From positions 117,104,002-117,168,001 of the forward strand of contig CM071571.1 in the NCBI GenBank assembly GCA_036426205.1: a stretch of DNA of 64,000 nucleotides. Direction: 5' to 3'. The stretch is from Ascaphus truei. Lineage: Eukaryota; Chordata; Amphibia; Anura; Ascaphidae. Position numbers and translations under genes: made by a program. The notes beneath the pieces were generated by a model. That model ran no database searches and was not told the DNA's origin. It worked only from the letters and a program-made list of their open reading frames with translations. Positions 1 to 64,000 of the stretch are shown in pieces (within the stretch, counting starts at the first letter, position 1; each line of letters opens with the position of its first letter).

Positions 1-177
1 ACTGTACTTAGGAAAACATAGATGCACCCTGAATGTCTGACATTAAGAGATGCACCATAAACATGTTAGCATCTTATTAACACCAACATCGCTTTGATAC
101 AGCTAAACCCCGTTATAACGCGCCTCGCTATACCGCGATTCGGTTATAACGCGGTTTTCCCATGGCTCCCGTTTTTT

Positions 178-570
178 GCACTCTGCACACACTGCACACA
201 CTCACTGCACACACACTGCTCATTGCTCACACTGCACACACACTGCACACTGCACACACACTGCTCATTGCACACACTGACACACTGCACACACACTGCA
301 CACACACTGCACACTGCACACACACTATTCATTGCTCACACTGCACACACTGACACACTACACACACACTGCACACGGCACACACACTGCTCATTGCTCA
401 CACTGCACACACACTGCCACACTGACACACACTGACACACACTGCACACTGCACACACACTGCTCATTGCTCACACTGCACACACTGACACACTGCTCAT
501 TGCTCACACTGCACACACACTGCTCACACTGACACACACTGCACACTGCACACACACTGCTCATTGCTCA
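178..570. repeat. CACTGCTCATTGCTCACACTGCACAC minisatellite, left block
   Basis: Degenerate tandem array built from CACTGCTCATTGCTCA and CACTGCACACACA modules. It resumes at 3383-3735 on the other side of the PLE insertion, so it was one array before the insertion. Long open frames in it (His/Thr/Leu-rich) are artefacts of the repeat. Confidence 0.9.
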
Positions 571-869
571 ATAGAGGAACAAAGTTCATCAATAGTGCTC
601 AGAATGACTGTAGAGGAATTTTTGTAATAATGTCCATATAGACTTGCTTGATTGAAGATATAGTGATGCAGGCGTCTGATATAAATGTGAGTGATGAGTG
701 TATAGGTGAGCGTTGTGTATAGGACATATGTATTGAAGTCCTAGGGGTGCTGTGAGTGGAGAATGATTAGCTCCACCACATTACTCCTAATGAGGACAAT
801 GTCACACACGCTTGCAACCACCTTGATAATACACCTTCCAGCAAAGAAAAGGATAAAACACTCACATGA

Positions 870-2405
870 GTGGTGGTTCTTCCTTCCTATATCAGAGATT
901 CTACACAACTATTAAATATGTTACAGAAGATCACTTGGCGTCATAATTACACTTGGGTTACACTAGATGTATCATCTTTATACACAATTATTAGTCACCA
1001 TCTTGGCATTTTAGCTTACACTCATTTCCTTAATTTATCAAATCTTCACACTGCACAAATCACTTTTCTGTTGGATTGTATAATATTTTTATTACAGCAC
1101 AATTATTTCCTTTTTGATCAACACTTTTATCTCCAAAAACAGGGCACTGCTATGGGTACTTCTTTTGCTCCTTCTTACGCAAATCTTTTCATGTGTTTCT
1201 GGGAAAACAAACACATTTTCGGTGACACTAACCCTTATCGCAAGAATATTATATTTTACCGCCGTTACATAGACGACCTTATTCTGATATGGGAGGGAGA
1301 CCACGACACACTAGCAGCCTTTATCAACTATTTGAACGATAATACTTTTAATTTAAAATTCACATCCTCAGTAAACATCAATCATATAGACTTTTTGGAT
1401 ATCAAATTATTCATTGATGTGAATTGTACAATTCAAACGAATCTATTCCGTAAAACCAATGCCCGCAACTCTCTTCTAAGAGCAAATAGTAGTCATCCAA
1501 GACCCCTGCTAAGAGGCATACCCAAAGGTCAATATCTCCGACTGAGAAGACTTTGTTCTACTGAAGAAGCCTTCATACAACAGTCGGAGATACTGAGTGA
1601 GAGGTTCAGAAACAGAGGGTATCTGGAAAAAGATATCCACTCTGCCTTCATACATGCATTACAATCAAATCGCTTGGATCTTCTAAAAAATCCAAAACGG
1701 AAGAAAAACATTACAAATAACACTACTGCAGTATCTGAATCTGAAACCCCGCTCTTCATCACTACCTTTAGCAATCAAGCCATAAAACTCAAAAACATTA
1801 TTGAAAAACATTGGAGGGTTCTGCAGTTAGACAAAGGACTAAAATCAGTCACAAACAACCTACCGAAATTTGTATACAAAAAGGCAAAAACCATAGGATA
1901 TCATTTATCTCCAAGTTTATTTTCTGCAGGACAAAATACATCTCAAGATATTCTCCCAAAAGGTTTTCACAAATGTGGCAAATGCACATATTGTAAATAT
2001 GCAACACCATTATCCTTAGTTACTAGTAAACATACTAATCAAAAATATAAGTTAAAACATTTTATGACATGTTCCACTAACTATGTTGTATATAAACTCA
2101 ATTGTGCTTGTGGTAGTACCTACATCGGGAGGACTATTAGACCTTTAAAAGTAAGAATTTCAGAGCACTTACGATCTATAAAAAAGAAAGATCCTAACTT
2201 ACCAGTGTCAAAACACTTCACAAATTGTCCAAGAGGCTCCATTGATACTTTCACATTCAGTGCTCTAGAGCATATCCCAAAACATAGAAGAGGAGGTAAT
2301 AGAGAGAACATACTGAATCAGAGAGAAATGTTCTGGATTTATACCCTCGGGTCCCTGGCACCCGGGGGTATAAACACGGATTGGGAGCTAAAACATTTTT
2401 TGTGA
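870..2405 (+). pseudogene. PLE reverse transcriptase with GIY-YIG endonuclease, N-terminally truncated
   Basis: PLE polymerase that would copy element RNA into DNA in the nucleus. The 511-codon frame starts at a GTG just after an in-frame TGA (867-869); the first in-frame ATG is at 918, so the N-terminal part of the family protein is missing. Visible motifs in order: KLPSYIRD-like start (LPSYIRD, residues 4-10); TLDVSSLYT; GTAMGTSFAPSYANL; catalytic YIDD (133-136); NHIDFLDI; a Cys-rich CGKCTYCKY (from residue 369); and the GIY-YIG nuclease as YVVY (405-408), YIG (418-420) and RISEH. The C-terminus GGINTDWELKHF is shared with the decayed copy at about 20990. The frame is otherwise open, so the copy is fairly young. 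Family assignment is firm; the clade (Neptune/Penelope type) is a guess. Confidence 0.92.
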
Positions 2406-3261
2406 AATATATATTTTTTCTGTCAATATGTTTCTTTTGTTAACAATTCAATTTATATAAATTCAATGTGTAAACATAGAAACCAATATGTGTATGTGTA
2501 ATATACCATCAGACTTTAATCAACTGTACATTGACTTATATGTGTGCCTCTCTCATATATATTGTGTTTATGCTCCTTAATCACTATTGAAAACAACTAT
2601 AATATTATCTAAAAACATGAACAAATCCATTGATTCAATATTGCCATTAAGTTGTTTTTTAATATCTGTAAAAATACTAATCAGATATGTATAACTGTTT
2701 CAAATGCACTTTTTCATGTAAAACTTGGTATTTAGTTCACTAATATATGAACCCATTATTTATGATTGCTAGATTGCATACAAACAACCAACCAGAGATT
2801 ATAGATTTGTCATCATTGCATTAATTCCTTATTGATTTTCAATAAATCGAAAAAGCTCTATAAAGCTCTAAAAAAAGCTCTAATCACATCAGTGCAATCA
2901 TACATTATGGGTAATATTCCATTTATCAACTACTGAGTCCTTCAGTATATGCATAGTTGTTATATTTTAACTATTGTTTTTAAACCACCACCGTTGATGT
3001 ATTTTTTTGTATGGTGGGGTGATAATGCTGGGTCCGTGAGTAACATTTTCCCCTCATTGACACCGAAGGATGACGCTGCGGTCTCCATGACTACAAATCT
3101 AGTTTGTAAACAACCATTCCTTGCATGGAGTCCGTCGCGTCACTTCCGGTCCTCAATTTCCGGTTTCGCCACTTCCGGCCAACGGAGCCGCGGCTGTGAA
3201 TAATTTGAACCATAATTAGAAGTACTATATCAAGGGGGTCCCAGCATAACATTTTCACTCT

Positions 3262-3300
3262 CTGACGAAGCGCCAGCTAGGCGTGAAACGCGTAAGAGCC
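3262..3300 (+). ncRNA. Hammerhead-like ribozyme motif of a PLE
   Basis: Reads CUGACGA (3262-3268), then a stem-II candidate GCGCC/GGCGU around AGCTA, then GAAACGCGUA with the very short stem III seen in PLE hammerheads. A four-base stem I is possible between CTCT just upstream and AGAG just downstream. PLE terminal repeats are known to carry such ribozymes. Activity is not shown. Confidence 0.65.
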
Positions 3301-3382
3301 ACCCTCCATTCCTCTGTCTGCACCATGATGTTCGAATAAAGATTACCTTTTAACCACAAGCTGTTATCCTGATCATCTTTGG

Positions 3383-3749
3383 CTGCTCATTGCTCACACT
3401 GCACACACTGACACACTACACACACACTGCACACTGCACACACACTGCTCATTGCTCACACTGCACACACACTGCTCACACTGACACACACTGCACACTG
3501 CACACACACTGCTCATTGCTCACACTGCACACACTGACACACCTGCTCATTGCTCACACTGCACACACACTGCTCACACTTGACACACACTGCACACGCA
3601 CACCTGACACCAGCCATGACTGCACACTGCACACACTGACACACTGCTCATTGCTCACACTGACACAACTGCTCATTGCTCACAACTGACACTGCTCATT
3701 GCTCACACTGGCACACGACACACACTGCACACACCTGCTCACACTGACA

Positions 3750-3822
<73 letters not shown>
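3383..3822. repeat. TGCTCATTGCTCACACTGCACAC minisatellite, right block, plus (CA)n
   Basis: Continuation of the left array, passing at about 3750 into an almost pure CA tract that ends at 3822. Confidence 0.9.
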
Positions 3823-4085
3823 CATATACATATAATCAGCCTTACCTACCTTGGGGATGATTTTTGAGGCATGTGGCTGCAGGTGGTGGGGGGGGGGCGT
3901 GCCGGGGGGGTGTGCGGCGGTGGAGGGGGGAAATGATGCTGCTCGGGGCCCGATGCGGGGGGTGCTGGTGGGATGCCGGTGCGCGGCGGGGGCATGGGGG
4001 GGGAGGGCAGGACACCCTGCGCTACGGCAGGGCCAGGGGGCCCTGTATTGGCGGCGGCGAGGCCCGTGCTGCGGCGGGGGGGAGC

Positions 4086-4395
4086 CGGACCGGAGGGAAT
4101 CCCCCCTCCCATCTCCTGTCACGCGGTGACGGGAAGCGGAAGCCGGAGGGGCATCCCCCCTCCATCTCCTGTACCGCGGGTGGCGGGGACCGGAACCGGG
4201 GGAATCCCCCCTCCCATCTCCTGTCACGCGGTTACAGGGAAGCGAAGCCAGAGGGGCATCCCCCTCCCATCTCCTGTCCCGCGTGACAGTGGAAGGCTGA
4301 AGCCGGAGGGGAATCCCCCCTCCCATCTCCTGTCACGCGGTGACAGGGGAAGCTGAAGCCGGAGGGGAATCCCCCCTCCCATCTCCTGTCACGCG
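4086..4395. repeat. GC-rich minisatellite, about 57-bp period
   Basis: Five to six units of a GCCGGAGGGGAATCCCCCCT / CCCATCTCCTGTCACGCG module. The palindromic GGGGAATCCCCCC and GCGGTGAC parts recur in each unit. Open frames on both strands here (Gly/Pro/Arg-rich) are composition artefacts. The array abuts the right inverted repeat of the Tigger-like element. Confidence 0.85.
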
Positions 4396-4463
4396 ACCCC
4401 GTTAGTAACGCGGTGGTCTCGGGGTGGACCCCGAGGACCGCGTTATAACGGGGTTTAGCTGTA

Positions 4464-5086
4464 TACAGAATCCAATTAAATGCTAAGTATATAAAATGCT
4501 GTTTTGCATTAACTAGCTATAAGATACTGTTTATTTGTAAATTGAATGACTCGTGCTGTGTGATAATGTGAATAAGAACACATTTGTAACCTCTTTTAAC
4601 GTGTATATTTAATTATACTTTAAAAAAAAAAAATGTCGTTTCCATCCAGAATGATGCAACTGTTAATCAATATATGCACATTTGTCATGCATGAAAACAC
4701 AGGAACACATTTGTAATTATGTAACAACCTTGGACTTCGTTTTCCTTAAAGTTAATGATATTTGTTAGGAAGGAATCACTTGTAGAGAGGAATGCACTTG
4801 TATTGGTCATATGTGCATTGAGAAATGTGTGAAGGGCTGATAAGAGTTTAAAATATAATTAGGGAAAAGGTTGCTGATTTAACAAATAAGACACATGTCA
4901 TAAATGTAATGAGTACTCTGCTACAGAATTTGTCATCTACAGAGATGGTAGTCATAAAACAGTTCAGCCTGGTGCATAAGAGACTGTTAAGCAAATGGTA
5001 GCCTTCCAATAGGAATACAAATGTGTGTAGGTGTGGTGTGTGATGTGGATATTGTACACATATATCAGTCACATAAACAGGTCATA
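4464..5086. other. Unassigned AT-rich flank
   Basis: No gene, terminal repeat or tandem array that I recognise. It lies between the Tigger-like element and a solo LTR. Confidence 0.5.
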
Positions 5087-5090
5087 TGTA

Positions 5091-6463
5091 TGTAGCCAGG
5101 TCCCCCTTGCGTGTAGCCAGGCCCCCCCTCGCGCACTCACCCCCCTTCTGTTGTCCCGCGAGCCGCGCGTTGCTAGGGACGCGAGCGGCATCGGAATCCC
5201 TGGTAGCTAGGGACGCGAGCGGGCCGGTTGCCGGGGACGCGATCGGGCCGTCGCTAAGGCCGCGATCGCGTTACTACCGGCCCGGCGGCTCGGGAAGCAG
5301 GGCGCCGCCATACACAGGGCTGTTGCGCATGCGCAATGGCAATGCACAGCGCGGGAGGCTCAGACAGCTCGCGCATGCGCGAGAATAGACTGCCAGCCCC
5401 CAGGGTGCTTAGGGGCAGAGACACCTGACGCCAGGGAGCCAATCAGAAGGCCGGATTCCCCTGCTCCCATTAGATACATTTCGCGGGGTTTTGCAGCTAC
5501 GCAGGCACTCAGGATCCGGACCAGCTAGGGGTAAGAGGTGGATGCAGGGGTCAGTGACCCTCTGCATAGGCCAGCAGCCCCCAAGGTCCCAGTTAGGTCC
5601 TGAGTCACCTAATAGCTTGTGGAGCTTAGGGACAGGCCCTAGATAGGGACACTGCCCCATTATTTGGTCAAGTAGTCAGGGACACAGAGCGGAAGCCGTG
5701 CGGCCCTGTGAGGTGGGTTCTGGGCTCAGAACACCACCAAAGACTCTAACACCAGGAGAGACATTGTTCGCGCTGGACTTTCAACCCACGCGGTGTGGAG
5801 GACAACGTCGGATCGTGCGGATTGATATCGCGGTACCCGTGGCTGGAGCCCGGGCAGGTAACCTGCAACTCACGTGCACCAACCAGGCCTATCACCAAAC
5901 ATAGTGGCTGCGCAGTCACACATACACATGTACAGTGATATTTGACTCTGGGAGTACGAGACATTTGGGTGGGGGTTACTGGACACAGGGTGGGGTCACA
6001 TTGTGGGTGGTAGCGTCCGCCGTGACGCCTAGAGGTGATAGCGTCCGCCGTGACGCCTAGAGGTGGTAGCGTCCGCCGTGACGCCTAGAGGTGATAGCGT
6101 CCGCCGTGACGCCTAGAGGTGGTAGCGTCCGCCGTGACGCCTAGTGTGGTTAGTGTCCGCCGTGACACCCAGTGTGGTTAGCGCCCGCCGTGGCGCATGA
6201 TGATGTTATGATGTTATTGAGTGATATATGTGTTTCCATGCAGTAAAGCCAGTCCTGTTTTATATTCGTTCGTGTTGTGTGGTTGTTTCCTGTGAGGGCC
6301 TCCTCCCACTCCGTTGGGATCCCTCCCAGGTGGAGGCGTTGCACATAGAGATGTATGATATGTATGTACCCCAGGTTCCCCAAGCGGAGGCTTAGGCTCC
6401 TGAGAGCCACACAGGTTGCACAGCAGGTAGTAGCGGCGGTATTCATAGGGAATACCCGTTACA
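5091..6463 (+). mobile_element. Solo LTR, family A, copy 1
   Basis: Starts TGTAGCCAGG and ends CCCGTTACA, giving TG...CA ends. It is flanked by the 4-bp duplication TGTA (5087-5090 and 6464-6467). Sequence landmarks shared with 38673-39838 include ATACATTTCGCGGGGTTT, GCATGCGC boxes, GCAGGGGTCAGTGACC, and the 3' stretch with GGAGGCGTTGCAC and GGCTCCTGAGAGCCACACAG. The 5' half is CpG-rich. No gag, pol or env reading frame adjoins it, so it is a recombination product. Confidence 0.85.
6006..6199 (+). repeat. 28-bp tandem repeat inside solo LTR A
   Basis: Nearly seven units of GGTGRTAGCGTCCGCCGTGA plus CGCCTAGA; the last two units are diverged. The related LTR at 38673-39838 has only one degenerate unit (about 39532), so the array expanded after the copies separated. 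Confidence 0.9.
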
Positions 6464-6909
6464 TGTATATGTACTGTAGTTTGTATATATGGTTTGTGAT
6501 TTATGTGTTGAAGTAGTATTTCATTAGATTCCTAACTTTCAGATCTTATAATTTTTTTTATTTAAAACATGGGAGTTGGTCTCAGCGAATGTACCAAATT
6601 TGGTTAAAATCCGAGTAGTTGATTTTGAGTTTCAAGATTGTGAATATGCAACATTTTGAAAAAATATAGTATTTTGCAATCCAAAACAGTATCCAGATTT
6701 GTGGACTTTACCAAAAATGTCCAGAGTAACGAATACATTTCCCATTTGTGCATTATCCTAAAATTAAATACCCTCCTTCCAGCATTTTCTTTATATTAAC
6801 AAATATCAAGTTTTCGTCTTGTGTAGTGAATTGTTTTTGAACCAAAGAAAAGTCAGCCATTTTTGATTGAAATAACAAGTGCCATTTTGAAAAGCAGCCA
6901 GATTTCAGA

Positions 6910-7692
6910 CACAGAAAAAAGACGGTGTGAAACAGCGCTATATAATATTAATAAAAACACTTAAATAGTGAACAACACTGGCAGCCAGGTAAAAACTGAC
7001 AGTACAGTCAGTCAGAGAGCATGGAAAAAAAGGAATGAACCGGCGCCACAAATAATAAAGTGAAAACCAAACCAAAATAGTGTATAGTCCAAATGGAGTC
7101 CTAGTAAGGCTGGTAATCAAGGATTCTCGCATCAACGAAGTAATATGTGAAGAAAGAAAAAGAACAAATTATGGTGCAGTAAGTCAAACACTGAGACTAA
7201 AAAACAGACTAACAACACAAGACAAACAAGACAAACAAACGAAAATACACTAGCACGGCTTAATAGTAAAGACAAAGCTAATTTATTACTGGGTGTGGAG
7301 GGTGAAAGTGACAAGCATCCGGAGGGGTAAAATTAAAAACCCTACTCACAAGATGCTAGATATAAACAGGCAACAGACTGGAAACATGCTGCTGGGCTTC
7401 CATGATGGCGACCGGAGCACTCTCACTGGCGTCCTCACGTGACAGAGGTGGAAGGTGGGTCACACGAATAACGGGACTTCCGGGTGGATGTGACGTCACG
7501 CCCACTAAAGTCCCACCGCAGACGTTCCTCCTTCACTGTTCCTCCGCAGGTGCACCACGATTACACCACGGCTCCACTGCTGAGCTGCAAACTGCAAACT
7601 TCTCCACAGGCCAGGACAAAACTCTAAAAACACTCAAAACTTCCCGACGCGTTTCGTACGCATGCGCGCACTTCTTCAAGGGATGTTTTTTC
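6910..7692 (-). mobile_element. PLE terminal-repeat insertion with 15-bp target duplication
   Basis: A 783-bp insertion flanked by CAGCCAGATTTCAGA at 6895-6909 and 7693-7707. A PLE hammerhead-like motif lies at its right end on the minus strand, and GGCGCCAC and AGCGCTATATAATATTAATA near the left end resemble PLE terminal sequences. No RT coding sequence is present, so it is terminal-repeat sequence only. Confidence 0.7.
7645..7679 (-). ncRNA. Hammerhead-like PLE motif, degenerate
   Basis: The minus strand reads TTGAAGAAG, an imperfect hairpin GUGCGC/GCGUAC, then GAAACGCGUC. The GAAAC core and short stem III are intact, but the CUGANGA box is altered, so self-cleavage is doubtful. Confidence 0.5.
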
Positions 7693-7944
7693 CAGCCAGA
7701 TTTCAGAACCACGCCATTTATTGAAACTGCATCTTGGAAAAATTCTGAAAACTTCTATGGATTATATTGTACTTGCACACTTTATTATAGATTTGAATGT
7801 TCAGACACTCACCATATTATAAATGATGTGTAGTTTTAAAACAGGAAGTCAAAAGGGCACTTTGGGATCTGTGGATAACAGACCCTGAAGAACAATGTTT
7901 TCTCCAGTCAAATATTAATTTAAAATAAATTCAGCATAATAATT

Positions 7945-8175
7945 CATTCGGGCTCATGGAGCGGCTCAGTGAGTAAAGACACTGAATTTGAAGCAGGAGA
8001 GCCTGGTTTAATTCCCGGTATCAGCTCCTTGTGACCTTGGGCAAATCATTTTATCTTCTTGTGCATCAGACACCAAAACATAGATTGTAAACTCTACGGG
8101 GCAGGGACTCATACCTGCAAAAAAATTATGTAGAGCGCTATCTACACTGTCAGCGCTATACAAGAATAAAAAAAG
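7945..8175 (+). mobile_element. tRNA-derived SINE
   Basis: Pol III internal promoter: A-box-like GGCTCAGTGAGTAA at about 7962 and B-box-like GGTTTAATTCC at about 8012. These are followed by a body with TGACCTTGGGCAAATCA and GATTGTAAACTCTACGGGGC, and a tail GCGCTATACAAGAATAAAAA. This layout is that of amphibian/fish tRNA-SINEs. It sits inside the old repeat 6570-9050. Confidence 0.8.
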
Positions 8176-9049
8176 AATACATGATCATTAGTAGATAGGT
8201 CAGCAGGCATATATCTTTACAGTGTGCAAATAAGATGATTAAGGCAGTTGGAGCCATTATCCGCTGCCTCGTTCTTCTGTCTTTGTTGGTCCTCTCGCCA
8301 ATCTTAGCCAAATAACATATCCTACCCCAGTCTGTGCATTTGCCTAAAATGCCCCTCCCTTGTCTGGGATGTTTCAAAGTATTTAGAGGGTGGTTTTAAG
8401 AATCGTTTGATCGGTACATTTGACTACTTCAAATGTTTAAACAGTGTCAGTATCAGAGTTATGCTGCAAATAATCCACACTTGTCCATACTGGGTATTTC
8501 CTAGGAAGAAGTAGGACGTTTTTCTAAGTAAACAGGTGCCAAAATCCATAACAGACCATAACATGCTCTACAGGCAATTGTATCTTGACAATGTGCAACT
8601 TTTTTGTGTGTTAAATTGCCCCAAATCATGTCTAAAAAAAAAAACGTGGTCATCTTGTTTCTTACAATTGATACTTTGTAACCAGGAACAGATGTCACTA
8701 AAGGGTTTAGGATTTAATGCAAATAGGAACAACAAAAACAATTCAAGGCCAATATATAGGAACTGGGAAATAGCTATGGGTCACAGGTGTGAAGTGGGTG
8801 AAAAAGGGATTGTTTAGCAACCAGGGAGGCACCCAAATGAAATGCAGATACCGTACTAGGAAACCTTTAAAGACTACAATTCATGGGAGGAGAAAATTAG
8901 GAGCTGATAAGCTAACAAATAGAACGTCCCAAACCATAGCACAAACTGGGAACAACCTTAGGGGTGTGCTTGCTACTACAAGAAGCCTTGCAGATAAAAT
9001 GGGAGAGCTTGGAATAATAGCCAAGAAATAGCAATGAGATTGGTATTAC

Positions 9050-9890
9050 TGAAACGTGGTGGGATGAAACCCATGGCTGGGAAATCAATTTTTGAGGGTT
9101 ATTCCCTTTTTCAGGGAATGTCAACATTGTATTTTTTATGTTGTTATAAAGGAGACTCTCTATATTGTAAAAAAAGATGGCGGTGCACACTGCACAACTG
9201 CAGGACATGACTAGAGAGATTGAAAAATATAATATGCAATAATCATGCAACCAGCAGGTGAAAAATCCTCTTCCGCTTTTCTTACCAATAGGTACTTTAT
9301 CAAAGACTGCAACTGACTGCATGGAATATATCTCATACTTCCCACTTCTTACTGATTTATCTACAGCATTTATTTAGTTATATAATTATTTTTCCTTTTG
9401 AGCACTAACCTCGGGACATTGTCTATTACACACCTATTCCATATAGTCCCTTATTCCTTATGCTGAGAAGCCACGTCCTTTTGCTACAGTATATAAAATG
9501 TTAGTAAACAGAGCTAACCTCTTTTATAGCCCTCAGAAGGGGCATCATATTAAATAGGGGCAAAGTGAGAAGATGGGTAATTCACAGTTAACAGTCTATG
9601 CAGTTCAATTCTGGCAAATGGTCGTTTATGCCTAATTAACTGCACATTACCCCTCTTCCCACTGTATTGAATAGGGGCCTAAGTGCTATGGTGGCCTCGT
9701 TTATAAAAATAAAGCTTAGTTCTTTAGATACTTTATTTATTCTAAAGAATCATGGCACTGCAATTAGGATTCATTAGGGATTCGTTCTACATTGCAAACT
9801 GCAAGCCGTAAATGGCTTCTGCTGTATATCAGGTCTCTGGCAACAGACCAAATAGAACTCAGTTTTGATACCATCCAAGGAAAAATTCCA
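9050..9890. other. Unassigned sequence
   Basis: AT-rich, without a supported gene. Short frames only; no clear terminal repeats seen. Confidence 0.4.
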
Positions 9891-10179
9891 TTAACGTCCG
9901 ATGAGGAAGAGGTTACAATACATTATAGGCTAAAGCTGGCAAATTCCAGGCATTATTGAAATCCCTGCTCTCTGATTGGTTAAAATTCCAGGCATTATCC
10001 AATCAGTAATGGCCTGGAGTTTTTGGCAGCTTGCCAAGTTTTTCAGCCAATCAGCTTTCAGGTTTCATTCACAAAGAGTGAAATTTGCACTTAGACAGGG
10101 GAGGTGATTGGACAGAAGGCACTGACTCCTCCCCCACCCTGTCTGCAGAGAGCTCCGCACAGGAGAGTGAAGGGAAAGG

Positions 10180-10690
10180 TTTGTGTGTCTGCTGAGTGTG
10201 TTTTGTGAGTGTAAGGGGGCAGCAGAGTCTTGTTGGTGTGTTTCTGCTGTGTGTGTTTTGTTCTTGTAGAGGGGGGTTGCAGTGTGTGTGGCTGCAGTAT
10301 GTGTTTTGTGGGTGGCGGAGGGGTGCAGAGTGTTTTGTTGGTGTGCATCTGCAGTGTGTGGGTTTACAGGGGGCTGTAGTGGATGAAGAGGGGGGGCTGC
10401 TGGTGTGTGTTTTGTGGATGTAGAGGTAGCAGAGTCTGTTTTGTTAGTGTTTGTGTGTCTGCAGTGTGTGTTTTGTAGGTGCAGAGTGGTGGCTGCTGTG
10501 TTTTGTGAGTGTAGAGGGTGGAGGAGGGCTGCAGTATGTTTTGTGGGTGTAGAGGAGGGGGGCTGCACAGTGTGTAGGGGGGACTGCAGAGTGTGTGTTT
10601 GTGTATATAGGAGGGTTGCAGAGTGTGTGTTTGTGTGTATAGAGGTGGGGCTGCAGTGTGTGTGTGTGTGTGTGTGGGGTGGGGGGGTCT
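10180..10690. repeat. G/T-rich degenerate minisatellite
   Basis: Roughly 30-40 bp units with the recurring words GTGTGTTTTGTGGGTG, TAGAGG and GGGGGCTGCAGTGTG. Thr/His- or Cys/Val-rich frames over this stretch are repeat artefacts. Confidence 0.8.
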
Positions 10691-10837
10691 GTGTATATGT
10701 ACAATTTACTTTTAATAAACTTGCAGTAAAAGCATAAAAATGTAGACAATCATGCTGATAAAAATCAATATGACTACAAAAAATTATCTTTTTTATGAAA
10801 AATTTAAAATAAGCCTACATTTAGCCTATAATAGTAA

Positions 10838-10985
10838 TAATCCCCTCAGAACAGGGCATTACTGGCCAATAATGCCCTGGCTAGGTTAAAGTCCCTCGGC
10901 TTCGCCTCGGGCCTTCAACACTTCCAGCCAGAACAGGGCATTATTGACCAGTAATGCCCTGTTCTTCAGGGATTATTACTTAAAT
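10838..10985. repeat. Palindromic repeat, GAACAGGGCATTAYTGRCCA
   Basis: TAATAATCCC...GAACAGGGCATTACTGGCCA is mirrored by TGACCAGTAATGCCCTGTTC...GGGATTATTA about 90 bp on. CCTCGGCTTCGCCTCGG forms a small hairpin near the centre. Related CAGGCATTAT words occur at 9955-10015, so a larger foldback or MITE may span 9890-10985. Class not determined. Confidence 0.6.
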
Positions 10986-11269
10986 AATCAATGCTAGATC
11001 ATATAAAGCTAAGTTTCATCTAAATATTTTGGATAGGGTATATAATATCAGAAATGTATAGACATGTATAATGATAGGATTACATTAGTGAAGCTGGCAC
11101 TCTTATGGGAATTAAACAATAGATATGGTCAATAAATATCTAGATACTGAAATATTTAATGTGCATGTCCCATTGGAGTCCAGTCTCCACTATCTATCAA
11201 GATTTGTCATTACTGTGCACTTGTTTTCAGTTTGTTTTTAAGTTATCATATGTGCCCTTTAATTTTGAA

Positions 11270-12701
11270 AAAAAGAAAAGAGGTTGGGGCGCTCCCTATT
11301 TGTATAGGCTTGTGATGTTGCCTGTGTGGTAGTGTGTAACCAAAGAAAGGGTAGTGTATACTTGCCCTTGTTGTTTTCTGCAGCTGGACCAGTAGAGAAG
11401 ATAAAGCCCGGAATCTTCTTGTAGTTGCAGTGGAGGTGGAGGGTTGGTCAGCGCACGGGATTTTGCTCAAACGTAGAGATAAGAGGATAGGAAGATATGG
11501 AACACGGTATTAGTGTTTTAGTAATCGAACGGTACAATACAGCCAAAAGAACTTTGGAATTAAAAATGTATGAAAAATATATTTTTAAATAGCTTAAAAC
11601 TCTTAGGAATTAAAGAACCTTGGTAATTAAAAGTAAATATATGAAAAAATATATTCTAAAATAGCTTAAAAATCCTTAAATAAAAACCTTAAATAAAATT
11701 TAAATGGAATTGTGTGTTTTTTTTGTGAACAGAAGCAGAATATGTGCTATATGTGGATGACTAACAGGGTGTGTTTATATAGCCTGTTGTTGGTCTGAGG
11801 TAAAAAGGGGATAATGGGGCTGGTTAGCAGAGTTTAATGCGTAGTCTTTCCTTCACGGAATGCTGCTAAAAACAATAGCTTTCTCACCCTCCTGGTGGAA
11901 GCAGTACGTGAGTTGCTTCTCTCCCGGGGGCCCAAATAGGAAGAAAAGGGCCGAACTCGGTGAGTGATCAAAATAGAATTTATTAGGTACAGAAAACAAA
12001 GTCAAAATAACACTCATGGTACAGCTTTAAAACAGCCCAGCCTTTTTAATAAAGTCAAAATAACACTCACGGTACAGCTTTAAAACAGCCCAGCTGGGCT
12101 GTTTTAAAGCTGTACCGTGAGTGTTATTTTGACTTTGTTTTCTGTACCTAATAAATTCTATTTTGCTCACTCACCGAGTTCGGCCCTTTTCTTCCTATTT
12201 GGGCCCCCGGGAGAGAAGCAACTCACGTACTGCCTCCACCAGGAGGGTGAGAAAGCTATTGTTTTTAGCAGCATTCCGTGAAGGAAAGACTGCGCATTAA
12301 ACTCTGCTAACCAGCCCCATTATCCCCTTTTTACCTCAGACCAACAACAGGCTATATAAACACACCCTGTTAGTCATCCACATATAGCACATATTCTGCT
12401 TCTGTTCACAAAAAAAACACACAATTCCATTTAAATTTAATTTAAGGATTTTATTTAAGGATTTTAAAGCTATTTTTTCATATATTTTTTCATATATTTA
12501 CTTTTAATTACCAAGGTTCTTTAATTCCTAAGAGTTTTAAGCTATTTAAAAATATATTTTTCATACATTTTTAATTCCAAAGTTCTTTTGGCTGTATTGT
12601 ACCGTTCGATTACTAAAACACTAATACCGTGTTCCATATCTTCCTATCCTCTTATCTCTACGTTTGAGCAAAATCCCGTGCGCTGACCAACCCTCCACCT
12701 C
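11270..12701. mobile_element. Foldback retro-insertion with 15-bp target duplication
   Basis: CCCTTTAATTTTGAA flanks the element at 11255-11269 and 12702-12716. Inside, about 660 bp (11432-12093) is repeated almost perfectly in reverse complement (12094-12702), meeting at CAGCTG (12091-12096) with no spacer. The left arm is longer because a 54-bp segment with CGGTACAGCTTTAAAACAGC is tandemly doubled at about 12005-12090. A further 160 bp (11270-11431) with GGTTGGGGCGCTCCC occurs only on the left. The 15-bp duplication argues for target-primed integration rather than a cut-and-paste foldback transposon. Confidence 0.8.
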
Positions 12702-12965
12702 CCCTTTAATTTTGAAGCCTATACATAAATACTGCACTATACTTTTTATCTGACCTGTCTCAAATATCTGCACACTTCTGAAAAAATATGTTTTAATCAC
12801 AGTATGTTACTGTAATTATAAAATACCTACTTGGCAAGAACCCATGAGAGTAGTAATTTTACAACAAAATTTCATCTAAATTTTAAAGCCAAGGATATTG
12901 TTAGGAATAAATCACTTATTGAGATGAATACTCTAGCATTCACCCTGTCCAGGTTGAGAAACAAC

Positions 12966-13005
12966 CTGACGAAGCCACATTCTCTACCGGCGAAACGCGT
13001 AGAGT
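12966..13005 (+). ncRNA. Hammerhead-like PLE motif
   Basis: CUGACGA (12966-12972), a GCC/GGC stem II with a long loop, then GAAACGCGUA. All core bases are present, but stem I pairing is poor and stem II has only three or four pairs. Confidence 0.55.
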
Positions 13006-13589
13006 AGGACCACCCAGAGGAGGAGAGACGAGGTGCCGAGTGACTGCCCATCCCATAAGCTGAACCGGAAGTGACACGGCGCATTGGAGACCGCGACGGA
13101 GCGTAGCTCCAGAGAGCCATTGGGAGGCTAGAAAAAGTGGATAGTGATCTCCAGTGTTCCAATGCTACAAATCATATATTAAACAAATGTAATCACTGTC
13201 CAGGAATAACTAGGAAATGTCTCAATGCAGGTATAGGATAATAAATGTTAAAGAAATGATGACTTCCGAAGTGGCTATAAAGGTATAGGCACACCAGTCG
13301 GGAGTTAAAAAGCAAATGTGGACCAGAGGTACAGAGTAATGAGACCGCAGCCCCACCACCTGTAACTCTATAATAGTCCCGATAATGCTAACCTGACTCG
13401 ACCGGTAATCCTGCCACCTTGTCAGCCGTGATATGCAGTGAAGCAAAATCCCATCCAACCTGTATATGGCACGGGGATTCACAGCTGTTAGAAAACCGGA
13501 GAAACGGGGCGCTCCTGCTGAAACTGCAGACGGAAAGCCACGACTGCTCTGCTGCCTGGCGTGTAAGCCAATCCCTCAGCTCACCGATG

Positions 13590-13850
13590 CAGATTACGTG
13601 GGAGCTGCATCACAGGAAACACCGGCTGCGCTGAACTGGGGTCCCGAAGGTAGTGCGCTCGAGCCCATCGATCATCCTGGGGCTAACAACCAGAAGGCAA
13701 CCAGACGTGCTGTGACCAATGCGAATGACGTAGAAGCTGTGTCACAGGGCTCACCGGCTGTGCTGTACTGGGGTCCCAAGGCGGAGAGCTCTAGCCCATG
13801 GATCGTCCTGGGGCTGCATCCAGAAGGCAATCAGCCGTGCTGTGACCTGG
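13590..13850 (+). repeat. Two-unit 132-bp tandem repeat
   Basis: Two successive units share GACGT..GAAGCTG, TCACAGG, CACCGGCTG, CTGGGGTCCC, AGCCCATSGATC and CCAGAAGGCAA. They are diverged by point changes. The longer open frames here (13466-13936 plus strand) follow the repeat and are not a recognisable protein. Confidence 0.7.
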
Positions 13851-14076
13851 GAAACCGCATGCAGGGTGTTTCCGGCGTGCAGATCAGCTGGATACCACCT
13901 CTGTTCAATGCCAATGATAATCACCTGTTGCAATAGAGACTGCTGTGTGCTCCATATCAAAAAGGGAGTAGAAATGAAAAAGGAACGAATGGTCACTACT
14001 CCTAGTACCACTACAAGCTTGTAAAATAAAAATATTCTTTATTGCAAAAAGAGGCTGGACATCATAGTAAAACCAC

Positions 14077-14111
14077 TCTGACGCGTTTCATCCCTACATG
14101 GGACTTTATCA
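14077..14111 (-). ncRNA. Hammerhead-like PLE motif
   Basis: The minus strand reads TGATAAAGTCCC, loop ATGTA, GGGAT, then GAAACGCGUC. Stem II (UCCC/GGGA) and the GAAAC box are good; the CUGANGA box is changed to UGAUAAA. Confidence 0.5.
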
Positions 14112-14807
14112 AAGAGCCATTGGGAGGCAGCTAGCCGAACATAGAGGAGTCCCCATAGTGCATCAGACTCTCAGCGGAGGCAGGGGGTGAGCCACGGCAC
14201 GAGTCGATCCTTCATATCACAATTGTGATTCATGCGTATTTTATACGTTTATTGTAAGTGTGCATTTTTGAATTTGTCATAAATTTATACCTTATACTAT
14301 TGATCTGCACTATGGGTATCTCCTTTACTTTTACATCCCATGCTCTCGCTGATATTGGAGTTTAATACCACTTCAAACTCAGAAGACCATCTGTGATCCA
14401 CACCACCTGAAGCTATTTTGATGTTGCCTGATTAACACTGAAATCCTGTGAGTAGGCTGCACATAGGAGCCAAGATGACCATTGAGTTATTTCACTCACC
14501 ACTATTGTCTGCACTTAGATTGTTGTGTTTTGTCTCCCTTTATGCTCCCACTGGGTTACGAGACTTCAATTCTTCAATTTGGGGACCAGAGAAGACAGGC
14601 CCTGCCAGAAGGGTTTGAGCAGGGAGTTACAATATTTATTTATTTATTCACTTAACACGTTAATTACACGTTTATTTATTGTTCACAGCTTACATTGCTT
14701 TTATACTGTCACGTTATTATTAATAGTGATCACTTATAGTGTAGCGCCTGTTTGTCACTATCACAATAACACAGGTTGAGAAACACACACCACACACCAC
14801 CCACACA

Positions 14808-14839
14808 CACACAACACCACACACACACACACACCACAA

Positions 14840-14884
<45 letters not shown>
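14808..14884. repeat. (CA)n microsatellite
   Basis: Interrupted CA tract beginning with CACACACACAACACCAC and ending in a pure run. Cys/Val frames on the minus strand are artefacts. Confidence 0.95.
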
Positions 14885-14887
<3 letters not shown>

Positions 14888-15132
14888 TCGTCATCTTCAG
14901 CTCTTGTTGATCCACTGCTGGATAAAGGCCTCACCAATGATCTTCCAGGGAATGTGGCTGCAAGCCTCTCTACTCCACATAGAGTATATATGCACAAAGG
15001 TAGGATGGTAAGCACTCACAAACATGTACAGTACATATACATGCCTGGGTACGCAGTGAAGTAATGAACAAATAAATGGACCAGCTCTCACAGGACTTGC
15101 AAAACAAATGATGTAAAGTTAATGAAAGATCA

Positions 15133-15170
15133 ATGTTTCAGTCTTGCACAGAGGATCTTTCTCAAGCAAT
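15133..15170 (-). ncRNA. Weak PLE terminal motif
   Basis: The minus strand reads CTTGAGAAAGATCC...GACTGAAACATTGATC. This matches the general PLE pattern of GAGAAAG, hairpin and GAAAC, but with little stem II. Probably a decayed PLE end. Confidence 0.3.
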
Positions 15171-15689
15171 GCCTAAATGAAATACCTTAAGTGAAGCCAC
15201 TTGTCATCGAAAGGATGCAAAAGGGCGCTGTTGACAAGTTGCTAGTTTACAATGTGTACACAGACTGCCCCAAATGAAAAACAAGACGAAAAAAATGAGA
15301 AACAAAGCGATTCCAAACAATGAAAACGCATACAAAGAGTGTAATGTCTGTATGAATATATTTTCTAAATCCAAGGAGCTGGGAAGGGGTACCCAAATAT
15401 ATCTAGATGTCTTTAACAGTTAGCGGGTTGAGTGCGTGGATGAGAGGGGGGACTGTGAGGGCCTGTGAGCAAGGTGTGTGGAAGGAGGGGAGGGGGGTGC
15501 TTGCAAGGCTGCTGACATGCGGAGCCCGGTAGATAGTACATGTATTTGTGTTTTTTGTTTAGGGGGCCCTTTCAACATTTTTGCAGGGGGGCCCAAAATA
15601 TGTAGTTACGCCACTGGTTTAGATACAAAAGGGATAGACAGAAGACATCCTTGAGAAGAATGCAAGAGTCAGGCAGATGTGTAGTGAGA

Positions 15690-16110
15690 AATTAGGGCTG
15701 AGATGTACTGTAAGGAGGGGCAGAGGAGTGTAAAGCTTTAAAAGAGAGGAGGAGAATGTAGTAAGTAATACAGGATTTAATAGGAAGCCTGGAGAGGGAT
15801 TTCAGCAGGCGAGACACAGAGACAGATTTAGGAAAGAGCAAAGTGATTCTAGCAGCAGCAGGGGAGACAGGTGAGAGGAGACAGGTGAGATGCAGGAAGG
15901 TCAAACTTTAGAAGGTTACAGCAGTCAAGATGGAAGAGAATGAGGGCCTGCGTTAGTTTTAGCAGTAGAGCGACAGCAGAAAGGGCGTATTTTTGCAATG
16001 TTAAGGTGGGGAAAAAAAGACAGGTTTTAGCTACATTGTGAATGTGAGATGGAGAATGTGAGGGAAAAGTCAAATGTGACACCTGGCAGCGTGCTTGTGA
16101 TGCTGGCACG
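15690..16110 (-). pseudogene. Decayed LINE reverse transcriptase C-terminal fragment
   Basis: Minus-strand frames 15849-16109 and 15692-15904 together resemble the C-terminal part of an L2/CR1-type RT. They show a HLDCCNLL-like segment (family LDYCNSLL), then SPAAARITLLFPK, LLKSLSRLPIKSCITYYILLL and SFKALHSSAPPY. Stops and a frame change separate the blocks, so it is not functional. Exact clade unsure. Confidence 0.65.
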
Positions 16111-16157
16111 GCTGGCTTGATGGCAGCTTCATTGGTGGAGTCACACTGAGCCCCACT

Positions 16158-16463
16158 CTAAGGCTGCGCTATTAGTGACGGCGACGCGACACCACTCGAA
16201 AACAAAATAATTGACTCCGCCACCAGGGCTTATAGTAAGCGCGACGGAGTGACTTTGCGTCTGGAAAATTGGTAGCCAGGTCTATTTGATTTTTTAGAGA
16301 CAGTCGCCACATGTTTCTGTCTCTAAAACAATCAAAGTGCACACACTGCCCCCTTTAGTGACGTCACTGGCGACCGTCGCTAAAAAACAAATTACAACTT
16401 TCGCGGGTGGCGACGGCGATGGGTGACGTCATCGTTCGCCGTCGCCAGCACTATAAGCGCCTA
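16158..16463. mobile_element. CpG-rich MITE, AAGGCTGCGCT type
   Basis: Ends AGGCTGCGCTATTAGTG and (reverse) AGGCGCTTATAGTGCTGG form imperfect inverted repeats. The interior is GTCGCC/GGCGAC-rich with an imperfect hairpin TTTGATTTTTTAGAGACA / TGTCTCTAAAACAATCAAA at about 16288-16345. Non-coding. Superfamily not assigned. Confidence 0.5.
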
Positions 16464-16749
16464 ACAGAGGCCCTGTTCTCCACCCCACAACATTAAAACT
16501 GTTTGCCGGGGAAAGCGGGAGCCTCTAAGCTGCAGCATCTCCCCAAGCTTCTCATCGCTGGCATCTTTTCCTTGTGAAGACGGCATCGCCATGACAACTT
16601 GGCGTCACTTGATGCCCTGACATAGCTGTAGGAGATACCAGAGATGAGGAGCAGGAGATGGTAAGAGCCCCTGTGCTCTCCCCTGGCACCGAGCCCCGCC
16701 AAACTCCCAGCCGACCCTGGATACCGGGTGTATGCTAGATGAACAAAAC

Positions 16750-17580
16750 AGGAGCGTAAAAAAAGATATTCAAGCAAAGAAGTTATCTTAACATTCGGGA
16801 TGCACATTGATACCCTGACAACCAAGACCTATGCCAAACTAGGGGTACTTTACGGGAACAAATCCTCCCTAAGTCTCCTGGTCAGAAAGCGTATTGCACA
16901 GCAGATGCTAATGCCAATTATTGACTATGGAGACATAGTATATGGCTCGGCTCCTCAAACCCACCTTAGCAAACTTGACACCCTCTACAATTCAATTTGT
17001 CGTTTTTGTTCTCCAATGCAACTACAACACACATCACTGCGAAATGCTCAAAGAACTAGATTGGTCATCACTAGAGCCTAGGCGCAAAGTTCACCTTTCC
17101 TGTCTCACCCTCAAATACTTTCTGGGCAAGCTATCCAGCTACCCGAACAAGCTCCTCACCCCTACCACATGCAGCACCTATCACCTGAGATCAGACTCCA
17201 AAAGACTATTCATGGTCCCAAGACTCAACCAAGTATCCGGACGGTCCTCCATCTCCTTCCGTGCACCCCAAAACTGGAACAACCTACCAGAGACTCTCAT
17301 ATCCACCACCAGCTTAAGTTCTTTAAAATCTAAGGCTGTCTCACACTTTAACCTGGTCTGTAACTGTTTCATACACTCATAATATATATTTTCTTTAACT
17401 GTGCACGCAATGTCTTGTATATAATGTATACCTTGTTCATTTATATAACTTTATTTGTAACCATGTATTATTTTGTTTTACTCTGTGCCCAGGACATACT
17501 TGAAAACGAGAGGTAACTCTCAATGTATTACTTCCTGGTAAAATGTTTTATAAATAAATAAATCTTTGGAGCCCACCACA
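16750..17580 (+). pseudogene. LINE (L2/Rex1-like) RT 3' end, frameshifted
   Basis: Two overlapping plus frames encode the end of a non-LTR retrotransposon RT. 16800-17081 has YAKLGVLYGN, RKRIAQQMLMPIIDYGDIVY and KLDTLYNSICRF. 16942-17382 has HHCEMLKELDW, RRKVHLSCLTLKYFLGKL and FRAPQNWNNLPETL. A frameshift at about 17030-17045 joins them. The 3' tail ends GAGAGGTAACTCTCAATG..TTCCTGGTAAAATG..TTTATAAATAAATAAA, the same tail type as 57440-57893. 5' truncated. Confidence 0.8.
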
Positions 17581-17584
17581 GAAT

Positions 17585-19410
17585 TTTTAAATGTAACATT
17601 TAATTCTGACAAACGTGTATAAAACATTTATCACTGAAAAATCTAAAATGTGAGGAGCACAGAGGAGAGTCAGTGTTGGGCTCGACTATAACAATAGGAA
17701 TTTAACAAAATAATCAGTTATCAAAAATGTTCATAATGCTGAGTTGTGACTGATCACTGTTACCATTTCCTCCAGCCTCACTGAAGACCCTGCATCTGAG
17801 AGCCATGTAGATCACCTAGAATTGAAATTACAAATCAGTTCAGGGATTGGCAAAAGCATTTACAGTTTTTGTAAGTAACGGATTTTATGGCCTAGCCTGA
17901 CCCACCCAATCTCACATTGGCCCCTGTGGTCTAACCAGTCCCCATTACGTGGTCGTGTCTGGTGGTGCACCTGTTGGCAACAGGACTCCTGAGTCTCCCG
18001 CATGATGTTGTGTGGGGATTGCCAACCCAGACAGGCAGCTGAGGTAGTGTGTGCGAGTCCTACCTATATCCAGTTCAGCGCCTCCACCTCATCAAGATCT
18101 CTGCGTCCGCAGGAAGATGTGACTGATGAGGAACTCCTCTGTGGTGCCTCCTCCTGTGCAAGAACTTCACACCCACACAGCAAGGATTTGTTGAACTTGA
18201 GCATCTTTATTGTAGTTGCGGTATGGGCTAACTGCCCCTCGCAGTGATGAACTCAGCCGCACATCTCGGCGCGTGATCCCTTCAAAGGTACACCCTCCCA
18301 ATGGAGTGGGATCCCCTCTCCCCTCAGGGAGATCACCCCTGTGCCAGGTCCCTGGACACAGTATGGCGTTGATAGCTTGATGCTGATTGATTTAGAATAG
18401 GGCCACTAGTTACAGCACTAGCGCCCTCTTTCCCCAGGTCTCAACGCAGACCTGCTCCTTACTCCAACACACTAACTTTGAGCAGTGCTGTGCCTTATAT
18501 CTCTCAGGAGGCGGGCACATCTCTGATGTCACTAACGGTGGACTCAGAGTATGTAGACACTCCCATCCACACATAGGGCACCTCACCAGGGTGTGAGGGC
18601 AAACCTCCATGATTACTGCTGGCATTCCCATAACTTACCAGGCCTTACTGCCAGCAGAAGAGGAAACTGCAGTCCATTTAAAGCATGGCTACATGTAAAT
18701 ATACCACATTTGGTATGTAACACACTTCCCTCCCCCTCTCTGGGAGATGTACTACTGGTTACTGCCATTTGTGGTGCGGTCATACCTGTGAGGGTCCAGG
18801 AGAGCTGAGTGGTCTGCGATTGTGTGGGGAACGGGGCAGGTTTTTGATGATCTTTATGTTTCACTCATTGTGTTAGCGCTTCCAGCTCCAGGATTTCCAG
18901 AGTCAGTCTCCCACTCACGCAATTTCCATCCATACCCCTACTCAAAAGACTGAGAGCTCAGGCAGGGGTATATAAAAAGGGATGATTTATTGGTAGCAGC
19001 CACTGCTAGCTGTAGAGCGAATGCATGAGGATTGATCTGGGTCCCCAGACCTTTGGATGATGCACCTTTGGCTCTCTGGTAGACTTGAGGCCTATAATCT
19101 CTCTTGGTCAGTCAGCCCATGAGGGACTGACTGCTTATCTCACTCCCAGCTGGGGAGGAGCAGCACACACCTCCTCTCCCTAGGAGGGGTGGAAGAGAAC
19201 TCCCTATAATTTAGCACTTCCTGTCTGATGCACCAGAAGGGCATAAGGTCTAAACCATGATTGGCTATACACAGATCCTTGTGGCACTACCTCTTACCTC
19301 AGAAAGTCAGCATGAGGGGGTCAAAGCCCTAGGATAGTCTGCCACAGCCTGTAGCTATCAGGACTTACATGACAGGAGGCAGAGAGGCAGTCTGGACCAG
19401 TCATGGCTAC
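17585..19410. other. Unassigned, possibly LTR-derived sequence
   Basis: No supported gene. The stretch 17930-18740 has LTR-like composition (TGTAACACACTTCCC at about 18716), but I could not pair boundaries with a target duplication. Confidence 0.3.
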
Positions 19411-19419
19411 AGGTACATT

Positions 19420-20240
19420 TGGTCAGAGTAGTTGATTTTAAGTTTAAAAATTGTAAATACGGAACATTAAAAAACAAATGTGCAGATTTTTTGCACTCTG
19501 AAAGAGAGCTCACCTAAGTAGATTTCCTCCATATTTCCAGTTGTTAAATACATTTCCCTTCAGTGCATTTTCCTAAATTATGTACAGTATAATAGTAGTC
19601 CGTGCAGGACCTAAGTAAAGCCTTCTCCTGGAGACATGACAGTGTGTACATTAGCTTTTGATGCCCTTGTCTGGGATGTTTGAAAGTATTCAGAAAAGCT
19701 TTTGGGACTTGTTGTGAACTGCTAGTATCAGACTTTTGCTGTAAATAGTCCTGGCTTGTCCACATCTTTCACAGGGAACAAGTAAGACGTTTTCCTAAGT
19801 AGACAGATGTAAAAATCTACAGCAGAGCATAACACTGTCAACGAGTACTTGCATCATGAAAAAAGACATTTACTCTTCGTGTGTTATGTTGCCCCAAGTC
19901 ATGTCTAAAAAAAAATAACTTATTCATCTTGTTTCTTACATATTATACTCAATATCCTAGATCTGAGATCTCTTAAGGCTTTAGGTTTTAATGCATATAG
20001 GAAAAAGAAAAATAATTCTAGTCTACTGGATCTATTCCAGACAGGATAGGAACTGGGAAATATCTGTGGGTCATTGAGGGAGAATGGGGAAAAGTATTGT
20101 TTAACAAACAGGGAGGCAACCATATTAAATACAGATACGAGAAAACCTACAAAGTCAAATCCATGGGAGGAGAAAGGCAGGAGCTGATAATCTAACAAAT
20201 AGAACATCCAAAACAATAGCACAGATTGCAAATAAGGCGT
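19420..20240 (+). repeat. Old dispersed repeat, second copy
   Basis: Less interrupted relative of 6570-9050 (see that entry for shared words). No coding capacity. Confidence 0.6.
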
Positions 20241-20399
20241 AATTGCTCGAATTATGAAGATTACCGGAATCAATCAAATAACATTTTCGAGGGATTTCAG
20301 GCGAGAGGATACAGATAAAGGGACCTTTTAGATTCCTAAGAGGAAGTTGGAAATATGGATAGGGATACATTGTTGATTAGAAAACCAAAGATAATTTTT

Positions 20400-21020
20400 T
20401 CAACAACCAATCCTTTATTCATTACACAGTTCAGTAGACAGTCCAGTCAGATCAAGAGCATCATAAACAAACACTGAGATATTCTTAGATTAGATTCTAA
20501 AATAGGGACTGATTTGCAGGCAAATCCGACAATAATGTTTAGGAAAGCTAAAACTGTAGTGGATTCTTTATCAACGAGCTTGTTTTCTTCTCAGATGTCT
20601 ATACCCGCTCCACCATCTAGAGGCTCTTATAATTGTAGCCGCTGCAAAATTTCAAAGTTAATGAAACCTACTAAAAAAAATTATTCCACAATCATAAAAA
20701 AAAACATACAGGATTCATTATTTAATCAATTGTATGACCTCATTTGTGGTTTATTTACTTACCTGTGGCCGGAAGTCTGAAATTGAGAATCATGGAACAT
20801 GTGAGGCTCATTAATAAAAAGGATATGAACAAGCTGGTGCCAACATATTTCACTAAATGTAAGAAGGCGAATGTGAAGAATCTCATATTTTGTGGGATAG
20901 ATTTCACCCCCCTCCCCTGCTAGGGGTGGTGACCGTACTGAGAGGCATATTGGATCTTTACGTTGTGTACCCAGGTCCCGGCTGGTTTAAATACAGACTG
21001 GGACCTGGGTCATTTCCATT
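20400..21020 (+). pseudogene. Decayed PLE, RT end and GIY-YIG region
   Basis: Coding remnants in several frames keep PLE order. FRKAKTVVDSL and GSYNCSRCKI (20535-20660) are the Cys-rich segment. Then LRIMEHVRLINKKDMN (about 20785-20835) matches the RISEHLRSIKKKD part of the nuclease. Finally AGLNTDWDLGHF (about 20980) matches GGINTDWELKHF of the intact copy at 870-2405. Many stops and frameshifts. A hammerhead-like motif follows 1.1 kb downstream, as expected for a PLE. Confidence 0.75.
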
Positions 21021-22118
21021 GATCCTCTGATCCTCTTCTCTAATCCAGTCCTCTGTTGTGCCTCTTTTCCTATACTATTAGTATACTGTTGTATTTGTTA
21101 CGACATTCTTTATTTTCTATAGTTACATTGTTTCTCTCTTTCAATATTTTTGCCGTTCAGCTTTATTACTTACCGTCATGTACTATTTTTGTCTCGCAGT
21201 TAAAATTAATATATATGTTAATTTAACTAATATGGGTAGTTTAAATTTATTAGCTAGTGGTGGTAATCCACTATGTTTATTCCCCATTTATTATTCACTT
21301 TTTTTCTGCTATATCCTCAGTATTATTCAAATCCCCTGTACTCTGTGCTCTTTTCTGCATTTTGAGTCACCTCATTACTGTATAGTTAATAATATAAATG
21401 ATGTATATTAAAAGATTATAGAATATCATTTGTATATATATATCACTTTTTTTTTGTTGTGATCATATTTCTATATACAAATATATACATCCTCTATTCT
21501 GATTTTATAAATAGTACCTATGTTCTGTGAATACCTCATTTCCACTGTTATAGAGGTATTCTGACATGCCCTGTGGACCCATTTCAGATCTGGTTTAATA
21601 TTTATTCTGCTTATTTTCTATTTTTATCTATTTATGTTTTCTTTGTCTTTTTTTCCCCTTCCTCCTTCCCCTTCTCTTCCCCTCGTCTCCCACTTCTCCC
21701 CTCCGTTCACTTTAAGGACATGTCTTTTGCAATGATATTGTGGTACATGATTATTTAATACTTTTTATTGCTTTTATTATTTCTGTCTGTGTTTTTTTGG
21801 CTGTTTTGGTTGGTTGTATGTTAGTGTGTTCTTGTTGTAGTATTTTGGTTAATAAAGTTTTTTGTTATTTTTCCATTTTAACAAATCAGGCTCATGGACC
21901 CACAAAGAGGGTGTGTGTATGCCTGATGCAGTAGTGTGTGTCGTCAGAGTTCTCAGAAACCCTCAACTTCATCTTTGTATATATTTTTAAAGCTTTATTT
22001 GCCTTGAATTTGCTAGTCCAATGGAGAGTTAGGTCTCCGATTAAGGAAATGGAGGCGGGTACTGGCGTCTGACATCACTCGTGCGCCAACCTTTAAATAT
22101 GCTGTTTTTTTACACACC

Positions 22119-22155
22119 ATGACGAAGCGCAATGTGCGAAATGCGTTGTGTGAAG
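22119..22155 (+). ncRNA. Hammerhead-like motif at PLE 3' end
   Basis: AUGACGA, then GCGC/GUGC stem II with loop AAU, then GAAAUGCGUU. CACAC before and GTGTG after can pair as stem I. The first core base (C to A) is changed. Confidence 0.55.
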
Positions 22156-22366
22156 ATGCCTCTAGAGGTTTTTGTATGATCTAATACATTTGACTATTTT
22201 TCTTATGAGTTAGCCCCCTTTAGATCGTTTTTTCACTCTGGATTGTGCTCTGTTTTTCCTTCAACTCTATTCCTTTTCTTAAGTATCATTACTCCACCAC
22301 CTAGTAAGCACCACCAACTGCAGCCAACTCTTAAGCTGTAGCAGGGGTTTCTGTTTCGTGAGCTGT

Positions 22367-22871
22367 GTATTAACCCTTGTAATGTATGAAAGTCATGTGC
22401 TCACAGGTGTGCCATACGTGACAATACCGTTAAATTGTAATCAAGAGTGCATGTTCGAGGCACTTTTTTCCATCTTTCTTTTGTGTTTTCTATAGTTTTC
22501 AGATTAAATTAGAGTTTGGATGGAGAATAGAATTATGATTCTAGATTTAAAATTGTCTCAATCTTTAGACTTGTAGCCTCCTTGAAGCCCTGCATTAACT
22601 TTTATGGAATGAGCAGACTCAATTCTCTACCAGCATTCTCAACTCCTAAATCTGTAATTTATATACCCAAAGCCATTAGTATTGTCCTGACTCCAACAGA
22701 GACAACACTATTTAGCTACTGGAAACACAGCTTTGTGTCTAAAGTATTCTCTCTAAACGAAGCAGACTGGATTTCCTCATATAGAACGTTCATAGGTTCT
22801 AATTTAACATCTTTGTCATGAACGTCACACCTGTGAGCACGTGACTTGTATATATGTCAAGGGTTGATACA
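22367..22871. repeat. Inverted-repeat element with about 75-bp arms
   Basis: 22367-22440 (CAACCCTTG-like start, GTGCTCACAGGTGTG core, GTTAAATT inner end) is mirrored by 22798-22871 with several mismatches. The 350-bp interior is AT-rich without a gene. MITE-like; no convincing target duplication. Confidence 0.6.
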
Positions 22872-23740
22872 AATGGCTACCTAGCGGACTCACTTTTCCC
22901 TCACGCAGGGTCTTTCAAATTTGTAATATCAACCCTCAATCCATCACAATATATATCTTTAAACACTGTCACCACTAAAGAGATATCAAGATGTACTTGC
23001 AGAGTCTTTGGTCTATGTTTACTAAGAAAAATATGTAATTCGAACACAAAAATCTATTGCAGAAAAATGTGTCTGAAAATGTAACCATGTCTCTAAAGCG
23101 TGTAGAGTTAAATTAAGGCCCAAAGACAATATTTATTACATTTTAGATTTAATATACAAAAGTAGTACAGTGCTTAGGTTACAGAAAAAGATTACAAAAA
23201 AATACAGTGCAATATATGCAGTCAGTTTCCTCAAAATAAAAGGAGTAAAATAGATTATCTAATGTACATTATCGCATAACAATTATCAGATTCCTTCAGA
23301 GAGGAAGTTGGTTTGAAGTTGGATATATGGAAATACACATGTGCAATAGACAACACACCCTCCATGTTGAATTAAAAATTCCTATTCTAAAATGCAGGGT
23401 TTATATTCTAAACTTCCCTTGCATTAAAAACTGCTTAAGTCCACCTTCTTGGCGTTTCCTTAACACCCCTCTCTCATCAATCTGCCATGCCACCTTTAAA
23501 ATTAAAAGGTGCCTGATAATATTCATATACTACTCCATAACTTCCTTCATGTCATATCTGGATGATGCCACTTTCACTGTTGCATTAGTCTAATTAAAAT
23601 ACAAGTGTAGGCATTTGAGAGACAAATGGATATCTGTCCTTTTAATCATGAAGTGCTTAGCATTATTTGATTCTCGTAAATTGTTGTTAGATCCCCGATA
23701 TCCTTAATTTTAGGAAATCATGGAATATCTTCTTTGTCAC

Positions 23741-24322
23741 TGTAACAGGGGACTTATCCCTGCTCACAAATGTGCCTCTAATCCAGCAGTGTGGTGGTTA
23801 AATGCTGGTAGCAAATTAACTAACACCACCTGCCTGATTAGAGGTGGTAGAAAAAGCCTGCCTTTGAGACAGGAAGTGACTCCTGAGCTCTGAATGAGAG
23901 CTGACCTTTGGAGACCCCACATGTCTTGAGCTCTGTCAAGAAGAAACAGCAGAGCTGGTTGCAAGACACCAAATAAGACTTCTAAACCTGGATGCTGAAT
24001 TTCTGTGCATGCACGGGTGCGGTTCCAGGAGAGCAGAGAAGCTTACTCTACAGCAGCTAACAGATAAGATTTTCATTCTAAAGAGACTTCTTATATCTGC
24101 TTATGTCATGCTATGTGTTTTGGGCTGGGAGACCTGCTTAACTAGGAGTTGTGAATTGCATGGGATTTCACTAGAAATACTCCCAAGTGAATTAAGCTTT
24201 GTTCCCCCCCCCCCTTTGTTTGGATGATTTCCTGATAAAAAGGAAAAGGCACAATAAAGCCTTATTATAATATCACCTTATAAAAGCCTCCAATTGTGTA
24301 TCTCTGTGAACGTCCGTCTACA
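23741..24322 (+). mobile_element. Solo LTR, family C, copy 1
   Basis: Starts TGTAACAGGGGACTTATCCC, ends GTCCGTCTACA, and is flanked by a perfect 5-bp duplication GTCAC (23736-23740, 24323-24327). Contains GGCACAATAAAGCC near the end, a likely polyadenylation signal. Same family as 35096-36325. No internal retroelement region. Confidence 0.9.
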
Positions 24323-24329
24323 GTCACAT

Positions 24330-25560
24330 ACTCTGGTAATTCCAGACACCTAAAAAATCTCTTTAAAGTTATTTTAAAAAAAAAGTTTGTTGCTTATTTC
24401 TATTGTTAAAGAGATTTGTGACTTCAGGCTCCAATCACACCACCTTCTAGAAAAGGACGTGTGTCCCAGATAACCTCACTCCTAGACAAACAGAGAAACG
24501 CAGGAAGGGTAAGTGGCCTGACCCACCATTAAAACCATACATGTATTTTTAAGTTTAAATTTATAAAAATTTGTGTTCCAGATTATTAAAATAATTAATA
24601 TTTTCATGGTATTATCATGACAATATTTGATAACGCTGCAAGGGAAAAAAGCACTGTTAAAAAATATTAATATTGAGCTGAGGATTTTTCTTTTTATTGC
24701 TAACAATGAAATGGTATGAGGACTGCTTGTGTACATGAGTGTTACGCTACCTTCCTGCCAGACCCAGAACATTTTACAACACTTTATTAAAATGTTCTGT
24801 ATTGTGTTAATTGATATAATAAAAGATACGGTGGGAAAAAAAACTTTGATGGGATAATTAAAGGAATAATAACATGTCTGTCAGAATGCTGAGTCATTGC
24901 TATGACAGGCATAATATGTAACAATAGAGGATTTTTTTACTCATCACAGCTTTTAATTAAAAATAAAAGGAACAATGCTATACCTACAGCTCCTGCTGGC
25001 AGAAATACATTTCCACCAGGTGAAACTTTGCCATCTGCTATGGGTACATCACGGCAAGCCTCCAGTTAGACAATATAATGTCAAGTACCAAAGGAAAGTA
25101 AACATAGATTTACACAGCAGGTAGGGAAAACAGGGTCTGCTGGTTGCACAGTACATGTCACACATCCTATAGCACACCTATACTTTTTGATTTGCTTTTA
25201 CTACGGAGACAAATTGGTTGTGCAGAGTTTAATGTCAATTGGCTATATTAAAGAATTAGCAGCTATGACTTTGTATTAAGTGAAACAATGAGGCACATTA
25301 TAAGGTGGAGTATTTAAATAAGTGAACTGCAGGTGTAATGACCAGGCATCCAATAAAGTGTGCACACATGAAACATGTCTGGTATCTACGTTTGCTAAGG
25401 GGGAGGTGATGCAATTAGAGAAGTGATCTAATAGGAATGTGGAAATGTGATTTCACATGTAAGTTTTAAGCTTACTGTATTATAAACAGGATGTCCACAG
25501 TAGCCATGTATCCTCTTGGCTACTAATCTGCCCTATCTAACACATAAACCCGGGTACCAG
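24330..25560. other. Unassigned AT-rich sequence
   Basis: No supported gene, tandem array or terminal repeats. Confidence 0.4.
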
Positions 25561-25639
25561 TGCAGGCAATGTTAGGATTAATCTGGGGTTTCCCCTGCGA
25601 TAAGCATCTATTTTGAGTGATGGGGGGGGGGGAGGGGGG

Positions 25640-26125
25640 ACTTAGGGCCTGTGTGCTGCCCGATCGGGCTCAGACCTAAGACCTTCCCCCTGGGTACAAA
25701 ATTACCTGCAGATCTAAATTTCTTGGGGTTCTGAGTGCTGGAGAGACCCTCTCCCTCAGAGGAGTGGGGTACTACCCCTTATTCCGCCAGGGAATAAGGG
25801 AGCTAAGGATAGACCTTTGGAGCCTCAAGCTCTTTGGGTTGATTCCAGGGACCCCTTGAAGAAGTGTACCTGCTGTACTGCTGTGCTGTTGAAGAAAAAA
25901 GAACTGTTCCTGTTTTATACTCCTGCCTGAGAGTGCAGTTAATCAGGGGAGTACAAGAGGTTTTCCCGCAGGGACTGCACCCAGTTCTGCTGGGGCCTGC
26001 TGGAGATGGAGGCGCTGCACCAAGTGAAGAACTAAGAGGAATACTAAAGCCTGTCCTGTTCGTCCCCAACTTACACCGGCGGAGACTCAGTATCCTGTAA
26101 GCCTAGCAGGTGAGCAGCACAACAA
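25640..26125 (+). repeat. LTR-like dispersed repeat
   Basis: Shares TAAGGGAGCTRAGGATAGA, GGGTTGATTCCAGGGA, ATGGAGGCGCTGCAC and CGGAGACTCAGTATCCTGTA-type words with 53100-53270 and 54690-54830, in the same order. The two loci are copies of one repeat; ends not defined. Confidence 0.55.
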
Positions 26126-26178
26126 CATCAGGTAACAGTGAAATCTCCCAGAGGGTGGGGGAACACGTGTTACACAAC

Positions 26179-27292
26179 TGTAGTACAATTTCTCCAACCC
26201 AATGGGAGATATGGTGGATACTGAGTGTGTGTGTGTGTGGTGCGTTACCTGTGGCTCACAGGAGGCCTGAACCTCCACTGCTAGGAGCCTGGTGTGTATA
26301 TGATCCTTCTGGTGACAGCGCCTCCACCTGTGTGGGATCCTACTATGTTGGATAACCCTGTCACAGGACCCAGGGAAATAATATACACCCTGATAAAGAT
26401 AACAGTTTACTGCATGCATATGAAAAAGGAACAACAATATAACACCCACACCAAATAGGCCACGCACAGCCGTAACCCCACAGTGCCCACCAACAAAGTG
26501 TCCACATCCGGATGGAATATCCCCAAAGTACTGAGGGGACCCATGGCACCCAATCACCCTGGTGTCCACAAGGATCAACCCACCCAATGTGTGCGACTGC
26601 TCTGCCCACAACTAAAGTGTGATTTGTTGGTGCACTTGGTGATGTGATGATACATGCCAGGGGCTCCAGCACCCGGTAGCGGCGACTGAAGACAAGGGGG
26701 CCAACTGGTCCCACGCCGTAGTTGTCAGCAATGAGTCCGCCTCCACGTGGGGTGGTATCCAGCTGGAGGGTCCCAGTGTAATAGTCTCTTTCCGTGTGGT
26801 GGTCTGGTCCCAGACTACCAGATGCCAGATCGCAGCCGCATCCTGGCTGTGTCCCTCACGCTTGGTTCTACAGGGGCAGTGTTACTATCTACTGGGCCTG
26901 TCCCTGCAGCAACCACAAGCTCAAAGGGGGAGCCCGGGCCTAGCTTGGGCCTAAGGGTGTCTCTGGCCTAGTGCAGGGGTCAGAGACACCCTGCACACAC
27001 ACCCTACATTCTCCTTGTCCCATCTCCGACTGACGTGCCCCGCCAGCATGTGAAATATAACAATATTTGTGCAGGGTAAAGGCTGCAGCCCTATTGGCTG
27101 TCTTGACTCACATGCCCGGCAGCCCCGGTGCATCATGGGGCTTGTTGTTCCTGTCTAGCACTTCTAAATGGCTGCAGCTGTGACAGTACTCTGGAATGCG
27201 CGAAAGGTACTGCACATGCGTGCACATTATCAAGATGGAGGCGCACTGCTAAGGGTGCTGCTGTGGATCTCCGGCGACCCGGTCGCTCTACA
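26179..27292 (-). mobile_element. Probable solo LTR, family A, minus strand
   Basis: Reverse-orientation relative of 5091-6463 and 59907-62193: CCTGTGGCTCACAGGAGG, CAGCGCCTCCACCTG and CAGAGACACCCTGCACAC recur in order. Proposed ends TGTAGTAC (26179) and GCTCTACA (27292), with flanks CAAC and CCAC that differ at one base, so boundaries are tentative. Confidence 0.6.
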
Positions 27293-27389
27293 CCACCTCC
27301 CTACCTACGGCGGTCTAACTGCGACCTCTGGCGGCATCCGCATCCCCCGCGGAGGTAAGGGGGGCCAATGGGGAGCCCAGAGGGGAACC

Positions 27390-28450
27390 TGGCCACACTA
27401 CTATTATGGGATTTCTATTATTCTGACTGCATCTTTCGAAGAGATGTGGCACAGTGATTTGGTTATTAGTCTTACATACACAAGCTGGTGATTTTGGCCC
27501 CTGCCTTAGTCACATTTACTCTTCTTTTCGATCTGTAAAGTGAGTCATAATCATACCACTTTGTTCCCCCTACTTATGCATTGGAAGCTGACATTCTGCA
27601 GCAAAAACATCAGAAATGTGCTGTCAAAATTCCTGCAAAGAGCCTGGGGACTATAATGTATACACATGCTTTTTTTTTTGGTGGAAAGAGAATATGTGAT
27701 GAGTAAGTTATTATACTAATTGCCCCATAATGAAGAGTCACCTTCCTTCCTTTGGTAATTTCACAATGTCCTTTATATGTGACTCATAACATTAGCTTCG
27801 CATAGTTTTGCAATAATTTGACTGACAAGAAGTATATTGTATGTAAATGTCTTATGTTAGAAAAAAAATATAGTGCTTTTCGACATTTAACAGCGAGTGT
27901 GAATAATTCAGCATTGAGATCAAATACACTAAAGGCCTATTCTAAACATTGATGTTTTCATTGTCTATATTGTAAATGTTTCAGTTTTCTGAAGTTACAA
28001 TATTTATAAGCAACTTTAAATGCCTGTTTGACCTTGCAGGAAAATGCAGTTAGTGGGAATCTTCACTTCACTTAACTAAGGCTCGTTGCTCAATCCCATA
28101 AATATGGTTAAAACGATATAGAAAAATAGATAGTTGCAAGTTTATAAGCTCTTTTTTTCCCGTCAACCTGTTGCAATTACTGTATAGACTTTTCCTGAAA
28201 TATCTAAACAATTAGTTCTGCATTGAACAGTGTAAAGAAAGCTGACACTAAAGTATGAATATTTCATGAAAACGTGAACCCATCCGTACAACCTCCATAG
28301 TCAGGTTCAAACTTTCCTGTGTGTGTTTTTCCAGCTAAGTGAAGAGATGCTGTTTGGTACGTGCTGGCTAGTTTCTGATCTCAATCTTGCAGGTACTGGT
28401 GTTTTCTTTAGTAAAGGATATTAGACAGACCATACATTTTCATCAGCACA
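27390..28450. other. Unassigned AT-rich sequence
   Basis: No supported gene or repeat structure. Confidence 0.4.
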
Positions 28451-28453
28451 TTG

Positions 28454-28730
28454 GGCCGGATACATCAAACTCTGTTAAAGTGGAGCTAATTTCGCACCAG
28501 CAAAAAATAAATTATGAGCGTCATTATCGCAATTTTAAGTTGAGATACATTAAAACTGCAGTAATAATTTAGCGGGTGCGATATTCGGAATTAATTAAGA
28601 CAGCCATTAATAATGCGTTAATGACCCCGCATCACAATCATATGTCTTTCATGGGCTTCTATAACAACTATTATTAAAGAAGCCTATGATAGAAATAACA
28701 TTAACCCGTTTGATGCATGTGATTACCAAG
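28454..28730. mobile_element. Possible Harbinger-type MITE
   Basis: Left end GGGCCGGATACATCAAACTC. A partial inverse, AACCCGTTTGATGCATGTGA, occurs at about 28704-28725. The GGGCC...ATCAA form is like Harbinger ends. The right end is degraded. Confidence 0.4.
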
Positions 28731-29859
28731 GTATACCACAGGCACCAAAGGGGTTTAAACATAAAAAAAATGCAGTACCTAACCCAGTTGCTCATCTTAG
28801 TGAGTAGTAAAGCATTGCCATTGACAAATAATAAGCAAGGGGTTAACTCATCCCACCAGCCCCCCAGGAGGTCTAATCAGCCTCCCCAGAGCAACAACCT
28901 CTACCTCCACAACAAATATACCCATTGCTAGACAAATGCCCAAGATTCTTATTTGCCAAATGTGGCTTATAGTGGTTTTGGACATTAACCAAAAAATACA
29001 CTTTATAAAGTATTAATAATCACATTAATCACCCCCCCCCCTGGCAGGCCTAACCCCCAGCCTGGTGCAAATATCACCATGACCCACCACCATGACCCCC
29101 AACAAGTTCCACCTCTTACATTAATGGAAAAGCTTAAAAACAATTAACAATTAACAAAATAGATTAATAACCCCCCTTAATTGCCTTAGTGGCTAAGTTA
29201 ATGAAGGGGTTAACCACCCACCCCCTTGGGGAAACTACCTCCATCCCTCATTCCCCCTAGCCCCAACAAGAGTTCCCCCGACAGTAATGGACAATAGTCC
29301 TATTAGGCAAATGTACCAAATAAGACTTTAGCCCATTGAAAAACATTGGAATAAACATTAAACAAAATATACATTACAATACATAATAAACACAAAATAC
29401 TAAGTCATTAAATCCATTGATTGGCACTGTGCCTAAATGGGGGCCCTGATACCCACATTGCCAATCTATAAACACTCTAAATAAATAAAAGTGTTACCTA
29501 CCCCTGCCGGGATGAAGGCCGTCCTCCTCATCGGCAGGGGAAACCACTGCAAAATCCAATAAAAGGCTGATGCCCAACCATAACCCCCCCTCCCACAAAA
29601 CAATCCATGCCGATGTCCGAGAACAGTAAAAAGCAAAAAAAAAAAACCATCAAAATAATCCTTTCCTGATGGCACAAAAATAAACCAAAAATCAAAACCA
29701 TGTAAAAATACATTAAGGATGATGGATCCTCAACTTGACTTGAAGCAGTGGATCCTCCGTTGATAGAGGCACAGTCTCTGGTGAATATTTCATATTATTT
29801 TCATCTTCCTTTTCTTCTTTTCCCAGAGGTTGCTTATACTGTAGGTATTCTTCCTGTCA

Positions 29860-30300
29860 AATGAGACATACCAGGCCTTATATAAGGACGGTGATGTAAC
29901 ATTTGACAGTCACATGGTGCAGACACCAATCCTAAACTAATACAGTCCAAAATAAATTTCTTGTGTTTACCTGGAATGAATGTCAGTGTCAAGCCAGTAC
30001 TTAATAGCTTCAATCCCCCTGGAATGGTCAATGCAGGTGTAAAGCGAGGCCACATCACATGTGGCCCAAAGATAAGTTGGTTTCCACTTGAGCTCGGAGA
30101 TGGAGTCGATGACGTGGAGCGTATCCCTAATATGTGACCTGAGCTTAGCTACAAAGGGTTGAAGATAGTAATCAACATACTGGGAGAGGCCTGACGTCAT
30201 CGATTCCACCCCCGAGATAATGGGCCTACCAGGGGGATTGAGCAATGCTTATGCACTTTCGGCAAGTGATACAAAATTGGAGTACGTGGATGTGAAGTGA
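29860..30300 (-). pseudogene. PLE reverse transcriptase fragment (N-terminal palm)
   Basis: The minus strand encodes, in sequence, TPILYHLPKVHK (about 30290-30255) and, after a frameshift, PPGRPIISGVESMTSGLSQY, VDYYLQPFVAKL and CDVASLYTCIDHSRGIEAI (30245-29967). A further shift follows near FILDCI (about 29950). These are the conserved RT1-RT3 blocks upstream of YIDD in PLEs. The catalytic and nuclease parts are absent. Confidence 0.82.
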
Positions 30301-30475
30301 ATAAAAATTTAAATTATCTTTTTGAAATGATACCATCAATTTTGTTTAGCATTTCCTTTTAGACAGCCCATTGGTTGAGTCATCATCCATTTGAACCTAT
30401 ACACTGCTAGTATACGGGATGCTAGGCAACTCATTGGGCTTAAATACACAGTCAACTAGTTCCCTTGTATTCCCC

Positions 30476-30512
30476 CTTTGAGAAAGTTGCCCGAGTGCGA
30501 CGAAACGCATCA
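30476..30512 (+). ncRNA. Hammerhead-like PLE motif
   Basis: UUGAGAAA, then a five-pair stem II GUUGC/GCGAC with loop CCGAGU, then GAAACGCAUC. The CUGANGA box is altered; stem II and GAAAC are good. Confidence 0.5.
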
Positions 30513-31151
30513 GGGAGCTTCATCACGCAATACGCATTGACATTACGTCACCACGTTATTACGCAAGCGCACGATCAGGCCGGAATCGAGGGCGGGACAT
30601 TCTGTGGCTGATTGCAACTGGAGAGTTGTTTTTTATTGGACTTTTGTGAAGATACCAGGTGCCTCAAGGTTCCTCAGTGGTCCGCTGTTCATTTACACCA
30701 CAGAGTGGGATCTGGACTGTGGATTTCGGACGCAGAGTTACCTGTCTGGCGGTGATTATTATTCACAATTGCACATTTTATATCTATCCTTGTGAATGAA
30801 TTTTTTCCTCCTCCCTCCTTTCCCATCATTAAATGTACTTTTTTACGCTTTGGGGTGTGCGCTCTCTCTTCACTTTTTCCTCTAGGTTATAATCGGATGT
30901 GGTTAATCCTTTGGAGAGCTGCCGGAGACCCCCACACCTCAGTTAATTATCAATTATCTGATGGACTTTTCTAAGGACTGGTTTCTATACTTCATTGTTA
31001 TTACATTGTTTGCACTTTAATTTCAGTATTATACTGATTTTGTATTATATTTTCACTACACTCACTTATTGTTTTTATACTTTTATTAGGTCACTTTATA
31101 ATTCACATCACTTTGGCGCTACTTTATATGTTTCTTTTTTTCATATCATTT

Positions 31152-32155
31152 CCAAGTACCATAAAGAGAAGACTTCACGAGAGCAAATACAGAGGGTTCA
31201 CCACAAGGTGCAAACCATTCATAAGCCTCAAGAATAGAAAGGCCAGATTAGACTTTGCCAAACAATATCTATAAATGCCAGCCCAGTTCTGGAACAGCAT
31301 TCTTTGGACTGATGAAACTAAGATCAACCTGTACCAGAATGATGGGAAGAAAAAAGTATGGAGAAGGCTTGAAACGGCTCATGATCCAAAGTATACCACA
31401 TCATCTGTAAAACACGGTGGAGGCCGTGTGATGGCCGTGTGATGGCATGGGCATGCATGGCTTACAATGGCACTGGGTCACTCGTGTTTATTGATGATGT
31501 GACAGAAGACAGAAGCAGCCGGATGATTTCTGAAGTGTATAGGGATATATTGTCTGCTCAGATTCAGCCAAATTCAGCGAAGTTGATTGGACGGGGCTTC
31601 ACTTTACAGATGGACAATGACCCAAAACATACTGCGAAAGCAACCCAGGAGTTTTTTAAGGCAAAGAAGTGGAATATTTTGCAATGGCCGAATCAATCAC
31701 CTGATCTCAACCCGATCGAGCATGCATTTCACTTGCTGAAGACAAAACTTAAGGCAGAAAGACCCACAAACAAACAACTGAAGACAGCTGCAGTTAAGGC
31801 CTGGCAATGCATCATCAAAGGAGGAAATCCAGTGTTTGGTGATGTCCATGCATTTCAGACTTCGAGCAGTCATTGCCTGCAAAGGATTCTCGACAAAGTA
31901 TTAAAAATGAACATTTTATTTATGATTGTGTTAATTTGTCCAATTACATTTGAGCCCCTGAAATGGGACTGTGTATGAAAATGGTTGCAGTTCCTAAACG
32001 TTTCATACAATATTTTTGTTCAACCCCTTGAATTAAAGCTGAAAGTCTGCACTTCTATTGCATCTCAGTTGTTTCATTTCAAATCCATTGTGGTGGTATA
32101 CAGAGCCAAAATTATGAAAATTGTGTCAGTGTCCAATTATTTTCAGACCTAACTG
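31152..32155 (+). pseudogene. Tc1 transposase, 5'-truncated and frameshifted
   Basis: DDE transposase for cut-and-paste at TA sites. The N-terminal helix-turn-helix part and left inverted repeat are missing. Coding resumes at about STIKRRLHE (31155) and runs through FISLKNRKARLDFAKQYL to a TAA at 31272-31274. It continues with FWNSILWTDETKINL (first D), then a duplicated 11-bp GCCGTGTGATG at about 31423-31444 shifts the frame. From 31439 the frame holds the second D in DNDPKHT and the final D/E region QSPDLNPIEHAF. The right inverted repeat ends GACCTAACTG at 32155, followed by TA. Not functional. Confidence 0.9.
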
Positions 32156-32739
32156 TATATACATACACACGGCTCGACAAATGCACTCGCCCACTCGCCT
32201 GGGCCACAGGCGACCCATCACTCACCTATATTCTCCTTACGCTATCTGTGTAGCGTAGGAAGAATAGAGCATAGAACAGAGCGCCTGCGTGTGCAGGATG
32301 AGAAGAGCTTTTTGTGGCTGAGGCCACATCCAATAGGAGTGTGGGAGGGGCAGAGCGCTGTCAAGCAGAAGCCACTAGGAGAGTGTTGTGGGTGACTTGG
32401 CTGCGGAATGTGGTGGCGGGTGACAGATGGTGAGTGCTGCTGATGTCATTGCGGGACCGGCGGAGGCATGAGGCGGATGCAGCAACTGGAGCAGGTACCG
32501 GGGGAAGGGACACAAATGGACACACACACGTTGTCCTGGGCCGGGAGGCCCAGTCAGGGCTGACAGTTGTGCCTGACCTCTGCTGTCTCGGCGCTGCCAG
32601 CTCAGTATCCAGCTGCCGGGCCTCAGATTTGTTCCCCCCCCATGCAGCAGGTGCCTCGCTCCGCTATTGCTGCAGTCTCCCATGCAGGCAATGCCCCCGC
32701 ACCGGAAGATCAGCGTGCGATGTGCAGGAGAGGAGGTGA

Positions 32740-33060
32740 TCTGAGATGCAAGGGGGGGTGATCTGAGATGCAAGGGGGGGATCTGAGATGCAAGGGGGGT
32801 TGATGTGTGAGGTTCAGGGGGGGAGAGGGTGATGTGAGATTCAGGGGTGGAGAGGGTGATGTTTGGGGAGGGGAAGAGGTTGATGTGTGAGGGGGGGAGA
32901 AGAGGTGATGTGTGAGAGGGGGAGAGGGTAACGTGTGAGGTACGGGGGGATAGGGTTATGTGTGGGTATGGGGGAGAGGGCGATGTGTATGTGTGTGGGG
33001 GAGAGAGGGTGATGTGTGAGGGGGGGAGAGGGTTATGTGTGTGTAAGTGGGAAAGTGTCC
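32740..33060. repeat. G-rich degenerate minisatellite
   Basis: Repeated GGGGGGAGAGGGTGATGTGTGAGG words of variable length. Pro/Ser/Thr-rich minus frames over it are artefacts. Confidence 0.8.
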
Positions 33061-33281
33061 GTATATTACACTCAGAAATCAAATTCTATATTTGAATATC
33101 TAATGTTTTATTGTTTTTATTAACATTTACAATATACAGAAACATAACATTATAATAACACATCTAACAAAGCCAAGCAGTTCATTTGCTTTTATGCAGG
33201 TCTACTGACTCTCTCCCTTTGGCATCCAATTGAACAAGACCACATTCTGCTTAGGCACAGCTGGTCTTTATGATCTATGCC

Positions 33282-34748
33282 TTTTGCAGCTCTGTCTTGA
33301 GCTTTTCCATATCTAGCACCAGATGGAGGACACTTTCATAAAGGTGTTGAACATCCCACATACTGGCCGTTTGTAAGGAATCGGGGGCCACGTCCCCTGC
33401 GACGTGACCCCTCCTTATCCACTACCAGTAGTGCAGTTGCCGCTGCCCCTGCCCCCCGTCGCTACCCTTGCCGCCACGCGGCACTTACTGCTACTCACAC
33501 TGCGGCCGCCATCTTGGATTCTCGTGCCATGTTACAGAGCGCGCATCTATCCCTGGCACTTATAACACGTGCGCCATGCCTGCCTCCGCCCCCCGCTAGG
33601 CGTGGGAGTCCTTGCCACACCCCCTGCACTCTCAACTCAGCCCTGTTACTCCCAGCCTCTCAGGAGCTGTTCCTCGTCACGCCCCCGTCCGGATTGGTGG
33701 ATACTGCTTTAAATACCCTGCTCTGTCACTTCCTCCTTGCTCTGCATAGCTCATTGCTTTCTGTGTAGCCTGGAAATGGTGTTGTGCTCCCTTTTGTCTT
33801 TACTCCTGCAGATTTGTACCGGCTTGTCTGACTACCTTCTCTGGCTCCCTACTTCGGCTTACCCATCACGATTCTTACCTCTCAGACCCTCGGACACGGA
33901 AACGGATTTTACTACGGAACTCTCTATACTCCTGATCTCGGAAAGTACAACGACCATTCTGAATCTTAACCCAGGCCTGGCCACGCTACAACCACATCCC
34001 GGACCCGCTCCCTCTGCTGTCGGTGTGTATACTCAACATCCCACCTCAGTACAGGGGACTGGTCTGATCTGCGGGCTGCACAGCGTGATACTGTTGTTTT
34101 CTTCCATTCTGATTTCTCCTGGACCTCCTCGCATAGTTGTTCCAATTGAGCTTCCAGATGTGTTATGCTCCATTCGTGTTGTTTTTGGATAGAAATGGAA
34201 TCTGTCATTAACTTTTCCCTTTCCTTCTTTAATTTTGCAAAGTTCTCATTTAGGGTGTTTGTTATAAATGCTGACATTCCGATTATGTCTTTGATTACTG
34301 CAATTTTTTCCTGGAACTGCAGAACCTGGAGCATTATTTTGTTGTAGTCTTGGTGGTGACTGAAGCTCAATTTGACAAAAATCACCAAGGAGAACAGAAG
34401 CAAAACGTTGGTGATTTTGGGACGGTTTCTGGTGAGATGAGAAATCCAAGCTTGGTTCCATCCTAACTTCAGCCCCCAAAATCCTCTAGGAGCTGTATGC
34501 TCACACTGTTGTCCCTGCATTCTGTCTCTGGAGGAAACTTTTGAAGATAGTATGCTACCTTTGGACTCAATCACTGTTGTGTCCCCCGTTGATTGAAGAC
34601 TATCACCATGTGTGTGATGAATACTGAGCGATGGCTGGTTGCTGATCTCACAGTGCTGCCTTAGTGATCTCTTTGAGGCTCTGCCCTTGGATAATGTAAT
34701 CCCTGAATAAGCAGAGAAGATATTCACAAGGAACAAAGCGGTGAACAG
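33282..34748 (-). pseudogene. Membrane-anchor plus coiled-coil ORF, split by a solo LTR
   Basis: The minus strand is open from about 34778 to the LTR junction at 34091. It has no early ATG; the first Met is about 85 codons in. A splice-acceptor-like TTTTTTACAG ends at 34749. A hydrophobic stretch NVLLLFSLVIFVKLSF (about residues 125-140) is followed by a Lys/Glu/Gln-rich segment with coiled-coil character (NENFAKLKKEREKLM, THLEAQLEQLCEEVQEK). Past the LTR the same frame continues for about 30 codons to a TAG at about 33282, with AATAAA signals at about 33104-33120. It may be the terminal exon of a host gene or captured sequence. I do not recognise the protein. Confidence 0.5.
33372..34090 (+). 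mobile_element. Solo LTR, family B, copy 1
   Basis: Begins TGTAAGGAAT..GGCCACGTCCCCTGCGACG and ends near CAGCGTGATA. It follows the sequence order of the well-bounded copy at 58853-59595. Flanks CCGTT (33367-33371) and CTGTT (34091-34095) differ by one transition, consistent with an aged 5-bp duplication. It interrupts the minus-strand ORF described at 33282-34748. Confidence 0.75.
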
Positions 34749-34837
34749 CTGTAAAAAAGTGGGGCTAGACACCAGCAAAAATGAAGTTAAAATAACCTTT
34801 AATCCATGGTTGACATCGTGGGGAACAAGCAGGCAAA

Positions 34838-34872
34838 AACTCTGACGCGTTTCGGGGAAAGCCCTTTGTCAA
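34838..34872 (-). ncRNA. Hammerhead-like PLE motif
   Basis: The minus strand reads TTTGACAAA, GGG-CUUUC-CCC, then GAAACGCGUC. PLE terminal sequence with a ...GGTGTCTAGCCCCACTTTT end lies between it and the ORF at 34748. Confidence 0.5.
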
Positions 34873-35451
34873 ATACACCAATTGAGGAGTCCTGTTTTAA
34901 AGACCCAGCCAATGCCGGTCACAAGCCCGATGAAAAATAGGGAGTGCTGGTTCCCGTGGCGACAGAACTGAAAAATGCGGATGATTGTATCATTATGATC
35001 CACCTCTTTTTATGTAAGTGTTATATGTTCCATTTTTTATATATAAATGTTATTGTGTGTATACTAATTGTGCCTTTGTTAGCTCTCTTGCACCCTGTAA
35101 CAGGGGACTTATCCCTGTTCACAAATTTGCCTCTAATCCAGCAGTGTGGTGGTTAACTGCTGGTAGGCAATTAACTAACACCACCTGGCTGATTACAGGT
35201 GTTAGAAAAAGCCTGCCTCTGAGACAGGAAGGGAGACTCCTGAGCACACATGTGAGCTGAACAAGGAGACAGACGTCTTGAGCCTGCCAAAAGAGACTGC
35301 ACGCTGCCAGCAAGACACAGGGGAAAGTACTTCTAAACTTGGAGCCTGACATTGCCTTAGCAGACAAGGGTGCGGATCCAAGAGAGCAGAGAAGCTTCCC
35401 CTACAGCAACCCAGCTAACAAATAAGACTTTTCTTATAAGACTATTATCTA

Positions 35452-35510
<59 letters not shown>

Positions 35511-35520
35511 ATATATATAC

Positions 35521-36100
35521 AAATATAGCTGTATGCTCATCTGCATGTCTTAGGCAGGTCTGCAACCCCACCTTTCCCCATTATCACCCAACATACAGCA
35601 CTTCCACTGCAGCAAGGGATTCTGGGAAATGACATGCAAATGAGCACACAGTGTCACTTTTTGCCTCAATAACCATTTTTAACATGGTTCCCTATAGGCT
35701 TAAGCTTGCTGCATGGTCACAGCTTTGAGCACAGCCAGGGTTAAGGTGCATACCCAGAAAACCACCCACAGACAGCTGTTTCGACCTTGATGGGTCTCAT
35801 CAGTGTGGGGTTGATTTTACTGGGAATGCAAGAGAGGCTATGGGATAGGCTAAACCATAATACTGAGTTAAGTTATGGTGAGTAAAAAAAGTGACAAAAC
35901 CCCTCCACAGGAAAGCAAATATGCAAATATAGCTGTATGCTCATCTGCATGTCTTAGGCAGGTCTGCAACCCCACCTTTCCCCATTATCAACCAACATAC
36001 AGCACTTCCACTGCAGCAAGGGATTCTGGGAAATGACATGCAAATGAGCACACAGTGTCACTTTTTGCCTCAATAACCATTTTTAACATGGTTCCCTATA
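35521..36100 (-). repeat. 404-bp-period direct repeat carrying a hammerhead ribozyme
   Basis: Two 176-bp direct copies, 35521-35696 and 35925-36100, differ at about one base by eye (TTATCACCCA versus TTATCAACCA). They flank a 228-bp spacer with the ribozyme at 35765-35809, so this is about 1.4 units of a 404-bp tandem monomer. Landmarks: GCATGTCTTAGGCAGGTCTG, CCACTGCAGCAAGGGATTCT and GACATGCAAATGAGCACACA. A diverged single copy of the 176-bp part lies at 50163-50303. No reading frame. Confidence 0.85.
35765..35809 (-). ncRNA. Canonical type I hammerhead ribozyme
   Basis: Minus-strand order: stem I strand CCCACA (35809-35804), core CUGAUGA, stem II GACC/GGUC with loop CAUCAA, core GAA, stem III AC/GU closed by AGCU, cleavage base C of GUC, and stem I partner UGUGGG (35770-35765). 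Every conserved core base is present and both long stems are fully paired. A two-pair stem III is typical of animal and PLE-associated hammerheads, which often act as dimers. Self-cleavage immediately 3' of the GUC is predicted. Confidence 0.88.
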
Positions 36101-36860
36101 TATATATATATAAAAATGTCTTTATGATTTGGGCTGGTAAATCGCTGGGCTAACCACGCAGTTAAAGAGAACTGGATCACAAGTGTATATATACTCCAGA
36201 GTGGAGCGGATTTTGTTTGCTGATTTACATGTTTGCTGTGTTTAAAGCAACAGGCGCAATAAAGCCTTATTTTAATTTCACCTTAAAACAGTCCCCATTG
36301 CATACCTCTGAACACGTCTCTTACACGCCCCTTTTTGTTTTTTTTGTGTGCGTGGATTTGCCCCGCTGATCACAGGAGATCAGGAGTGGCAAGGATAATC
36401 ACATTCACTTAGAAGAGAGAAGGAATTCAGGGACAGCGCGCACTGTATTTCTTTAATGTTACACAAGCCCTGATTTAGCTGTGTTTAGTGCATCTGGCCC
36501 TTTGTGAGAAACTTCTGAATCACCAGTAGGAAAATACTCCATATGATAAGAAATAACATGGAAAGTATGATCTTTAAGCAGGTCAATAAATTCATGGAAA
36601 CTGTAGATTACAATTAAATGTATAACTTACTAAAGCAATATATCTTATATTGCTATACTAAAGCAGTTAAACTTTTCCATTGCAACTATAAAAACTATTT
36701 TAATGTTTGACAACTTGTGATATCACAGGTGTTAATGTAAAATGTTAATTCGCTGCTTCAGACTGTTCATATACACAACAACACACACACACACACACTG
36801 AAAAATGTTCAATATGGCTTTGCATCTTGTGGCATATATATATATATATATATATATATA

Positions 36861-37016
36861 CAGTGTTCGACAAACCTATACATTTGCTCGCCCCGGGCGA
36901 GTGGATTTAACATCGTGGCGAGCTCCTATTGGCCCAAGCAGCACACGTTTGGTACTAGGTGGCGAGTATATTTTTTTGTGTGGCGAGTAGGTTTTTTGGT
37001 GATTTGTCGACCACTG
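36861..37016. mobile_element. 156-bp TA-flanked MITE, copy 1
   Basis: Ends CAGTGTTCGACAAA and (reverse) CAGTGGTCGACAAATCACC sit in TATATA on both sides, as for Tc1/mariner-type MITEs. Second copy 46471-46626 has the opposite orientation and the same length. CTCGCC/GGCGAG words recur inside. Confidence 0.75.
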
Positions 37017-37066
<50 letters not shown>

Positions 37067-37112
37067 TGTATGTATGTATGTATGTATGTATGTATGTATG
37101 TATGTATGTATG

Positions 37113-37154
<42 letters not shown>
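37017..37154. repeat. (TATG)n and (TA)n microsatellites
   Basis: TA run, about 20 TATG units (37038-37117), then TA again to about 37154. Tyr/Ile/Val and Thr/His/Ile frames are artefacts. Confidence 0.97.
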
Positions 37155-37157
<3 letters not shown>

Positions 37158-37199
37158 TGTGTGTGTATGCCACAAGATGCAAAGCCAGAGTGAACATTT

Positions 37200-37880
37200 T
37201 TAGTCAGCATGTTTGACTACAATGAATAGTGTAAAAAACTGGTTATAAATAGTAAAAACAACTTGATGGTTTGAAAGTCTTTTCTTGCAGAATTCTTCAA
37301 TATTAAAAGAAATTGCTCTTTTTACCACAAAGGCTAAGTTCGCTTTAAGGAATTTGATCAGATTGCGCATACATGATTGAAGAGGTTCATTTAAAAAAAT
37401 AAATTAGTTTAATTATTTATAATGAAGAATTTAGGCACCAATGTTTAAGAAACATCTTCAAGTACCCTCAAGATCAATGTATTTCCAGATATAATGAAGC
37501 AGTGCCTTTTATTAATCACATTTGGTTTTGTTTTGTTTTTTTTGTAGCAAAAGAATCATACATTTCAAAGGTGGACCCTGTGTTATGCACATTTTTTACC
37601 TGATAACCCTAGAGTACTGTACAAAAAGAACATGATTTTCATAAACGTATGAGACCCCGACGCTTTTAGGAATAAGGACAAACGAGAGTGAATCCTTTTG
37701 GCTGCGTAGAAAGCAATGGGATCCACAAGAGTGAGCACTCAGTGTGTACAACCCAGGACTGGTGCAAGGATATTCAGTACCCCACGCAAACCTTCTGCCT
37801 TGTGCCTCCGCCCCCAAACAATTAACTTCCAGATTTTTTTTCTAACTGAAAAATATAAATATTATACCTAATAGATTTTT
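37200..37880. other. Unassigned sequence
   Basis: AT-rich with no supported feature. Confidence 0.4.
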
Positions 37881-37897
37881 TCTAACATTTATATACC

Positions 37898-38240
37898 CCT
37901 GCCCCTCCTTGACACTCTCTCTCTCCCCTCTGCCTGACACTCGCTCTCCCCCCCACTGACACTCGCTCTTCCCCCCACTGACACTCGCTCTTCCCCCCAC
38001 TGACACTCGCTCTTCCCCCCACTGACACTCGCTCTTCCCCCCACTGACACTCGCTCTTCCCCACTCCGCATCGCCTCCCCCAATGAGACAACTCGCATCT
38101 GCCCCCCACTACATCTCTCCCCTGACACTCGCTCTCCCCCCCAATGAACTCGCTCTCCACCCCCAAATGTACACTCACTTCCCCCAAACAGTGATTACTC
38201 GCTTCTCCCCCCCACTGACACTTGCTATCCCCCCCCCCTA
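37898..38240. repeat. C-rich minisatellite, 22-bp period
   Basis: TGACACTCGCTCTTCCCCCC(AC) repeated five to six times almost exactly, then diverged units to 38240. The Ser/Gly/Glu frame on the minus strand is an artefact. Confidence 0.9.
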
Positions 38241-38672
38241 CTGACACTGACACACACCAGAACAGAACAGGTACACAGCGGACAGACACAGACAGATACA
38301 CACACACACACAGCCCCGCCTCTCTTTGGTCCATGCTGCTGCCTTCTCTCCTTGGTCCCGCCCCCAGGCTCCAGATACCTCCTCATGATTGGCTGCATTA
38401 CATAGAAGCAGCCAATCAGGATGGAGGAAACTGCCCAGCCCCCTAGCAACAGCCCTGGTCAGGGGTTTCCCACCCGGTTAGGAAACTGCATTAGGCAACT
38501 AGGTCGCTGCGCCCCCCACATTTTGTCGCCCTAGGCAGCCGGCTAGCTCGCCTAATGGTTAAATCGGCCCTGGTACCACTTGCAGTCACGTAGCAGAGAA
38601 CGAGGTCCACTGCCACAGGAAATATCTACCATTCAGATTGTATTATTTGCAATACATCCTTCATGATCTATG

Positions 38673-39838
38673 TGTAGCCAGGTCCACCTCTACCTGCGGG
38701 CCCCCCCTCACCCGTCGGTCGATCGCTGGAGTGGGGGCGTGCGGCTGGTTGCCAGGGCTGTGGTCGCTTTGCGAAGGTCCCGGCGGCTCCCGGTGCAGGG
38801 CGTCGCCATTGTCAGTGGCATTGCGCATGCGCAGTGAGAGCCAAGCGCCGGTAGGCTCACAGACAGGTCGCGCATGTGCAGTGATTACCGCGGCAACCCG
38901 GACCAATGAGAAGAGGGCTTTTGGAGGGGACTACATGTCCCATGAGCCTCCACAGCCCCACATGACCCCAGGGAGCCAATAGGGCTACAGTATCTCCCTG
39001 CTCAGGGATAGATACATTTCGCGGGGTTTAGGATCACGTTAGTGGGCGTCAGGAGCAGCTAGGGGAAAGAGGTAGGGTGCAGGAGTCAGTGACTCCCTGC
39101 ACTAGGCCAGCAGCCCCCTAGGCCCCAGATAGCCCTGATCCACCAGTAGCATTGAGTGTTGCAGGGACAGGCCCCAGGTTAGGGACCCTGCCCCTTACTA
39201 CCCAGAGTCAGTTAGGGACACAGCGGATGCTGCGCGTCCATCCAGAGGTTTGGGCTCAGACCTCCGCTGCCGCTGCAACAGCCATCCGGGTGGGATCGCC
39301 CCGGACGGTAGTTCCTGTATTCGTCAGCCTTCGGATCCTTTGTGAAGCTCCTTGGCAGGCCCGGGCACTGGAGTGCTCGGCAGGTAACCATCACCAAGTG
39401 CACCAACGATCCTACATATATATTATATTCATACGGGACTAGTGGCTGCGCACTCACACATATCATCTCCCTTTAAGGGTGTGGGACATATTGTGTGGGG
39501 TTACTGGACACGGGGTGGGATCACCCGGTGTAGGTGGGAGCGTCCTGCGAGACGCAGTAGTTAGTGTCTCCTCTAGAGAGGGACACCTGTTGATATATGA
39601 ATAAGTATTGTACAGTAAAGTCATTGGTTATTTTACATGCGGTGTGTGGAGTGATATATATATATTTGTCCTGTGAGGAACCACTTCTCCTCTGGCGGGA
39701 GCCATCGCAGGTGGAGGCGTTGCACCACGAGATTGTGCTATATGTATGTACCCAGGCTCCCCGAGCGGAGACTTAGGCTCCTGAGAGCCACACAGGTATA
39801 CACAGCAGCGTCTGTATTCACAGGGAATACCCGTTACA
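38673..39838 (+). mobile_element. Solo LTR, family A, copy 2
   Basis: TGTAGCCAGGTCC to CCCGTTACA, flanked by TATG on each side (38669-38672, 39839-39842). Shares the CpG-rich 5' part, ATACATTTCGCGGGGTTTA, and the 3' GTGGAGGCGTTGCACCA box with 5091-6463. A single GGGAGCGTCC unit replaces the 28-bp array of that copy. Confidence 0.87.
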
Positions 39839-39842
39839 TATG

Positions 39843-40700
39843 TACTGTATGAGAGTTTCCCTGAAAACTACAATAAGTTGGTAGGATAAAAAGACCAAGA
39901 AAAACTAGCTTTTAGAGTACAGTATAAGAGGGCTATTGAGATGGGGTACCTCTTACATCGTGTAGTATTTAAACACTTTTTTAAGAGGATTATAACAAAA
40001 ATCCTGAAAGTCTTCTTTCAAAATGAATTGAGCACATTCAATTAGGCATAAAATAGGGTAATAGAGTCCTTCAACTCTGTAAAAGAGACACCTTCTGCAT
40101 CCAAATATTACAGACTCCGTCACCCTAAGGTCATAATGTTGAAGATGTTCTAGCTGGCTTTCTGAAGGAATACATTTTATGGTAATCTCTCTGCAGTACT
40201 TTCATTATGATCATTTTTATCATTGGGTATGCTTATAAATATATTGAAAAAAATGTTTATATACTATACATTGTTATATTTATGATTTTATATATTTATT
40301 TTCTTATCTTTATTATTTTTAATATCATTTAATGATAATATGTGTCAATATTTTCCGCTCCATACATTTTAAGTGTTCTTCCTTTATCACATTTTGGTTC
40401 GTTTTAATATTTATTTACATAACCATTTTGTATTTATTTATTTTTTATTACTTTTCACTTATTTACATATTCTATACACATTGGATTCATATTCATCACC
40501 CTCTGTTATTTTCTGTGCTTCCCATTGTTTCAGATGGGTGTTTTTATTAAATTATACTCTTTCTTTTTATCATGGTTCATTTTATTAGTTTAATTTTTCT
40601 TTTTAATCTTTCACTTCTATATAACAATATATGATCTTTTTCTCATTTTGTATTCAGACGCCCTTAATTTTTTATTATTCTCTTTTCTCTCTCTACACAC
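39843..40700. other. Unassigned AT-rich sequence
   Basis: No supported gene; TTTATTT-rich from 40250 to 40680. Confidence 0.4.
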
Positions 40701-40711
40701 TATCACTTGGT

Positions 40712-40799
40712 GACCTCATCAACTATTTTGGCCTTAGATATCCTCGTGGATGATGCATCATCCACGAGGATATCTAAGGCCAAAATAGTTGATGAGGTC
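40712..40799. repeat. Perfect 88-bp palindrome
   Basis: 44 bp (40712-40755, beginning GACCTCATCAACTATTTTGG) followed directly by its exact reverse complement (40756-40799), with no spacer at TGATGCATCA. The right arm runs on into L1-like sequence, so it looks like a snap-back at a truncated retroelement 5' end. Confidence 0.95.
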
Positions 40800-41412
40800 G
40801 CCTTTAACTTAAAATGTCTAAAACTGAGCTTCTCGCAGCAGTATGGAAACTTAACGTGATTCCTTCCATCCCCAAGTTTCGGAACAAGATTTGGTTTATC
40901 TGCCAGATGGAAAAGTTAACGAGTCTAGTTAATGACACTGGCATCAATAATCTAAATATCTGGCTACCCTGGTTGGCCCAAACAGATATACCCGGGGTGG
41001 AACGGGCCACAATTTGGCATTGATAGCACTAGATGCATTCTCCTTTGGCAGGTCCAGCCTATATTTCATCTTGTTATTAAAATCATCAGGGAATTGGCAA
41101 ACAGGTCATAGAAGTTCCTTGACAACAGGTGTATGTACATGGGCTCAAATAAGTAGGTCTTAGTGATTCTAGCTGAAAAAGCACCCTCCGAGATCCGCTT
41201 TCACCTCCCCGAGAAGACATACCTCCCCCAACCCTATATCCTCCCTCCCTTATGTCTCTCCCCACACTCCCCCGTCATCCAGCGGTCAGTTATATATCTC
41301 CGGAGACGACGGTAGATATCAAGATACCGAAAGATGGGTGCTGTCTAAGTTAGTCTCGTCTTGTGTTGTCCTGTCGTCATCCTACATACACTGTATTAAT
41401 TTGTAAGACTAT
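40800..41412 (+). pseudogene. L1-like LINE 3' end, split by the Harbinger-like element
   Basis: The frame 40814-41023 (KTELLAAVWKLNVIPSIPKF, WFICQMEKLTSLV, WLPWLAQT) resembles the extreme C-terminus of an L1 ORF2, ending at TGA 41021. AT-rich 3' sequence follows and appears to continue beyond the 11-kb element at 52423-52525, where CAATAAAAATTACAAG and an A-rich tail end it. LINE class is moderately sure. Confidence 0.5.
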
Positions 41413-42126
41413 GGGCCTCATGCAGTAAGCGGCGATAAGGCTTTTTTCGCCATTTATGCGCCAAAATTGGGTTTCAGATTCAGTAAGCGCCGATAAGTGT
41501 TCAAAATCGGCATTTTTTATTGACGAAAAAAAATTATCGGCATTCGGCTGCCGATAAGCCTCTTTTCGGCATGTATCGCCAGTTTTTTTCATCGGCTGTA
41601 TTCAAGTAGCCCAGATCAGCTTATCGTTGCTGATCGGCACTCAAAAATGGAGATTTCATTGGGAATTCGTCCCGCCAACTAAAGTTGGCAAGTTGGAGGG
41701 GAGAACGATCGGCAAGGTTGCCAGAACGGCACTTAGAAAAAAAACCTCAGCTCTACATCAATGAGTCAATGGAGCGGGGACGTATAACATTATACTAGTG
41801 TTTACGTTGTATTGCTCAGAATACAAATGTGCTTAGCATTACAGTGTGGAGGGCATTCATTTCATCGTGTCACCCCTTAAGTTTATTATTTGCATAACAT
41901 TGTACTTTTAGATGTTATCATCATTTGTGTGTCATATTACTCATCATGTTATGATGTGTATAGGGAAAATCCTATACTCAACTCTTAAAGGAACAGGTCA
42001 CATCATATCCAACATGTTACTTAAGTGTGCTTCAATTTATTATATGATGTTACACATTTCACACATATAACACATGCAGCGTATAGTAATGTTGCTATAC
42101 ATGACACAATGCTTTCAATGTGTAAG

Positions 42127-42415
42127 GCTAAGGCCCCGGTCACGCCGCTGTAATGCGCGCCCGCGCTTTTGGCGGTTCATTCAGCCGATTCCCCGGTCTG
42201 CAGCTCACTGCAGGAGGAGAGACCGGGGGGCGTGGCGGAGGAGTGACGGGAGCGCGGCCATGACGTCACCCGGCAGGTTCGCCCTCATTGGCTGAACCGC
42301 CGGGGGGCGTGCCTAATCGCTCGACGCGAGTCCTGCTCTCAATTCTATTGAGAGCAGGAGTAGCTCTCGCGCGAGCGCTGCGGCCCCCCCTCGCAGCGGG
42401 CCCGGCGCCATTGCA
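42127..42415. mobile_element. CpG-rich MITE-like insertion
   Basis: GC-rich block in AT-rich surroundings, starting AAGGCTAAGGCCCCGGTCAC, with a 12-bp hairpin TCCTGCTCTCAA/TTGAGAGCAGGA at about 42331-42359. The start resembles the AAGGCTGCG MITEs at 16158 and 44079. The right end is unclear. Confidence 0.4.
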
Positions 42416-42429
42416 GAGGGAAATATGTG

Positions 42430-44070
42430 TTTTCAGTATAGTGTAAGTGGGTTTTTCTACACTTGGTGGTTAATGTGAATTGTTGAAGAAAAACTTTAGG
42501 GACATTACATTACAATTAATTTAGCAAACTTTACTCAATCCATTCCTGTAATATAGGGGTGGGTGGAGAGAAGGGGATAAACCGTGTTCAAATTTATATT
42601 ATGGAGGATAACATCCACGGATGCACATGAGTGATTTTTACACTCAAAGCATGGTTGCCTGTAAACACAACAATGTGTTTACAACAATACATTATTTACA
42701 TTACAATGTATGTGATTAGTTCTTCTATCAATGCATCTTCATGTTCTTTATAACATTGTCACATGTGTATGTGTAAGTCACACATGGGTGTTGATTTGAC
42801 ATACATGTCACGTGTTAAAAAGTGAATACCAAGTAAAATGTAAATTATTTCTATCTGAGACTTTTCTAACTTCATTCAACACAATTACAATGTTGTTAAT
42901 ATAATTTTAATGTCATTCACGTAAGGTAATCATTATTATCATGATACTTGAGTATAATGTCAACATTACAACGTCAATTACCTTGACATTTGCATAGGCA
43001 CACATTACAGCAGCACTGTGTGTGTGTGTGTGTGTGGCACTTTTTGTGTCATGCATGTTTTCCCACAAAACATAACAACAATTCACATACTAATGTTGAT
43101 TGTTTCATCACACTCACTTTGTTCTGTCTGTGTTGAACGTTTCATAAAAACACTAAACTATAGTTAGTCATAAATATAAAATATACACACTAATGTTAAT
43201 GTGTTCAGGTTGTGTAATTAATATTCAATAGCTCATGAATGTTAGGTTAGCATTACAACTTCTGTGAAATATAAATTGTCACATGAAAACAATGTTTATA
43301 TGACCTACCTATTGTTATTGTGTAGTTTCACATACAATGTATGGTAGTTGTTATGTAGCATGTACATTATGTCACAAGTCACACGTGACATTATACAATG
43401 TAGTACACAAATGTGTTGGCCGAGTGAGAAAGTTGTTTGCATATTTAACAGACCAACACATATCATGTTAGTAGAAGATATAAACAAAATTATAAAACTA
43501 CTAACTTCAGTGCTTAGAAACATCATAATGTTAATTAAGTGCATACTAAATATAGGCCTAAGCGGATACAATTATGTCTTCATAGTTAATCAGCGCAACA
43601 GGCACTGAAAGCATTGTAACATATGTATTATAATAGGATTTTTTTCGTCGTCAGAATCATCTAATATAACGAGTATATCTTCTGAAATCATACATTGATC
43701 ACATGTGTTCATCCGCGACATCTGTGAAATAGAGCAAACACATAATGGTCAAATATGGCACATTTATATATGTATGTGCATGACAACGCGTAACACATCT
43801 CTATATGAGTCTGTATATTCACGCATAACTAACGTATATGTTTAAAGTTCAAGGATCAAACCACAGATACTGAACTGTCATTTTGATAATGGCTTTGCTG
43901 GCATTACTACGGATATGATATTTCCGGTGCCTGTATAGATAATAATGTGCGCGCACAACTTCAGTTGCACGTGCACTTAACCATTGTGTGGACTAAGTGT
44001 TAGCGCATGCGCGAAACAATGTGTACGCTGTGCGTTGAATACATGTCCCTCCATGGTGTTGCTAGCAGTA
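42430..44070. other. Non-coding interior of the Harbinger-like element
   Basis: ATGTG/CACAT-rich, with a TG run at 43018-43037. No coding frame resembling a transposase on either strand. Confidence 0.6.
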
Positions 44071-44078
44071 AGCATATA

Positions 44079-44378
44079 AGGCTGCGGTCCCAGTAATGTC
44101 TGTGACACGAGCGGCCGGCGGGGTGGGCGGCGCGTGTCACAGCGCTAACCGCGATCTGCGTTCTGTGAGGAGAGGAGAATCTTGCGACGGGAGGGGGTGT
44201 GGTCGGGTATTCGCTAAGAGTCAACGAGATTGTAATGAGTTGTCAAAAACCCTGCCGCACGGCGCGCCTGCACCTTCTGCGTCACGGTGCGTAGTGGGCA
44301 CAGCCCCATTGAGGGGCGGTGCTTACACGCACAGTGCATGCCGCCCCGTGCGCACAGGCTGTACTGGGACCGCAGCCT
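44079..44378. mobile_element. 300-bp MITE with perfect 17-bp ends
   Basis: AGGCTGCGGTCCCAGTA (44079-44095) is exactly inverted as TACTGGGACCGCAGCCT (44362-44378). CpG-rich, non-coding. The target duplication is not clear (flanks ATATA and AATGG). Confidence 0.8.
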
Positions 44379-45069
44379 AATGGTTGGAAGTAATGCTATG
44401 GAAGCGAAACTAATTCACTTAGACACACGTACTGATATTACTTTTTGTAACGGACGTATGTACACGCAAATAACGGGCGATCAGCCAATGAGCGATCAAA
44501 ATACGTGTGACGTCATGTGAAGGCACCGTGAAATGCACGCAAACACTCCTCCCACTGAGTTAACATTGCCCGCCAGCGCTGTGCACGCACATAAACACTG
44601 ATGCGCGCGCATGACACAGAGCACTGATCCTAACAATAAGCAACGGTCACAGCCAATACGCTTTCACGTGCGCACATCGTTTGGGGGCGGGGCTTGCTTC
44701 CGTAAACCTTTTTAAGGACGCCTTGGATCATGACAAGTGTCCCACGTCATATGTGGCCGACCCTTTAGTTTTTACTATGTTGCATGCTAAACAATAAGGT
44801 GTGTGTGTTACAGTAAGTGTAACATGTAGAAATTATACTTTAAAAGAGTTTAGAGTAGGTTTTGTGAGTCCGTCAACAATGTGTCTTAATGCTTCGTCAT
44901 GTAGTATATTCTTATAGGAAATAATGTGTTTGTGCACGCTACATGTAAGGCTGTCTGCAATGTTACGCTGTATCCACGCATTTGGCTATGAAATGGTGGA
45001 TCTTACAAATGTAGACATTTACTCTGAGTAAACGCATAACGATTATTGTATTTACCATTGTTGTAGAAT

Positions 45070-45252
45070 TCAAAACATTGACAGCAACTGGTCGCTCCAC
45101 AAAGCCACAGCAGTCTCATCCATGCTTGAGGCAACCATTGAATCCTGAATCACACACATCTCCATGAGGCGCTCATATGGATCTGCACTGTCTTCTTCAA
45201 ACAAGACATCCGGAGGTACGTACAGTTCTTGGTTGTTTTCCCATCCACATAG
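45070..45252 (-). pseudogene. Acidic C-terminal tail of the forkhead ORF beyond a premature stop
   Basis: In frame with the forkhead ORF after TAA at 45253-45255. Sixty codons include ELYVPPDVLFEEDSADPYER, MCVIQDSM and WSDQLLSMF, ending in TGA. The maintained frame and acidic, hydrophobic-spaced composition look like a former activation domain; that role is inference. Confidence 0.6.
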
Positions 45253-45714
45253 TTATTGCCCATATAAGTTTGGAGACATATCATAGTTATGTGCATCTTG
45301 CATCTGGTCTTCATGAATGGAGGGTGCAGGTATTGCAGCAGGTATAGCAGCTGACGCGCCAGTCGTTGCGGCTCCATTGTAACTGTTATTAGGCAAAAAA
45401 ATGCTATTTAACATAACATATGTTCCATGTTCCATGGTAATTTTAAATGATGGGGCAATCTGCCAACATCCATATCGTTGGTCTAGGCGATCATGGACAC
45501 GCTCAAAACATGCATTTGCTGATAAAGTGAATCGTACTGAAGTTTTAAAATTAGATTCTCGGCACGCTTCTTTATAGTATGGATATTTGTTTTGAATCAA
45601 GTTATAGATGTGTGCAACGCTAGCTTTTTTTTCTTCAGTTGATTCTATTGCTTGTGAAATCATAAATTTATATGATTTTCGTGGATGCCTTTGCAATGTG
45701 GAAGCTTCTGCCAT
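45253..45714 (-). CDS. Divergent forkhead-domain protein within the Harbinger-like element
   Basis: A single-exon frame starting at ATG 45712-45714 gives 153 residues. Residues about 11-100 align along a whole forkhead winged helix. SYKFMISQAIEST matches the SYISLITMAIQ helix 1. VAHIYNLIQNKYPYYKEA matches LSEIYQWIMDLFPYY. FKTSVRFTLSANACFERV matches WQNSIRHNLSLNDCFVKV. YGCWQIAP matches GSYWTLDP. Recognition helix 3 is altered (RHN to RFT), so DNA preference may differ. After TAA 45253-45255 the same frame stays open 60 codons (LYVPPDVLFEE, then Glu/Asp/Met-rich) to TGA 45070-45072, so one nonsense change removed an acidic C-terminal tail. It lies 2 kb downstream of the Myb-like gene on the same strand. 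It would be a DNA-binding regulator if expressed. Confidence 0.8.
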   Translation of the reverse strand: MAEASTLQRHPRKSYKFMISQAIESTEEKKASVAHIYNLIQNKYPYYKEACRESNFKTSVRFTLSANACFERVHDRLDQRYGCWQIAPSFKITMEHGTYVMLNSIFLPNNSYNGAATTGASAAIPAAIPAPSIHEDQMQDAHNYDMSPNLYGQ

Positions 45715-46149
45715 TTCTGCTCTGTTGAAGTGATGAGTGTGTAAGTAGAGCGCATAAGTTTGTCTGCTGAATGTGAAAATAGTTACATGTTATCTTCGTG
45801 GTTTCTTCCAAGGTTAAAATACAAGCTCTATGTTGAACGCCTTCTTTTCCCCCCCCACTACAAATGTGAGAAAATAATTCAAACACATTCTTTGTGTAAG
45901 ATAGTAATTTCACTGTAAACGAAACTTATTTTTCATGTTCATGAACATGTGCAAAACAAGTTATCAATTGCAATTAAAACAAAAATGTGTGTGAAAGATT
46001 CAACAGTGATAGAATGAACAGATTACTGCTTACACTGACATATAGTGACCCACATACACACCTGTGTCTGTTTTTCTCTCTCTCAATTTTTGTGTGTCTG
46101 GTTATCTGTGTTTCTCTCTTACACTGTCTGTTACTGTCTCTTGAGACAT

Positions 46150-46470
46150 ATATATATATATATATATATATATGACACCTCTAGCCATAAAACACATCCA
46201 CACCGGGGGAAGGAACAGCACAGATAACATTCCAAGAGACACTGTTTTTAAGTAATCCTTGCTTCATTCATTGTAACATCGCCGGAAGAAGAGATCAGTG
46301 TATCTCGAAAGCTCGCACAAATAAAAGCATTTCGTTAGCCACAGAACGGTATCATCTATTTATTTTTTGATTATAGATATATCTATCTATCTATCTAGAT
46401 ATATATATATAGCTAGATAGATAGATAGATAGATAGATCTAATCTATCTATATATATATATATATATATA
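46150..46470. repeat. TA and GATA microsatellites around PLE 3' sequence
   Basis: (TA)n at 46149-46172, PLE-like 3' sequence to 46375, then TATC/GATA repeats (46377-46440) and (TA)n to 46470. Confidence 0.85.
46281..46375 (+). ncRNA. PLE 3' end with hammerhead-like fold
   Basis: CGGAAGA, then stem II GAGAU/AUCUC with loop CAGUGU, then GAAAGCUC, followed by AAATAAAAGCATTTCGTTAG and a TTTTTTGATTATA end. This is a different PLE terminal type from the GAAACGCGT ones. The core box is altered (CGG for CUG). Confidence 0.5.
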
Positions 46471-46626
46471 CAGTGGTAGACAAATCACCAAAAAATCTAC
46501 TCGCCGAACACAAAAATCTACTCGCCACCTAGAACCACACGTGTGCTGCTTGGGCCAATAGGAGCTCTCCACGATGTTAAATCCACTCGCCCGGGGCGTG
46601 CAAATGTATAGGTTTGTCGAACACTG
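46471..46626. mobile_element. 156-bp TA-flanked MITE, copy 2
   Basis: CAGTGGTAGACAAATCACC to (reverse) CAGTGTTCGACAAACC, in a TA tract. Opposite in orientation to 36861-37016. Confidence 0.75.
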
Positions 46627-46657
<31 letters not shown>

Positions 46658-47678
46658 ATGTGTTAAAATTTAACTATAGTGTGTGTGTGTGTATGTATAT
46701 GTATAAGTATAGATATGTATGTATATATGTGGATATGTGGATATATGTATAGATTTAAAGGCTTATATGGAAACAGGCCTTGTTATTTAGTTAATAAGTC
46801 ATGAAAGCGTATAACATTACTGGGTGAGTATGTTTGAGTGCCTATTAGAGTCAGCTGTGTATAAGTAGTAGTTAATAGCAAACAACGCCTCTTTAGAGCC
46901 ATGAAGGCCTGTACTGTTAAATAATCACATACATATGTAATTTAGTGGTAATCTAAATCCAGTGATGTGTGAAAGTAGGCCTTGTTTATAGCATAGTGAA
47001 AGTGTAATACAGGTGAGTGAAGTATTGTGTTCATAATATTATTGACATCATTTAAACAAGTGTCCTAACATATATATGTGATTAACACTAGGCCTGTTTT
47101 CTGACAACACTTTGAGATATATATATATATATATATTCTCACACACAATGTGCTCAAACACATATATCCATACACACTTCAGTAATATTAATACACACTA
47201 TCAGATGTTATTCTAACCACTACTCATACATGATGACATGCCAACATTATGAAGTATGAAAGAAGGTGAAGGTAAGTAATGTGTTACAGAGTGAAGACTC
47301 CTGAAAACATCTTTAAAATGTATGGTGTGATATAGATAGTTAATTAAATTTTGATGCCAATAATATTAGCATGCAATGACTATCTACATTACCTAACACA
47401 CACATACATACAATGTTTAACAGGTAAGTGAATGGCAGCTTATAGAATCATGGCAACTGTGTAATGTTGTACCATCAATCAAATTATTTATACCTAAATA
47501 TATTTTATAATTTAAGCATTAATTCACACACTGAACATTTCTAAACCTTCATGTATACAAGGACATACTTGAATGTTTTGAAGCATCAGGACTTAATCAT
47601 ACATACAGTATTCATTCAATTTTCTGCTTTAAACACCACCAGGCCAACAACAGATTTAGTGAATGTAATTATTTATTA

Positions 47679-48145
47679 TTATTTTTCCTTTTGAGACCTA
47701 GTCACAGGCCTGCTTGTTGCCTGTTGTGTTAGCCTTTTCCGTTTGGCAGCTACTTTGCCCTTCACTGTACGACTTGTACTCGCCTGTGACAGTTCAGGGC
47801 CACTGGTTGTGGGCTGTGACAGTTCAGGGCCAACGTGTTGTGGTTTTTTGACAGTTCATGGCCACTGCCTTGTGGTTTGTGACAGTTCAGGGCCACTGGT
47901 TGTGGGCTGTGCCAGTTCAGGGCCACTGGGTGTGGGTTGTGGCAGTGGTGAAGGAGTTGATACACATTGCACGACTGATGGTGGAGCCGTTTCCTGTTTA
48001 GATTTTTTAAACTTGCTCCAAAAACTGGTTATTAATAATTATTTGCCTAGGTTTCTTTTTCGTGTCTCAGTTGTAGGTGTCTGTTGCTGATTTTGACCAG
48101 ATGTAAGCGGTTCCATGTTGACAGGGACCTGCACAGAACTTGCAG
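47679..48145 (-). pseudogene. Frameshifted C-terminal extension of the Myb-like protein
   Basis: One base out of frame with the Myb-like stop at 48146, the minus strand reads VAASSVQVPVNMEPLTSGQN then ETRKRNLGK and a TAA. It continues in the same frame through a Pro/Thr/Ser/Glu repeat (PTTSGPELSQ) and a basic tail TVKGKVAAKRKRLTQQ, ending at TAA 47679-47681. A local out-of-frame repeat unit holds a TGA. It appears to be the ancestral C-terminus, now cut off by an indel and a stop. Confidence 0.7.
47786..47945 (-). repeat. 30-bp coding minisatellite (PTTSGPELSQ)
   Basis: About five units of GTGACAGTTCAGGGCCACTG plus GTTGTGGGCT on the plus strand. On the minus strand each unit encodes a ten-residue Pro/Thr/Ser/Gly/Glu/Leu module, part of the Myb-like C-terminal extension. 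Confidence 0.85.
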
Positions 48146-51100
48146 CTACTGTACGGTATCATTCAGAACTGGAGAATGAAGAAGTGATGACTCTGGAGAA
48201 AAAGTTTCACCATGTAAAGATCCATCCTCAGATGGGGTAAAGTGGAATAGTTGTTCTCTAGCAGTCATTATCAACTGATTAGCTTGGCTTAGATTATGAA
48301 CTATTGCTTGTAATGTCCTGTTTACATTTTGTATTTGTTTAGGAACTTGGATGAAGACTCTTTCTAGTTGTGACATTGGTGATATCGAAGTTTTCTGCTG
48401 TGATATCATCTTGTCCTGCTGTGATATCATCCTTTCCTGCTGTGATATCATCCTTTCAAGCACTGACATCATTTCTGAGTGGTGACGATTTTCTTCAACC
48501 ACGATTCTTTCTTCAGAAGCTGCAATAGCTGAGTATGTTTCACGAGCAGGAGCAGTTGATTGCTGTGTTACTGGTCGAGTGGGAACATGTTCATGCTGAC
48601 TTAATTGAATGTTTCCTTCATTGTCAACATCAGCTTCTAGAAATAAATGAAGACATTATGAACTGCCATTTAACTTATTTTGTCAATACAATGAGAGTTG
48701 TTCTCACAGTGTAACACATAACATGTTAGAACTTTTCTGTTGTGTCAAATTAAAATGTAGTTTGAAGTAACAATTATGTTTGGACTCAGTGTGAAAGAAG
48801 AATGAGTGAAAGGTTGTTGTAACCTCACAAATCATAGCTGATAGTTCATATCACACACAATACATGTTGACATTGTAAACTACATTTTCTATGACAAGAA
48901 CTGATGGGAAGTTCATTCCATGTGAAAGGCATTTAGCTAGCATGGCAACATAACATCTACAAAGGTACACATTAGATGTCATGCACCTCATACACTCACC
49001 TTCCATCGTTGACGAGGAGCTGGATGAAGCAGGTGATGAGATTTTTTCAGTGTGAGGTGACACATGAGGTCTGGGAGCAACTATATAAAAGATGAACATA
49101 ACATTTAGTTTGCCATGTGTACATAATTAACATAGAGTTTGTGTATTTGGAGTATTTATGTTAACATAACAACATCACTTAATGAAATGAAAAGATGTTT
49201 CTGCCAAGCTGTACATTATCCATTTAAATGTACATGTGTGACTAATGTGCAGTTGTTTTGTAAATACCATAGAACATAGTATGTTTATGACGTAATGGTT
49301 AGTAGAAACATTTTGACAATTGGACATACAATGCATATCTTGTGTAGTAAGATAAAAATAATAATGTACATCAATACATCACAGCAACGTTGACTCTGCT
49401 TATAATTCAGTATGTGATGGTGGAAATGGTAACCAAATTTGTATGGGATATGTGTGAACAATTAATAGAAGCAAGTGTAGCGTTCAATGTGGCTAACAAT
49501 GAACAACACATGAAGTGTGTCGGTCACAGATGGTAATGGTGTGATAATGTGCCTTTTCTATAATGTTCAAAGAACATATGAGTGAACCAATGACTTACGT
49601 ACGTTTTCATAGATAGTGGGCTGGTGGGTGACATTTTCCATAGAATTTACATTTCAAATGAATGTTATGAACTTCTGTGTAGCTTGGCAGCTTCTAAGAA
49701 CTGTAGTCCCTCCCCCAAGACATCATAGAACCCTGATTTAGTTTTAGTTGTAGCAGCTGTAAGGCGTGTCTAAAACATTGACCGTAACATGACCCTGTGA
49801 TGTGGCTTGGTGGCCAACCCCACCCCTTGTGTTCTCCTCTACGATGTGATTACATATTAATTGCAGCAGGATCCACACAGTGGTATATGAGCCAATTAAT
49901 AATCTGAAGTGAGCTACATATGAACAAAAATGAATAACATGTGCTACATGTTCCAAATTATGGCATGTGTATATGACATGAAGCAACAAAGGATGTTTAA
50001 TTACAAATCACTAAATGTGTGAGTACAATTTCTGTATGTTGGCATTTGAATGCACTTTCTGCCATGCAAGAGTTGATGAGGCAGTAATGTCATGTTTATA
50101 GGTGTTACATAGATTAACACTCAATTATGAATATATATTTATTTACATAAACAGTACATATTACTGTATGATAATTTGCATGTCTCAGACAGGTCTGCAA
50201 CCCTGTAGTTCCCTATCATCGTCCAGCATACAGGGTTTCCACTGCAGCAAGGGATTGTGGGATATGACATGCAAATGAGCACACAGTGCCATCATTTGCC
50301 ACCATATTAATTAATTGTGACCTTTTTGTAGGACAACTAGATATACATATACACTACCGACACACTTAATCACACTGCGGCCAGATCCGCAAGCCGGGAG
50401 ATTTCCCGGCTTGCTAGTGGCCGCCCCTCGGCATGCCGCGCCCCTCGGCACGCCCCTCGGCATGCCGCGCCCCCTGCACGCGCTTCCAGGGGCTCCCCGA
50501 GGGAGCCCTGGTGTCCCGCGATCGCGGGACAGCGGCAGGGGGTTCCGGGGGACCCGGCGGACCCGGCAGCGGTAGGGAGAGCGCCCCGATCGGAGGGCGC
50601 TCTTCCGCTGCTTCGGCGCGCGCCCGTCACTCTCGGGCGTGCGCCAGGCTACTGCTGCGGCCAAGAACGGGCAAATGCTCGAATAAACTTGGCCGCAGCA
50701 GTAAATAGATAGATAGATATATAGATATAGGGAGAGAGACATATATACAGATATATATGTTAGTATGCTTATATTGTGAAGAAAGTATAAGTAGCAGCGG
50801 AAATATAGATAAGAACTGTTACCTACGACACGCCTAGTACAGTAACATTTTTCACCTTGTGGAAATGAAGCAGAATAAATTCCAATATCCCTGTCCCCGA
50901 GCAAACCCTCCACGACCACGGGAAGAAATTTGTCCCGCATCTGCTCCTCCAATGGTGTTAATATGAGAGCTTGTGCAGGCGGCCCACCTCCAGTGCCAGC
51001 AACATGCATCCGCTGTGCTTGTATTTTTTTCTTTAAGTTTGCCCTGATATCGTCAAATCTTTTCCGACAATTGTTCCGGTCCCTGACATGATTCCCACAT

Positions 51101-51924
51101 GCACACACAGCCAATGTTATTTGATTCCACATTTCTTTTCTTGCTGCTGAACTTGTCCGCCCTTGAAATACATACATCATATATGACGTAAATTAGTAAT
51201 ATAAAAACGAACAGTTTCCTAAACTGCTAACTGTTCCAAGAAATATGAAACATGCTGTTTTAGGTGTAATATGTGTACCACATGAGCATTTACGTGTAAA
51301 CATACAAATGTAAGGAAGCTTGCATGAATATTGTATGAACTTGAGGACAATTGTACGACTGATTGTTATTGTCGTTGTCAAGCATAAGGCAAATATGTGT
51401 GTAACAATTATTTAGAATTTTAAGATATTAGGGAATAATATTTAGATATTAAGACACCTCACATGACCTAGGATAACATGTGTTTGAAGAATGAATGCAA
51501 AGATAGACTTACCTAGTAAGTGGCCATACAGATAGTCATAGTGCTCCAGAATCCCCGTGACAAGAGCTGTATTTTCCTGTTCATTGAACCGAGGATTACG
51601 TGGCCGCTCCACACGTTTCTTGCGAACACGTGCAGGCCCAGAGTTTGAGTGCTGCTGACTGGAATCTCCTTCTTCCAATGGAAGAGACTCCAAAAGCGGC
51701 CCACCAGCAAGCACCCCACCACCAGACACACCAGCAGCACCAGCAACAGAGCCACTAGCAGCACTCACACTCCCAGCAACAGCACTCACACTCGCACTCC
51801 CAACAACAGCACTCGCACTCGCAGCAATATCACTCCACTGAACCCTACGTTCACTCCGACGCGTACTTGCACGACTAGCACTACCACTCACACCAGCATC
51901 ACTCTTCCCACGCCTTGCGGCCAT
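48146..51924 (-). CDS. Harbinger Myb/SANT-like DNA-binding protein, four exons
   Basis: In the Harbinger family this protein binds the transposase and the transposon ends and is needed for nuclear import. Exons: 51924-51513, 51161-50856, 49080-49000 and 48636-48146. Junctions are consensus (CTAG|GTAAGT, TTTCAAG|GG, CAAG|GTGAAA, TATATAG|TT, GAAG|GTGAGT, TTTCTAG|AA). All introns are phase 1, and the joined frame is open for 429 codons from ATG 51922-51924. Domains: Ala/Ser/Val-rich N-terminus; Myb/SANT-like fold across exons 1-2 (NPRFNEQENTALVTGI, RKEMWNQITLAV, CRKRFDDIRANLKKK); the family signature GTGGGPP..LTPLEEQM; and a C-terminal coiled coil with RMISQQE repeats. The stop at 48146 follows a probable frameshift (see 47679-48145). 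The second intron holds later insertions. Confidence 0.85.
50163..50303. repeat. Diverged copy of the hammerhead-associated 176-bp repeat
   Basis: GCATGTCTCAGACAGGTCTG, CCACTGCAGCAAGGGATTGT and GACATGCAAATGAGCACACA recur in the order seen at 35521-35696. The ribozyme-bearing spacer is absent. It sits in the second intron of the Myb-like gene. Confidence 0.75.
50320..50702. mobile_element. CpG-rich insertion with hairpins in the Myb-like intron
   Basis: Abrupt GC-rich block. GCAAGCCGGGA/TCCCGGCTTGC forms an 11-bp hairpin at 50389-50414, and ACTGCTGCGGCCAAG/CTTGGCCGCAGCAGT a 15-bp hairpin near 50655-50702. GGCATGCCGCGCCCC is repeated at 50430-50475. The minus-strand frame running through it into the Myb exon is read-through, not protein. 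Class unknown. Confidence 0.5.
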
Positions 51925-52529
51925 ACCTCTAGCACTCACAAAAAAACAGAAAACAAATGTAAAGCCAATCGCACTGAACACTAACAAATATAAAACAAGA
52001 CAAAGATGTAAACAAAACAACACAGGACAAACGTCTCACAATACACAACAAATCTCTCAGTCAATATGTACTTTGTAAATCGGGCAGCTCTGTGTGTGTG
52101 TCTCCCTCTCTCTCTCACTCCCAACAACACAGAGAATGAATAACAATACACGGTGCCTTTAAATAGGCCGCTCAATCCAATACATTGTTGCTTCGGCAGA
52201 TTCAGCAAGAAGTTTGCTTGGCGGACCTAACAGCACCCCGCCATGCACGCCGATACGCCTGTGTGTGATCGGCAAATCATCGCCAGAATCGGCGCTAATG
52301 TTTTCGGCTGCATTCGGAATGGATTTGGCACGTATTGCATACGGAGAGGGAAAATCGCCAGAATCATGCCGATAAGGTACCCTTGGCGATCGCACTTTTT
52401 CGCCGCTTACTGCATAAAGCCCTAAGTCATATGTACTTCCCTTGATTGGGTTTATGCCACGTTATGATTTGTACCTGTACATTACTTCAATAAAAATTAC
52501 AAGTTACAAAAAAAACAAAAAACTGAGCT

Positions 52530-52990
52530 TCTCATATTGATCCCTAAATCTGGCCCTCTATCCCCTATTCCATCACATTAAATGGTACTTTCATCTACCC
52601 TTTCCATCAAACACATTGCCTAGGAGTGAAATTGGACTCTTCCCTTTCCTTTTCCATTCACAGCATGGCCAAAATGTGGCACTTTTTTCTCCGTAATGTT
52701 GTCAAAATCCACCTTTTCCCCTGCTAATCAACTTCTAAAACTTTAATGCGAGACCATATCCTCTCCCTTCTGGATTATTGTAAACATACTGCTAACAGGC
52801 TTCCCTGCCTCACAACTTTCCCCTTGCAATCAATCCAAAATTCGGCTGCTAGAATAATTTCACTTTCTCCCAAAACAGTCTCTGCTCATCTCCTCCTTTA
52901 ATCCCTCTCCTGGTGTCCCATCAAATTTTAGACAACCTACAAAGTTCTCCTCCTTACCTTTAAGGCTCACCACTCATCTGCTCATTCCTA
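52530..52990 (+). pseudogene. Decayed L2/CR1-type LINE RT end
   Basis: Coding remnants on the plus strand: KTELLILIPKSG, SSLLDYCKHTANRLPCLTTF, LQSIQNSAARIISLSPKT and YKVLLLTFKAHHSS. They are interrupted by several stops. These are the conserved C-terminal RT blocks of vertebrate L2/CR1-like LINEs. 5' and 3' ends are not clear. Confidence 0.7.
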
Positions 52991-52995
52991 CATAT

Positions 52996-54850
52996 TGTCA
53001 AGACTTTTGGTGCAGGTAGGACCTCAGTGGCCGGAACAGTTGGAGCATGTGACCATGGGGGTGGGTTTCCTGGAGGGGTGCTGCCCTGGGGTATATAACA
53101 TTGCTCCCTGCTAAATTTAGTGTTCTATGTGGAGTTCCAGATAGTATCTCCTTAGGGAGTGGGTGAATACCCTTTACCCCACCGGGGGTAAGGGAGCTGA
53201 GGATAGATTCTTGGGGTCTCAAGCTCCTTGGGCTGATTCCAGGGATAGGTCCTGCGAGCTAGGCTCTGATCCAGAAAAATACATAAGTGCAACCAAATGA
53301 CTTGTACCGGCGCTAATAAACACCTTAATATAATTAAGTGCAATAAACAAATACAATACTTAAAAGGGATGTGTATCCCAGAAGAACACGCTTCTCCACC
53401 TTCCAAGGAATATGTACAGATTCCTTACATGAGAAGACTTGATCCACAGGGGGGGGGAAGGGAGCGGTATTCTCAGGAACACACCAAGAAATAAAAAATA
53501 TAAACACAGTGATAGTGCAATATGCTAAGACAAGCGGAGAATGGGTGAATCTTGGCTCTAATGCAATTCCTACTTACAGCATGTAAGATTTAAACAGGCA
53601 GTGGTCTGACTCTGTCAGGATGATGTCGGTGTGGGGTATACACAGAGAGGGGAACTTGATAGTAGTTAACTTCATGCGGGATAATCTCAAGGTGTAACAG
53701 AACGCGTTTCCTTGATAAAAGGCAGGGTTCAGTGGCAGGCAACAGGCAAAGATCATCAGGGTCCAGGCAAGGGCCGGAAGCCGTCTAAGTCTCTCTGATC
53801 CAGGCACACACACTGGACCGCTACAAAGAGCAGGCAGCTGTGAAGAGAAACTCTGCATAAGGACTTTCAGTCTCCTACCCCAGCTGAAGTCTCAGTTCCT
53901 GCTCCTCTGCCCTGTTCTTGCCTTCCTGCTTCCGGCCCTTGCCTGTACCCTGATGATCTTTGCCTGCTGCCTGCCACTGAACCCTGCCTTTTATCAAGGA
54001 AACGCGTTGAGCCAAGCCTTTAGTCCACCAGAGCCCTGCTGCAAGTGAAGACGTGTGAGGTATCTGCTGCCTATACCAGCGATCGGCTGAGATTCATCTC
54101 CCCCGCTCTCCACCGGTTGTCATCCCCCGTGCCGCCGGAAGTGACGTCAGACGCCATACCGCGACGGGGAGGTGGAAGCGAAGGGAAGCTATCCAGCCAG
54201 CACACCATCGCCAAAAAGCCCTCTACTGTCTCACGAAACTGCTACGGGAATACCTTTCAAGTACTTATTCTGTTACACCTTGAGATTATCCCGCATGAAG
54301 TTAACTACTATCAAGTTCCCCTCTCTGTGTATACCCCACACCGACATCATCCTGACAGAGTCAGACCACTGCCTGTTTAAATCTTACATGCTGTAAGTAG
54401 GCATTGCATTAGAGCCAAGATTCACCCATTCTCCGCTTGTCTTAACATATTGCACTATCACTGTGTTTATATTTTTTATTTCTTGGTGTGTTCCTGAGAA
54501 TACCGCTCCCTTCCCCCCCCCCCCTGTGGATCAAGTCTTCCCAGAAAAATACATGCAAGCTGCGAAAGATAGGAGAGAGAACTGCCTATGATTGTACCTT
54601 TCTTGCATGGGAGATGAGATGACCATATGCCACAATAAAGATCGAGTTGTACCATCACTGCTGTGTGTTCTATGGAGGAGAGAATTGCCTGTGGGGGTTA
54701 CCCCTGTTTCTAATAGGGTCCCTGAGGATGGAGGCGCTGCACGGAGAGAGGAATGCTGAAAACCTGTTCTTTTGCTACAGTACTCCCTAAACCTCAACAG
54801 CGGACACTCAGCTTTCTGTACTGTGATGGTGAGGGGGTAACCAGGCTCTT
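52996..54850 (+). repeat. LTR-like repeat with TATA box, interrupted
   Basis: Starts near TGTCAAGACTTTTGGTGCAG (52996), with a promoter-like GGGGTATATAACATTGCTCC at about 53090. After the insertion 53285-54540 it continues with CACAATAAAGATCG (54635), ATGGAGGCGCTGCAC and CACTCAGCTTTCTGTACTG. Related to 25640-26125. The 3' boundary was not found. Confidence 0.5.
53285..54540. mobile_element. Head-to-head PLE terminal-repeat insertion with 14-bp target duplication
   Basis: CCAGAAAAATACAT flanks it at 53271-53284 and 54541-54554. Inside, 53437-53785 (GAAGGGAGCGGTATTCTCAG, GTTAACTTCATGCGGGATAA, CGCGTTTCCTTGATAAAAGG) is mirrored on the right between 53935 and 54535. About 270 bp, 54006-54275, occurs only on the right. 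TATCAAGGAAACGCGTTG, a degenerate PLE hammerhead end, is present in both orientations (53702-53719 and 53993-54010). GGCGCTAATAAACACC at the left is PLE-like. No RT coding. Confidence 0.75.
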
Positions 54851-57440
54851 AATAAAGGTCAAGCCCTGTTTTGGTTACCTCTAATCCGAATATTTGGGGC
54901 TTGAGCCCAGTGACGGTATATTTGGGTCTTGAGCCAGTAACTGTAACTGCATTACTTGTACTTTGTGGTATTAAATAATTTATGTGTTTTTGCCTTTCCA
55001 GGGATGCCAGCAAGCAGGGATTGCTAGGGTATGAGTTTCAAGGGGAGTTTTGCGGAGAAATTGTTCTCAGAATGTGCCTAGGTAGTTGGGGTCCGGAGTT
55101 GTCGGTTCCCCTAAAAATGTACCCGAGAATCATGCTTGGTTCTCGGATATATGTAGGAACATTGTCTTATCTACCCTTGAAAAGGCTTGTGCGACTCACC
55201 ACTAGGGTTCCATGCTTCAGCACAGCCCAGAAAGGTAAATGGGGCAAAGGGATGTAAAGTGTCCCTGTAACTATAAGGGGTCCCTAGGTTAAGGGGGATA
55301 CCGAGTTAATCCCCAGGTAGCCAAGAAGCTATATTGTGGTTCATGGGCACTCCAACCATAATTATGAGGTTGTGAGGGGACTCAGAGTCCAGTCCAAGTC
55401 TATATGATATCATGCGGGAATAAAGGCTAGTAGAAAATAAAGTGCCACTTTCTATTCTATTCCCCATACCCAGAGACTTAGGATATAGTACAAGTATATT
55501 TTATTAACATTGTGTTTAGTATAAGATGTATTGTTGTGCACGGCAAATGAGCTTGGACTTTCAGAATCAATGTTCCGACAGGCTACCAGGGCTACCATGT
55601 TTGGTGCCAGTAAGTCTGCAGGACATAGGAGATGAAAGCCACTAGTGGATGCCAGGGGCGTGAAGACCATTTGGGTAACAGGGAAAGGCTCATGTACCCA
55701 CGTCCTGGGATGAAATGGCAGTCATCTGGGCTGCCATTTGCATCACCAGAATTGGAGGGTCTGAACCAGCGGGTGACATATGAATAGCAAGGGACTAAGG
55801 TGGCAAATTGTGCATGTCCCTTGGCAGATTCAGATTCCCTGCTTACACGGCTTTCCAGACGGCATCGCTCTGATTGGCTGTTGAGAAAGTTCCCACACTC
55901 TGATTGGCTGTAGTATATTGTGAATGAACTCCAAAATACTCTAAGAAACCCCTAAGCCAATCACCGGTGGAGATTCTGAGCACCAGAAGTCAGACGGGCC
56001 TTTGGAAAGTACTCTGGCGTGAATAGCAGAGCACCGGCTTCAAAAAAGTCTGCCCGGAAAATATTTTAAGTCCAGCTTTTTGCAACCAATTTCTCAGAAA
56101 GGAATGTAGCGATTGCGGTTGGGATTTCAAGACGATTTTAGTTCCTGGACGTTTGGAGCTAAGTCCCGGTCAAAGAAAAGCTCTGTTTTAGAGTGCAAAG
56201 CAGCTAGGGAAGTCTAGTTTTTGATCCCAGTCCCCAAGTAAGTGTGTCTTTTCACCTGTATTTTGTATTCCACTGTGTATGTCATGTCCGTGCTTTGCTC
56301 AATATATGACCCTGGTAAAAGGTGTACAATAAATCTGGTCTCCCATGACATGTACACATACAGGTTAGCACCACAAACACCAGGTACCTGCAAATCTCCC
56401 TTATTGGGGGGGGGGGGGGGGGAGGGTACTATATATATATATTGATATACATTTGTATGTGGGGGCACACAGAGGCTTAAATTGGGGAATGTAAACCCCA
56501 CCATACTGTGATATAAGGGGTAATGTATAGATACTGCTGCTTTAACTTTGAAGTATGCATGATGCATTCTTAATTGCATGCTACCTTATATCTCACAATT
56601 TTGAATAAAAGTCTCAAAGAATACATTTTATATTATGTTTCTTGGCATAAAATAATGGACCTTGGCTGCAGGAGGAGTTGTCTTTATCATATGGGATTCA
56701 GCAAATCTGTAATACATGTTTTATAGTAGATGAGGTTGAAAAAAGACATGTCCATCTCTTGTTCAATCTATGTTAAATGTAGTAGACTGAGATACTCTCT
56801 TATATTTGCATTTATATTGATCCAGTATCCAATCTCAAGGCAAGGCAATGTGTCATTTGTACTACCCTTGGGATAACAAATACCCTCAAAAGTTCCTTCT
56901 ATTGACCTTGAATACATTTGTCATTAGACATCATATCCCTTCTTAGATGCCTTGTGTCTAATGTAAACAAACCTAATACTGTATAGCTCGTGTATTAGAA
57001 CTGCCATCCCTCTATTCCTTTGATTGCTCTCCTCTGCATTTCTTCCAGTTCCAACATGACATTTCCATGGAACTGTGCCCAAAACTGTACACCATATTCA
57101 AGGTGTGGTAAACTAACCCCTTGTGTTGCACAGTATCAAAAGCCTTTGCAAAATCTAAGTTGACCACATCAATTACATTGACTTGGTCTAAATTCCTACC
57201 TATCTCTTCAAAGAAACTAATATGGTTAGTTTGGCATGACCCTGCTGACTATAATTAGCTTCCCACTATTTATATCTGTCTTACAGGTGTGTAATTTCCT
57301 TATTGTAATCTTACTGCTGTGTTTAATCAACCCTGCCCACTGGAATGTTAATGACCCAGGAGGACAACGGACTCTGAAACCAGATATGCATTCTTTCTGA
57401 ACTCCTTCAGTCTTCATCTGCATCGCCCCATGTGCCTTTT
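54850..57440. other. Unassigned sequence
   Basis: No gene supported. Contains a G run (56406-56422) and a short TA tract (56432-56442). CTCTGATTGGCTGTTGAG/CTCTGATTGGCTGTAGTA is a short direct repeat at about 55868-55915. Confidence 0.4.
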
Positions 57441-57893
57441 GCACAGCCAAATGGTGTGAGCCATTTGCTGCCATTCACTGATCTTTGGTAATGTTACAGC
57501 TGCTCTATTGCATTCTGAAACTCACCAGCCCTCTCATCCTCTGTACCCTATGTTTCAACTTACCCTGCCTATAGATTGTAAGCTCATTGTGGCAGGAAGG
57601 GCCTCATCTAACAACACATTGCAGGCATATCCTACCTCTTCTAACACAACACATTGCAGGCCTATCCTACCTCTCCTAATAAAATTTGTATCTTGTCTGT
57701 AAATGTTACATATACCCATAATCATATCTGTAACTGCCTATAAAATGTCTGTGAATTGAATGTTTAATTCTGTTCATTTAATGTAACCATGTTTTATCAT
57801 AACTGTGTGCCCAGAACATACATGAAAATGAGAGGTAACTCTCAATCTAGTACTTCTTGGTAAAACATTTTATAAATAAATAAACCTATTTCC
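57440..57893 (+). mobile_element. LINE tail or LINE-tailed SINE
   Basis: Ends GAAAATGAGAGGTAACTCTC..TTCTTGGTAAAACATTTTATAAATAAATAAAC, the same 3' tail as 17500-17580. It contains GATTGTAAGCTCATTGTGGC, a word common in amphibian SINE/LINE 3' parts. A short internal duplication (ACAACACATTGCAGGC..TATCCTACCTCT) is at 57611-57680. Confidence 0.6.
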
Positions 57894-57899
57894 ATTTTG

Positions 57900-58847
57900 A
57901 AATATAGGCACTACATCTGCATTACGCCAGTCTTGTGATACTGAGCCTGTGGAAATGGAATCCTTAAATACTGTATTAAACAACAGAAAAGGGATACCCA
58001 CTCAGACCTGAATGAGATGAATAGGTAGGTGCACTAAGGGAGGGAATGAAGACAGCTAAAAATCCAATGCGAAAGTTTCTCCATGTTAGTGGGGAATAGG
58101 CAGGAAAGCCCCCAATTATATGCACTCAGTTACCTATCTTAGGCTCACAATAATTTAACCTATTATACACTATCCTTGGGAATGGCTCTTAATCGTGGGA
58201 ACTAAATGTCAGTATCATATGTATCATATGCCAAAGTCTTAATAAGAGAATGGCTACATTTCTATGCCCACCTGTTAATTGCTGATGAATAGACCAATGA
58301 CTAATGATGCTAAAAACAAATTTTTATAGATAAACCTAAAATAGATATGGAGCAAAAAAGCAACAAAAGAATCACTAATTGCGGTGCAATTATATTACAG
58401 TGAATTTAAAATGACGTACACCCCTAACACGGTCTCAAACCACAGAAATCAATTCTGCCTATTAGTGTCATAGACAGAAAGGGAGCTGTACAAAGGGAGG
58501 GAATTTGCTAGAGTAGAATCTCCATGTGTATCTGAATTGGATACAGATCATTGAGGTCGCCATCCTCAAAAAATAGAGGTGTATATAGTGCCAGTTAAAA
58601 TGTAGGCAGGTATAGTGGATACTACTATCTCGAGAATGTTGCTGAGTGCTGATAAGTTACTGCACTTGACATGAATTTCCTGTTAGTTAAAAGCAATGCA
58701 TTGCAGATGCTGTTGAAATCTCCTGTTGGGCACTTGTCTATGTTTCTAGGAGATGTGTATGGCATGAGTAACATAATTAATACAGGCTATGCTCTGTCTG
58801 ACCCTAAAAATTGTGCCCTACAATAAGGGTGTGTAAGGGTAGGGTTG
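57900..58847. other. Unassigned sequence
   Basis: No supported feature. Confidence 0.4.
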
Positions 58848-58852
58848 AGGAG

Positions 58853-59595
58853 TGTAAGGAATAGGGTAACACGTCCCCTGTGGCGTGTTCCCTCCTTACC
58901 TGCTGCTCCACACACCTCTGTACCGCTTACAGAACGGGCACGCACACGGAGGACTTTCTACTCCACCACGGAGCTTTGCTCCACCCCCACACGTGACGTT
59001 CGTGCACCGCTCCCCAGCTGCTAGGCAAGTCTGCTAATCTTTCCCACCTGTCTCCTGCACCTTGCAGCCAATCTCTGCTTCCACGGAGGCCGTGCCTCTG
59101 CTTCTCCCTCAGTCCCATTCGTGCTTCACTGCTATTTAATCCCAGCTGTCCCACTCATTCCTTGCTGAGCATAGTTCATGGTAGCCTTCTGTTTCAACAT
59201 CCCTGCTCTGCCTTGTACCTGTTGTGCTTTAAATTTGTTGCTGCTTATTTCTCCTGTGTACCGACCCGGCTTGACTTTAGGACCTCTCTCTGGATTATCG
59301 ACCCCAGCTTGCCTTTGACCATCCGCACTTCTCAATCCCTCACCATGGCAATCGGACTAACTACCTTCCTACTGACCCCAACCCCTGACCACGGCACTCC
59401 GGACACTGACTACTCTCCTGTCACCTACCTACGACCTCAGCAAGTATCCAAACTAACCCACTTTCTCAATCCTGATCCAGCGATCTTGACTATCCACCCT
59501 CCAGGCGCGCCTCCGCTGCTGTGGGTGCGCAGTTTAATACTTTCCCACCTCAGTAACGGGGTCCCGTCTTGTTCGTGGTGAGCGCAAGCGTTACA
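58853..59595 (+). mobile_element. Solo LTR, family B, copy 2
   Basis: TGTAAGGAATAGGGTAACACG to GAGCGCAAGCGTTACA, with a perfect 5-bp duplication AGGAG (58848-58852, 59596-59600). The body has the order seen at 33372-34090 (ACGTCCCCTG..GCGTG, CCTCAGTA..GG). The 139-codon plus frame inside is not a recognised protein. Confidence 0.92.
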
Positions 59596-60694
59596 AGGAG
59601 TAGAGGTTGCCCTATAAAGAAATGCTGCGCTAGCCCTCATCTAGTCTAGGCTCCATATACTATTTACAAGTGGCAGTGCTTGCTTTGTGGTCATGTGAAT
59701 AGACCCCCGGGCCGTTGACTGGAACGGACAGTGGACTCGAGTGTCCACATGAAACAGAGGATAGAGATCTCCGTTCAGCTGCTCACCGGGATGTACGTCG
59801 CTGACAAGAGTACGGATTAATTCTTACATTAGAATTCAATCATTCAACCGTATTGAACTACAGTATGTCTCTAATGTTAATTTAAAAAATACTGTATATA
59901 TATATATGTAGCCCTTTTTCTGACGCTCCCCAAAGAGACTACTGGTCACTGTACACAACCTGTGGCTCCAGGAGATCTGAACCTCCGCTAGCTGGGAGCC
60001 TGGGGTAACACTCATACACTTACTTAGCACAGCGCCTCCACTTACCCAGGATCCCCGTGATGTGAGATTCCCCTGGGCAAGAAATACAACAACACACATA
60101 TATATATGATAATGCACGGAACCTTATCACTCTATATTATAGCAATATAACCTTAACGTGTAACCTTAGTGGCTCGGCCACTCTCATCAGGAGCAACGTC
60201 TCCGTCCCCTCACCACGTGCCCCACACACCGTGTCCATATATTAAAGTGATGGTATAGGCTCAGTTCTTTAACCACTCGCTCAGTGTTCCTAAAGAGTTT
60301 AGCCTAAGGTGGGATCAGCGCCTGTTGACCGGTGTTGGTGCACTTGATGTTATAGTACCTTCCGGTCACGGCGGTGACCGGTACCTCTTCGCAAAGGGTC
60401 AGATGAATCAGCGGTCTGTCTCCTGGGTCTCAATGTCCAGCCGTCTGGTCCCAGACGACTCGCCAGCAAGCCTGCCCCGCACGCTCGTCCCTTTGTCCCT
60501 AGCTGTCTACACAGTAAGGGTGATGCTTGCTACTACTATAGGCCGTCCCTGCAGCACAGCAACCTTTGGTGTCTTCAGGGAACAGTACTAGGTGCCTATG
60601 GGGTAGCCTGTCCTATGCAGGTGGGTCACTGACCCCCTGCACCCACACTACCTCTCTCTTCACCTCCCGGATCCCCTCTGACTACTCAACCTAA

Positions 60695-60870
60695 ACCTGC
60701 AGCAAACACACTGCACTCACACAGTACCTGAAGCAACCCACTGCACTCACTCGGGACCTGCAGCAACCCACTGCACTCACACGGAACCTGCAGCAACCCA
60801 CTGCACTCACTCCGTACCGGCAGCAACCGCACTGCACTCAACCTGGTACCTGCAGCTACACTGCACACAC
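60695..60870. repeat. 32-bp tandem repeat in the LTR
   Basis: About five units of ACCTGCAGCAACCCACTGCA plus CTCACACGG. The Cys/Ser/Gly/Leu frame on the minus strand is an artefact. Confidence 0.9.
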
Positions 60871-61383
60871 ACACTGTGTCTACTTGTCAGCGCACACAGC
60901 ACTGACAGCGGTGACACTGACAAGACTGCACACTCACACCTAAGGGCAGGGTCCCTAACCTAGGGGCCGTCCCTCAGTACTTACCCCCTACCCTGGTGGG
61001 GATTGGGGCCTGCCTGGGATCTGGGGAACTACCTTACCTGGAGTAGGAGCCACTTGCTCCCAAACCCTTCCTTCCCCTTCCTGCTCCCAGCTTCAACTGC
61101 CAAACATGGTCCCCGCAACATTGTAGCCTTCCTCCACAGGAGAAGCTGCAAAACCCTATTTGCTGGCTGGCTGCACGTGATGTGGGTGAAAGGGCAATCC
61201 CCAGAGGCTGCTGGGAATTGTAGTCCACTCAGGACCTCTTTAGCATTGGGACCACGTGCGCTACCCTTACTGCGCCTGCGCGACCAACGCGCACGCTCGC
61301 GCAACCTGTCATGGCGGCCCCCGCTAGCTGGGTGTGCCGCAGAGCCTCGGAGCGCTACATGGGGGGTTTCTGGGGCTGAAAAG

Positions 61384-62174
61384 TGTCACGCTGCGCTCAC
61401 CACAAACAGGACGGAAGACCGCGGGGCTGAGGTGGGGATTGATAGGCACCGACCCACAACCACGCAGTCCTGTCCGGAATGCGTAGTCCTAGTCGTACCG
61501 CGTCGTAGGGTTGGAGAGGTCAGGGTAGTCAGGGTACTTGCCGTGTTCCAGGGTTGGAGAGTCCGGGTAGGTAGAGTTTCGTAGCCAAGGTCCTGGGTAA
61601 TAGAAGGTAGAGTAGTCGAGTAACGAAGCCGGGGTCAAAGTGCTGGAGAGTGTAGAAATCCAAGTCACAGGCAGGGTCAAACAGGTCAGACAAAGTTCAA
61701 GACAAAACTAGACAGCAGCGGTGAGCACAATGCATAAACAGGAGTTTATGCTCAGCAATGAAGGACAGGCAGAAGCAGGTATATATGTGGGAAGGGTCCA
61801 ATTACCTTGCAGGGGTGTGTACTGGTCCACCAATGGTGTCAGAGAGACAGTGATCAAAAACAGCTTGCAATTAGGCTTTCCTGATGCTAGGTCTGGTTGC
61901 CGGGCAACCTGCGCGCGTGCGCGATGCGCGTCGCGACGTGATGACGTCATGCGGTTTACTCAGCAAGTCTCCGCCTGTGGGAGGCTCCAGCAGCTCCCTC
62001 ACGTTCTCCTGCTTCCTGGTTGCCGAGCAACCCGTGCGCATGCGCGATGCGTCTCGCGGAGCTCCGCCATCACGCCGCTGCGCCTGCACTGCCCTGGCAG
62101 TGCGTGGGCGCATGACTCTGCCCCGTGGTGCTTCCCTGAGTCGGTCTCCGCGCGGATCAGAGGCAAGTGTGACA
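61384..62174 (-). mobile_element. Solo LTR, family B, copy 3, nested
   Basis: TGTCACGCTGCGCTCACC to GGCAAGTGTGACA, flanked by AAAAG on both sides (61379-61383, 62175-62179). GCGCTCACCACAAACAGGAC is the reverse complement of the 3' end of 58853-59595. It contains CpG-rich GCGCGTGCGCGATGCG words. Confidence 0.9.
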
Positions 62175-62192
62175 AAAAGAGACCGGGGTTAC

Positions 62193-62250
62193 ATATATAT
62201 ATATATATATATATATATACACTTATATATATATATCTATATATATAATC
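62193..62250. repeat. (TA)n microsatellite
   Basis: Interrupted TA tract following the LTR. Confidence 0.95.
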
Positions 62251-62862
62251 CATGGTATCATAGATGAATATTGACTGTTATCCAATATGTATAAACCAAT
62301 ACAAACATGTCAAAGTGTAGTGTGATTTTTACATGCCACGTATGTTTAAGGACCAGGGAAGAGAGGGGGAAAAGGTTGGAGGAGTTATGGAGGACAGGAA
62401 GGGATAGTAATTCCATCATGTCACAAGGCCCAGGACAAGTCTTCATCCCAGACAAAACCAAAGGTAACACAGCTATCAAATTGTAACCCACAGAGCCACA
62501 TCTCAGTTTGTAATTCCATTGGATACTTCAGTATTAGGTGATACCATTTTTTATTTGGACTAACAATTGATATATTAGGACAAGCTTTGTAGTGGTCACG
62601 TACAACCCTGCCCTAGAGAGAACGGGAAAAATAATAAAAGATCTGCAACCCATGCTAACAGAGGATGACACATTAAAATAAATCTTCCACAGACCTCCCA
62701 TTATTGCATTCCGGCAACCGCCAAACTAAATCTTAAACAAGAGCCATTCAACCATCTGGCTAAGCCTAGCTGCTTGATAATATTGGTCTAAGGAAGGAAC
62801 GCCCACTGCAGCAGATTGATCCAAAATTAGATAAAGCACATCCAGTTTACTGACTCTTTACT

Positions 62863-62895
62863 CCAGGAGAAGCACGTCAGTGTGAAACGCGTGTT
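62863..62895 (+). ncRNA. Hammerhead-like PLE motif
   Basis: CCAGGAGAA, stem II GCAC/GUGU with loop GUCA, then GAAACGCGUG. The CUGANGA box is degraded. Confidence 0.45.
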
Positions 62896-62991
62896 GAGGG
62901 GTGTTTCCCACATGGAGGAGTGAGCTATTGTACCGTCATAGGTAAACAAAATCACTTATTTGGAAATCATAAGAAATATATTGTAGGCATA

Positions 62992-63095
62992 GAGCAGGGG
63001 TGGGAAATTCTAGTTCTCAAGGGTCTCCAACAGGTCAGGGTTTCAGGATATCCCTGCTTCAGCACAGGTGATTCAATTAGTGGCTCAGTCGAAGA
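62992..63095 (+). mobile_element. Half of a palindromic hAT-like MITE
   Basis: GAGCAGGGGTGGGAAATTCTAG, CAAGGGTCTCCAACAGGTCA, CAGGATATCCCTGCTTCAGC and AGTGGCTCAGTC follow the order of a common amphibian foldback MITE. Only one arm is present here. Confidence 0.5.
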
Positions 63096-63099
63096 CTAA

Positions 63100-64000
63100 G
63101 CAATGCAGAGAAAGTGGCAATTTTGTTTAAAATTAGCAATATTGATAAGATTTATTGTCTTCTTGGTGTTGTCTAAAGGGTATAAACTCAACTTGATCTG
63201 GATGTATTAAATTAGGGAGTACTAAACCTAGTATATTAGCTCAAATCTGGAAGACACACACATAGACACAGTGACACAGACAGATACGCCCACAACCATC
63301 TACCACAGTGCATCTCTACTGATCAGCATTGGCAAGAAGGATGGGGGGTGGGGGGTCACTGGATCCAACAACACATACTACACTCTCCTCTTCGCCTGGC
63401 TTGTTGAGTGAACGGTGCAGTGCTGACCCATCAGTCACCACCACGACCAGTACTTGCAAAACATAATGGGGCATGATCTTGCCGGTCATGGCGGTATGAA
63501 CTGAGCCAGCATATGTAGCATCGCTGCAAAACCTTAGGCGTCACAGGTAAAATGTATTTCCAGGCATCCAGGATATTTCCATGCCAGATTGATAGTTATT
63601 TTGATCCACAGGAAGGTAAGCCCGAGTGGATTTACCAATTATGTCCAAAAAAGGCTTCCTGACAACAATAATGGCAAACAGAATTCTCCCCAAATTAACG
63701 AACCTTCCTATGTTTATTTGATATTGTATATAACCTCTTAAATATATCTACTGTATCTTCTGTGAATGTACATTTTTTATAAACATAATTGTAAATATTT
63801 CAGATGTAAAATAAGTAAATTATATACCAGCACAGAAATAGAGAATGAGTATAAAATATTTTCTTGTGTTGCCTTATTAACTGAAAAATTAGTTTTCTAA
63901 CTAGCTTGTTAAGCTGTGAATGTGGTTCACAATACATACAATGAGTCATTTAAACACTTTGAGTTGTGTAATGAATTTTATCCATCTTTTCTATTGTTGC
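63100..64000. other. Unassigned AT-rich end of window
   Basis: No supported gene or repeat. Confidence 0.4.

What the first reader, a model, noticed from the sequence alone, without database searches (positions are those of the whole stretch)
41413..52422. Forkhead-domain gene carried inside a Harbinger-like transposon that lacks a visible transposase
Seen: inverted ends matching 18/20, a Myb/SANT-like four-exon gene and, on the same strand, a single-exon frame with an almost full-length forkhead winged helix and an acidic tail. Known: Harbinger elements normally pair the Myb-like protein with a DDE transposase. Inference: a captured FOX gene, or a FOX-derived transposon protein, has taken the second slot. 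Its altered recognition helix (RHN to RFT) would let it bind transposon ends or host promoters differently. A forkhead gene as mobile cargo would be a route for spreading transcription factors, and I know of no described family like it.
Basis: partly seen in the sequence, partly recalled or inferred. Interest (0 to 1): 0.88.

Follow-up and report, generated by a model that had tools for sequence, protein, structure and literature searches.

The report
Frog transposon carrying a forkhead gene
In a frog genome, a large family of jumping genes carries, besides its two usual genes, a third gene for a forkhead-type DNA-binding protein, a class of regulators that in animals is normally known from host genes.

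Summary
In detail: 41413-52422 is a transposon with matching inverted ends, a Myb/SANT gene and a real forkhead (FOX) frame (Pfam E=1.4e-19), and no transposase in six frames. The reading "FOX takes the transposase's place" is wrong. Of ten other FOX copies fetched from the same genome (frog, Ascaphus truei or a close relative), nine carry DDE_Tnp_4 transposase sequence 2.5-4.7 kb beyond FOX on the opposite strand. Across capped genome lists, 55 FOX-transposase pairs lie within 12 kb, all on opposite strands, 53 with the transposase downstream; about 0.5 expected by chance. The family is therefore a three-gene PIF/Harbinger: Myb, FOX, transposase. The window copy is a deletion derivative: 2.55 kb with the transposase is gone, its Myb gene is damaged, its FOX frame has an early stop. 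FOX is high-copy (150 scored of 11,530 loose candidates), has domain dN/dS 0.15-0.33 in 9 of 10 subfamily comparisons, and a nearly invariant, non-canonical recognition helix. It is 28-33% identical to the host FOX domains compared, so not a recent capture. Other divergent forkhead families occur in this genome. I found no published forkhead gene in Harbinger. Its role is inferred: the element's own activator or pioneer-like factor.

The parts
41413..52422 (.). Whole element: non-autonomous (transposase-deleted) copy of a three-gene PIF/Harbinger-like transposon, 11,010 bp
   Evidence: Inverted ends; aligns in blocks, mostly at 85-95%, to two longer copies c04 and c05
41413..41435 (.). Left terminal inverted repeat (3' end in the sense of Myb/FOX); flanking triplet ATA in that sense
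52400..52422 (.). Right terminal inverted repeat (5' end in the sense of Myb/FOX); flanking triplet TTA; 1 of 3 bases differs from the other side, while relatives c04 (TTA/TTA) and c05 (TAT/TAT) match
41413..41712 (.). Left subterminal zone rich in ATCGGC/CGATAA motifs, presumed protein-binding sites
   Evidence: ATCGGC 10 times in the two 300-bp ends together, 1 time in the 10.4 kb between
52123..52422 (.). Right subterminal zone with the same motifs
51513..51924 (-). Myb gene exon 1
   Evidence: Splice junctions read from sequence; matches P0002
50856..51161 (-). Myb gene exon 2, Myb/SANT-like domain
   Evidence: PF13873 E=4.9e-7; junction as in P0001
49000..49080 (-). Myb gene exon 3
47679..48636 (-). 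Myb gene exon 4, damaged (frameshift near 48150 and two in-frame stops after it) relative to P0001
45253..45714 (-). Forkhead (FOX) open frame, 153 aa: winged-helix domain (residues 10-91) and start of the linker
   Evidence: PF00250 E=1.4e-19; 25 of 25 aligned copies hit Forkhead
45070..45252 (-). C-terminal part of the FOX protein in relatives (acidic block), here behind a premature TAA at 45250-45252
   Evidence: Same frame open in relatives such as L002 and L004
42129..42419 (.). Deletion junction: 2,549 bp present in c04 (element positions 9254-11802), including both transposase exons, is absent; a 291-bp GC-rich stretch sits here, 82 bp of which match an insertion in c05 at 79%
44078..44379 (.). 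Nested insertion absent from c04, with its own inverted ends (44076-44104 / 44353-44381)
46173..46740 (.). Insertion / AT-repeat tract absent from c04; contains a repeat 95% identical to 36838-37038
50352..50704 (.). GC-rich insertion in the Myb intron, absent from c04

Best explanation
Shown: this is a deletion derivative of a high-copy PIF/Harbinger-like family with three genes, Myb and FOX on one strand and a DDE transposase converging from the other. The FOX gene belongs to the element: it sits at a fixed place, has no boundaries of its own, is present in several subfamilies, and its forkhead domain kept its frame and a nearly invariant altered recognition helix while subfamilies diverged. 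Inferred: transposase and Myb protein bind the subterminal ATCGGC repeats and move the element, as in known Harbingers. The FOX protein, a winged helix with an acidic C-terminal block, is the element's own DNA-binding regulator. It most likely binds element DNA and activates or opens its chromatin for transcription in the germ line, in the manner of a pioneer or anti-silencing factor. The window copy can no longer make transposase and could move only if proteins came from other copies. Anatomy and membership I hold at about 0.95; the regulatory role at about 0.45; the number below is for the whole.
For: Forkhead domain in the window and in 25 of 25 aligned copies, chosen for open frames. High copy: 150 scored of 11,530 loose candidates, worst E=2.6e-65; subfamily C query, 150 scored of 12,212, all 88-100% over nearly the whole 212 aa. 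Transposase sequence beside FOX in 9 of 10 fetched copies (distances), DDE_Tnp_4 E=1.9e-17 and 3.5e-18 on the two exons of c04. Genome-wide pairing: 227 FOX and 150 transposase loci give 41 pairs within 12 kb, 41/41 opposite strands, 39 downstream with median 4251 bp, expected 0.29; with 139 of the 150 listed DDE_Tnp_4 rows added (274 loci), 55 pairs, 55/55 opposite, 53 downstream, expected 0.53. Domain dN/dS between subfamily consensuses 0.15-0.33 in 9 of 10 pairs, Fisher p 6e-3 to 4e-6, against 0.41-0.64 within subfamilies over 160 codons. On the same nine copies the ratio is 0.316 for the FOX domain and 0.565 for transposase exon 2. Helix 3 residues N55 F56 K57 S59 V60 R61 L64 invariant in the 25 aligned copies, T58 F62 T63 in at least 90%.
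Against: No data on expression, binding or transposition. dN/dS is uneven: in codons 92-160 dS is only 0-0.10 while dN is 0.03-0.17, so the low ratio in the domain owes much to a high dS there, which I cannot explain; over all 160 codons the consensus ratios are 0.25-0.66. The acidic C-terminal block shows few synonymous changes and no clear constraint in most comparisons. The copies read were biased to open frames (19 of the 20 were picked from rows without stops). No protein of this type turned up in the protein collection, although 81 Myb models of the frog did, so strong expression is not indicated. c03 and the window lack the transposase; in c02 and c16 it is partial, and in c09 and c21 exon 2 has stops.
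Confidence: 0.6

Rival explanations
1. The FOX protein is part of the transposition machinery itself: it binds the element's ends or subterminal repeats together with Myb and transposase, rather than acting on transcription.
For: Known Harbingers need a second element-encoded protein besides the transposase (PMC2836001, start of abstract in the listing); FOX stays linked to the transposase and has a nearly invariant altered recognition helix. Dense subterminal motifs offer sites.
Against: The Myb protein already fills the known role; nothing ties FOX to the end motifs.
Confidence: 0.25
2. FOX is cargo that acts on host genes, for instance to favour germ cells or element-friendly expression.
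For: A forkhead protein is a transcription regulator by nature; high copy number gives dose.
Against: The two canonical base-reading positions Asn and His (roles recalled) are Thr and Phe, so host forkhead sites are unlikely targets; no gene model was found in the protein collection.
Confidence: 0.12
3. FOX is a captured host gene that merely hitch-hikes and has no function.
For: The window copy and many others carry stops: 47 of 150 rows and 63 of 150 (counted by eye); of 50 copies read, 27 have their first stop at codon 205 or later.
Against: Five subfamily consensuses with open frames that differ in length by whole codons only, and domain dN/dS 0.15-0.33 in 9 of 10 comparisons; identity to five host FOX domains only 28-33%.
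Confidence: 0.04
4. One reading: FOX replaced the transposase as second protein of the element.
For: The window copy alone looks so.
Against: Nine of ten other copies have FOX and transposase together, and the window has a matching deletion; genome-wide pairing.
Confidence: 0.01

Closest known systems
PIF/Harbinger DNA transposons (PHIS superfamily)
   Same: DDE_Tnp_4 transposase, separate Myb/SANT protein, short inverted ends, matching 3-bp flanks in two copies.
   Different: Most described families have two ORFs, transposase plus Myb/SANT or, in ISL2EU, plus YqaJ; Spy has one (PMC4482050 and PMC9179366, passages read). Here a third gene encodes a forkhead protein, and the three elements with both ends are 11.0-12.5 kb.
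Forkhead (FOX) transcription factors of animals
   Same: Winged-helix domain over nearly its whole length; low-confidence model with FOX-like helix order.
   Different: Encoded by a transposon; 28-33% identical to the five FOX domains compared; in helix 3 Asn, His and Asn are Thr, Phe and Thr; two residues more between helices 2 and 3 than FOXC2 or FOXA3.
Harbinger expansion in the newt Pleurodeles waltl
   Same: Amphibian Harbinger expansion with Myb-like gene (PMC5741667, passages).
   Different: No forkhead gene is mentioned in the passages seen.
VANDAL elements with the anti-silencing protein VANC, and En/Spm or MuDR accessory proteins (recalled, no call)
   Same: A DNA transposon with an extra DNA-binding protein that acts on the element's own expression would work alike.
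   Different: Other superfamilies, plant hosts, unrelated protein folds; analogy only.

Membership tests
PIF/Harbinger | DDE_Tnp_4-type transposase encoded by the element | tested here: met
   Met in the family: c04 exons PF13359 E=1.9e-17 and 3.5e-18, transposase sequence in 9 of 10 fetched copies. Not in the window copy itself, which has the deletion.
PIF/Harbinger | Second ORF with Myb/SANT domain | tested here: met
   PF13873 in window and c04.
PIF/Harbinger | Terminal inverted repeats | tested here: met
   both ends found in 3 of 11 sequences (window, c04, c05), one end or part of it in 6, none in 2.
PIF/Harbinger | 3-bp TWA target-site duplication | tested here: inconclusive
   c04 TTA/TTA fits; c05 TAT/TAT is a duplication but not TWA; window TTA/ATA differs at one base.
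PIF/Harbinger | Coding capacity of two ORFs (usual, not strictly defining) | tested here: not met
   Three genes: Myb, FOX, transposase.
Forkhead domain proteins | Significant forkhead profile match over the domain | tested here: met
   PF00250 70.4 bits, profile 2-84 of 88; 25 of 25 aligned copies.
Forkhead domain proteins | Canonical DNA-reading residues Asn and His in helix 3 (roles recalled) | tested here: not met
   Thr58 and Phe62 in their place, Arg61 kept.
Forkhead domain proteins | Binding of a forkhead DNA site | not testable with these tools
   Needs a binding assay.
Recent capture of a host FOX gene | Close similarity to one host FOX gene | tested here: not met
   Protein searches: none at E<=0.001 among 164 candidates, best fish FOXO3 E=0.18, 31%; PDB profile scores spread over FOXC, A, N, G, O without a clear class. 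The genome's own FOX genes could not be fetched, so a close host relative in this frog is not fully excluded.

The most novel reading that the evidence does not exclude
Transposons in this frog have long carried their own lineage of forkhead proteins, separate from the animal FOX genes and comprising several divergent families with perhaps thousands of copies. These act as transposon-made pioneer or activator factors that keep the elements expressible, and form a reservoir from which new DNA-binding regulators could pass to the host.
Probability: 0.4. Interest if true: 0.93.

Novelty: new variant of a known kind. Interest (0 to 1): 0.85.

Why it matters
Forkhead proteins are developmental regulators and some open closed chromatin (recalled). 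A DNA transposon that keeps such a gene under apparent constraint, beside transposase and Myb, suggests that elements can carry their own chromatin-acting factor in animals, and gives a direct, countable source of mobile transcription-factor genes. Many listed copies have no stop within the match (103 of 150 and 87 of 150 rows in two overlapping capped lists, counted by eye), so expression, binding and excision can be tested in cell culture.

Tried and rejected
Protein searches for relatives: FOX frame, 164 candidates, none at E<=0.001; longer read-through scored on the FOX region, best fish FOXO3 at E=0.18; viral and prokaryote contigs, none confirmed. A nested insertion with its own boundaries was rejected because c04 and c05 align through the FOX region. 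The structure model has mean pLDDT 44.6, so its fold search (no hit at E<=0.001; the 50 hits listed of 134 are forkhead structures or complexes) is supporting only. Attempt to place the other forkhead families in Harbinger: of 129 such loci (the 21 best-scoring rows left out as host genes; one kept row, C6:82250083, could also be a host gene), 1 pair with the DDE_Tnp_4 list (expected 0.15) and 0 with the transposase list (expected 0.16), 1 with the Myb list (expected 0.16). Window-family FOX against the Myb list: 1 pair of 227 loci, expected 0.28. The top-150 caps make these uninformative, so that question is open. The tree separating transposon from host FOX (97/98) rests on 12 short sequences with 5 host domains, two long branches, and no FOX gene of this frog.

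Counts that are limited: genome lists show at most about 150 scored loci of thousands of loose candidates. The 10 long copies were chosen from the 30 best FOX matches, and 19 of the 20 short ones from rows without stops, so they cannot show how many elements lack FOX and lean to open frames. Subfamily labels were set by motifs I chose. From the 150 listed DDE_Tnp_4 rows I left out 11 second-exon rows of loci already in the list; more rows existed that the tool did not list. Two of the 55 pairs have the transposase upstream, one of them 9.9 kb off beside another FOX copy.
Full report
What was claimed and checked. The finding says that 41413-52422 is a Harbinger-like transposon with matching ends, a Myb/SANT gene and a forkhead gene, and no transposase. 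All of this is in the sequence. The ends match 18 of 20 and are found as a 35-nt inverted pair at 83%; the shared 16-mer occurs exactly at both ends, with a third 2-mismatch match, against a chance mean of 0.21. The frame 45253-45714(-) hits the Pfam Forkhead profile at E=1.4e-19 over profile positions 2-84 of 88, and exon 2 of the Myb gene hits PF13873 at E=4.9e-7. A scan of all six frames of the element found no transposase at E<=0.1. The ends carry a dense array of ATCGGC motifs, 10 in 600 bp against 1 in the 10.4 kb between them.

Which genome. All 81 significant relatives of the Myb protein are named Ascaphus truei, the best 93% identical over 68% of the query; only the 7,998 candidates sharing most words were scored. 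The held assembly (2.82 Gb, longest contig seen 330.6 Mb) differs from the one behind those models (contigs up to 555.8 Mb), so the species is A. truei or a close relative. The same collection gave no protein like the FOX frame.

The FOX gene is a high-copy transposon gene. A genome search with the 153-aa frame scored 150 loci out of 11,530 loose candidates; the weakest had E=2.6e-65 and 69% identity, and 103 of the 150 show no stop within the match (counted by eye). A copy of another subfamily as query gave 150 of 12,212 candidates at 88-100%, 87 without a stop (counted by eye); the lists overlap. Fifty copies were read, the window's own among them, with a lean to open frames: 40 are open over the first 150 codons and 27 have their first stop at codon 205 or later. 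The protein is about 213 aa, begins MAEAS in most, and ends in an acidic block. The window copy has a TAA at 45250-45252 where relatives read on. I sorted the copies into five subfamilies, whose consensuses differ in length only by whole codons.

The transposase is a third gene. Ten copies were fetched with 8.5 kb before and about 9 kb after the FOX start, chosen from the 30 best FOX matches. Both ends were recognised in two of them, c04 (12.5 kb, flanks TTA/TTA) and c05 (12.0 kb, flanks TAT/TAT), and in the window (TTA/ATA). Nine of the ten have sequence of a two-exon transposase on the opposite strand downstream of FOX, 2.5-4.7 kb beyond its end; c03 and the window do not. It is partial in c02 and c16, and exon 2 has stops in c09 and c21. 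The c04 exons hit DDE_Tnp_4 at E=1.9e-17 and 3.5e-18. Against c04 the window aligns to c04 position 9253, then resumes at 11803; the missing 2.55 kb holds the transposase, and a 291-bp GC-rich stretch sits at 42129-42419. The FOX region lies inside a block that aligns on both sides to c04 and c05, so FOX is not a later insertion.

Genome-wide linkage. The 227 FOX loci from two searches and 150 transposase loci form 41 pairs within 12 kb; all 41 are on opposite strands, 39 have the transposase downstream, median distance 4251 bp, and 0.29 pairs are expected by chance. With 139 of the 150 listed DDE_Tnp_4 rows added there are 274 transposase loci and 55 pairs, 55 opposite, 53 downstream, involving 55 of 227 FOX loci, 0.53 expected. 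The lists are the top 150 of thousands each, so the unpaired loci say nothing about absence.

Constraint. Between subfamily consensuses the forkhead domain has dN/dS 0.15-0.33 in 9 of 10 comparisons (Fisher p from 6e-3 to 4e-6); the tenth, B against B2, is 0.50 and not significant. Over 160 codons the consensus ratios are 0.25-0.66, and within subfamilies 0.41-0.64. On nine copies with both genes, the ratio is 0.316 for the FOX domain, 0.456 for 152 FOX codons and 0.565 for transposase exon 2. Against a simple reading: dS is far higher in the domain (0.08-0.65) than in codons 92-160 (0-0.10), where dN is 0.03-0.17, and the C-terminal block shows few synonymous changes. Recombination among subfamilies or unequal mutation could cause this; I did not test it.

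What kind of forkhead. Twenty-five copies from all subfamilies, chosen for open frames, hit Forkhead, and the recognition helix is invariant or nearly so among them, yet it departs from the FOX norm: Asn, His and Asn are Thr, Phe and Thr, while Arg is kept. The roles of these residues are recalled. The domain is 28-33% identical to the five FOX domains compared, and profile scores do not single out a FOX class. A search of this genome with the Forkhead profile gave 150 scored of 12,894 candidates: 21 with 107-141 bits look like host genes, and the other 129, 73-94 bits, a number of them with open frames near 217-237 aa, look like further repeated families. Three short domains of these were read (L071-L073). 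They are 35-41% identical to the window domain, share the R-x-T-L pattern in helix 3, and join it apart from five host domains with support 97/98 in a small tree. A degraded relative of L071 lies beside c05. Whether those families are Harbingers is not shown.

How it most likely works. Shown are the gene set, its order, the linkage and the loss of the transposase in this copy. Inferred from Harbinger biology is that transposase and Myb protein move the element. That FOX acts on the element's own transcription or chromatin is my reading from fold, acidic tail and persistence; that it is part of the transposition complex is the main rival.

What is known. The PHIS survey describes two ORFs in most groups, with Myb/SANT or YqaJ as the second protein, and TWA target duplications for PIF/Harbinger; the word forkhead does not occur in it (PMC4482050, passages). 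The teleost Harbinger study likewise speaks of two ORFs and has no forkhead (PMC9179366, passages). Newt Harbingers carry a Myb-like gene (PMC5741667, passages). Literature searches combining forkhead or Fox genes with Harbinger or transposon terms returned 0, 4, 1, 1, 2 and 0 papers, none relevant by title; of these I looked into one, PMC9341512, where forkhead occurs only in a reference (passages). A search for third or additional ORFs listed 20 of 41 papers; of these PMC7998251 uses the terms for retrotransposons only (passages), and most of the others were not opened. The library is open-access only and repeat databases were not searched, so an unpublished or uncurated record is possible.

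Verdict. The window element is an ordinary broken copy, but the family it reveals, a Harbinger with a forkhead gene under apparent constraint and related mobile forkheads in the same genome, is unusual and, so far as I could find, undescribed.

Noticed in passing
35765-35809 (-): Hammerhead type I ribozyme, 35.9 bits against a gathering score of 34, E=2.7e-5.
   Followed up: no
11429-12705: Large palindrome: the stretch matches its own reverse complement at 96% over 1281 columns.
   Followed up: no
40709-40802: 94-bp near-perfect palindrome with no spacer, about 0.6 kb outside the element, arms 98% complementary.
   Followed up: no
53433-53702 and 54268-54540: Inverted repeat pair, 98% identical over 273 columns.
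   Followed up: no
L071, L072, L073; one search list: Further divergent forkhead sequences with open frames in the same genome, sharing R-x-T-L in helix 3; a search for copy number of the L071 type did not complete.
   Followed up: partly
L038 about 6728-7046 (-): Degraded forkhead relative of the L071 type (50% over 62 aa) about 1.5 kb beyond the end of element c05.
   Followed up: partly
P0026, P0038: Frog gene models named prenylcysteine oxidase 1 and destrin match the transposon Myb protein (P0038 also lists PF13873), so they are fused or misannotated with Harbinger pieces.
   Followed up: no
FOX codons 10-91 against 92-160: Synonymous divergence between subfamilies is several times higher in the forkhead domain than in the linker of the same gene; unexplained.
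   Followed up: no
G000:C5814:2642 (+) and 4250 (-): A forkhead locus of another family lies 1.6 kb from a Myb_DNA-bind_5 locus on the opposite strand; one pair, 0.16 expected.
   Followed up: no
element flanks of window, c03, c04: The bases outside the ends read GACT overlapping TTA, TAT or TAA on both sides of the window element and on one side of c03 and c04, hinting at a preferred target longer than 3 bp.
   Followed up: no
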